A DNA stretch of 36,776 bases from a virus. Positions 1 to 36,776 of the stretch are shown here, one piece after another. The translations under genes and the position numbers were made by a program. Positions within the stretch are counted from its first letter, which is position 1. Every line of letters begins with the position of its first letter. Where the stretch lies: positions 1 through 36,776 of IMG/VR virus record IMGVR_UViG_3300044951_000036; one strand, written 5' to 3'. The notes under the pieces were generated by a model. It was not told where the DNA came from, searched no databases, and saw only the letters and a program-made list of their open reading frames with translations.

Positions 1-127
1 ACGCTGTCTCTCTCTTCACAGACTCTTCGGGTTTCGAGGATCGAAATGCCCAAAGTTGGTCGTTTTCCAATTTTGCAATTGCAGTGTTGAGGGTTTCGTC
101 CTCAAGTAACTGCTTGGCCTTGCGGCC
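1..127. repeat. Left copy of 127-bp terminal direct repeat
   Basis: Bases 1-127 are identical to bases 36650-36776. The repeat falls inside a coding region (the 87-residue junction gene), and joining the ends restores that gene exactly. A length of exactly 127 equals a common maximum assembler k-mer, so the repeat is most likely an overlap left by assembling a circular or circularly permuted molecule rather than a true packaged terminal repeat. The unique genome length is then 36,649 bp. Confidence 0.97.
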
Positions 128-154
128 CTTGTTTACCTGGTCTTCATTTGTCAC
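1..154 (-). CDS. Conserved phage protein spanning the contig junction (N-terminal part)
   Basis: A GTG start at 154-152 opens a frame that runs off the left edge and, when the circle is closed, continues from 36649 to a TAA at 36542-36540, giving 87 residues. The GTG shares one base with the portal TAG stop (TAGTG), so translation is probably coupled to the portal. The protein is charged, with a Lys/Arg-rich start (residues 8-14), a conserved-looking LWAFRSSKPEES segment around residue 34 and a C-terminal helix. I do not recognise a functional domain. Its place between portal and scaffold suggests a small head-assembly or DNA-associated protein, which is inference only. Confidence 0.85.
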   Translation of the reverse strand, partial: MTNEDQVNKGRKAKQLLEDETLNTAIAKLENDQLWAFRSSKPEESVKRETA

Positions 155-2364
155 TACTGTGCCATTCCGTTAAAGGTTGATGGATTCATCATCGGCGGCA
201 TCGGCTGCTGCTGCTCAATAAACTGAGCCGCCTGCTGCTGGGCCAGTGCCGCCTGCTGACGGATTGCTTCACGATCAATATTCTGAGCCGCATCGATCTC
301 AGCCGTACTGATCTGTGAGTTGTACTTTAACTCAATTTCATACTTTTTGAGATACAGGTCTTGGGCCATTCTGTCCCGTGCCAGATCGTCATCCATGACC
401 ATTTGTTGGCGTTTTAGTTCCAACTCTGCCGCCTTCTTCTGGATGTCGGCTTGAATGGACTCGGCCTGCACCTGTGCCAGCAATTCCTCTGGGGTAGCCT
501 TGGGCGCGGGTGGCGTTGGCGGCACATAGTCGGCAGGAATGCTCTGGAAGTAGCTGGACGAATCCTTAAAACCAGACAGTTCCACAATCTTGCGCAGGGT
601 ATTACTAAACTGCTGTGGCGTGACCAATGGATTGGTTGGGCCAAGCTGCTGCAAGATTTGCTCTTGCTTGCCCAAGATCATCATCAGCGCTTGCATGCGC
701 TCATTGGTATCGCCATTGCCCAAGGCAATGTTGATATTGGCATCCATGTTGGCATCCCAATACCTTGGATCAATCTGCACCCACTCGTTGCGCATACGCA
801 CCATGCGTGCTTTGTCTTGGTGCGTAATGCTCAAGAACAAAATGCCTTTAAAGAGCTTTTTCATGCCCTCGGCCAGTATGCGTGCTGTCAACTCGATGCG
901 GCCTTGGCTGGCGCTGATGGTCGCGTTGACCGCCGCCTTGGTGGACGATTGCAATGCGTCAGCGTTCAGACCCATCGCCGCCTTGCTCATGCCGGTGCGG
1001 TCTTCCTTGATCTGATCCATGTATTCCATCATCGGGAATGCGGCCTGACCCACAAATGGGGTCGTTAAAGGCTGCACCATACCTGGCGCACGCATACGGA
1101 TGATTGCGCCCGTCTCGTTGTTCAGCACATCGTCAATGTTGACTTGGCCCTCAACCACCGCCGTGCGAGGGTGGATGGATTGCGCCAAGCTGTCCAGCGT
1201 ATTGCGCAGAATCTCAGACTTGATCTCTTGTAAGTCGCGGGTAATGTCGAACATCGACATCGCCTCAAGTGGGCTGGTATGTGGCTCTGGGTCGCAGGGG
1301 AAGTCAGCAAACGGGATGTAGCTGGCCGGCAAATTCCTGACCACCTTGTAGCCGCCGCCCATGCAGCAGACCTTACGCAACTCGGCAATGCCATCTCCGT
1401 CATAGTCAACTCGGGAATACGCCTCGATGTACAGAACCCTGCGCATCATCGGGTTAGCAGCGTCATTCGTGCCGAATGTTGTGCTCAGAGGCTGACGCGC
1501 CAGATACTCGTCATTGCTGTCAAGGTCTGTCGTTGACAGATTCTCTTCAATCTCGTCTTGGTCGTAGCCCATCGCAATCAGGTCGGCCACAGTAGCCATC
1601 TGCCTGTGGGCAATGATGGTCGAATCGTCAAAAGAACGGGCACGCCGGTCAAGCAATAACTCTTCTGGCGGCACAGCCATGATCCTGATCCGGCCATCCT
1701 TGGTGATGCGCTTGATCTGCACATCGTGGATCATCGGCGCAGGCATTGTCACCGGCTGACCCGTCATCGGGTCAATGGTAGTCATCTGCATCTCGTCAAT
1801 GTCTGGGTCTGGGTAAGAGACAACAATCTTGACTTCAGCACCAGGCTCTTGCATCAGCATCTCTAGCGTCTGGTCATCAAGGCCGGAATACTCTTCAATC
1901 CTTACCTTTTCTTCATCTTCCCACCAGAATTTTGCAATGCCACACTTACGCACCAAGGCATCTTTGAAAATGGCGTAAGTGGTCAAGAACCCGTTGTTGT
2001 CATTCTGGAATACATAGTTGGCGTAATCTGTGGCCTGCTGCGCAGTCTTCACATCTTCTGGCCCACGGGGTGAAAACTCGACCACATTCTCAGAATTGAA
2101 AAACACCCGCATCAGGCTGGGCAGCATGGCGCTGACAGTGTCGCGCACCTCCATCGCCACCACCTTGCTGTTGCCCTCGACCTCATTACCGAACAGATCG
2201 CCTCGGTAGTATTCAGTCCCCTTGGCCCGTGTGGGCGACAGGTCGCTGTCCACATAGCTCACCGCATCGGTCAGGTCTTGCGTGATGATTGATTGCAGTT
2301 CTGCATCGTCCATCGGCTCTTGGGCTGCAATGTCAGTGCTGATTGGTAGTTCGTTCATGTTCAT
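154..2364 (-). CDS. Portal protein (P22/SU10-like podovirus portal)
   Basis: The portal forms the dodecameric ring at the capsid vertex through which DNA is packaged and ejected and on which the tail is built. The 736-residue product has the usual length for large podovirus portals and the typical N-terminal region: acidic start, TRAKGTEYYRGD, then a segment around VRDTVSAMLPSLMRVFF. Its C-terminal third (from about residue 640) is a Gln/Ala-rich helical region of the barrel type seen in P22-like portals. A longer frame opens at 2403, but I choose ATG 2364 because it forms an ATGA overlap with the methyltransferase stop and has GGGGA just upstream. Position after the terminase and before the scaffold supports the call. 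Confidence 0.9.
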   Translation of the reverse strand: MNMNELPISTDIAAQEPMDDAELQSIITQDLTDAVSYVDSDLSPTRAKGTEYYRGDLFGNEVEGNSKVVAMEVRDTVSAMLPSLMRVFFNSENVVEFSPRGPEDVKTAQQATDYANYVFQNDNNGFLTTYAIFKDALVRKCGIAKFWWEDEEKVRIEEYSGLDDQTLEMLMQEPGAEVKIVVSYPDPDIDEMQMTTIDPMTGQPVTMPAPMIHDVQIKRITKDGRIRIMAVPPEELLLDRRARSFDDSTIIAHRQMATVADLIAMGYDQDEIEENLSTTDLDSNDEYLARQPLSTTFGTNDAANPMMRRVLYIEAYSRVDYDGDGIAELRKVCCMGGGYKVVRNLPASYIPFADFPCDPEPHTSPLEAMSMFDITRDLQEIKSEILRNTLDSLAQSIHPRTAVVEGQVNIDDVLNNETGAIIRMRAPGMVQPLTTPFVGQAAFPMMEYMDQIKEDRTGMSKAAMGLNADALQSSTKAAVNATISASQGRIELTARILAEGMKKLFKGILFLSITHQDKARMVRMRNEWVQIDPRYWDANMDANINIALGNGDTNERMQALMMILGKQEQILQQLGPTNPLVTPQQFSNTLRKIVELSGFKDSSSYFQSIPADYVPPTPPAPKATPEELLAQVQAESIQADIQKKAAELELKRQQMVMDDDLARDRMAQDLYLKKYEIELKYNSQISTAEIDAAQNIDREAIRQQAALAQQQAAQFIEQQQPMPPMMNPSTFNGMAQ

Positions 2365-2873
2365 TTCAATCCCCAAAAATATAAATCTCTTGGACTCAGA
2401 CACTGACTAAATCTGTAAGAGTTAAAAGAAGACTTGAATTGCTCAAAGTCTTCTTCCCTTAAATTCCGGTAGTAATCGTTTGTGAATGGCGCGTCAGCCG
2501 GTGATGTTCTGGTCGTGCCGTGCTCCGGTCTTCCTATTGTGGCACAGGAGAAAATTATCAGGCCACCCTTTCGCGTCAAGTCAAGCATCTTTTGGAATGT
2601 CTTTGCCCAATGCTTATCATGCTCAAAGCACTCGCAGGAAATCACCACATCAAATGACCCATCTGGGTATGGCAGTTCATGCCCCTGGCACACGATGTCA
2701 ACCCCAGCACCTTCACCAAGATCGCAGCCGATGTACTGCTCAGGCTCAAAAAACTGCCTCACGCTGCCGTTGATATTCAAAGACCCCACTTCCAGCACCT
2801 TTGTGCCTTTGAAGTACTCGGGGAATTCGTCTTTAACGCTTTGTACAAAATCAAGTTGCTGCTGGTGACTCAT
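2361..2873 (-). CDS. Class I SAM-dependent methyltransferase (Methyltransf_11 type)
   Basis: This 170-residue protein should transfer a methyl group from S-adenosylmethionine. It shows the Rossmann-fold motifs: VLEVGS near residue 26 (motif I), an acidic turn in YIGCDLGEGAGVDIV (motif II) and the FDVVISCECFEH segment (motif IV region) near residue 77. It lacks the NPPY/DPPY signature of adenine methyltransferases and the PC motif of cytosine-5 enzymes, so DNA is an unlikely target. A small molecule, glycan or protein is more plausible. The start at ATG 2873 overlaps the glycosyltransferase stop as ATGA, and the stop overlaps the portal start the same way. Pairing with a glycosyltransferase suggests sugar methylation, which is inference. 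Confidence 0.85.
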   Translation of the reverse strand: MSHQQQLDFVQSVKDEFPEYFKGTKVLEVGSLNINGSVRQFFEPEQYIGCDLGEGAGVDIVCQGHELPYPDGSFDVVISCECFEHDKHWAKTFQKMLDLTRKGGLIIFSCATIGRPEHGTTRTSPADAPFTNDYYRNLREEDFEQFKSSFNSYRFSQCLSPRDLYFWGLK

Positions 2874-3562
2874 CCGAACCAAGCCTTTACATAAATTGGT
2901 CGGTTTTCTTTAAGCCACGGCAGCGCATCTTCATGCAGCTTGTTGGCATCAAAGCCAATTGTGTTGCTGCCGATGTGGTGGACATAGCTGGCACTCACAA
3001 AATGTGAGTAGCCTTTTTCGATTAAATCCCTACAATGCACATCATCTGAGTACCAATTCAGAGGGGGAAACTTTGCCGTCTCAAAAGCCTCGTCTGAAAT
3101 CCACGCAAAGATCGGACTGATTTCCTCGACCATTTTGATGTGGGCCTCGCTCGGAAACTTGAAAAAGTGCAGCCTCTCCGGTTTCTCAGTAATCCTCACA
3201 TTTTGACAAGGCCGCGCTGCATCAGTCCTTGACGCCACCCAGCCAGCCTTAACGCTGTGCATGCTTTTAATGATCGCCACATCTTCCATCAGGGTTTTTA
3301 CGCTGGTCGGCGTCAGCACAATGTCATCGTTGGCCACAATACAAGATGACCAATCCTTCATGGCCTCGCCAATGATCTCGTTGTAGTCATCGCCAAAGTT
3401 CCTTGGCTGACCGTAAATCTTGAAGTCAGCCTCAAAATTCTCAAGCACCGACTCTGGCCCCCGTAGGTAGACCGGACACTCCGGCGCGTACTGCTTGATC
3501 GACTCCAGCAGCACGGCCAGACCATGCCCTTTGACTGTGGCAATAACAATCGGGCAGATCAT
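2870..3562 (-). CDS. Glycosyltransferase-like protein (GT-A fold, family 2 type)
   Basis: The 230-residue product resembles small phage GT-A glycosyltransferases, which use nucleotide sugars and a divalent metal. It opens with a beta strand (CPIVIATVKGHGLAVLLESI), has an FGDDYNEIIGEA segment near residue 57 and an acidic ANDDIVLTP motif near residue 77 in the place of the metal-binding DxD. A later WYSDDVHCRDLIEKGY segment could supply the catalytic acid region. The start at 3562 is coupled by ATGA to the preceding gene and the stop by ATGA to the methyltransferase. The target could be a host surface glycan, a virion protein or DNA, and the sequence does not decide. Confidence 0.75.
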   Translation of the reverse strand: MICPIVIATVKGHGLAVLLESIKQYAPECPVYLRGPESVLENFEADFKIYGQPRNFGDDYNEIIGEAMKDWSSCIVANDDIVLTPTSVKTLMEDVAIIKSMHSVKAGWVASRTDAARPCQNVRITEKPERLHFFKFPSEAHIKMVEEISPIFAWISDEAFETAKFPPLNWYSDDVHCRDLIEKGYSHFVSASYVHHIGSNTIGFDANKLHEDALPWLKENRPIYVKAWFG

Positions 3563-3711
3563 TTCTTCTTTACTGGCTTGGCGGTTTTAGCCGCTGCCTT
3601 AAAGTCAGCAGCGCTTGGCGCACCTTTTGCACCAGGCTTGCGCATTTTCTCTTTAGACCCGCCAGCAATTCTTTCGCGTTTTGCATTAATGTTTGCATAT
3701 AGACCTTTCAT
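3559..3711 (-). CDS. Small basic conserved phage protein
   Basis: This 50-residue protein begins MKGLYANINAKRERIAGG and is strongly basic, with lysine and arginine throughout and a KPVKKK tail. It is linked by ATGA overlaps on both sides (start 3711, stop 3559). Proteins beginning MKGLYANI followed by a KRERI motif are recurrent beside head genes in environmental phages, but I know of no assigned function. The charge suggests nucleic-acid contact or a minor capsid role. No membrane segment is visible. Confidence 0.8.
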   Translation of the reverse strand: MKGLYANINAKRERIAGGSKEKMRKPGAKGAPSAADFKAAAKTAKPVKKK

Positions 3712-4187
3712 TCGTCTTCTCCATTTTCATAGTCTTCAGATTCTTCACCCTCTTGCTCACCCGTATTTGGGCCACCCACTACCCACGCATCGCATGTCCG
3801 GCTGGCCGCACACTTGAAATCAAATATCTCGCAGTAGCCCAGATCTGCCAGCTTGATCGTTCCCCACGGGTCTGCTTCCATGCCAATGCCCTGAGCAATG
3901 CATTCCTTGATGTCATCAGAGACATTGAATGCCGCGCAGTTCCCGCACAGGCTTTGCTTTGAGTCCTCAATGCTCACATCCCACTGGTCTGATTTCTTGC
4001 GCCAGAAAGCCTCATTGGGCAGCGCTGGATTCTCAGGGCCATAGGCCGCTGTGGTGATCGCCTTGGCCCGATTCTTCAGGTTAAGCGTGATGTCTTGCGT
4101 AGGCATCGGGCAGTTCTCGCCTGCGCTCATGTCCTCGCCCTCTTCCTTGTCCATGACCTGGCTCATGGTGCGGCTTAGCGTAGCCAT
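3708..4187 (-). CDS. Cysteine-rich protein, possible metal or Fe-S binding
   Basis: The 159-residue protein has an unremarkable N-terminal half and a cysteine-rich central part: CGNCAAF near residue 81, then single cysteines in KEC, GYC, FKC and RTCDAW up to about residue 132. The last 25 residues are very acidic (EEGEESEDYENGEDE type). The spacing suggests a zinc- or iron-sulfur-binding fold reminiscent of small high-potential iron proteins, but I cannot assign it. Its ATG shares a base with the stop of the upstream DUF6496 gene (TAATG), and its stop is in an ATGA overlap. Position between terminase and portal suggests a head-associated role. Confidence 0.75.
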   Translation of the reverse strand: MATLSRTMSQVMDKEEGEDMSAGENCPMPTQDITLNLKNRAKAITTAAYGPENPALPNEAFWRKKSDQWDVSIEDSKQSLCGNCAAFNVSDDIKECIAQGIGMEADPWGTIKLADLGYCEIFDFKCAASRTCDAWVVGGPNTGEQEGEESEDYENGEDE

Positions 4188-4375
4188 TATTTTCTCGCCT
4201 TATTCTTTGCTGTACGCTGGCCGCGTATGGGCAGCTTGGCCTCAGACATTGCGATCGCCACAGCCTGCTTCGGGTTTGTTACAACCTTGCCAGTGCCGCC
4301 ACTGTGGAGCTTGCCGGCTTTGTACTCGCCCATCACCTTGCCGACCTTCTTCTGCGCTTTGGTCATCATTTTCAT
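4187..4375 (-). CDS. DUF6496-like small basic protein
   Basis: This 62-residue protein has the pattern MKMMTKAQKKVGKVMGEYK followed by a Gly/Lys stretch, then NPKQAVAIAMSEA. That matches the small DUF6496 family found widely in phages and bacteria, with function unknown. The longer frame from 4408 is less likely: ATG 4375 has GGGGGAAACT immediately upstream as a clear ribosome-binding site. The C-terminus is very basic. It follows the large terminase directly. Confidence 0.85.
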   Translation of the reverse strand: MKMMTKAQKKVGKVMGEYKAGKLHSGGTGKVVTNPKQAVAIAMSEAKLPIRGQRTAKNKARK

Positions 4376-4408
4376 AGTTTCCCCCCGTTGGTTTGGAATA
4401 TTCCCCAA

Positions 4409-5818
4409 TTATGCAGTTCTTGATAGGTTTCGGCGAAGTGGCTGGCTCCATTTACTGCTGACCGCTGAGCCAAACATCCCCGCTATGGCGTCACTCGCAA
4501 ATGTCAGCACAAACGCATCAGCCTTGTCCGGACTCGGCAGACCCCGCCTTTTGATCTCGTCCTTGCCCTCAATGGCAATTTTGCCATTGCTGGTGAAGGT
4601 GTAGCGCACAGTCGCCAACTCACTGATCAGCACATCATCCTTGGCAAGTTTGCAGTCCCGCGCCTCCAGCCACGCCTTGGCCTTGTACCAAAGCTCTGCT
4701 TTTAAGTTCCTGTAAGTCCCGCCCATCGATGGACTCTCCGACACATTAATCCCCCGCGCCGGCAGGCCCAACTCCCTGAGCCGGTCAACCACCCCAGCCC
4801 CCAGGCCAATGCTGTCCACCAGTATTTCCCTTGGCTGCTCAGATGGCGCCAGTGCATTGAACTCAGCCACCACCGCCCCCGTCAATTGCATCAAGTCCAG
4901 ATTCTTCCAAGTGCGGATGCTCTCCGTCACCACATTGCCCTTTCTCTTGCACAGCGCACTTCGGTCACTTCCAAACCGCGCCACATCCAGCCCCCAGACC
5001 ATTGGCGCAGCTTGGCTTGCCGCCACATCCCTGTGCAGCGCACTCTCCAGCAAGTCCATCGGGATCACAGTGTCATCGTCACCCTTTGGAAACTCCCCGA
5101 TCACCCTGATCCGGTAGACATTGCTTTCCTCGCCGTAGCGCATCGCCATCTCTTTGACATACTCATCCGACACCCGAGGTGAGTCGGTACATGCCACCTG
5201 AAAGGTTGTCCACTCTTGCGCAAGCCTTGTATGCGTATCGTAGAAAAAACCGCTGCTGCGCACAGGATTGCCCAGCAGCAGTGTCACCGCGTTATGCCCA
5301 GACATCGACCCCGCTGCCGCCTCGAACACCTGCTCCGGCACGCCGGACGCCTCATCGGCCACCAGCATCACATACTCAGAGTGGATACCCTGCAAAGCCT
5401 CGGGCTGCTCGGCCCGACTTGTCCTTGCCGAGATAAACATCTCAGTCGGCGCAGCGTTAAACTCAATCCTCTCTTGCTTGACAGTCAGCAGCCCCTGAAG
5501 TGGCACGGGCATCGCATTGATCCAGCGCTTCAACTCCGCAAACATCGCGTCATAAAGCTGGCTGCTGGTCGGCGCAGTGACCACCACCTTGACCGGACTT
5601 CTGGTCATAAAGTACCAGAGCATCGCCCATGAGCTTGCCGTACTCTTGCCCACCCCGTGACCGCTTCGCACGCTGATCTTTCGATCCCCCCGCGCAATCG
5701 CCCCCAAGAATTTCTCTTGCCACGGGTCGGGGTCTACACCCAGCACCTCCTTGACAAACAGCACGGGGTCATCTCGGTATCGATCCACCCACTCGGCAAA
5801 GACATTGTTTTTGATCAT
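4409..5818 (-). CDS. terL: Terminase large subunit
   Basis: TerL is the ATP-driven packaging motor and headful/end nuclease. This 469-residue protein carries Walker A GHGVGKST (residues 53-60), Walker B with the catalytic acid VADEASG (D155, E156), the coupling region around LLGNP (about 182) and the RNase H-like nuclease with aspartates in GLDVARFGSDRS (D278, D285), LVDSIGLG (about 336) and SPDKADAFVL (about 435). It is most like the Sf6/P22-type (Terminase_6) group, which usually packages by headful. The start overlaps the upstream zinc-ribbon gene by ATGA. It is unusually far, about 2.7 kb, from the small subunit. Confidence 0.96.
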   Translation of the reverse strand: MIKNNVFAEWVDRYRDDPVLFVKEVLGVDPDPWQEKFLGAIARGDRKISVRSGHGVGKSTASSWAMLWYFMTRSPVKVVVTAPTSSQLYDAMFAELKRWINAMPVPLQGLLTVKQERIEFNAAPTEMFISARTSRAEQPEALQGIHSEYVMLVADEASGVPEQVFEAAAGSMSGHNAVTLLLGNPVRSSGFFYDTHTRLAQEWTTFQVACTDSPRVSDEYVKEMAMRYGEESNVYRIRVIGEFPKGDDDTVIPMDLLESALHRDVAASQAAPMVWGLDVARFGSDRSALCKRKGNVVTESIRTWKNLDLMQLTGAVVAEFNALAPSEQPREILVDSIGLGAGVVDRLRELGLPARGINVSESPSMGGTYRNLKAELWYKAKAWLEARDCKLAKDDVLISELATVRYTFTSNGKIAIEGKDEIKRRGLPSPDKADAFVLTFASDAIAGMFGSAVSSKWSQPLRRNLSRTA

Positions 5819-6216
5819 GTGGACTCTAACCCATTGTCAAAGGCCCATTGATTCGGGTCGATCTGTGGCGGTGTGCATGTGTGAATCGTGATCAAGTCAG
5901 CAGTGCGCTTGCCGCAGCGTTGGCAGAAATTGCGCTCCTCTGGCTGTGCTGCGGGTGGGTAGTTGTTGCTACTGCAAGCCACACACTCGTAAAGTACCTT
6001 TGCCTTGCACTCGGGACAGGTTGCCTCCTGCACTGGCTGTGCCAAGGCTTGTTTAGCTGCGGCGATAGCTTTAATGGCTTTTTTGATGTCTGGGATAAAT
6101 ATCAGTTCATTTGTAAAAGCGTGCTCATCATCTTCGTAAGCACTGACATCAGCAAAACTGTCAGTAAGTACCTCAAGTGCCGTAAGCGTTTGCTTCAGTG
6201 TTTCGTCTTTGGTCAT
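5815..6216 (-). CDS. Zinc-ribbon-containing phage protein, function unknown
   Basis: This 133-residue protein has an N-terminal helical part (about 1-65) and a C-terminal part with paired cysteines: CPECKAK and CVAC near residue 75, then FCQRCGKRT near residue 103, probably making one or two zinc ribbons, followed by a His/Cys segment (TIHTCTPP). It lies immediately upstream of TerL and is joined to it and to the preceding gene by ATGA overlaps. I do not recognise a family, and a role linked to packaging or host regulation is only suggested by position. Confidence 0.75.
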   Translation of the reverse strand: MTKDETLKQTLTALEVLTDSFADVSAYEDDEHAFTNELIFIPDIKKAIKAIAAAKQALAQPVQEATCPECKAKVLYECVACSSNNYPPAAQPEERNFCQRCGKRTADLITIHTCTPPQIDPNQWAFDNGLEST

Positions 6217-6440
6217 GCTTGTCCCCTTGCTCGTATGGCGGCTTGAAAGTCATCGTTCCATGACAGGTTGTCGGCGTAGCTGTAAACAATATCAAGCAAT
6301 TCGTCACGCTCATCAGCACGGACAAGCTCGGCAAAGGCTTCAAGTTCTTCCGAAGTCACCGTCCAGAAACCGTTGCGGAATGCTGGTTCAACACCCGGCG
6401 TCTCAAATGCTTTCCCTGCCATCTCAATGATTGTTTTCAT
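6213..6440 (-). CDS. Small conserved phage protein with ERDELL-type helix
   Basis: The 75-residue product (MKTIIEMAGKAFE...) contains the pattern WTVTSEELEAFAELVRADERDEL, typical of small unnamed proteins in phages of Burkholderiales. A longer frame reaches 6545, but ATG 6440 forms an ATGA overlap with the upstream membrane-protein stop and gives the familiar N-terminus. No catalytic or DNA-binding motif is visible. Confidence 0.8.
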   Translation of the reverse strand: MKTIIEMAGKAFETPGVEPAFRNGFWTVTSEELEAFAELVRADERDELLDIVYSYADNLSWNDDFQAAIRARGQA

Positions 6441-6706
6441 ATCAGCAGACTCCAAACCCAAAGCCCTGTAAAGAACAGCAGCAAAAAGACCACCATGAGC
6501 GCCACCAAAACAAAGCCAAATACAACACTGCCAATCATCTGCCATGTTTCCGGCACTGGCTTGATGTCCTCCGGCACTGCCGGATACGGCTTGACCTTGC
6601 GGACTACCTCCGGCTCAAGCTCTGCTGCCGTAAATTGGCAGTAGTGATCGCACTGCGGACTGTGTGGGCAGATGCCACGGCCTGTGTCGCACATCCTGTT
6701 GATCAT
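6437..6706 (-). CDS. Small single-pass membrane protein with cysteine-rich N-terminus
   Basis: This 89-residue protein has a Cys/His-rich start (MCDTGRGICPHSPQCDHYC, residues 5-23) that could bind a metal, a proline-rich linker and a long hydrophobic segment (about residues 58-88, VVFGFVLVALMVVFLLLFF) that should cross the inner membrane. It is ATGA-coupled on both sides. Function is unknown. A superinfection-exclusion or membrane-signalling role is possible but unsupported. Confidence 0.75.
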   Translation of the reverse strand: MINRMCDTGRGICPHSPQCDHYCQFTAAELEPEVVRKVKPYPAVPEDIKPVPETWQMIGSVVFGFVLVALMVVFLLLFFTGLWVWSLLI

Positions 6707-6909
6707 GTTGGCTCCTCAGTCTTACCCAAGTACGCCTTCAAGCGCTTCACCCTCTGCTTGTTGTATGTCACAAGCGCCTGGGCGTATTCCACCCCAGACT
6801 CAGCGGCCAACAACTGATGCTCCGCGTGCATCAACTCATGCGTCACCGCCTGAGTCGGCGTCACGGTCTTCAACATCAACCTCAATTCAGTCCACAAATA
6901 CTTAATCAT
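6703..6909 (-). CDS. Small helical phage protein
   Basis: This protein is 68 residues from ATG 6909 (ATGA overlap with the upstream gene), or 71 from ATG 6918. It is rich in helix formers and contains VTHELMHAEHQLLAAES, typical of small phage proteins beginning with an MLK/LKTVTPTQ segment. The HELMHAEH stretch looks like a zinc-binding HExxH but sits in a very short protein, so it is probably coincidental. No assignable function. Confidence 0.7.
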   Translation of the reverse strand: MIKYLWTELRLMLKTVTPTQAVTHELMHAEHQLLAAESGVEYAQALVTYNKQRVKRLKAYLGKTEEPT

Positions 6910-7226
6910 ATTGTCCATTCTCTTTCTTGACGGTTGGAATTTGACTTAACTGTTTTGCCAGTTAACCGGATCAAACCAAGTTTCTGCATTTCGTTCAAAC
7001 GCCTTGCAATCTGATTGGCCTGTAGCTTTGAATAAAAAGAAATGCCATCCTTACCCAGCGGCCCAATAGTGGTAAGTGCTTCCAGAATTTGAGCGTAATG
7101 CGAACTCACAAATGAATCTGTAACGGATTCCGCCGCCATGTGGGATGTTCCAGGATCGCCTGTTCGCGCCATCGGAAATTCAGGCTTATTAAAAATCTTG
7201 CTAAATGCTTCCTTGTAATTAATCAT
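6906..7226 (-). CDS. Phage winged-helix-like protein
   Basis: The 106-residue product has an ARTGDPGTSHMAAES motif near residue 20, common in small phage proteins, followed by a pattern compatible with a winged helix (HYAQILEALTTIGPL..., ANQIARRLNEMQKLGLIRLTG). A DNA-binding or regulatory role is plausible. It is ATGA-coupled to the HTH gene upstream and to the next gene. Its codons are richer in A/T than those of TerL or the portal. Confidence 0.75.
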   Translation of the reverse strand: MINYKEAFSKIFNKPEFPMARTGDPGTSHMAAESVTDSFVSSHYAQILEALTTIGPLGKDGISFYSKLQANQIARRLNEMQKLGLIRLTGKTVKSNSNRQEREWTI

Positions 7227-7390
7227 TGTTTCTCCCTTTTAATTAATCTAATAATAGTCATATCACTAACTTCAAATCTCTTGGCTATTTCCTTCTTAGT
7301 TACTCCTTCAGAGAATAACTTTAATACCCTAGATACAGATATATTAACTCTCGGTCTTCCAGCGCTTTTTCTTTTGCCGCCGTGCGTCAT
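7223..7390 (-). CDS. Free-standing resolvase-type helix-turn-helix protein
   Basis: A 55-residue frame from ATG 7390 to TGA at 7225-7223 begins MTHGGKRKSAGRPRVN and continues with LKLFSEGVTKKEIAKRFEVSDMTIIRLIK. A GRP-type basic arm followed by an HTH is how the C-terminal DNA-binding domain of Hin/Tn3-type serine recombinases looks, but there is no catalytic domain here. It is linked by ATGA overlaps to both neighbours. It may bind DNA as a small regulator, possibly at sites related to those of the nearby recombinase, which is inference. The gene is AT-rich. Confidence 0.75.
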   Translation of the reverse strand: MTHGGKRKSAGRPRVNISVSRVLKLFSEGVTKKEIAKRFEVSDMTIIRLIKREKQ

Positions 7391-7623
7391 TTATATATAT
7401 CCTCTTTAATCGCCATCTCAATAACATCTTTTAAGTCATCACTGATTAACTCAAATATATCCGCGCCATTTACCCAAACTTCTAATAAATATACCTGTTC
7501 CGGTATAGCTGGCTCAATAACTATTCCCGCCTCTTTAATCTCCGGCTCACTTGGCTCCCACTCGTACCAGCATTCCAATGGCTGGCGGCATAACCCCGTC
7601 ACATGTTCATGCATCAACTTCAT
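7387..7623 (-). CDS. Small acidic protein of unknown function
   Basis: This 78-residue product (MKLMHEHVTGLCRQPLECWYEW...) is acidic and rich in Glu/Ile, with no recognisable domain. The start forms an ATGA overlap with the recombinase stop, and the stop overlaps the HTH gene. Its A/T-rich codon use in the second half matches the following two genes rather than the recombinase. Confidence 0.65.
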   Translation of the reverse strand: MKLMHEHVTGLCRQPLECWYEWEPSEPEIKEAGIVIEPAIPEQVYLLEVWVNGADIFELISDDLKDVIEMAIKEDIYK

Positions 7624-8288
7624 GCTGTCTCTCCTTGTAATGCCCTGCGGATTGCTTCGTGCGAAACAACTACCCCATGGCTGGTTTTTAAAACATTTGA
7701 AATCCCCCGAAACGAAATCCCTGTCGCCCTCATCTCCTTGGCATACGCCAGCGCTGCCTGCTCATGGGGAATCGCCACCAGGGTAGCCGCCTGACCAGTG
7801 CCTTGCACGGCATACCCAAACTTGGCCGAACCACCCAGATGCCCTCCAGCCTTGCGCTTGGCGGCTTGCCCCTGCTTCTGCCTCTCCTTGAGCACTCTGC
7901 GCTCATGGCCAGCAAAGCTGCACAAGATCTCCAGCATCAACTGCGCGTAGATGTTGCTGGAGTCAGTGACATCCCCGTGGCCGTTGATGATCAGCTTGAC
8001 GCCAAGCTCCTTGCACCGCTTGATCGACTGCAAGGCATCCAGCAAATCACGGCTGAACCGATCCAGCTTCGCCACAATCACAGTGTCGCCCTGCTGTAAG
8101 GTGATGCCGTTGGCCTCCAAGCGTGCAAAGAAGGGGTCAGCGCCGCTGACGCCGCCATCCTCAATAAACTGGCTGATGACCAGGCCGTGGCTCATCGCGT
8201 TGCCGTTAATCTGCTGGCGCTGCTCCTGCATGCTGGTGTTGTCCACCTGCTCCGCAGTGCTCACCCTCACATAACCGTAGACCGTCAT
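7620..8288 (-). CDS. Small serine recombinase (resolvase/invertase family)
   Basis: This 222-residue enzyme should recombine DNA at paired sites through a phosphoserine intermediate. YVRVST near the start puts the nucleophile at Ser10 and an arginine at residue 8, exactly as in gamma-delta resolvase. AKLDRFSRD (R77, R80) supplies the further active-site arginines, and a long E-helix region (around IYAQLMLEILCSFAGHERR) follows. The C-terminal 35 residues form an HTH (GISFRGISNVL..., VSHEAIRRAL). A GTG start at 8297 is possible, but ATG 8288 has AGGGAG eight bases upstream. It lacks the large C-terminal domains of serine integrases, so dimer resolution or inversion is more likely than chromosomal integration. 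Confidence 0.93.
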   Translation of the reverse strand: MTVYGYVRVSTAEQVDNTSMQEQRQQINGNAMSHGLVISQFIEDGGVSGADPFFARLEANGITLQQGDTVIVAKLDRFSRDLLDALQSIKRCKELGVKLIINGHGDVTDSSNIYAQLMLEILCSFAGHERRVLKERQKQGQAAKRKAGGHLGGSAKFGYAVQGTGQAATLVAIPHEQAALAYAKEMRATGISFRGISNVLKTSHGVVVSHEAIRRALQGETA

Positions 8289-8291
8289 TAG

Positions 8292-8327
8292 TTGCACTCC
8301 CTGTTAATTTATTGACTGACAGTGCAA
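8292..8327. repeat. Inverted repeat upstream of the serine recombinase
   Basis: TTGCACT at 8292-8298 and AGTGCAA at 8321-8327 are perfect inverted repeats separated by 22 bases. The stem extends outside that to CTGT/ACAG if three bases are bulged. The repeat covers the start of the recombinase transcript and touches the -10 element, so it may be an operator or part of a recombination site. Confidence 0.6.
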
Positions 8328-8354
8328 TTATGTAGCAGGTTGGCAGGTTGTCAA
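8327..8354 (-). promoter_or_regulatory. Strong sigma70-type promoter for the recombinase operon
   Basis: Read on the minus strand, TTGACA (8354-8349) is a perfect -35 and CATAAT (8332-8327) a five-of-six -10, with a 16-base spacer. The spacer is filled by two tandem copies of an octamer. Transcription would start about 8320 and run into the recombinase and the small genes leading to TerL. Confidence 0.75.
8335..8350. repeat. Tandem octamer in the promoter spacer
   Basis: GCAGGTTG occurs twice head to tail (8335-8342 and 8343-8350), occupying the space between the -35 and -10 elements of the recombinase promoter. This placement suits a repressor or recombinase binding site. Confidence 0.7.
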
Positions 8355-8493
8355 GTGGTTTTTTAAAAAAATTTTTTTAGGGAATGAGGGTTGGTAGGTG
8401 ATTAGTGCCGCATCTCTCGCCCCCCGCCAGACGCGGGACGGGGGGGGTCAGACGCGGCTGGCGACCAGCAGACCAGCCGCCGGCCCCAGATTC
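8355..8493. other. Non-coding segment with AT tract and GC-rich repeats
   Basis: No credible gene is present here. From 8359 an A/T-only run (T6A7T7) borders the promoter. Further along, a C-run and a G-run (about 8420-8447) could pair, and CAGACGCGG is repeated at 8428-8436 and 8449-8457. The abrupt AT-to-GC change and paired repeats suggest a protein-binding or recombination site, or a terminator-like structure after TerS, but none matches a standard intrinsic terminator on the minus strand. Confidence 0.4.
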
Positions 8494-8509
8494 CGAGGGT
8501 TAACCCTCG
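8494..8509. repeat. 16-bp perfect palindrome over the TerS stop codon
   Basis: CGAGGGTTAACCCTCG is perfectly self-complementary and includes the TAA stop of TerS (8502-8500). It has no loop, so it looks more like a dimeric protein-binding site than an RNA terminator. Confidence 0.6.
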
Positions 8510-9009
8510 TCAATCGTGGCTTTGTCAATTCCGTTTACGGGCGTGACACTTCTGTGCCGCAGCGCATCGAGTGCCATGCTGCCTAGGTCGATGTTCACCA
8601 AGGGCGCAGCCTTGTCGCTGTAGGTGTCGTTTAGCTTGCCGGCCAGCCAGCGCCGGGTGTCCACCCGCAGCTTCGCTACCTGCGCCTCTTGCGGTGTCGC
8701 AGCGTCTGCAATCTCGATGGTTTGTTCTGCTAAACTTTGCCCACCTCGCGCACGCGCCTGTGCGTAAGACTTCCGGCGCGTCTCGCCGCCCCTGTCAAGC
8801 CACCTGTCAAAGGTAGCAGCACCGACCCCCAATGTCCTGCACAGCGCGGCAACCGTGCCGCCATTTGCAAGGAATTCAAACGCGGCGTCCTCACCCCCAA
8901 GTTTGTGGATGGCTTTGTTAGCCAAGCTGACCTCTGCCTTTTTGCTTTGCGCTGCCGCGATGTTTGCAGCGTTTTGGTCTGCAACTGCTGTCAATGTGTC
9001 AAGCCCCAT
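8500..9009 (-). CDS. terS: Terminase small subunit (Sf6-like)
   Basis: TerS recognises phage DNA and recruits TerL for packaging. This 169-residue protein has an HTH in the first half (NGGTVAALCRTLGVGAATFDRWL) and the signature of Sf6-type small terminases, a helix SLAEQTIEIADAATPQEA followed by AKLRVDTRRWLAGKLNDTY. ATG 9009 is chosen over 9042 because GAGGAG lies seven bases upstream, and it gives an 11-base overlap with the VRR-NUC gene. Unusually, the recombinase and eight small genes separate it from TerL. Confidence 0.9.
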   Translation of the reverse strand: MGLDTLTAVADQNAANIAAAQSKKAEVSLANKAIHKLGGEDAAFEFLANGGTVAALCRTLGVGAATFDRWLDRGGETRRKSYAQARARGGQSLAEQTIEIADAATPQEAQVAKLRVDTRRWLAGKLNDTYSDKAAPLVNIDLGSMALDALRHRSVTPVNGIDKATIDEG

Positions 9010-9373
9010 CCAAGTACTCCTCAATGATTTTAAAACCCTCATCGGCTGATCTGGCGATAACGCACAGGTAGCCTTCCCCGTTTAATTGCCTTGCAATGCA
9101 ACCCTGCTCCTTGCTGACAACCCCTACCTTCGTCTTCATCTCCACAAACAACCCGCCAAACCCCTTGGATCGCCGCAGGACGCACAGATCAGGCATTCCA
9201 GCCAGTACACCCTCACCATGCAGCCTAACGCGCTCTGAGGCCGTTCTATCGCCCCCATTCGGTATTGCCGCAATCAGCACATCCGGATAGAACGCCCTGA
9301 CCCGCTGCACCAGCCGCACCTGCTCCTTGTGCTCAATGCTCTGTCGTTTGCGTTTTAGGTCAATTCCCACCAT
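8999..9373 (-). CDS. VRR-NUC domain nuclease
   Basis: This 124-residue protein is a stand-alone VRR-NUC nuclease of the PD-(D/E)XK superfamily, proposed to act on branched DNA such as Holliday junctions. It shows IPNGGDRTASERVRL near residue 38, the AGMPDLCVL motif with the catalytic Asp near residue 62, and LFVEMKTK (E-x-K) near residue 76, followed by SKEQGCIARQLNGEGY. It overlaps the preceding gene by 19 bases and TerS by 11. In this operon it probably resolves replication or recombination intermediates before packaging. Confidence 0.9.
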   Translation of the reverse strand: MVGIDLKRKRQSIEHKEQVRLVQRVRAFYPDVLIAAIPNGGDRTASERVRLHGEGVLAGMPDLCVLRRSKGFGGLFVEMKTKVGVVSKEQGCIARQLNGEGYLCVIARSADEGFKIIEEYLDGA

Positions 9374-9690
9374 GCAGGTGATTCTACGGACTCAGCAGGC
9401 TTTGCGGCGTCCCGATCCACAAACATGTGGCAGTGGTGCGGCACATCCAAAATGCAATGCAAATCCGTTTTTGTACAAAAGTCCTGATTGAACAAAACCC
9501 TGACCCATCCGTTCTTTGCCTCGGCGCCGTGAAACATCCACTGCGCAGGCTTTTCGTTGAGCCTCCTGAACTTCTCAAAGTCCTCTGCCGTGAAATTCCA
9601 GCGCTGTATCCTCGACTCCAGATTTGCGCACTTTTTGCACCAAACGCGGTCATCATCTTCCCATTCATCTGCCTGTGGATAACTTTTCAC
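9355..9690 (-). CDS. Cys/His-rich small protein, possible zinc binding or nuclease-like
   Basis: I choose GTG 9690 as start: AAGGAG lies seven bases upstream, and everything above it to 9916 is repeat-rich non-coding sequence. The product is 111 residues with WCKKC near residue 17, then NQDFC, LHC and PHHCH near residues 72-88, arranged as two possible metal sites. It has an aromatic-rich ending (SPAWWEL). The frame stays open upstream to 10323, but that part overlaps the primase in another frame or is iteron sequence. One DnaA box (9674-9682) lies within the first codons. I do not recognise the family. Confidence 0.7.
   Translation of the reverse strand: MKSYPQADEWEDDDRVWCKKCANLESRIQRWNFTAEDFEKFRRLNEKPAQWMFHGAEAKNGWVRVLFNQDFCTKTDLHCILDVPHHCHMFVDRDAAKPAESVESPAWWELT
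9674..9682 (-). promoter_or_regulatory. DnaA box 1
   Basis: TGTGGATAA is the exact complement of TTATCCACA, the high-affinity DnaA box of most bacteria. It lies within CTGTGGATAAC, which recurs twice at 9793-9814. It overlaps the first codons of the Cys/His-rich gene. Confidence 0.7.
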
Positions 9691-9703
9691 TGTCAAGCTC
9701 CTT

Positions 9704-9762
9704 AGTCGAGGATACCAAGTCGAAGATACCCCCCATGGGAAAAATCCTCGGTATCCTCGACT
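9704..9762. repeat. 13-bp inverted and direct repeats in the origin island
   Basis: AGTCGAGGATACC (9704-9716) is followed directly by a near copy AGTCGAAGATACC (9718-9730) and matched by its perfect inverse GGTATCCTCGACT at 9750-9762. These share the GGTATCCTCGA core of the iterons at 9856-9888, so one protein probably binds all of them. Confidence 0.75.
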
Positions 9763-9793
9763 TGTCAAGCTGGTCAAAAATCGGTGATTAAGC

Positions 9794-9830
9794 TGTGGAT
9801 AACCTGTGGATAACTCCACAGGGTTATCCA
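9794..9830. promoter_or_regulatory. Two tandem DnaA boxes and a flanking hairpin
   Basis: TGTGGATAA occurs at 9794-9802 and 9805-9813, in phase at 11 bp. The second box starts an 8-bp inverted repeat, TGGATAAC (9807-9814) with GTTATCCA (9823-9830), around an 8-base loop. One helical turn between boxes favours cooperative DnaA binding. Confidence 0.7.
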
Positions 9831-9855
9831 ACAGCGCCATCTTTGTCGGGGTGAC

Positions 9856-9888
9856 GGTATCCTCGAGGTATCTCCGAGGTATCTCCGA
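9856..9888. repeat. Three tandem 11-bp iterons
   Basis: GGTATCCTCGA (9856-9866), GGTATCTCCGA (9867-9877) and GGTATCTCCGA (9878-9888) lie head to tail with a period of one helical turn. A related CCTCGACTTGTC element follows at 9891 and also occurs at 9755. The period of 11 is not a multiple of three, which argues against selection as protein code. Confidence 0.8.
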
Positions 9889-9916
9889 CTCCTCGACTTG
9901 TCCAAGAGCACTGATT

Positions 9917-12091
9917 TCACCCCTCATGGCGACCACCTTGGGACAAAATGTTCCACGAATTGTTCTCCGCATCTGGCGCAAATCGGCGTAAAACTGACAG
10001 GCCAATAGCCCGTTTAACATCACCTTTTGATGAACCTGGCACGGCTGCATAGATGTCTGCCCAATCCAATTTGTAGGCATGTGGGTACATTCGGCAGTCC
10101 TTTGGAGCGTTGGAGCCACGGCGAATGACCACCCCTTCGGGATGTTCATTGATGATGGTTTGGACGAAAGCTGCTGCCGTGTCGCACTTGTCCATGATGC
10201 GCTGTGACTTGTTTTCTTCGATGCGTTGTGCGGCCTCCTGCTTGCGTGATGATTCGCTTGTCGGGTACGGGATGACTGTGATGCACTGGACATCCTGCAT
10301 GTTTCCGTGACGGGTGAGAACAACCTCGTTGTGGATGTGGGTCTGGAAGCTGATTTCTCTGTGGATCGGCTCGTAGCGGGTTTTTATTAATCGCATGAAG
10401 CGGTTCTTTTCCTCATCCATGAACAAGATGGCGGTCAGGGTTGCATCACCTGTGAAGGCAGATGCGCCACGGGCCATGGCGGCATCATCATTGGTCTGGG
10501 CCGTCTTGGCGGTGTGGGTTATTATTTTGATAGGGGTGTTTAGTTGGGTGTAAATAGTCTGCTTGATGGCGGCCATGTAACTGCCGACTTCAGAGTTATC
10601 ATTCTCATTCTCTATTTCTAATGTTGCATTAGAAGTATCTATTATGAGAAATGGCCGTTCATTAGTTGTGTGTCTGATGACATTCTCTGCGAGTAAGAGT
10701 ATTTCGGGCACTTTAGACCGCTTTGATTCAATCACAATAAACCAATGGGCGACTTCAACTGGGTCTAGATTCCAGTATTTAATATAAGCATAAAGAGATT
10801 GTCTGACTTGGTTGGCGTCCTCGGTGACATAGAGAATCTTCCTGCGGGATTCGGTTTTTAATGGTGAGTCGGATAAGGTGAAGCCGGCAACGATAAGGCA
10901 GACGCTGACCATTGCAGTGGTCTTGCCGACTCCAGGCTGGCCAGCGCTGACGGAAAAACTGTGGGCGAGAAAGCCGTCAATCAGGTACTCGACAGGGTAG
11001 AGCTTGGTCAGGTCGAGGAAGAGTTCTTTCCAGTAGGGTAGGGGCTGGTCTGTGGGTGTTGGCTGGTCACTGGCGACTTGAGCCTGCTGAGCTTGGATGA
11101 AGTTGGAGAAATCCTCCACTGCCGACTTGCGGTCAGCGGCCTTGGATGGTGGGCTGTAGCCGCCCAGCTTGGCATGGTGGAACAGCGTGCCGATGGATAC
11201 GCCCTTGCCTTGGTGGAATGATTTCCAGTGCGTGTCGATGTCCTGCTCAGACTTGTACTTGCTGCCTTGGCTGCTCCAGCCGGCCCACAGTTCATGGCCT
11301 TGGCTGCCAAAGGCCGTGTGCAGAGCTTGGCCAATCTCGATCCATGTCGTGTAATCGCAGTCAGGGTTGATAAATTGCAGGGCTTGGGCGGCCTTGCTGA
11401 TGTCATCTGGCGCGGATGACAGCACTGGCTGGTACTCAGGCTTGGGCCGTGGCACTTCGGCTGGCTGGTTGGAATTGTCCTGCTCAATGACCCCCCACAT
11501 GGTCAGGAGGGACAGCAGGTTGTCGTGCGTCTCGTTGGATAGTTTGCCGTTGAGTTTCTGGCCTGACAGCAGCACTGACTTGCCTGGTGATGTTGGCAGT
11601 CCAAACACCTCAATCTCTTGGCCGCCGCCCAGCTTGTACTTGGGCTTGATCTTGTCCAAATCTTCATCAGCCACGAACAGGAAGACATGCCGGCCCCGTC
11701 CGGAGACGCTTACCTCCGTCAATTGATCCTGCTGCTTGACCCACTCGGCCATGCGCTTGATGGCTATGTTGGTAGCCGATGTGGAGTGCTTCATGTCCAC
11801 ATCGAGGCAGACCAGGTATGCGCCTTGGCTCATGGCTGGGGTCTGCATCACGATGCCCAGATAGCTGCCGGCTGGCGCGGCGTCCATAGTCAGCACCTCG
11901 GATGCTGAGTAAAGCTGATCAGGTGGCGTGTCACGCGCTACACCTTGGCCGGACTTCTTGTAGGGAATCTTTTTGCCATCGGCAGTGGTGGCGAATGTGC
12001 AGAACACTGCTGATGGATGCTGCTCAATCAGCTTGACAGCAATGGCATGAGAGTTTGTAAACTCATCGGCCATTTTGGGTAAAATACTCAT
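9917..12091 (-). CDS. Primase-helicase (PrimPol-like, PriCT-2 and RepA-type AAA ATPase)
   Basis: This 724-residue replication protein should prime and unwind DNA. The N-terminal part resembles archaeo-eukaryotic primase-polymerases, with CLDVDM (D97, D99) as the metal site and SGRGRHVFLF (about 130-139) as the following His motif. Residues about 229-312 fit the PriCT-2 linker domain (DYTTWIEIGQALHTAFG, HWKSFHQGKGVSIGTLFHHAK). A RepA/DnaB-like ATPase follows, with Walker A GQPGVGKTT (384-392) and Walker B FLIIDTSN. A TTG-initiated extension to 12193 is possible. I prefer ATG 12091 or 12073, although neither has a strong ribosome-binding site. No polymerase gene accompanies it. Confidence 0.88.
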   Translation of the reverse strand: MSILPKMADEFTNSHAIAVKLIEQHPSAVFCTFATTADGKKIPYKKSGQGVARDTPPDQLYSASEVLTMDAAPAGSYLGIVMQTPAMSQGAYLVCLDVDMKHSTSATNIAIKRMAEWVKQQDQLTEVSVSGRGRHVFLFVADEDLDKIKPKYKLGGGQEIEVFGLPTSPGKSVLLSGQKLNGKLSNETHDNLLSLLTMWGVIEQDNSNQPAEVPRPKPEYQPVLSSAPDDISKAAQALQFINPDCDYTTWIEIGQALHTAFGSQGHELWAGWSSQGSKYKSEQDIDTHWKSFHQGKGVSIGTLFHHAKLGGYSPPSKAADRKSAVEDFSNFIQAQQAQVASDQPTPTDQPLPYWKELFLDLTKLYPVEYLIDGFLAHSFSVSAGQPGVGKTTAMVSVCLIVAGFTLSDSPLKTESRRKILYVTEDANQVRQSLYAYIKYWNLDPVEVAHWFIVIESKRSKVPEILLLAENVIRHTTNERPFLIIDTSNATLEIENENDNSEVGSYMAAIKQTIYTQLNTPIKIITHTAKTAQTNDDAAMARGASAFTGDATLTAILFMDEEKNRFMRLIKTRYEPIHREISFQTHIHNEVVLTRHGNMQDVQCITVIPYPTSESSRKQEAAQRIEENKSQRIMDKCDTAAAFVQTIINEHPEGVVIRRGSNAPKDCRMYPHAYKLDWADIYAAVPGSSKGDVKRAIGLSVLRRFAPDAENNSWNILSQGGRHEG

Positions 12092-12129
12092 GTTGTTGAT
12101 CTCGCGGTTGACGACAAGTTGTTCTCCTT

Positions 12130-12177
12130 CTGGAGTGATCCAGTTACCCCTGATGGTTAGCGCCGTCAGGGGTTTTT
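12130..12177 (+). terminator. Hairpins in the primase leader, terminator-like on the plus strand
   Basis: CCCCTGATGG (12147-12156) pairs with CCGTCAGGGG (12163-12172) around a six-base loop, ten pairs including one wobble, and TTTTT follows at once, so on the plus strand it is a textbook intrinsic terminator. A second small hairpin (CTGGA/TCCAG, 12130-12143) lies beside it. On the minus strand, in which the operon is transcribed, both would sit in the leader of the primase mRNA without a U-tract. Confidence 0.6.
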
Positions 12178-12195
12178 CTTTGCGGGACAGCAATT

Positions 12196-13248
12196 CTAGT
12201 CCTTGGCCTTTTCCTTGACCAAACTTGCAGCAGCATGCTTCTCACCAATCAGGTCTTCGCTGATGGTGATGTCTAGCTTGGCAATGGCTGATGGCGACTT
12301 GAGATCGAATGCCTGCGGGTAGGACTTCAGAGCCTCGTAGGCCAAGGCATCACTCTTCCAAAACTTGGTCTTGCGCCCCGGGCGCATCGTCCAGCCTTGG
12401 ATGGTTGACCCCTCGGTGATCTGACGCTTTGCTGACTCCAGCACTGACTCAGACCACATGGCTGCAAGCTGCGCCAGTTCAATATCTTCTGGCGTAACGG
12501 CTGGCACGGCAATGGTGTCATCTTTCTCGGCTTGCTTCACGATGTCGGCAAACTCTTTGCGTGCGTTGTCCTGCACCTTTTGGCGCATGGACGGGCAGAT
12601 GGGCTTGGCCTTGCAGTATCTGCAAGCACTGGTGGATGGGTTGGTCGGCGCGTTATCGGTCAGGGCCAGGTTGGCAGCGGCCAGCAGGTCATGGCCGTGG
12701 GAGATCAGGTCAGTGCCTGAGACTGTCCACTTGCTGTGGCCGGCACGGGGCTGGAAGATGTGCATGGTGCATGTGATAGATGCAGGCGCATTCAACATGC
12801 GCATAACGCCCAGGGCGTAGGTCAGCATCTGCTTGTTGTCCTCGGCCTCGACCAGCACCCTTCCGGTTTTTAGATCGACCACATGGAGGTGGTCGCCTTC
12901 GACCAGCACGGCGTCTGCTGTACCACCGAGTGACTCATGCAGAGTCTTGAGTCCAGCATCCACCTTGACTTCGATCATGCGCTTGCGCGGGTTTTCGACA
13001 AGCCTGTTGATGAATTCCGCATATTCCAGCGCCATGTTGAGGTGGTCATCTGGGTAATCGATGGCGTTGACCGCCTCGCCACGCAGTAGCCTTTCGGATA
13101 GCTCATGGATAGCCGTGCCGATAGCAGCAGCCTCACCGGCTGGCTCATACGGCATCTTGCTCTCAAGCCGGTATGAGCCTGGGCAGGACATGACCCGATC
13201 CATGCGGGATGCTGAGAGTCGGGCGTGTTTTCTGGTTTGATGTTGCAT
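12196..13248 (-). CDS. Cas4/AddB-like Fe-S exonuclease (DUF2800, PD-(D/E)XK)
   Basis: The 350-residue protein matches the DUF2800 phage nucleases related to RecB/AddB and Cas4, which resect DNA ends for recombination. It has HARLSAS and SCPGS at the start, a conserved His in AIGTAIHEL (H48), the GGTADAVL Asp (D112) and VVDLKTGR (D125, K127). An Fe-S pattern of one N-terminal cysteine (C22) and three C-terminal ones (C209, C212, C218 in CRYCKAKPIC) follows. AAGGAG six bases before ATG 13248 fixes the start and overlaps the helicase end. Together with the DUF2815 binding protein it could form a recombination module. Confidence 0.9.
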   Translation of the reverse strand: MQHQTRKHARLSASRMDRVMSCPGSYRLESKMPYEPAGEAAAIGTAIHELSERLLRGEAVNAIDYPDDHLNMALEYAEFINRLVENPRKRMIEVKVDAGLKTLHESLGGTADAVLVEGDHLHVVDLKTGRVLVEAEDNKQMLTYALGVMRMLNAPASITCTMHIFQPRAGHSKWTVSGTDLISHGHDLLAAANLALTDNAPTNPSTSACRYCKAKPICPSMRQKVQDNARKEFADIVKQAEKDDTIAVPAVTPEDIELAQLAAMWSESVLESAKRQITEGSTIQGWTMRPGRKTKFWKSDALAYEALKSYPQAFDLKSPSAIAKLDITISEDLIGEKHAAASLVKEKAKD

Positions 13249-13259
13249 GGTTTTCTCCT

Positions 13260-14483
13260 TTAAATAATCTGATTCACGATGTTCTGCTTCTTCAGCACTT
13301 TAGCCAGCACATTGTGGTCGAGTGATGCCCTGATGGTCAGCAGGTAAATCACCGGCTTGACGCCGGACTTGTTGATGTTCTCGACCCTGCTGGATGCCTG
13401 CTCAAGCGCAGAGGTTGACCAGGTGCATTCGACAAAGACGATGGTGTCGGCGGCACTCAGGTCAACACCTTCACTCATGGCCGCTATGTTGCCAATGATG
13501 CACTTGGTCTTGCCACCTTGAAAGGCTGCAATGTTCTCTGTGCGCTTGGCGCTCGGCGTGTCGCCCACCACCACCACAGGCTTGTGCAGCTTGAGTTCAC
13601 TCTCAAGGGCTTGGACTACATCCTTGTGATGCGCAAAAACAACAACAGGCTCACCGGCTTGCAGCAGGTCATCAATAAAGTCGGCGGCATATTGAACCTT
13701 ACGCATGCCGGCCTCTTTCATAATCTCGGCCAGCCCCTCAAAGGCCATGAGAGCATTTGGATTGGCGACCAAGGCATCGGCATCAAACTGCTGCTCACGC
13801 TTGTCTACGGGCAGGTCAAAGGTCACCAGACTGACCTGCGGCTGCTTGTAGTCAATGAAGATGTCCTCCTTCTTCCTGCGCAGGACATGGGGACGCATGA
13901 AGGCTTTGAGTTCAGGGATGTTAGACGCGCCGGAAACATCCATGCCCCAGGGCGCATTCCACATCTTGGCGTAGCGTGCAGCAAAGTCAAACCAGCCGCC
14001 TCGGTAGATGCCCAGCCCGTGCAGGATGGGCCAGAGTTCGATGGGCCGGTTGGGGATGGGCGTGCCGCTGAGTGCATACACCCTATCGATCTTTTTCATC
14101 ATCAGCATGGCCGCCTTGGTGCGGATAGCCTTGTTGTTTTTGAGCCTGTGGCACTCGTCAAACACCACTGTTTTAATTCCCGCAAAATCTGTAACGCTAC
14201 CTAATACATCGTAGTTAACGATGGTCACGCCAGAGACGATAAGCTCACCGGCCTGCTTCTTTCCGGTGATGACTTTGACGGGGATGGACGGGTCGAGCTT
14301 GTTGAATGCGGCCTCCCAGACAGTCTTGGCGATGGCTGGGCAGACAATGATGGCCGGCAGGTGTTCAAGTGCCGCCGCCGCCGCTGGCAGGGTCTTACCT
14401 ACCCTCGGTTGATCGGCAAGAATGCAGCGCCGTTTGGTCAGCAGGAATTGCTTGGCCTCTTCTTGGTGTGGATACAGTTTCAT
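13260..14483 (-). CDS. SNF2/DEAD-type superfamily 2 helicase
   Basis: This 407-residue ATPase has motif I QPRVGKT (25-31), motif II DECH (109-112), motif III SGTP (139-142) and, near the end, motif VI QASSRVENINK, the arrangement of compact phage SNF2-like helicases. Such proteins remodel DNA or displace proteins during replication and recombination. ATG 14483 is preferred to the longer frame (14618) because GAGGAA lies six bases upstream and the protein then starts with the usual MKLYPHQEEA Q-motif region. It is the first gene of the leftward operon. Confidence 0.9.
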   Translation of the reverse strand: MKLYPHQEEAKQFLLTKRRCILADQPRVGKTLPAAAAALEHLPAIIVCPAIAKTVWEAAFNKLDPSIPVKVITGKKQAGELIVSGVTIVNYDVLGSVTDFAGIKTVVFDECHRLKNNKAIRTKAAMLMMKKIDRVYALSGTPIPNRPIELWPILHGLGIYRGGWFDFAARYAKMWNAPWGMDVSGASNIPELKAFMRPHVLRRKKEDIFIDYKQPQVSLVTFDLPVDKREQQFDADALVANPNALMAFEGLAEIMKEAGMRKVQYAADFIDDLLQAGEPVVVFAHHKDVVQALESELKLHKPVVVVGDTPSAKRTENIAAFQGGKTKCIIGNIAAMSEGVDLSAADTIVFVECTWSTSALEQASSRVENINKSGVKPVIYLLTIRASLDHNVLAKVLKKQNIVNQII

Positions 14484-14518
14484 CGGTTTCCTCGGTTTCA
14501 GCGGTTTATGGAGCCTTG

Positions 14519-14547
14519 ATTGTGGCCGATAAAAAAATGACATGCAA
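14519..14547 (-). promoter_or_regulatory. Candidate leftward early promoter
   Basis: On the minus strand TTGCAT (14547-14542) and CACAAT (14524-14519) are separated by 17 bases and point at the helicase gene, about 30 bases from its start. The -35 overlaps the -35 of the divergent rightward promoter, so a single bound protein could control both. Confidence 0.55.
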
Positions 14548-14566
14548 GAATTATTTGTGCTAAAGT
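14537..14566 (+). promoter_or_regulatory. Candidate rightward promoter for the single-strand binding protein
   Basis: ATGACA (14537-14542) and TAAAGT (14561-14566) are separated by 18 bases, and a TG two bases before the -10 makes it an extended -10. AGTGCAA at 14564-14570 repeats the half-site found at the recombinase promoter. The leader to ATG 14633 is about 60 bases. Confidence 0.5.
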
Positions 14567-14632
14567 GCAATTGCTTGTCCGCTTTGGTCAAGCTGAAAAC
14601 CTGAAAACGATCAACCAAAAGGAAACGATCAA

Positions 14633-15196
14633 ATGTCTACAAGAGTCACAACCGGCGAGGTGCGCACCTCTTATTTCTCAGGCTTGCAATCTCGTAAAAA
14701 TGAGATGAATGGCAAGGATGAGTTCTCCACTCAAATCCTGATTCCCAAGACCGACACAGAAACGCTGGCCGCGCTGAAGGCAGCAGCCAAAGAGGCACTG
14801 GTCGCCAAGTTCGGTGACAAAGTGCCAAAGAATGTCCGCAATCCGTTGCGTGATGGCGACACTGAAACCAAGACAGATGGCAGCCCATTAGGCAAAGAGT
14901 ACGCCGGCCACTTCTTTTGCAATGTCAAGAGCACCAGCAAGCCAGGGGCAATCGATGCCCACGGCAATGACCTGATTGGCGCTGACGATATTGTCAGTGG
15001 CGACTATGTGCGGGTATCGCTGAATGCCTATGCGTATAGCCAAGCCGGCAACAATGGCGTCTCGTTTGGCCTGAACAACATTTTGCTGCTCAAGAAGGGC
15101 CAGCCACTTGGTGGCGCCAAGCCAAGTGCCGCTGATGACTTTGGCATTGGCAAGTCGGCTGCACCAGCCGCTGCCGCTGAGTCCTCAGATTGGTGA
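14633..15196 (+). CDS. Single-stranded DNA-binding protein (DUF2815)
   Basis: The 187-residue product belongs to the DUF2815 family, T7 gp2.5-like OB-fold proteins that bind single-stranded DNA. Typical features are the start (MSTRVTTGEVRTSYFSGLQ), FSTQILIPKTD, NPLRDGD near residue 65, GHFFCNVKS, and VSGDYVRVSLNAYAYSQAGNNGVSFGLNNILLLKKG near residues 120-157. The Ala-rich linker ends in ESSDW, an acidic-aromatic tip like that which recruits partners in other phage and bacterial SSBs. AAAGGA lies upstream of ATG 14633. It is the only replication gene on the plus strand, and its last 12 bases overlap the repressor gene tail to tail. Confidence 0.88.
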   Translation: MSTRVTTGEVRTSYFSGLQSRKNEMNGKDEFSTQILIPKTDTETLAALKAAAKEALVAKFGDKVPKNVRNPLRDGDTETKTDGSPLGKEYAGHFFCNVKSTSKPGAIDAHGNDLIGADDIVSGDYVRVSLNAYAYSQAGNNGVSFGLNNILLLKKGQPLGGAKPSAADDFGIGKSAAPAAAAESSDW

Positions 15197-15379
15197 TTTC
15201 CGCTCAATCAGCTTGAGCAGCGCCTGCTCTAGTTGATTGACTGAGGCCCACAATGGCTTGACAGTACCGGACATCCAGCGGCTCACCTGTGGCTGCTGGA
15301 TGCCGGCCTCACGGCATAGGGCGTTCATCTTGATGCCATGCGCTCTGGCCTTTTCTCTAATGTCTTGTACTGATTGCAT
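15185..15379 (-). CDS. Cro/CI-type (XRE) transcription regulator
   Basis: This 64-residue protein is mostly one lambda-repressor-like HTH: REKARAHGIKMNALCREAGIQQPQVSRWMSG, with QPQVSRW as recognition helix. It is too short for a separate oligomerisation or cleavage domain, so it resembles Cro or a minimal repressor. It is transcribed away from the plus-strand gene cluster and shares a 110-bp intergenic region with it, which contains a palindromic site. It is the likely switch between the plus-strand block and other functions. Confidence 0.85.
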   Translation of the reverse strand: MQSVQDIREKARAHGIKMNALCREAGIQQPQVSRWMSGTVKPLWASVNQLEQALLKLIERKSPI

Positions 15380-15419
15380 GGGTGTATTTTAACTGCAACA
15401 GTCTTGTTTATTGACTACT

Positions 15420-15447
15420 TTGCAAATTTCTTAATTTGGCGTAAAAT
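15420..15447 (+). promoter_or_regulatory. Candidate promoter for the rightward small-gene cluster
   Basis: TTGCAA (15420-15425) and TAAAAT (15442-15447) are spaced by 16 bases and precede the first small gene by about 40 bases. An additional extended -10 (TGCTATATC) lies at 15467-15475, inside the palindrome. Either would be blocked by a protein bound there. Confidence 0.5.
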
Positions 15448-15456
15448 TCGTAACAC

Positions 15457-15472
15457 ATAGCAATCGTGCTAT
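15457..15472. promoter_or_regulatory. Candidate repressor operator (perfect inverted repeat)
   Basis: ATAGCA (15457-15462) and TGCTAT (15467-15472) are perfect inverted repeats around ATCG. The core AGCAATCGTGC recurs at 15502-15512, 43 bp away (about four helical turns), inside the first codons of the next gene. Size and place, between a repressor gene and the divergent cluster, fit an operator pair. Confidence 0.6.
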
Positions 15473-15489
15473 ATCTACAGGGGAAGAAC

Positions 15490-15594
15490 ATGAATAAATT
15501 GAGCAATCGTGCCGATGCGGCACTGGACTATCTGTTGTGCTTGGTGATTGGCTGCTGCTTGGCTGCGGCACTGGTCGCATGGTGGTCAGCATGA
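15490..15594 (+). CDS. Very small membrane protein
   Basis: A 34-residue frame begins MNKLSNRADAALDYLLC and continues as a hydrophobic helix (LLCLVIGCCLAAALVAWW), so a single membrane segment with a cytoplasmic N-terminus is likely. AGGGGAAG lies just before the ATG, a strong ribosome-binding site. Its TGA overlaps the next ATG (ATGA). Small membrane proteins in this position sometimes serve in superinfection exclusion or lysis control, but nothing here decides. Confidence 0.7.
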   Translation: MNKLSNRADAALDYLLCLVIGCCLAAALVAWWSA

Positions 15595-15752
15595 ACAAGA
15601 CGCCACCACCAGCGCTGAGCAAAATGCTTGGGGTCTATGTCCCCCTTGAATTGAAACCCTTTACTGGCCGACCTGGTGCAATGGATGCATTCAAGCTGCC
15701 GTCCTTGATTGGCAACTTGCCCGTTTACAGGAAGGACGCAGACAAGCTATGA
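15591..15752 (+). CDS. Small protein of unknown function
   Basis: This 53-residue product (MNKTPPPALSKMLGVYVPLE...) is proline-rich at the start and ends VYRKDADKL. It is joined to both neighbours by ATGA overlaps, which supports that it is translated. No recognisable motif. Confidence 0.65.
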   Translation: MNKTPPPALSKMLGVYVPLELKPFTGRPGAMDAFKLPSLIGNLPVYRKDADKL

Positions 15753-15934
15753 GTGAAGCACTTGAACCAGCATTGGTGGCCGCCATTGAATTGATGGACG
15801 ATCTGCTCAGCCCAGAAGCCTACGGCCACGCAATCCCCAAGGATGCCCACACTCGGGCCTTTGTGGTGCGTGCCATGTTGCGCCGTGAGTACACCCGCCG
15901 GATGCAAGATGCGCGGACTAAAGCCGATTTATAG
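15749..15934 (+). CDS. Small acidic helical protein
   Basis: The 61-residue product (MSEALEPALVAAIELMDDLL...) is a short helical protein with an acidic first half and a basic second half (RREYTRRMQDARTKADL). The ATGA overlap with the preceding gene fixes the start. It overlaps the next gene by 26 bases. No family is recognised. Confidence 0.65.
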   Translation: MSEALEPALVAAIELMDDLLSPEAYGHAIPKDAHTRAFVVRAMLRREYTRRMQDARTKADL

Positions 15935-16289
15935 AGCCGCCATCGTCCGGCTCTTGAGCATTGGCCCGTTGAGTGTGGCCGAGATAGCTGTGCGGCTGCC
16001 CTGCGCCTTGACCACGGCATACGACAATGTGCGTGAGCTACGCAAGGCAGGGGTGGTGCGGGTGCATGGGTATGAGAAATCCGGCAACATGACCACCGCC
16101 CTGATGACTCTGGGCAGTGAACGGGATGCAGGAAAGCCTCAGTCGTTTACGGCAGCGGAGCGCATGCGCAAAAAGCGCCACAAGATGAGCGCTGACGATA
16201 AGGACTTTTTAAATGCACGCCGCCGTCAGAGGAATCGAAAGATCAAGATCGACCCACTGACGGCGGCGTTTTTTGGGGGGATGAGATGA
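15909..16289 (+). CDS. Winged-helix DNA-binding protein
   Basis: From ATG 15909 the product is 126 residues. Its first 70 residues read as a winged helix: YRAAIVRLLSIGPLSVAEIAVRL, then TTAYDNVRELRKAGVVRVHGYEKS, and a strand ending in ALMTLG. The rest is very basic (AERMRKKRHKM, ARRRQRNRKIKI). Similar small regulators sit in the early regions of many betaproteobacterial phages. Frames opening from 15843 overlap the previous gene and are less likely. Confidence 0.75.
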   Translation: MRGLKPIYRAAIVRLLSIGPLSVAEIAVRLPCALTTAYDNVRELRKAGVVRVHGYEKSGNMTTALMTLGSERDAGKPQSFTAAERMRKKRHKMSADDKDFLNARRRQRNRKIKIDPLTAAFFGGMR

Positions 16290-16453
16290 AAGAAATTAAA
16301 ATTACACGGCAAGACTTTGATTCAATTGACCTAAAGATTTCGCGTGACTTGCTTAAATCCGATGATGTTGACTTTGTCATCTTCTTGCAAGACGCGATTG
16401 CTGCGCTTCAATCTCAATTGATGTCCATTGACATGGACGAATCAATTTCCTAA
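16286..16453 (+). CDS. Small acidic protein, last gene of the rightward cluster
   Basis: A 55-residue frame from ATG 16286 (ATGA overlap with the winged-helix gene) gives MKEIKITRQDFDSIDLKISRD..., strongly acidic at the end (SIDMDESIS). It ends at TAA 16453, overlapping by 12 bases the 3' end of the convergent gene that stops at 16442. No motif is recognised. Confidence 0.7.
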   Translation: MKEIKITRQDFDSIDLKISRDLLKSDDVDFVIFLQDAIAALQSQLMSIDMDESIS

Positions 16454-17911
16454 TAAGCCAAGATTTCTTTGCTGCTCAAGGTACTTGTAGTAGTTGTCAA
16501 TCATCTGTTGATCGACCATTGTTGATATGCCTTCTTTACGCTTTTCCAAAGCACCAAGTGCCATGTTTCGGACATCGCCTTTTTTCTTTGAGAATTGATT
16601 CATCAACGATGACATCAGACCAGGCTTCAAGACTTCAATTGGAACGCTTTGTCCAAGTGTCCCAAGATATTGAGCCGTGAAGTCTGTGTTGTACGATGGG
16701 TTTGACGATGGCCTCAAGTGCATACCGAGAGGGTCGGTCATCAGAACGGTGTTGCCGACATATCCCTTTGGCACACCAGCAAGGGCAGGGTCAGTTAATG
16801 CAGCAGATAAGTCTTCTGCATTGAATCCAAGCAATTCCTGATTGCCCTTGGTAGTCAAGCGATCTACCATTGCTTTGCGCAATTCTCCAGCAGTGCCCTT
16901 TATGCCCTCACCGGTCATCAATTGGATGCGGCCTTCTTCTGAGGTCAGCCCAGCAAAGTTTTCAAATGGCGTTGTGATTTTTCTTTTTTCTCCAGAGCCT
17001 TTTGCAATTTTAAAATTGCGGATGGATTCGTCAAGGTTGCCAACTTGTTTTTTGGACAGTTGCCGCATGTCAAGAAGTTGCAGCAAACCTTGAGCCGGCA
17101 TCACACTGAAGTTTTCTGATCCAGCGCCCATCGTAATTGGGAGATGAAGAATTTCTCCAGTGCCGCCAGCCATGATATTTTCTTGACGCGCAATTTTGTC
17201 ACGATCCCTGATTCGTTTGGCAATGGAAAGACCAGAAGCCCCGCCAATTCCTTGCTGCATATGGGCCAAGTCACGGGCGTAATCTTGGCCTCCATGAGTA
17301 ATGATTGGAGACGGAAATGTTTCTCCTGATACGCCGGAAATTTTGTAGTTCCTGCTTGTGCTATCCCACGGCATAACCATAAGGTTAGCGCCCTGATAGT
17401 CTTCCAACTTTACTGGCGTTTTTGGCGCCAGACCACCCATAAAATCTCGGTCGTACCGAGTACCAACTTCGGGATTTGGTTTTAATGGAGTGCTTGGCAA
17501 ATAGACATTTGACCGGCTGCCCTGAGCCATACCCTGCAACAACTCAGCCGGCAAGCCGCCGCGCTGCATGATTTGTGGGACAACCCTTTCAGCCACACGC
17601 TCACCAGCGCGGCCAAGAGCCATTGCTGGAGCTTGAAACACCTTTGCCAATGGAGCAACACCCAAGGCCGTGCCGGTAGCAAAGGCCGGTCTAGCGGTCT
17701 GCATGATCGACTCGTATTGAGGATTCAGAACACTAAACCCCATCTGGTCAGGCGCAGTGCCAAGCAGGCCAGAGACGGCAGCATAGGTGCGCGGGTCAGG
17801 CAAGGTGTTGACATCACGCTGCGCGGCCAAGGCTCTGGCCTTCGCCCCCTGGCGCTGGATGTTCGGGTTGCCAAAGAATGGCATCAAGTCCTCTTCATAA
17901 AGCAGGGCCAT
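16442..17911 (-). CDS. Large virion-associated protein, probable internal/ejection protein
   Basis: This 489-residue protein is the last gene of the late operon and ends tail to tail with the rightward cluster. I recognise no catalytic domain. Its start (MPFFGNPNIQRQGAKARALAAQRDVNTLPDP) and its place after two other large Ala/Gly-rich proteins suit a protein packed in the capsid and injected with the DNA. The central part has a mixed alpha/beta composition unlike the low-complexity neighbours and could be enzymatic. Confidence 0.65.
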   Translation of the reverse strand: MALLYEEDLMPFFGNPNIQRQGAKARALAAQRDVNTLPDPRTYAAVSGLLGTAPDQMGFSVLNPQYESIMQTARPAFATGTALGVAPLAKVFQAPAMALGRAGERVAERVVPQIMQRGGLPAELLQGMAQGSRSNVYLPSTPLKPNPEVGTRYDRDFMGGLAPKTPVKLEDYQGANLMVMPWDSTSRNYKISGVSGETFPSPIITHGGQDYARDLAHMQQGIGGASGLSIAKRIRDRDKIARQENIMAGGTGEILHLPITMGAGSENFSVMPAQGLLQLLDMRQLSKKQVGNLDESIRNFKIAKGSGEKRKITTPFENFAGLTSEEGRIQLMTGEGIKGTAGELRKAMVDRLTTKGNQELLGFNAEDLSAALTDPALAGVPKGYVGNTVLMTDPLGMHLRPSSNPSYNTDFTAQYLGTLGQSVPIEVLKPGLMSSLMNQFSKKKGDVRNMALGALEKRKEGISTMVDQQMIDNYYKYLEQQRNLGLLGN

Positions 17912-17914
17912 AAG

Positions 17915-19765
17915 TTACTCCGGTGTCGCGCCGATTATTGATCCGTAGCCAAGTTGCTCGGCCTTGTTGCGCAGCGACTTGGCAAAAGGCTCGACCTTCA
18001 TCATGTTGGCCTTGCTCATCATTGATGCGGCCAGTTGAGGATCAAGCATAGCCTCCACCAACAGACGCTGCACCTGCTGGTCAGGCAGCTTGTACAACCA
18101 ATCCAATGGTCGGGTCATGGTGCGCAGTGTGGTGTTATCTGCCATAGACTCGCTGAAAACTCGGCCAATCAGGTTGCCCATGCTCAGGTTTTGGAAGGTG
18201 TTTGAGCCTGGTGCGCGAACACCTGGCGCTGTTGACGCTTGGCCTCGATTGATCTCGTTGATGATGTTGTCAATCTTTCTCTGTGCAGCCGGTGACAGAT
18301 CAGTGCCGATCTCTTCGCTCTTGGCAGCCAGTTGCCGGCGCAGTGCAGCCGCCGCCAGCACCGGCTCACCCGTCATTATGTTGGGCTGGCCTGTGGTCAC
18401 TCTGCTTTGAATGGCTTGCAGCAATTCCATTTGGTCAATCGGTTTTGATGACTTAGCAAACTGCTGCATGTACTTGTTAAACCCTGGCGCACTGGATTCA
18501 ATCGTTCTATCAATGACGGGCAGCAATTCGGCCAATTGCCCACGGGCCAAACGCAAGTTTGCCAAGTCGCCGGACAGCTTGCCGGCCATAGCATCGGTGA
18601 TGTCCTTGCGCACGCCGTACAGCGCCATCGGGTTGATGGTGTTTGTCTCAGGGTCTACGCGCTTGACCAGCAGGTCGGTCACATACTTCATGGCCTGATC
18701 GACTGTCTGCCGCTGGGTTGCCGGATTGCTGGTGATGCCAAGAATCGCTGCGGCAACCGGCTCCACCGATACGGGTGGCGCATTCAAAAATGCTTGCTCA
18801 CGCATTGGTGCTGTGATGCTAGACCGCTTGGCTTGGGCATAAGGGATAGAGCCAGGTCGGCCAGCAGTACGCTGGAATGCGTCCATCAATGCCTGCTGGT
18901 TGGCAGACAGTCTTGCGCCAAACAGGTTGGACGGGTCAAATGTCGCAGACCGCAATGGCCCCTCAAGGCCGGCCAGCCCAGGATCACGCGCACCAGCGGC
19001 AGTGGTCAGTTGCACACCTGGCACTGTTGGCCTTGCGGCCTGCAAGTTGGCAATGGCTCGTTCCGGATCAGTTGCGACATTGCGCAGCACATTGCCGACC
19101 ATCACCTCGCGGCCTTGCTGGGTGAAGGGCTGGACAATTGCCCTTGGCGCGGCCAAGGCACGCTGAGTAGTGGACAGGCTTGGGCCACCAGGCGCGGCCA
19201 TGCCGGCCAGCATAGCCCCGCCAAGCTGGAGGGAAGGAGGTGCGCCACCCTCGCGCAACATTCCGCCAGCAGTGGATGCAGCCAAGGCCGCCGCCGTCTG
19301 AGCCTGTGGGCTTTGGGCAAAGAATTGCGCGACATTGCGCCCCATCTCCGGCAGCATGGGCGCAACTTGTCCAGCGACTTTTGCCACACCAGCCGTGCCG
19401 TAACCAGCGCCAGCAATGTCTTGGACTACGCGCTCTTGCGCTGTCCTTGGCTCTGGGAAACCCATGCGGCTAAGGTTGGTTTGTGTGGCCTGAGTCATGG
19501 TCGGCACATTTGTGCCAGCAGCCAAGTTAAAGAAGTTCACCAAAGGGTCAACAGCCATCGGCAGCAGTCCACCAGCAGTCATGGCCGCTTGCGCTATCGG
19601 GCGCACAGCCAAGCCAGCTTCGCGGCCAATGTCTAGGCGTGGTGACAATACCGGCGCTGGTGCTGCCTGTGAATTGATGTAGGCAATCAGCTTGCCTACC
19701 GACTCAACATCGCCAGCAGCATTAGCCTTACGCAGTGCGTCATAGACTTCATTCATGTCGGCCAT
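17915..19765 (-). CDS. Large Ala-rich probable ejection protein
   Basis: The 616-residue product is rich in alanine and glutamine, with long predicted helices, and has a hydrophobic Gly/Ala region around residues 50-185 (GLAVRPIAQAAMTAGGLLP, TAAALAASTAGG) that could insert in or cross a membrane. This is the profile of podovirus internal proteins that extend the tail through the cell envelope. ATG 19765 follows the preceding TAA directly. No lytic transglycosylase motif is visible. Confidence 0.7.
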   Translation of the reverse strand: MADMNEVYDALRKANAAGDVESVGKLIAYINSQAAPAPVLSPRLDIGREAGLAVRPIAQAAMTAGGLLPMAVDPLVNFFNLAAGTNVPTMTQATQTNLSRMGFPEPRTAQERVVQDIAGAGYGTAGVAKVAGQVAPMLPEMGRNVAQFFAQSPQAQTAAALAASTAGGMLREGGAPPSLQLGGAMLAGMAAPGGPSLSTTQRALAAPRAIVQPFTQQGREVMVGNVLRNVATDPERAIANLQAARPTVPGVQLTTAAGARDPGLAGLEGPLRSATFDPSNLFGARLSANQQALMDAFQRTAGRPGSIPYAQAKRSSITAPMREQAFLNAPPVSVEPVAAAILGITSNPATQRQTVDQAMKYVTDLLVKRVDPETNTINPMALYGVRKDITDAMAGKLSGDLANLRLARGQLAELLPVIDRTIESSAPGFNKYMQQFAKSSKPIDQMELLQAIQSRVTTGQPNIMTGEPVLAAAALRRQLAAKSEEIGTDLSPAAQRKIDNIINEINRGQASTAPGVRAPGSNTFQNLSMGNLIGRVFSESMADNTTLRTMTRPLDWLYKLPDQQVQRLLVEAMLDPQLAASMMSKANMMKVEPFAKSLRNKAEQLGYGSIIGATPE

Positions 19766-21238
19766 TTAGCGACTCCGGTTGTAATTGTCAATGATGCTCT
19801 GAATGTCAGTTGGGCGCAATTGACCTGCTTCTGGCTGTATGCCAGCCGTTGATGCGCCTGGAATTTTTCGCTTGTAAGTTGATGTAAGGTTTTCTTCGGC
19901 CCGTGCAGCCATGTCCTCAAGCACCTTGACCTGCTCCGTCATTGCGGCGCGTGAAGTAAAGACACCAGAGAATGATGCTGGGTTAGTAAGTTGCTGCTCA
20001 ATGATCCCCATATCTGGGCCGGTCAATGCGCCAAGCTCGTACAAGTCTTTAACACCCATTAACAGAGACTGATATTTGCCGCGCATTCTCGCAGTGTCTG
20101 ACCCTGTTGGTAATGGAATACTTGCACCAAAAGGCAGTGGCACTTGGCTTGGGAATACCATCTTGTCAGATGCAAGCTCTGTTTTGTATGCAGAGATGTT
20201 GCCCTTCAAATTGTTGAGCTTTTTGGCCGCCTCAGAAAAAGCTGCTGGGGCTTCTTTACCTGGCATCAATTGCTGGCCACCAGCGCCCATAACCGGCATA
20301 GCAGCACCACCTGGAACCTTTGGCACATACATCAGACCATCTGGCCCTTCTTTAATGTCAAAGGCATTGCGATTAAATTCAGCCTCCCGCAAGCCTAAAC
20401 CGCGTTGGGCAATACCTAAATTGCCACGATTTACAGCTAGGTTGCCTTGGGCAACAAGATTAGACGCCACCTCCCCTGGAGTCATTGACATAGCGTAAGA
20501 CTCGCCACCTTTAAGTGCAGACTTGTTGATGGCGACTGTGCGGCCACCAAGGCTCTGCAACACCACTTCGCGCTTAGGCCCAAATCCAGGCAGGGTTTGC
20601 AATGCGCCGGACTTCATTTGCTGCACCAGCACTGGCTTGCCAGTGGCGTCAGTCACCTCAAATGGCTGACCCGTCACTTCAGGGCGCGGGTTGAGTTTTT
20701 CTGCAATTTGTTGAAAGCGCTGTGCATCCTCAGACTTGCCTTGAGCTGCATAAATGTCTGCAATTGCCAAGTATTGATTGGCTTTTGTTTCATTCGCTGT
20801 TGGCTGTGGCATTGAGTCCATCAATTCAGCACGCTGGTTAGTCGGGCCAAGCGGCATGCCTGGTGCAGCCAATGCGGCCTGTGCCGTGTTCAATGGCTGT
20901 GGCGCAGTGGTCATCACATCTGCAATTTGCTTTCTTAATGCTTCTGCCCGTTTTGCCTCCTCCAGCTTTTGAGTAAGCAGCATGTCTTGCAGCGACCCAG
21001 CACGGGCCTGTTGGTAGCCCTGCTGACCCGCTTGCAGTGCCGACCCAAGGGCTTGCCCCAAGCCGATGCGCTGCGGACTGCGGCCACCGGCTTGCAGCAA
21101 TGCAGCCGCCGCTGACAGCGCCGCATTGCGACCCATCAGCTTGCGCTGGTCTTCGGTAAGCAGCGCATCAAGCCCTGATGGCGTGCCGCCACCGCCAAAT
21201 ATGCTGCCGATGTTTGAGTAGTCGAATTGGGTTGCCAT
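19766..21238 (-). CDS. Gln/Ala-rich probable ejection protein
   Basis: This 490-residue protein has an N-terminal Ala/Gln/Gly-rich helical region (LSAAAALLQAGGRSPQRIGLGQALG, residues 38-65), a middle that is Met/Pro-rich and a C-terminal coiled-coil-like part (about 330-465). The composition and place between two similar large genes suggest an internal virion protein. No enzyme motif is seen. Confidence 0.7.
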   Translation of the reverse strand: MATQFDYSNIGSIFGGGGTPSGLDALLTEDQRKLMGRNAALSAAAALLQAGGRSPQRIGLGQALGSALQAGQQGYQQARAGSLQDMLLTQKLEEAKRAEALRKQIADVMTTAPQPLNTAQAALAAPGMPLGPTNQRAELMDSMPQPTANETKANQYLAIADIYAAQGKSEDAQRFQQIAEKLNPRPEVTGQPFEVTDATGKPVLVQQMKSGALQTLPGFGPKREVVLQSLGGRTVAINKSALKGGESYAMSMTPGEVASNLVAQGNLAVNRGNLGIAQRGLGLREAEFNRNAFDIKEGPDGLMYVPKVPGGAAMPVMGAGGQQLMPGKEAPAAFSEAAKKLNNLKGNISAYKTELASDKMVFPSQVPLPFGASIPLPTGSDTARMRGKYQSLLMGVKDLYELGALTGPDMGIIEQQLTNPASFSGVFTSRAAMTEQVKVLEDMAARAEENLTSTYKRKIPGASTAGIQPEAGQLRPTDIQSIIDNYNRSR

Positions 21239-21247
21239 TTTTATTCC

Positions 21248-22204
21248 TTAAAACAGACTGAGCAATGCGCCAAGTCCTGCACCTGCGCCGCTGCTGAGTG
21301 CGCCGCCCGTAAGCCCCGCCAATTGAGAGCCGGCCAAAGCACCACCCAAAGCGCCAGCGCCTAAGTTTTGGCTGTATGGCGTTGATACAGTGCCGCCCAA
21401 GTTGGCAGGCTGCGCACTGAGTGCCGACTGAGCAATCCCCAGGCGCTGAAGATCAACATTGCGCAGTGCATCAAGCTGCTGCTGCTCAAAGGCTTGACGC
21501 GCACCGCCAGCACCCATCGCAGCCTGTGCGCCGCTAAGGCGCAGGGCTTGCTGCTGTGCGCCAAGGTTGCCCAATTGGCCACCCGCCGCCAGCCTAAACT
21601 GAGCACCCTGCAAGCCCGTTGCTTGATTTTGTGCAGCCGCCGCCTGTTGCCGTGCCAAGTCAGCCGCCTGCAATTGCACAGCCTGATTGAATGCCGACTC
21701 GTTAAGCTGAGTGCCAAGAGTGCCGGCCTGCTTGGCAAACGCTTGGTTGGTCAAAGCCTCTGCAACACCTTGGCGCGAACCACCGAATGCACGGGCTTGC
21801 ATGGCACGCTCACCCGTCTGCCCGATAGCCATGCGTCTTGAAGACTCCAAGTCCTCCAGAGCATTCTGGCGCACCAAGCTGGTGTACGGATTCATGTAGC
21901 TGCCAATTGAGCCAGGGCCACTCATGCCCAGGTTGGCTTGAGCCGCCTGCAACTCGGCAGGCTGGTATGTGCCGCTGAGTGCGGCCATTTGGGCAGCGTA
22001 GTCGGTGCTACTGATGCCTGGGCCACCCAAGCCGGTATTGACAAGCTGCTCCTCACCAGCCGTATACAGCGGGTTGTAGCCTGCAAACTGCTGGACGGGC
22101 AATGCGCCGGCCACGCCTTGAGCCTGCGCCACATTTGAAAGGAATGCCCGTTTGATGTCTGGATCGATTGAGGTCGATGAAGTTGTGCTGCCGCCTTTTG
22201 ACAT
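21248..22204 (-). CDS. Gly/Ala/Gln-rich virion protein
   Basis: The 318-residue product starts MSKGGSTTSSTSIDPDIKRAF and contains YMNPYTSLVRQNALEDLESSR, ARAFGGSRQGVAEAL and long Gln/Ala runs, ending in a Gly/Ala-rich hydrophobic tail (GALGGALAGSQLAGL). This pattern is common in podoviruses from aquatic samples and is usually placed among internal or DNA-ejection proteins. Function is inferred from context. Confidence 0.7.
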   Translation of the reverse strand: MSKGGSTTSSTSIDPDIKRAFLSNVAQAQGVAGALPVQQFAGYNPLYTAGEEQLVNTGLGGPGISSTDYAAQMAALSGTYQPAELQAAQANLGMSGPGSIGSYMNPYTSLVRQNALEDLESSRRMAIGQTGERAMQARAFGGSRQGVAEALTNQAFAKQAGTLGTQLNESAFNQAVQLQAADLARQQAAAAQNQATGLQGAQFRLAAGGQLGNLGAQQQALRLSGAQAAMGAGGARQAFEQQQLDALRNVDLQRLGIAQSALSAQPANLGGTVSTPYSQNLGAGALGGALAGSQLAGLTGGALSSGAGAGLGALLSLF

Positions 22205-22214
22205 TTTTAGCCCC

Positions 22215-23336
22215 TTATCCGAGTAGAGATTTCATTTTTTTGGCAGGAATCTTGCCATCGTTAATCATCGAAAGCAGCCCCTCGCCATACTTTTTAACCG
22301 CTGATTTTTTGATGACAAACTCACCGCCCAGCAGTGCGCCATAGCCCTCATCTGGGCCTTTGGGATTTGGGCCTTTGAGATGAGCCTTAATGACCTTGCC
22401 GCCTTTAGCGTATTGGCCTTCGCCAAAGCTGCTACTGCCAGCGCTATCACTGTAGCCACCATAACCGCCGCCATCCCCACCAAGATTTTGGTCTGAAATG
22501 CTTTGTGCTTCTGCCGCTGCAATGGCATCATTTATGGCCTGCTGCTCCGCAAAAGAGCCGCCGCCGTAACTTCCGATTGCACCTTCTGCTGCCGCATTGT
22601 CAGCAGATTGCTGGGCGGCTCGTTGCTCCAAATCCGCTTGGACTTGAGCAATGATGCCGGCGGCCCAATTGTTTCGGTCTGCTTCTCTGGCGGCTACTGC
22701 TGCCGCCGTGTCTCGATTCAAAGCGTCTTGCATGCTGGTCATCGAAACCGCTGTTGGTGATGACACATTTGTCGCTGCCGTATCTTGTTCTGCTTGGGCC
22801 TGTGCGGCAGCTTGTGCCGCCGCCGCTGCCTCCGCTTCCGCTGCTCGATTCATAGCGTTGATTTCGCTTTGCCTAAAGGTTTCTTTTGCGGCCTGATAAG
22901 CCTGTGGATCAACACCCATTGCAATCAAGCCTTGGTCAGCCACAAAGCCAGGGGCAAAAAGTCCTTGCAATCTGCCAAGTGTTGTATTTCCAAAAAGGCT
23001 TTGACCAAATTGAGTTATGCCGGCCATCGTTGGGTTGTCTGCATAATACGAAGCCTTTTGGGCATCGGTCATGCTGTCCCATGTTGAGTTTGTCATGCCA
23101 GCACCTGCACTTGAACCAGGGCCACCGCCGCCATAAGTCCCCATAGGGCTGGTTTTGGCCGGAGTCTTGGGAACTACTGGAGCGACAGTGCCGCCAGCAA
23201 GCAACCCCGTTGCGGCAGGGTAGGGGTTGGCAAATGGCCGCATCTGCGACATCAAGTCTCTGTATCGATTTTGTGAGCCGCCGATACCAGGCTGGGTCAA
23301 CAGGTACTGCTGATATAACTCTTCCATTGTCGCCAT
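22215..23336 (-). CDS. Low-complexity virion protein with conserved basic C-terminus
   Basis: This 373-residue protein has a Gly/Pro/Ser-rich N-terminal third, a long Ala/Gln/Glu helix (about 147-265) and a distinctive C-terminus with ALLGGEFVIKKSAVKKYGEG then GKIPAKKMKSLLG. That C-terminal pattern recurs in phage proteins encoded near ejection proteins, often next to tail hub genes. The function is unknown, and a structural or injected role is likely. Confidence 0.65.
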   Translation of the reverse strand: MATMEELYQQYLLTQPGIGGSQNRYRDLMSQMRPFANPYPAATGLLAGGTVAPVVPKTPAKTSPMGTYGGGGPGSSAGAGMTNSTWDSMTDAQKASYYADNPTMAGITQFGQSLFGNTTLGRLQGLFAPGFVADQGLIAMGVDPQAYQAAKETFRQSEINAMNRAAEAEAAAAAQAAAQAQAEQDTAATNVSSPTAVSMTSMQDALNRDTAAAVAAREADRNNWAAGIIAQVQADLEQRAAQQSADNAAAEGAIGSYGGGSFAEQQAINDAIAAAEAQSISDQNLGGDGGGYGGYSDSAGSSSFGEGQYAKGGKVIKAHLKGPNPKGPDEGYGALLGGEFVIKKSAVKKYGEGLLSMINDGKIPAKKMKSLLG

Positions 23337-23337
23337 G

Positions 23338-23706
23338 TCACAACTCCTTTGCTAGTACAGCCCACTGTGGGCTGTAACCTTCATCTTTTAAAAATGTCTT
23401 TGCCCAGCCCTTGCGGCCTGCCAAAGTCACTCTGGTGCAGCCTATTGACTTGCCCCAGGATTCGATCATTGTTCGCATCCTTGAGAGTTCATCTAGGTCG
23501 CCACCAGCCAAGAAGTAATGCAAATTCTTAAGCCGCGGATAGACAATGATCTCTGTCAATACCACTGAGTTTTTGGCCGGCCACAGTTGCAGCCTGTTAT
23601 CCCGAACCATCTCAGCAACATCGTCAAAATTATGTGTGCCTCCAGAGTATTCTAAAGCAGCCTCAACATGCTGGCGTAGCCTTTCCAAATGCTCTTGATC
23701 ACTCAC
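23338..23706 (-). CDS. Small conserved phage protein, GNAT-like or gp13-like
   Basis: I place the start at GTG 23706, which forms a GTGA overlap with the hub gene's stop. The ATG at 23754 would add a Gly/Arg-rich stretch that only reflects the other frame. The 122-residue product has VVLTEIIVYPRLKNLHYFLAGGDLDEL and ESWGKSIGCTRVTLAGRKGWAK, a pattern seen in small phage proteins with an acetyltransferase-like fold that sit beside internal virion genes, comparable in place to T7 gp13. No proof of catalysis. Confidence 0.7.
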   Translation of the reverse strand: MSDQEHLERLRQHVEAALEYSGGTHNFDDVAEMVRDNRLQLWPAKNSVVLTEIIVYPRLKNLHYFLAGGDLDELSRMRTMIESWGKSIGCTRVTLAGRKGWAKTFLKDEGYSPQWAVLAKEL

Positions 23707-25181
23707 CGCTTCCCACCCGCCACCGCATCCAGCCGCATCACCCCGATGCGCCAATCCGCCAACTCCGCACCCGTCACCCTCATGTTGACCTGCCGGCCAG
23801 AAAACCTCACAGAAGTGGGGTTTGCTGCCGTGTATGGCCCGAATGTGGACTCCGTACCCGTTGGGTAAAGCCTTGTCTTGAACGAAACTACAGCCTCGCC
23901 CAAGGTTTGCTCATCCGGTATTACCTCTCGGATACTCATCACATTGTCGCCATTGCCAATCTGTATTGGCCCAGACTCAGCAAAAAGTGTCGCGCCATCG
24001 TAATCAAACCCGACTTCGTGCTCGTTGACTTCGCCGGCAGAATCGACCATCAGGGGCAGCGTGAAAACGCCAGCGTCAGTGCCTGCTAACCGAGACAATG
24101 TGCCGATAGCCCAATGGCCTTCGCGGTAGTTGTAGGTCACATAAGAGTCGTTCTCAATGCCTGCATTGCTGGGATAGAACCACCAAATTTCGCCAAACTT
24201 GCTGTTATGCACAGCATGCACCTTCGCACGCTGGTCTAGGTTGATATTGTTGAAAACGAAATCAGACACATCGCAGGGCAGCGGCTTGGCGTAGCCGTCA
24301 TAAATCCAGAAGCCAGATTTGCTCATCCAGATGGCCGCCGTATCAATGGCAGCCACCGCCTGGGCAGAAATCAGGCCGCACCCAGAGCCAGCCTTCTCAA
24401 AGCCATAGACAAATGGCGCACCCACATACTGCGCTGTATGTACATCAACATCGGTGAAAAGCAGGTTGATGCCCTTGACCCGCTTCCCAGCCATCAGTGT
24501 GCCGGAGCTTGTCAGTTCATAGTCACCGGCCAAGTTGTCTGTTGCCGGCGTCCAGAGGGTATTGTTCTCTTGGTCGCACCACTGGACTTTGCGAGGGTTT
24601 CCACCAGCGCCAAGGGCGAACAGGAATCGCTCGGCAGTCACAAGAATAGCCTTGTTGCTGGTTGGTGCGTTGGTAATTGGTGCGGCCAGTGTCGGTGTTG
24701 TAAAGCCAAGCTGCCACTCGTAAATCTTGCCATCGTGGTCAGAGCAACCCACCAAATATTCGCCCCAAGTGTCAAGGCTCCAAGTCGTAGCCACATTTGC
24801 CGTTCCGGTGTCGGGCCGTGGCACGCCGTAGGCAAAACTGCCGTAAAGGTTTTTGCCGTAGCCAGTGGTGGATGTGCTGTCAATATAGCCAGTTGAAAAT
24901 CCGGTTGGTGTGATGTCCTTCAAGACCCCCAAAATGTCCATTGCAAAGAGCTTGGAGTGAGTGCCGAGGCCAATGTAGGAATTGGCCGAATTGTCCCGCC
25001 AAGTGATGATCGACCTGCAAGCGCCGGTAACAGTTGATGCCGACTTAGCCCTCCAGCCGTTGACGGGCCGCAGTGTGTTCTCGTACCAGCGCACAAGGTT
25101 GGCATCGTGCCACCGGCCAGCGGATTGGTATTCAGTCCCGTTGCGGTAGACGCCTGGAGGTAGCTTGATGGGTATGTACAT
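23703..25181 (-). CDS. Tail hub / DNA stabilisation protein (P22 gp10-like)
   Basis: This 492-residue beta-rich protein begins MYIPIKLPPGVYRNGTEYQSAGRWHD and continues with NLVRWYENTLRPVNGWR. That opening is shared by podovirus hub proteins that plug the portal-adaptor channel after packaging, related to P22 gp10. The rest is consistent with a beta-propeller-like body, with repeated Trp/Gly/Tyr strands. Its place upstream of the internal-protein genes fits. The start ATG 25181 lies just after the preceding TGA. Confidence 0.8.
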   Translation of the reverse strand: MYIPIKLPPGVYRNGTEYQSAGRWHDANLVRWYENTLRPVNGWRAKSASTVTGACRSIITWRDNSANSYIGLGTHSKLFAMDILGVLKDITPTGFSTGYIDSTSTTGYGKNLYGSFAYGVPRPDTGTANVATTWSLDTWGEYLVGCSDHDGKIYEWQLGFTTPTLAAPITNAPTSNKAILVTAERFLFALGAGGNPRKVQWCDQENNTLWTPATDNLAGDYELTSSGTLMAGKRVKGINLLFTDVDVHTAQYVGAPFVYGFEKAGSGCGLISAQAVAAIDTAAIWMSKSGFWIYDGYAKPLPCDVSDFVFNNINLDQRAKVHAVHNSKFGEIWWFYPSNAGIENDSYVTYNYREGHWAIGTLSRLAGTDAGVFTLPLMVDSAGEVNEHEVGFDYDGATLFAESGPIQIGNGDNVMSIREVIPDEQTLGEAVVSFKTRLYPTGTESTFGPYTAANPTSVRFSGRQVNMRVTGAELADWRIGVMRLDAVAGGKR

Positions 25182-25183
25182 AA

Positions 25184-25840
25184 TCAGATTGTCGGTAGGT
25201 TGGACACAAAGCTAATTGTCGCAATGGCCGATGGCACTGCTGGTCGTGTCGGACTTGTTCCAGCAGCGTACTGCTCAATTTGAACACCAATGTCGGTTGG
25301 CCTCCACATGATTTCAACATAATCAGTTGCACTTAGGCTCACGAAATAGTTGAGTGCCGCAATGGTGTGGTACGGGTCGCCAACACCCTTTCTCGGTGCA
25401 AATCCAAATCGGCTGTTTGAATTTGCCACATTTGCACCATTGACACGAAACCAAACATCCACATCCTGAGATGCATTGGTCGTATTTGTAAACTGAATGG
25501 AAAACTGCAAGTTCCAGATTCCGCTATCGGCCACTGTGATCCTAGAACCACTGGCAATCGTCACGCCATTGCTGAAGTCTGTCGTATTGAATGTGATGGC
25601 ATAGGCTGTGGTCGTGTTGGCTGCCACCTGGTCGGTTGAGTCCTGAAAAGCCCCGTGGGGATTGTTCAAGAACTTGCCACCCCTGATCCCAAACAGCGCA
25701 CCCAGCGTGCTGATCAGGTTTCTAAAATAGCCGTTCAATGACCCATTAACCTCGGAAACATACCGGCGCTCATACGCCTCCGGAGCAAAGCCCAAGCTGG
25801 GAATCGATGGGACTTCTAGTTGTTGCTTCTTGTTAGCCAT
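25184..25840 (-). CDS. Jelly-roll virion protein (C1q/TNF-like fold)
   Basis: The 218-residue product has a short N-terminal attachment region (about 1-60, with YVSEVNGSLNGYFRNLISTLGALFG) and a C-terminal domain whose pattern (TAYAITFNTTDFSNGVTIA, ITVADSGIWNLQFSIQF, VDVWFRVNGANV, FVSLSATDYVEIMW) is that of the C1q/TNF-like jelly roll common in phage decoration and fibre proteins. It may trimerise and bind sugars. Role as decoration, fibre or tail component is not resolved. Confidence 0.75.
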   Translation of the reverse strand: MANKKQQLEVPSIPSLGFAPEAYERRYVSEVNGSLNGYFRNLISTLGALFGIRGGKFLNNPHGAFQDSTDQVAANTTTAYAITFNTTDFSNGVTIASGSRITVADSGIWNLQFSIQFTNTTNASQDVDVWFRVNGANVANSNSRFGFAPRKGVGDPYHTIAALNYFVSLSATDYVEIMWRPTDIGVQIEQYAAGTSPTRPAVPSAIATISFVSNLPTI

Positions 25841-25889
25841 AGCATGATTATTCCACTTTTGTCATGCCAATGCCGATTTTGCCGACCCG

Positions 25890-26030
25890 TTAAACAGCCA
25901 AGTACAGCCCAATGTTGGCAAAGGCATAGCCAGCGTAAACCACCGCCATCGGGATGTTTCCCTTAAAAAGCTGTTCAACCGATATACCGGCGTATATCAC
26001 TGTGACCAAAATGATCAGCCAGCCACTCAT
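25890..26030 (-). CDS. Very small membrane protein
   Basis: A 46-residue frame starts at ATG 26030 in an ATGA overlap with the phosphoesterase stop and ends TAA at 25892-25890. The sequence has two hydrophobic stretches (WLIILVTVIYAGIS and MAVVYAGYAFANIGLYLAV) around a short polar turn, so it could be a two-pass hairpin. Small proteins of this shape occur near lysis genes. Confidence 0.75.
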   Translation of the reverse strand: MSGWLIILVTVIYAGISVEQLFKGNIPMAVVYAGYAFANIGLYLAV

Positions 26031-27001
26031 AGGCCAGAGACATCAATCACTTCGCCACGGAATTCAATGCAGCCATCACCGAAGTCGTGGACAAGTTCCG
26101 GCCAGAGTAGGCGGCCATTGAAAAAGGTCAGAATGGCAAACCCACTGCGCCAGTTTGTGGGATTGTCTTCCAGGTAATCGACAAACTGCGGCCCATTGGG
26201 GTCAGCCAGCGTGCCAGTGTCAACCCCAAATCGGTTGCCGTTGTAGTCAGCATAGGGAGTGACTTTTAAGCTGTGTAGGTGGCCGGTAACAATAGTCTTG
26301 CCACTGCCAACAGTGTTGTTGTGCGTGGCATGGATGCCACCTTTGTACCTGTGCTTTACAACCACATCCTCAGTCGGCCAACAGGCCCAGCAAGATGTCC
26401 AAGCTGGGAAGTGATCTCTAAGGGAAAAACCTTTAACACCTTCAAACTCATGGGCATTGGCTGCAAGACGGTTTTCAAAGCGACTGTCATGGTTACCCAG
26501 CGTCCATATCAACTTAGCCCGTCCAGCGTCTTCCTCGATCTCTCCAAGGCTGGCTTCACATGCCTTTAACTCTTGAATGATGCTGGGCTTTGTATCCCAT
26601 CCGATACGGGGGAACCGGCTAATAGACGCGCCATCAAACGCATCACCGTTATTGATGACTGCTTTGGGTTTGAATTCCCTGATTGCCCAAAGCAATCCCT
26701 TGAAAGCCGTGGTGCGAATGCCAGGCCAAAAGTGAGCGTCACTGAACACAATAACTGTGCCGTTTTCAATACCCAATCCCTGACGCGCTGCGTGATTATG
26801 GTCGGTCTGCAAGTGGGAATATCGGCTACCTCGGCTTTTATCCTCGGCCACCAATTGAATTTTGTACTTTTTCTCAATATTTCTTCTTCGCTGGTGAACG
26901 GCTGATACATCAATATCAATTAATTTACAAATTTTGGTAGCAGAGCCTAGCGTTTTCCAAAGCTCAATAAACTCAGCGTCAGTAACTTTTGGTGCTGGCA
27001 T
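26027..27001 (-). CDS. Calcineurin-like metallophosphoesterase with N-terminal HTH-like region
   Basis: This 324-residue protein has the complete metallophosphoesterase motif set: FSDAHFW near residue 86, NNGDAFDG near 117, GNHDSR near 168, ATHNN near 225 and TGHLHS near 240. The first 50 residues (DAEFIELWKTLGSATKICKLIDIDVSAVHQRRRNIEKKY) look like a DNA-binding HTH similar to those of phage terminase-like or resolvase proteins. Substrates of such phage enzymes are unknown and could be DNA ends, cyclic nucleotides or phosphoproteins. Confidence 0.88.
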   Translation of the reverse strand: MPAPKVTDAEFIELWKTLGSATKICKLIDIDVSAVHQRRRNIEKKYKIQLVAEDKSRGSRYSHLQTDHNHAARQGLGIENGTVIVFSDAHFWPGIRTTAFKGLLWAIREFKPKAVINNGDAFDGASISRFPRIGWDTKPSIIQELKACEASLGEIEEDAGRAKLIWTLGNHDSRFENRLAANAHEFEGVKGFSLRDHFPAWTSCWACWPTEDVVVKHRYKGGIHATHNNTVGSGKTIVTGHLHSLKVTPYADYNGNRFGVDTGTLADPNGPQFVDYLEDNPTNWRSGFAILTFFNGRLLWPELVHDFGDGCIEFRGEVIDVSGL

Positions 27002-27002
27002 A

Positions 27003-27374
27003 TCATTCCCTTGTCAGAATGCGCTCAAGCACATTGATTACTCGGTGTTCGGCGGCCTCAATTTGCTCTGCTGATGAGCCTCTGTCTGTTGCGGTTTCAA
27101 TTAAATCGTGCATCAAGACATGCAGGCACTCATGCAGCGCTGTCTTTTTCAAAGTCTGTGGCGTGATCTTTTCAGCACCGAAATCACCAATTCGGTAAGT
27201 CGCCAGCCGTGCTGGCTGGTTAAATTCGACTGATGCCATTGCACCCTTGGCTGGTCTTGAGCCGCGCTCAATACGCCAATCGCCCAGCGACAATTCTTCT
27301 TGCCAGTGAGCCATGCACTGATCAAAAAGAAGCACTTGATCCGCGCTTGGTATGTTCTTTACGGGGTTTCTCAT
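27003..27374 (-). CDS. Putative zinc metallopeptidase-like protein (HExxH)
   Basis: The 123-residue product has TALHECLHVLMHDLI at about residues 79-93, a classical HExxH helix with preceding hydrophobics. A second acidic/His segment (EAAEHRVINVL, about 107-117) could give the third zinc ligand. The first half (LSLGDWRIERGSRPAKGAMASVEF, ARLATYRIG) resembles the strand region of SprT/zincin-like phage proteins. No signal peptide. A protease is plausible, but it may be a non-catalytic relative. Confidence 0.75.
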   Translation of the reverse strand: MRNPVKNIPSADQVLLFDQCMAHWQEELSLGDWRIERGSRPAKGAMASVEFNQPARLATYRIGDFGAEKITPQTLKKTALHECLHVLMHDLIETATDRGSSAEQIEAAEHRVINVLERILTRE

Positions 27375-27433
27375 GGTCGCCCTTGTTACTATCGAACCTG
27401 CGGATCATAATGCGGCCTTGTGACCGCTTTATT

Positions 27434-27946
27434 TCAGGCCATCATCTTTTCAGCGTCCTTAGATACCTCGGCAACCCGCCGGCCCCAGCCCTTGCCAAAT
27501 GTCTCCCATGTAGGTAAAGCCTGCAAGAAACTCAAGCGCTTGGCGTTGTAGTCCTCGACAAGATTTCCGACATCCATGCTTGCGACCTTCTCTAGCGTTT
27601 TTGGCCCGATCATGCCATCTTCTGGCACGCCCAGCACTTTTTGCAGCATCTTGGCTGCACGCCCTGGGCCGGAATTCACAGCCAAATCAAATACCGCCAT
27701 ATCCACGCCAACAGGTAGATTGTCGCCGCAAACCTTGTCCCAATACTTTTTGCGGTACATAGGGCCGACATCAGCGGGTGTTAAGGCACGCATTGCCTTT
27801 TCATCCACCTCATGCCCCACCCATTCCTCCCAGACTCGTTTGGTTACGCCAAGGTTGGTCATGCCACCTGGGTCTTTTGGATGGTTAACATACCCACCCT
27901 CATGGTGCAGGACAGCGGCCAAGCATTGGTCAAAGTTCTCTTTCAT
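27434..27946 (-). CDS. Endolysin, GH108 family with PG-binding C-terminus
   Basis: The 170-residue enzyme should cleave the glycan strand of peptidoglycan. It shows the GH108 pattern: VLHHEGGYVNHPKDPGGMTNLGVT with the catalytic Glu of EGGY near residue 16, YWDKVCGDNLPVGVDMAVFDLAVNSG and a C-terminal half of the PG_binding_3 type (MLQKVLGVPEDGMIGPKTL). There is no signal peptide or anchor, so it needs the holin to reach the wall. It is ATGA-coupled to the holin-like gene. Confidence 0.95.
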   Translation of the reverse strand: MKENFDQCLAAVLHHEGGYVNHPKDPGGMTNLGVTKRVWEEWVGHEVDEKAMRALTPADVGPMYRKKYWDKVCGDNLPVGVDMAVFDLAVNSGPGRAAKMLQKVLGVPEDGMIGPKTLEKVASMDVGNLVEDYNAKRLSFLQALPTWETFGKGWGRRVAEVSKDAEKMMA

Positions 27947-28353
27947 TTCTTAGCTCTCATTTCCATGATTTTTTCCAGTGTGCGGCCCCCAAAATACGCT
28001 GACATGACCAGCATGCCCCACTGGCCCAGCAGTTCAACATAAGACGCCTGAGCGTTGTATCCAAAAGCCGACATCATGGCAAAAACAAAATAGCCAACAA
28101 AGATAGCAACTAAGGCCATTGGCCTGATGTTTTTGGACAGCCATGAGTCCGATGCCATGTCGGCATCCCAGCGCTCAGAAACGCCGGCTTGCTCAGTCTT
28201 GTACAAGTCCGTCTCATTTGCCATCTTTGCCAACTCGCCATCTTGCGCCATCCTGGCTAAATCAAGCTGTGCCTTGGCCTTGGCCTCTGGATCGGGGATC
28301 AGTTTGTCAATCAGCTTGCCGCCGACTTCAAGTAGGGCTGTAAGAGGAAACAT
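27943..28353 (-). CDS. Holin-like membrane protein (3TM holin family)
   Basis: From ATG 28353, which has AAAGGTGAGC upstream, the product is 136 residues. It starts with FPLTALLEVGGKLIDKLIPDPEAKAKAQLDL, then a polar helix and NIRPMALVAIFVGYFVFAMMSAF and LLGQWGMLVMSAYFGGRTLEKI, which fits the Phage_3TM holin family often found beside GH108 endolysins. The longer frame to 28419 overlaps the previous gene and is less likely. The holin would time lysis by opening the inner membrane. Confidence 0.85.
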   Translation of the reverse strand: MFPLTALLEVGGKLIDKLIPDPEAKAKAQLDLARMAQDGELAKMANETDLYKTEQAGVSERWDADMASDSWLSKNIRPMALVAIFVGYFVFAMMSAFGYNAQASYVELLGQWGMLVMSAYFGGRTLEKIMEMRAKK

Positions 28354-28363
28354 GCTCACCTTT

Positions 28364-28861
28364 CTAAAAACTACACTTGCCAGCGCACTGGTCAATGATC
28401 TCAAACGAAAAATAGGCAATCACACCGATCATGAAGAAAAACACCAGACCGAGCAAAACAATCTCAATGAAATCGTCCATCTCTTTCTTTTGTCTTGCTG
28501 CTGCCTCGCGCTCACGCCGCGCATCATGCGCGGCCTCTATGTCTAGGCTGGCTGCACGGGCTACGATTTTTTGCCACACATCCATTTTGTTGGATTGAAA
28601 AAAGAGCATCTTGATCTCTTCTTCAAATGCCCTGGCCTGCTCGATGGCAAGTTCCAATTCAATGGCCTTGCCCATTGAAGAACCTTTAAACCCCTTGGTC
28701 TTAGACTGCTGGACAACTTTTATCGCGTCTGCCTTGGCAGAAAAAAACTTGCCCAGAACAGGGCCAAGGCTTTCAACATCCTTGACTGTCTGGGCAGCAG
28801 TTTTTACCAGCTTTACGGCAGTGCTGATCGCCGCAAGTGCTGTGAACGGGTCAATCATCAC
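28364..28861 (-). CDS. Coiled-coil membrane protein, probable lysis accessory
   Basis: The 165-residue protein has an N-terminal weakly hydrophobic helix (FTALAAISTAVKLVKTAAQ), a long charged coiled-coil (about 60-130) and one clear membrane segment near the C-terminus (FIEIVLLGLVFFFMIGVIAYFSF). It ends with cysteines (CAGKC). It sits between two other membrane proteins upstream of the endolysin. A spanin-like or holin-regulating role is possible. No lipobox or proline-rich spanin pair is visible. Confidence 0.7.
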   Translation of the reverse strand: MMIDPFTALAAISTAVKLVKTAAQTVKDVESLGPVLGKFFSAKADAIKVVQQSKTKGFKGSSMGKAIELELAIEQARAFEEEIKMLFFQSNKMDVWQKIVARAASLDIEAAHDARREREAAARQKKEMDDFIEIVLLGLVFFFMIGVIAYFSFEIIDQCAGKCSF

Positions 28862-29085
28862 CGCCCCTTAAAGTGATCCCAAAAGGCTGCACTGGCCGCA
28901 AACAGGCCGCCCAGCCACAGCAGTGGCTTTGCCAGCTTGCTCAGTGTCTCCAGCACCCTGAATGCGCCCTGGGCCGCATTGAATGCAGAGGTGACATCCT
29001 TGGTGCTTTCTGTCAAGGCATCGACCTTGCCCTCAACAGCCACCAGCCTGTCGTAGATTTCACGATGGGTTATGTCTTCGGTCAT
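28858..29085 (-). CDS. Small coiled-coil membrane protein (XhlA/antiholin-like)
   Basis: This 75-residue protein has a heptad-rich N-terminal part (EIYDRLVAVEGKVDALTESTKDV) and one C-terminal membrane segment (KPLLWLGGLFAASAAFWDHF), the architecture of XhlA-type proteins that work with holins. It opens the lysis group and overlaps the next gene by ATGA. Confidence 0.7.
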   Translation of the reverse strand: MTEDITHREIYDRLVAVEGKVDALTESTKDVTSAFNAAQGAFRVLETLSKLAKPLLWLGGLFAASAAFWDHFKGR

Positions 29086-29089
29086 ATAT

Positions 29090-29533
29090 TTAACCTACTG
29101 CGTACAAACGCTTGGGTTTAGGCTGGATAAGCTGGGCTATCTCTTCGGCGTAATACTGCATCCCGCCTAAAGCGCCCTTAATACGGAAATCGTAGTGTTC
29201 TGGCTCTACAAACAGCTTGTTCGTGTCCTCGAAGCGGCCTTCTTTAATGCGATCAACCCAAACAATAAACGCAGGGCCAAAGGCTTCTCGCGCCTCTGGT
29301 GTTGGGCAAACAAAGTCAGCAATTACATTAGCGCCATGCCTGCTGGCAATGTCACACAAGACGCCCATACGCCGCGCCTGTTCAATGCGATCAGCTACGC
29401 TAAAGCCAAGGTCTTTGTTGATTTCCTTGCGGATTTCATCGGCGTTGAAGTGGACGCACTGTAACTCCCTTGCCAAAGCAGCAGCCAATGTTGTTTTACC
29501 AGAGCCAGGCAGGCCCATCACTAGAATTTTCAT
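29090..29533 (-). CDS. APS-kinase-like (adenylylsulfate kinase) P-loop kinase
   Basis: Adenylylsulfate kinase phosphorylates APS to PAPS, the sulfate donor. The 147-residue product starts MKILVMGLPGSGKTTLAAAL, with a P-loop at residues 7-15. It continues with FNADEIRKEINKDLGFS, ADRIEQARRMGVLCD and VIADFVCPTPEAREAFG, which match in order the APS-kinase motifs (LDGDNVR, LGFS, DR..NIRR and the PxxxxR loop). It is shorter than cellular CysC (about 200), and the substrate-lid region is reduced to RFEDTNKLFVEPEHYDFRI. The start shares one base with the sulfotransferase stop (TGATG). Alternatives are polynucleotide or small-molecule kinases with the same fold. Confidence 0.8.
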   Translation of the reverse strand: MKILVMGLPGSGKTTLAAALARELQCVHFNADEIRKEINKDLGFSVADRIEQARRMGVLCDIASRHGANVIADFVCPTPEAREAFGPAFIVWVDRIKEGRFEDTNKLFVEPEHYDFRIKGALGGMQYYAEEIAQLIQPKPKRLYAVG

Positions 29534-30351
29534 CACTTGACCTTGTACAGTTGCTTGACCGAAAACTCTGGTGCGGGTGTGCGCCAGAAATCTTTGCCGG
29601 CATATTTTTCCCACACCGACTTTGGAAGTATAGACGGGCGCTCTTGCCAAGTAACTTCTTTCCTGACAGTGTGTAGGCTCTTCATGTTCAAGCCTCTATC
29701 AAAGACTTCGTTTTCGTACTCCACATTTTTAAAGTCATGGTCAAAGTACTGCTTGCCAATGAATTGATACAACTCACGCATCACGCTCTCAGGCTTTTTG
29801 CACAGCGACTCATACTCCACCAGCATGATCATGTCTGGGTTGAGTAGCAGCCCCTCTTCCAGAAAGTAATAGGGCTTGACCACTTGGCCTTCCTTCTTCA
29901 CATCCATCAGGGCATCGCACCTTGTAGTGACTGTTTGCCTTGACTCATCATCTGTCAGGGCTGCACCATACAGGGAGTTCTTGGCCGCAATTCTTTCAAA
30001 GCTATCCAGTATCCACGGCAGATCACGCACACAGCAAATGATCTTGGTCTGTGGATACAGGTCTTTAAGCAGAGATGTCTTAGCAGTCCATCCCCTGCTG
30101 GTGTCAAACACCGTAGGCTGCTCTACGGCATCGTAAAACGCATTGAAGACGGACTTGAGAATATGCTTGCGTCTGTCTTCATCAATAAGGTGGTTGCTCT
30201 CACTGCCCGTGATGACATTGATGGTCGATGTGACCAAGCCTTGTACGGGTGAAGAGATGTCTGCGTAAAACTCAGGGTTTTGACGCAGAATGGCCGAAAG
30301 CAGGGTTGAGCCTGATCTTGGCAAACCAGAGATGAAGAAGAAATCTTTCAT
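29533..30351 (-). CDS. PAPS-dependent sulfotransferase
   Basis: Sulfotransferases move sulfate from PAPS to sugars, peptides or small molecules. This 272-residue protein begins MKDFFFISGLPRSGSTLLSA, so the 5'-phosphosulfate loop PRSGSTLL is at residues 11-18. IICCVRDLPWILDSFERI (about 104-121) fits the 3'-phosphate-binding motif with its Arg and Ser. Later LVEYESLCKKPESVMRELYQFIG is the usual late helix. There is no signal peptide or membrane segment, so it acts in the cytoplasm. ATG 30351 overlaps the upstream gene by ATGA, and the stop is coupled to the APS-kinase-like gene. The acceptor is unknown. Confidence 0.88.
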   Translation of the reverse strand: MKDFFFISGLPRSGSTLLSAILRQNPEFYADISSPVQGLVTSTINVITGSESNHLIDEDRRKHILKSVFNAFYDAVEQPTVFDTSRGWTAKTSLLKDLYPQTKIICCVRDLPWILDSFERIAAKNSLYGAALTDDESRQTVTTRCDALMDVKKEGQVVKPYYFLEEGLLLNPDMIMLVEYESLCKKPESVMRELYQFIGKQYFDHDFKNVEYENEVFDRGLNMKSLHTVRKEVTWQERPSILPKSVWEKYAGKDFWRTPAPEFSVKQLYKVK

Positions 30352-30782
30352 GTTTGAGTAGCCTGTGCAACCCAATTGACAGCAGCCTCATCCCATTCAT
30401 AACGCATATTGCCGCCGTTCATAATTGCATCTACGGGTCTTGGTACGGGCGCACCCCATGTCATTGTGTCTGGGTAGCCAATCCAAGATGGGTAAGGCTT
30501 ACGGGCTTCATGCTCTGCGGTTTTAAGGGTGGTGTACTCTGCCTCAGTCAAAACCTGTAAAACACCAGCAATGGTAGTGTCGGCATCGTCATCGCAAGTG
30601 CCGTAGTACTTGGGCGCTCTCAGATATGTGCCGTCAGGTGCAACTTCAACAGGCCATGTGGATTTGTCCTGCCAAATAATTTGCAAGCCTTTAATTTCCG
30701 GAATCGATGGCCCCGTGCGCTGTGGCTCAACAGTGCAAGGAATCTTTGTTGCTGCGTCAACTTCTGTTACACAAATATACAT
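30348..30782 (-). CDS. Tail-fibre-associated protein, function unknown
   Basis: The 144-residue product is aromatic- and proline-rich with a Trp-containing C-terminus (YPSWIGYPDTMTWGAPVPRP, MRYEWDEAAVNWV). Its place directly after tail-fibre genes and its content resemble small tail-fibre assembly or cap proteins, but I cannot assign a family. It is ATGA-coupled to the sulfotransferase. Confidence 0.65.
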   Translation of the reverse strand: MYICVTEVDAATKIPCTVEPQRTGPSIPEIKGLQIIWQDKSTWPVEVAPDGTYLRAPKYYGTCDDDADTTIAGVLQVLTEAEYTTLKTAEHEARKPYPSWIGYPDTMTWGAPVPRPVDAIMNGGNMRYEWDEAAVNWVAQATQT

Positions 30783-30796
30783 TTTTTGCCTAAATG

Positions 30797-31456
30797 TTAA
30801 AGGGCTACACGGCGAACGGCTCTAACTCTTTTGCTTGATGTTTTTGTGGTATCACCTCTGTAGCCACCATAAAATGATATGTAGTAGCCACGATAATATG
30901 AGCTAGTAGATTTCTCGTTACCCCAATATGGGCCGCTTGCTTCAAAAGATTCCGCACCTCCTGATTGGAAAGCAGATACGGATGTTTGTGCAGGGTCTCC
31001 CGAACCATACGCTGTCGTTCTTTCGGGAATAGAATTGGGGTTTACACCTGAGTTAATTCCTGTGTTATTGGCTGCTGTTCCAGGTTTTAAATTGACATAA
31101 CAAACTTTAAGTTCATTTATTGCTGGCATATACCAATCATCAAAACCACCAATAACTAAATCGTTACAAAACTTAGCCGCTGGGTAACTGGATGCCCCTA
31201 GTGCTACTAATGTTGCAGTATTAGCCGGCCCGTTAATATTGCTACTTGAACCAGTAGTACTGAAACCATTAGCGTAATTAACGCTACCAGATTCCCCCGA
31301 AGATTTGGGCGCAACAATTAAATAATGTGTTGCAGTGCCAGAAACTCCAATACTTCCAGCGTAAAACCCGCCTCCGTAAGCAGCGCCTATGCCACTAGGA
31401 ACGGGTGGGCCAAAACTTCTTTGGTTTTGAAAAACAGCTTGTAAAGCACCACTCAT
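30797..31456 (-). CDS. Lectin-like receptor-binding tip protein (DUF1566/C-type-lectin-like)
   Basis: The 219-residue protein has a C-terminal two-thirds with the pattern of DUF1566/FGE-type C-lectin folds: [17 protein letters not shown] near residue 105, then a loop region and [23 protein letters not shown] followed by KRVRAVRRV at the end. Such domains form variable host-binding tips. The gene is clearly richer in A/T than its neighbours, which suggests exchange by recombination. Its ATG overlaps the fibre gene's stop (ATGA), so the two are probably subunits of one appendage. Confidence 0.7.
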
Positions 31457-32937
31457 GTTAATCCACTCCCTGAAATTAACCAGTTGGTAGAGGTAATCTT
31501 TATTGCCGTAGCTGACCCGTACTGCGCCAAACTGCGCGAACCAGTTGTGCCAGCAGCACTCAAATACATTGTGTCTGTGGTAATTGCAATTGTTACCACT
31601 TGGCTTGTCATGTTTACAAAGGTGATCGCAGTGCCAATTGGGTAAGCTACAGACGAATTTGCAGGGATCGTAAATGTCCGTGCATTGGCATCAGTTGATG
31701 GGTGAAAGATGTGCTTGCCAGCATCGGCAAGAACCAATGTGTAGGCCGCACTTTGGCTGTTTTGCGGGATGTTTTTAAATCCAACTTCATTTGTGCCGTC
31801 AACCGTGCATGAAGATAAAGTGCCACTTGCTGGCGTACCCAAGGCAGGGGTTGTCAGTGTTGGTGAGGTAAGCGTTTTGTTGGTCAGGGTCTGCGTTGCT
31901 GTGACCCCGACTACACCAGTAAGAGTATTGCTTGCGTAATCAATAGTCTTGTTGGTCAGGGTCTGCGTTGCTGTGACGCCGGCCACACCAGTAAGTGTGT
32001 TGCTTGCGTAATCAATAGTCTTGTTGGTCAGGGTCTGTGTGTCCGTCAATGTAGCAATTCCAGCGGCAGCCAGAGTAGTCGCGCCTGTGCCGCCGTTGGC
32101 TACATTTAAAGTTCCCGCAAGAGTCACAGTGCCAGAACTTGTAACGGGGCCGCCGCTTGTAGTCAGTCCAGTTGTGCCGCCTGACACATCCACGCTGGTC
32201 ACTGAGCCAGAGCCTGGGCCGGTAAACGCAATATTTATAGACCCAGCACCTGGTGTGATGGTCACGCCAGAGCCAGCGGTCAAAGACGCCTTGGTCAGCG
32301 TATTGCCGGTGCTGTTGCCGATCAGCAATTGACCATCGGTGTAGCTGGTCTGCCCCGTGCCGCCATTGGCTACCGCCAGTGTCCCCGTAACGGCAGTACC
32401 CAAAGGAATGCCCGTAGCAGCCCCTGTGCCGCCATTAGCCACCGGCAGGATGCCAGTAACGCCAGTGGTCAATGGCAGCCCTGTGGCATTGGTCAGCACA
32501 GCCGCTGATGGTGTGCCAAGTGCTGGCGTCACCAAAGTCGGTGAATTGGTAAACACCAAAGCACCAGTGCCTGTTTCATCCGTCACAGCAGCAGACAAAT
32601 TTGCGCTGGATGGCGTGGCCAAGAAAGTGGCTATGCCAGTGCCAAGACCACTCACACCCGTTGAAATTGGCAGCCCTGTGGCATTGGTTAGCACCGCCGC
32701 GGAAGGTGTGCCCAAGGCTGGCGTTACCAGCGTGGGGCTGGTAGACAGTACATTGTTGCCAGTGCCCGTACTTGTACCAACACCTGTACCACCCTTAGTC
32801 ACCTTCAACAATGGGCCAGCATCAAACAGGGCATCAATTGTGTCCAGGTTTGTGTTGACCTTGCCGCCCCAAGTGTTGGCACTTGCGCCAACTTCCGGCT
32901 TGGTCAGCAATAGGTTTGTGGTGGTGGTATCTGCCAT
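31453..32937 (-). CDS. Tail fibre protein with repeated beta-motifs
   Basis: This 494-residue protein shows a typical phage-fibre N-terminus ([31 protein letters not shown]) and then repeated units of the kind [25 protein letters not shown] and [19 protein letters not shown], ending with a C-terminal beta-rich domain (about 385-494, [17 protein letters not shown] type). Trimeric fibres with such repeats bind the host surface. Two units of a 24-residue repeat are near-identical in DNA as well. Confidence 0.88.
31881..32024 (-). repeat. 72-bp repeats within the tail fibre gene
   Basis: The segment beginning TGGTCAGGGTCTG recurs at 31881, 31953 and 32025, a period of 72 bp (24 residues). The first two units are almost identical, and the third begins the same way and then diverges. 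The period keeps the reading frame, so the number of units can change by slippage or recombination without breaking the gene. Confidence 0.8.
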
Positions 32938-32946
32938 TTTTAGTCC

Positions 32947-33570
32947 TTAGCCAAAAGTTTTTGCGCGGGTCAATAAATTGCCGCCAGAAGTCGAGCCACG
33001 ATCATCGGCCACCTGCAAGTCATTCAATCCACGCTCGTAAAGAGTAGCCCATGTCTGTATTCGCGCATCATCTTGCAGGTATGGTGCGGCCTGCAACAGT
33101 GAGCCGTACAGATAAATGTCGGGGCTTGATGTCAAAAGAAAATTGGTCGCCACGCTTGCAGACAGCTTCTCCAGCTTTGCAAAATACACGATCTCTGCCG
33201 TATAGCTTGCATCCGGCGTTGGCACAAAACGAAATTGAGTGCCGACCACACCAAAGAATTTGGGCCTGCCGCTGGCCGTGAATTTTGTTGCTTCCTCGTC
33301 CAGTGCATCCATCGTCATAAAAGACAATGGAGTCACTGGATTGGTGCTGGTCAACTTTAGTGCCCGAGTCTCTAAAAAGTCAGATTGCGTTGACTCAAAC
33401 TCGCCGTCAATAGTCAAGGTTGTCCTGGTCAGCATTTGACGGGTGCGCAGCGTGCGCTCAATCTGCGCTTCAGCCAAAGAGATAAAGTCGGGAATAGTGG
33501 CTGTCAAATCTGAACGATTCAGCCAATCCGCAATTGAAGTCTTTAGCTCGGTGTAGGTTGTCAGTGCCAT
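32947..33570 (-). CDS. Head-tail adaptor protein (SU10-adaptor-like)
   Basis: The 207-residue product starts MALTTYTELKTSIADWLNRSDL and continues with IPDFISLAEAQIERTLRTRQM, a helical opening typical of adaptor proteins that dock on the portal in podoviruses such as SU10. A beta-rich centre (GRPKFFGVVGTQFRFVPTPD) and a helical end (SLLQAAPYLQDDARIQTWATLYERGLNDL) follow. It sits among the head genes, which fits. Confidence 0.82.
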   Translation of the reverse strand: MALTTYTELKTSIADWLNRSDLTATIPDFISLAEAQIERTLRTRQMLTRTTLTIDGEFESTQSDFLETRALKLTSTNPVTPLSFMTMDALDEEATKFTASGRPKFFGVVGTQFRFVPTPDASYTAEIVYFAKLEKLSASVATNFLLTSSPDIYLYGSLLQAAPYLQDDARIQTWATLYERGLNDLQVADDRGSTSGGNLLTRAKTFG

Positions 33571-34221
33571 TTATTGAGCCTCTTTTTCCATTTCCTCTTT
33601 GACTATCCAAGTGTGGTCATGGCGAAATTCAAATGTGCCGATATGGCCGATTTCCTTGGAGACATCATGGTCGATGTAGATTTTGTAACCAAGCTCTTGC
33701 GCTTTCTTACAAAAGAACACATCCTCACCCATGTAGCCCCTGCTGGTCTGCCACGGCATATCAAACCACGGCTCACTCATGCCCTCAAACACCTCGCGCT
33801 TGATCAGCATTATGCCAGTACCAATGCTTCCCACCTCTTCCAATCCAGTAGATTCTGGCATGGTGTAGACCGATTGGCGCTTGCCTTCGGCGTCATAATT
33901 TTGGGCAGTCGGGCCAGTTGGCATTCTGCGCCGTGCGCAGTTGGCCGCCACAATTGGCTTGTCGTGGGCAAGCAGCCGGCCCACCATGTCCTGTGGGAAT
34001 GTCATGTCAGAGTCAATGAAAAGGATGTGCGTGCAGCCTTCGGCCATCGCGTCCAAGCAAAGGTCAGCCCTTTGGTTTTGGATAATTGTGCCTTGCATCA
34101 ATTTCAGACTGATTGCGTCTGTGGTGTTGAGCGTGTGATAGGCCACCAAATTAACCATGCAGTAGGTGTAATTGGTGTGAACCTGGTCACGGGCGGGGGT
34201 GCAGACAGCAATGTAGTTCAT
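33571..34221 (-). CDS. Glycosyltransferase, GT-A fold
   Basis: The 216-residue protein begins with a beta strand (YIAVCTPARDQVHTNYTYC) and has a clear DxD motif in ILFIDSDMTFPQD near residue 69. GSIGTGIMLIKREVFEGM near residue 133 and GEDVFFCKKAQELGYKIYIDHD near residue 165 are the typical late motifs of GT-A phage glycosyltransferases, with the Glu-Asp as likely catalytic pair. It lies between capsid and adaptor genes and is ATGA-coupled to its upstream neighbour. It might decorate virion proteins, or host or DNA sugars. Confidence 0.85.
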   Translation of the reverse strand: MNYIAVCTPARDQVHTNYTYCMVNLVAYHTLNTTDAISLKLMQGTIIQNQRADLCLDAMAEGCTHILFIDSDMTFPQDMVGRLLAHDKPIVAANCARRRMPTGPTAQNYDAEGKRQSVYTMPESTGLEEVGSIGTGIMLIKREVFEGMSEPWFDMPWQTSRGYMGEDVFFCKKAQELGYKIYIDHDVSKEIGHIGTFEFRHDHTWIVKEEMEKEAQ

Positions 34222-34535
34222 ACTTTCCCAGGTCGAGTTCTAAAAAATTGGTTGTCAGAATCGTTGAGCCAGCGCTTCATGTACTCTTGGTCATCGATCT
34301 TGCCCTCGGCCTTCATCTTGTAATAAAGGGATTCCGGGATGGACGCCACCAAGTGCCACTCACCTTTCCATGCCGCCTTCTCATCTACGGCGTTGTAGAT
34401 GGCTTTGTTGGCCTCAATGACAGCAGTTACATCTTGCTCAGTCTCAATAGTCACATCGCCGGTATCGGTATTTTCATGCCAGTAGCGGGTGATGCCTTGA
34501 TCTTTGTTTTCGCTAAATAGTCTTTTGTGAATCAT
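34218..34535 (-). CDS. Small conserved head-region protein
   Basis: This 105-residue product (MIHKRLFSENKDQGITRYWHEN...) has a beta-rich first half with TDTGDVTIETEQDVTAVIE, then LVASIPESLYYKMKAEGKIDDQEYMKRWLND. Proteins of this kind recur after capsid genes in environmental phages, but I do not know their function. It begins directly after a strong terminator. Confidence 0.75.
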   Translation of the reverse strand: MIHKRLFSENKDQGITRYWHENTDTGDVTIETEQDVTAVIEANKAIYNAVDEKAAWKGEWHLVASIPESLYYKMKAEGKIDDQEYMKRWLNDSDNQFFRTRPGKV

Positions 34536-34537
34536 TT

Positions 34538-34566
34538 AAAAAAGGGCCAGATTTCTCTGGCCCTTT
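34538..34566 (-). terminator. Intrinsic terminator after the major capsid gene
   Basis: On the minus strand AAAGGGCCAGA (34566-34556) pairs with TCTGGCCCTTT (34551-34541) around a GAAA tetraloop, an 11-pair perfect stem, and the U-tract continues to 34538. It lies between the capsid stop (34580) and the next start (34535). Such a partial stop lets the capsid mRNA accumulate above downstream genes, as after T7 gene 10. Confidence 0.9.
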
Positions 34567-34579
34567 CCGTTGCTTACTG

Positions 34580-35542
34580 TTAAGAAGTAATCAAGTCAGC
34601 GGCCAAGCCGTGGGCATTTTCAGCCAGCACTTTATGACCCCACTCAACGATCAGCATGCGCTTCTCAGCGTCACCTGTCTTGGCCAGTTCGACTTGCTGG
34701 TAAGGGCGCAGCACAGTCATCTTGGCGTAGTCAGGATCGATCACCCATGCATCGCGTTCACGCTGGAAACGGTTGGCAATCACTTGCACATTTCCGAAAT
34801 CTGAAACGTAGATGTCAACCGCGCCGACCAGTGTTGCAGGCTTTGCACCGCCATCAATGTTGAAACGGCTGGAGGCAATACCAGAGAAACCAGATACGCG
34901 CTGCTTGTTAACAGGGCCGCACATCAGAATCTTAGGTGTACCACCGGCTGTCCAGACCTTCTGAATCACATTCTTGAGAATGGTTTCAGTGAAGGTTCGC
35001 ACATTGCCGTCACTACGCGCATTGTTTGGCAATGTGGTGTAGCTTGGGTCAGCGCCGTTGGTCTGCTTGTCGGTGTTTGTTTTCACAAACGCGCCGAGAG
35101 ATGCAGTAACACGGGCAGTTGTAGAGTCACCAGCCACAGCGATACCGCCGTTCAGCATGACAAACTCTTGGTCGCGCTTCAACTCAGAGCCACGCTTTGC
35201 GATCTGGTAAGCCAGTTCGCTGCGGCGGCCAGCCTTGTTCACCACTTCTTCAGTGGCAGACAGGATGATCGTCTTGCGTGAAATCTGTGCGTAGTTTTGC
35301 AGACGCACAGTTGCGGTCACAGAGTCAAAAGTGCCGACATCATCACCCTCAAGCTGAGCATTGGCAGCGGCTGCGGCCAATGTGTCAGTCTGCCACTCAA
35401 ACAGGCTGTTGGACACATTCTCGCGTCCAATGTTTGACATGTAAGGTGTCTCTTCAGGTGCAATGTTGGTGATCACATTGCTAAGATCTTCCCGAATACC
35501 CTTTGCAGAGTAAGTCAGGAATGTATTGCTAACGATAGCCAT
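34580..35542 (-). CDS. Major capsid protein (DUF5309, SU10-like HK97 fold)
   Basis: The 320-residue product begins MAIVSNTFLTYSAKGIREDLSNVI and includes APEETPYMSNIGRENVSN, then FEWQTDTLAAAAANAQLEGDD, characteristic of the DUF5309 capsid family used by SU10 and related podoviruses. Later segments (RGSELKRDQEFVMLNGG, VIDPDYAKMTVLRPYQQVELAKTGDAEKR) match the same family. AGGAAAT just upstream of ATG 35542 is a good ribosome-binding site. A strong terminator follows. Confidence 0.93.
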   Translation of the reverse strand: MAIVSNTFLTYSAKGIREDLSNVITNIAPEETPYMSNIGRENVSNSLFEWQTDTLAAAAANAQLEGDDVGTFDSVTATVRLQNYAQISRKTIILSATEEVVNKAGRRSELAYQIAKRGSELKRDQEFVMLNGGIAVAGDSTTARVTASLGAFVKTNTDKQTNGADPSYTTLPNNARSDGNVRTFTETILKNVIQKVWTAGGTPKILMCGPVNKQRVSGFSGIASSRFNIDGGAKPATLVGAVDIYVSDFGNVQVIANRFQRERDAWVIDPDYAKMTVLRPYQQVELAKTGDAEKRMLIVEWGHKVLAENAHGLAADLITS

Positions 35543-35549
35543 AATTTCC

Positions 35550-36530
35550 TCATTTCAATAAAAGTTCAATTGCAGATACCGCATCATCGATGCGGCCGGT
35601 TTTTGCAAGACGCTGCTTTGCACGAACACTCTCACTTGTTGTCGAAACCCGACCCGCTGCACCTGGCTTGGCTGGTCGTGGGCCATTGTTCACCACAGGC
35701 TTAATGCCTTGACGCTTACTTACCATCTGGTCAAACAGTGCCGCTTTTCGCAGCAGTAAAACCAGCCGGTGATCGTAAACACTCTTCAAATCTTCATCAG
35801 AAAAACCGGCAGACTTGGCAGACTCAATCAGCATCGCTTTTTCGAGCTTTGCTTTCTTTGCGTCCTTCCACTCTGGCAGTGCCGCCAATAGCGCATCCTT
35901 TTGGCTCTCTAGATGCTGCTGCATAGACTGCTGCTGCTCTTGCTGCATCAATTGTTGAAGACGCTGCTGTTCGGCCTGAATAGCGTACGCCTTCTCCTGT
36001 CGATCCCGCAAAACCTCTTTTTGCCGCACCCACTCGATTGGGTCTTCGTTATAAAGACGATCCAAATCGACCTGCGGCTCTGAAGCCTGAAGCTGGGCTT
36101 GCAATGCTCCCAACAATTGAGCGTACTGTCCACGCTCGGCCCGAACTGCCTGCGTTTCTTGCTCGACTTGCTTTCGCACTTCGGCAATCTGCTGCGTTTT
36201 TCGGGTGTAGTCCTGAGTCCTGGAATAGCCCTTTTGGAGTTCGTCTAGCGTCACAGCGACTTCCTTACCGTCAACTTTGACGGTGAAAGTCTGTGGCTGT
36301 TCTGGCTCCTCTGACTCTTCCTCTTCTCCGGACTGTTCCTCTGAGGACTCTTCGTCTAGCGCGTCTTCCACACCAGATTCATCATCCTCAGAGGCCGCTG
36401 CCTCAGTATCCTCTTCGGACACCTCGGCTGGCTGCGTCTCGTCAAGTTCTGCTTGTCCTTCTTCAGGGGCCAACATTGCCGAGATAGCACTGGTCGCATC
36501 GACCATATTCATTGCTTGTATTTCTGCCAT
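35550..36530 (-). CDS. Scaffolding protein
   Basis: The 326-residue protein has the expected layout of a phage scaffold. The first 80 residues are extremely acidic (runs of Glu/Asp/Ser), a TFTVKVDGKEVAVTLDELQKGYSR segment follows at about 80-105, and then a long Gln/Glu coiled coil (about 110-215). The end is basic (SVRAKQRLAKTGRIDD), as needed to bind the capsid. The gene directly precedes the capsid gene with a seven-base gap. Confidence 0.9.
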   Translation of the reverse strand: MAEIQAMNMVDATSAISAMLAPEEGQAELDETQPAEVSEEDTEAAASEDDESGVEDALDEESSEEQSGEEEESEEPEQPQTFTVKVDGKEVAVTLDELQKGYSRTQDYTRKTQQIAEVRKQVEQETQAVRAERGQYAQLLGALQAQLQASEPQVDLDRLYNEDPIEWVRQKEVLRDRQEKAYAIQAEQQRLQQLMQQEQQQSMQQHLESQKDALLAALPEWKDAKKAKLEKAMLIESAKSAGFSDEDLKSVYDHRLVLLLRKAALFDQMVSKRQGIKPVVNNGPRPAKPGAAGRVSTTSESVRAKQRLAKTGRIDDAVSAIELLLK

Positions 36531-36539
36531 AGTATTTTC

Positions 36540-36776
36540 TTAAATTAGATTTTTCTGTGATTTTGAGATAGCGGCCTGTGCAATCTTGCCGTTGTCCATG
36601 ATCCGGATCAACTCTTGCCGCAAGCCATCAATGGCCTGCATCATGCACCACGCTGTCTCTCTCTTCACAGACTCTTCGGGTTTCGAGGATCGAAATGCCC
36701 AAAGTTGGTCGTTTTCCAATTTTGCAATTGCAGTGTTGAGGGTTTCGTCCTCAAGTAACTGCTTGGCCTTGCGGCC
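36540..36776 (-). CDS. Same junction gene, C-terminal part (start codon missing at this edge)
   Basis: This frame ends in TAA at 36542-36540 and is open to the right edge. It is the continuation of the gene that starts with GTG at 154, and only its first nine codons are missing here. The C-terminal stretch (MMQAIDGLRQELIRIMDNGK) looks like an amphipathic helix. The next gene, the scaffold, starts ten bases downstream at 36530. Confidence 0.85.
   Translation of the reverse strand, partial: GRKAKQLLEDETLNTAIAKLENDQLWAFRSSKPEESVKRETAWCMMQAIDGLRQELIRIMDNGKIAQAAISKSQKNLI
36650..36776. repeat. Right copy of 127-bp terminal direct repeat
   Basis: This is the second copy of the repeat at bases 1-127, identical by direct reading. 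It contains the middle part of the junction gene, not a separate locus. One copy should be removed before counting genes or computing composition. Confidence 0.97.

Follow-up and report, generated by a model that had tools for sequence, protein, structure and literature searches.

The closest known counterparts of the kinase considered here are CysC and the APS-kinase domain of PAPS synthase, a bifunctional enzyme (animal PAPSS; bacterial Sat-CysC fusions) in which an APS-kinase-like domain and a nucleotidyltransferase, the ATP sulfurylase PF01747, are held in one chain. In CysC of Mycobacterium tuberculosis, Phe492 and Phe576 sandwich the adenine of adenylyl sulfate (APS), Arg483 and Arg497 hold the phosphosulfate and Asp480 is the proposed base, while on the ATP side a lid provides Arg559, which stacks on the adenine of ATP, and Lys562, which takes part in catalysis (PMC4373884). 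A Cys-to-Ser change that loosens this lid inactivates the enzyme (PMC4373884). Reports on viral cysC treat it as a gene of sulfur assimilation (PMC10127799, PMC9611531). Phage sulfotransferases have also been reported, with a function stated to be unclear; those of cyanophages and OM43 phages (S-SKS1, S-SRM01; PMC10580990) have no APS-kinase partner described, and none is annotated beside the S-SKS1 gene. PHROG 10255 belongs to the same family as the kinase considered here, as do proteins encoded by Stenotrophomonas phage DLP6 and Xanthomonas phage AhaSv, which are labelled hypothetical protein, bear an additional CTP_transf_like domain and have no sulfotransferase annotated alongside. In the open-access literature, a scope outside which most subscription papers and preprints lie, we found no paper that describes a PAPS-sulfotransferase pair in phages, an APS kinase without its lid or an ATP sulfurylase of NMNAT-like type.

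Genomic context of the pair

The window, by which we mean the whole 36.8-kb virus record analysed here, comes from a tailed phage whose capsid is of the SU10 type (Table 1). Its late operon lies entirely on the minus strand and runs from the tail fibre through a 219-aa Lcl_C-like gene, a 144-aa gene, the sulfotransferase (ST), the kinase and several small genes to holin and endolysin, which agrees with the first-pass annotation in placing the pair between fibre and lysis genes. The stop-start junction described there at 29090-30351 is likewise present, as ST ends in AAG TGA and the ATG of the kinase uses the same A, giving a 1-nt overlap. The 144-aa gene and ST likewise overlap, by 4 nt at the stop of the former and the start of the latter, so that three genes are coupled. 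In other phages, too, this variable slot is preceded by genes similar to the 144-aa gene.

Table 1. Features of the pair and its surroundings in the window.
Feature	Position	Strand	Remarks
SU10 major capsid protein	34580-35542		
Glycosyltransferase-like gene (Anp1 / PHROG glycosyltransferase)	33571..34221	-	same late region
SU10 adaptor	32947-33570		
Tail fibre protein	31453..32937	-	upstream context; phrog_31660
144-aa gene upstream of ST	30348..30782	-	stop overlaps ST start, 4 nt
PAPS-dependent sulfotransferase (ST), 272 aa, Sulfotransfer_3 family	29533..30351	-	
ST 5'-phosphosulfate-binding loop PRSGSTLL, residues 11-18	30298..30321	-	sequence and family knowledge
ST 3'-phosphate-binding motif Arg109...Ser117 (VRDLPWILDS)	30001..30027	-	sequence and family knowledge
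Short-lid APS-kinase-like protein, 147 aa	29090..29533	-	start overlaps ST stop (TGATG)
Kinase P-loop GLPGSGKT, residues 7-14	29492..29515	-	
Kinase APS pocket Asp32, Arg35, Phe44, Arg49	29387..29440	-	= CysC Asp480, Arg483, Phe492, Arg497
Kinase reduced lid segment RFEDTNKLFVEP, residues 100-111	29201..29236	-	Phe101 = CysC Phe576
Endolysin and holin	27434..28419	-	downstream context; phrog_315, phrog_3427
Large terminase	4409-5818		
Portal	154-2403		

Two glycosyltransferases and a methyltransferase had also been listed at first pass; we recover one glycosyltransferase-like gene and one methyltransferase domain gene (2361-2882), the latter overlapping the start of the portal gene, and a second glycosyltransferase was not found. 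Elsewhere in this phage with SU10-like capsid genes, 7620-8297 encodes a serine resolvase-type recombinase, and 16442-23336 holds five large late proteins (489, 616, 490, 318 and 373 aa) with zero PHROG matches, four of which were checked against Pfam too, with no match.

The sulfotransferase

ST matches Sulfotransfer_3 (PF13469) at E 2.2e-17 and 64.5 bits, above the gathering cut-off of 27 bits, and carries both PAPS-binding motifs of that family. PRSGSTLL, which had been read as a PAPS loop from the outset, we take from knowledge of the family to be the 5' loop, and Arg109...Ser117 presumably forms the 3'-phosphate motif. The nearest solved relatives are tyrosylprotein sulfotransferases, which have the 5' loop and the 3' Arg...Ser motif in common with ST and are matched only weakly (E 0.002 to TPST1). 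The cyanophage and OM43 phage enzymes belong to the same family at ~30% identity, and 171 ST relatives are present in IMG/VR.

The kinase

The best Pfam match of the kinase is APS_kinase (PF01583; E 1.7e-15; 57.8 bits against a gathering score of 21.1), spanning only residues 3-84 of the protein and positions 5-91 of the 152 in the profile, with AAA_33 as runner-up at 1.8e-12. APS kinases are also its best NCBIfam and PDB sequence matches, a profile built from 31 phage kinases matches PDB APS kinases at 1e-12, and the PHROG polynucleotide kinase match reaches 6.9e-06. When the AlphaFold model (pLDDT 86) was compared with the PDB by Foldseek, ranks 1-36 were all APS-kinase structures, with query TM of 0.69-0.81. 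With CysC and the APS-kinase domain of PAPS synthase, its best sequence and fold matches, the protein shares the P-loop fold and the signature NKDLGFSxxDR. The first-pass annotation had allowed that so short a protein could be a different P-loop kinase; on family ranking, fold and residues we reject a polynucleotide or other kinase of this class. The protein falls within PHROG 10255.

Residues of the APS side are strictly kept. None of the four pocket residues listed in Table 1 varies among 40 family representatives, nor do Lys13 and Thr14 of the P-loop, and the position of Phe101 holds F or Y in 38 of the 40. The ATP side is different, as alignment with CysC reveals that the canonical lid helix RDxKGLYxKA is deleted, and with it Arg559 and Lys562, both conserved in CysC. 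This loss is family-wide, the lid motif RDxKGxY being missing from 303 family matches and found in 73 canonical kinases of the fetched loci, and it explains why the kinase fails the strict equivalog cut-off of TIGR00455 (56.1 vs 138.7 bits). Further departures from CysC are the length of 147 aa, the change of DGDN to NADE and the replacement of Asn in DRxEN by Gln. The APS-kinase identity first given to this gene is therefore upheld by its matches and its APS contacts but does not extend to a standard CysC. Judged by its sequence, the family has an intact APS side and a cut-down ATP-side lid, for which reason we name it a new short-lid APS-kinase-like subfamily.

Linkage of the two genes in phages

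Co-occurrence in other phages had been proposed at first pass as a survey, and the pair recurs both in related phages and in a second phage lineage. Of the two outcomes named there as refuting, a better match to other kinases with APS-binding residues lacking and a failure to co-occur in related phages, neither was observed. We fetched 80 loci of close ST relatives from IMG/VR, one of which is untestable as its contig ends 98 nt past ST; in all 79 others the ST stop is followed, at an offset of -4, -1 or +2 nt, by the start of a same-family kinase. These kinases comprise 50 nucleotidyltransferase fusions (~260-285 aa), 24 short forms of the 147-aa type and 5 cut by contig ends. Over the kinase domain, short and fused forms share only 40-50% identity, yet ST is ~90% identical across loci, from which it follows that ST has been joined to two different kinases and in no case lacks one. 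For a neutral control we used the major capsid protein to retrieve 80 loci and counted the 25 with at least 7.5 kb downstream: 22 have neither gene, 3 have both and none has one alone (Fisher p = 4e-4). In several relatives without the pair, the fibre region is followed directly by genes of the lysis region, and the pair therefore looks to have been gained or lost as a unit. The capsid-matched control and the unbroken adjacency rule out chance neighbours.

Fusions of the short-lid kinase to a CTP_transf_like/NMNAT-like domain occur in phages at L017:5819-6601, L012:5819-6670, L160:4001-4732 and L161:3992-4738, and include those of the cultured phages DLP6 and AhaSv. The AlphaFold model of a fused protein has a pLDDT of 58.

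Short-form kinases that lack a close ST alongside were found on 24 contigs, 17 of which carry another sulfotransferase, of 590 aa; the other 7, possibly all fragments, carry no recognised sulfotransferase. A Sulfotransfer_2 search of the same 24 contigs gave no match, and its control was equally silent. The N-terminal domain of the 590-aa protein is Sulfotransfer_3, and its C-terminal half, with no Pfam match at the threshold used, has by eye a TPR and heptosyltransferase-type likeness. In loci fetched by this protein, the kinase lies 0.3-4.7 kb downstream in 29 of the 32 with enough sequence, one of these a fragment, and when the same lineage was sampled by a neutral marker gene the kinase was present within a few kb in 27 of 31 genomes, a set that overlaps with the former. 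As the sulfotransferase was present in every genome tested, there is no negative control for a 2x2 test of co-occurrence, and the set speaks for retention of the kinase, not for correlated gain. The 590-aa gene itself is at L123:509-2278, with relatives in L243-L322, in phages of up to 55-65 kb, and genes for RCC1-like tail proteins (GWGxNxxGQLG repeats) are found nearby. Four phages (L496-L499) have a sulfotransferase without the kinase, three of them with two tandem sulfotransferases.

The notion that the kinase is only ever found beside a sulfotransferase is refuted by loci with a methyltransferase-like gene, a glycosyltransferase-like gene or no enzyme gene upstream. At L091:5363-6877 and L123:5429-6856, the genes beside the kinase are by eye an HldE/RfaE-like adenylyltransferase, a cupin and an HldE-like sugar kinase, which suggests synthesis of an ADP-heptose-type precursor in these phages. 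At L155:4444-5004, a 186-aa gene with PKNASR and RDPYIRFWS motifs and no Pfam match stands directly before the kinase; it is possibly a divergent sulfotransferase.

Bacterial relatives and the nucleotidyltransferase partner

A genome scan identified kinase-nucleotidyltransferase proteins in Alphaproteobacteria, at 56-65% identity. The kinase gene is followed by an ASST-like gene and a Sulfotransfer_3 gene at L323 and L325, is flanked by a TPR/GT9 gene and a TPR-sulfotransferase at L327, and precedes a Sulfotransfer_3 gene at L328. Searching 385 genomes across the class brought in L428 and L429 as well, where the kinase and a sulfotransferase are ~2-3 kb apart. A Sulfotransfer_3 gene is within ~4 kb of the kinase at each of these loci. 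No canonical APS kinase was seen in five of the seven first-found bacterial genomes, several of these being drafts. Taking gene neighbourhood as the guide, several phage lineages and Alphaproteobacteria employ this kinase subfamily together with sulfotransferases.

In four streamlined genomes (0.8-1.1 Mb), the kinase and the nucleotidyltransferase are separate adjacent genes that end a sulfate-assimilation operon, in the order CbiX-like, CysG C-terminal methyltransferase, CysI, CysH, small protein, kinase and nucleotidyltransferase, with the CysG, CysI and CysH models all above cut-off. The operon is located at L425:4536-9646 in G284, and likewise in L423, L424 and L427. Its company places the kinase in sulfate activation. 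Neither ATP sulfurylase PF01747 nor CysD was seen in three of the four (G186, G284 and G363), where the sole PF01507 protein above cut-off is CysH; the fourth, G054, has PF01747, and any of these genomes may be incomplete.

The partner domain of the longer kinases is a nucleotidyltransferase of ~115 aa whose profile matches NMN adenylyltransferases and which keeps the HxGH and ISATxxR motifs; it also has an invariant Arg42 and a YGRDVGY motif. The longer members thus resemble PAPS synthase in joining an APS-kinase-like domain and a nucleotidyltransferase in one chain, and differ from it in that the partner is NMNAT-like, not PF01747. The window kinase has no partner domain: PF01747 is absent from it by Pfam, and neither an HxGH nucleotidyltransferase motif nor an ATP-sulfurylase-like gene was found in the window. 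The lack of Sat and CysD in three of the four streamlined genomes, together with the operon position, points to the nucleotidyltransferase as the leading candidate for the step that joins ATP and sulfate, and, whether fused or adjacent, it probably supplies this step to APS in many members.

Discussion

We propose that ST and the kinase form a phage module that supplies PAPS and spends it on sulfation of an acceptor, most likely a sugar, late in infection, a reading to which we assign a probability of about 0.77. In this model the pair would be expressed late, alongside the structural and lysis genes. As no ATP-sulfurylase-like gene is present in the window, APS must come from the host, which would make it, and the window phage, being without the nucleotidyltransferase, would rely on that supply. 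The kinase would phosphorylate the 3'-OH of APS to give PAPS, which ST would then use to sulfate its acceptor, the likeliest candidate being a sugar carried by the virion or by the envelope of the infected cell. The description of the pair at first pass as self-contained is, for the same reason, too strong for the window phage; in many relatives, a candidate for the APS-making step is fused to the kinase. That the acceptor would be a sugar is suggested by the 590-aa ST fusions, by the heptose-synthesis-like and glycosyltransferase-like genes of the slot and by the glycosyltransferase-like gene of the window, and this Anp1-type gene is a possible source of the sugar to be sulfated. A sulfated glycan on the virion, or one on the cell surface that blocks superinfection, as first put forward, we treat as a hypothesis. 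Because the kinase also adjoins genes for attaching or assimilating sulfate in further phages and in bacteria, it seems that phages carry a sulfation kit of their own.

The phosphosulfate-holding arginines of the kinase are invariant, it is the fixed partner of two distinct sulfotransferase types and of bacterial sulfotransferases, and with the nucleotidyltransferase it is contained in a sulfate-assimilation operon, all of which make it unlikely that the kinase acts on a different adenylylated or sugar-phosphate metabolite, building a nucleotide-activated glycan precursor with the fused nucleotidyltransferase while ST is merely a co-member of the cassette. Such a role would accommodate the NMNAT-like profile of the nucleotidyltransferase, which is not that of an ATP sulfurylase, the loss of the catalytic lid lysine, and the character of the slot as a glycan-modification hot spot, in which glycosyltransferase-, methyltransferase- and HldE-like genes adjoin the kinase in some phages. 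The absence of the Arg559 and Lys562 lid could also signify a kinase that is catalytically dead or regulatory, acting as an APS sensor or a sulfotransferase partner with PAPS drawn from host CysC, the more so as the lid-loosening Cys-to-Ser change already inactivates the M. tuberculosis enzyme (PMC4373884). We consider this improbable, as Lys13, Thr14 and Asp32 are invariant in 40 of 40 representatives, unlike in a decaying pseudokinase, and in five of the seven bacterial genomes that have the family no other APS kinase was seen.

Viral cysC genes are usually read, and reported, as assimilatory (PMC10127799, PMC9611531), which would have the pair serve sulfur nutrition through assimilatory sulfate reduction, and the kinase does sit in an assimilation operon in some bacteria. 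In these phages its coupled partner is a sulfotransferase rather than a reductase, and the operon is a late one; nutrition is the reading we find hardest to credit. Should the PAPS-supply and sulfotransfer module proposed here be true, some phage sulfotransferase and viral cysC genes would form a sulfation kit, and phages would add sulfate to their virions or to the surface of the host, which phage biology has seldom considered as a modification.

The short-lid kinase further questions the need for the CysC lid in catalysis, and where CysH and CysI are kept but no known ATP sulfurylase was seen, the nucleotidyltransferase provides a concrete candidate for the missing enzyme. If it is a new ATP sulfurylase, the kinase family would be part of a new sulfate-activation system. 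We give even odds to the view that the short-lid kinase and the NMNAT-like nucleotidyltransferase constitute such an unrecognised system, a non-orthologous ATP sulfurylase and a lid-less APS kinase that together would make a minimal PAPS synthase of ~260 residues, serving assimilation in streamlined Alphaproteobacteria without Sat or CysD and standing beside sulfotransferases in phages. The finding that in G238 and G328 the neighbour of the kinase is a Rieske oxygenase, not a sulfotransferase, counts against the proposed sulfation module, as do the deleted lid, the Gln in DRxEN, the score far below the TIGR00455 cut-off, the kinase-bearing contigs with no recognised sulfotransferase and the loci where methyltransferase or glycosyltransferase genes adjoin the kinase instead. 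At L422:8261-11050 and in L426, from genomes of 1.2-1.3 Mb, a Rieske oxygenase, whose nearest model is glycine betaine monooxygenase, the kinase, the nucleotidyltransferase and an enoyl-CoA-hydratase-like gene are consecutive.
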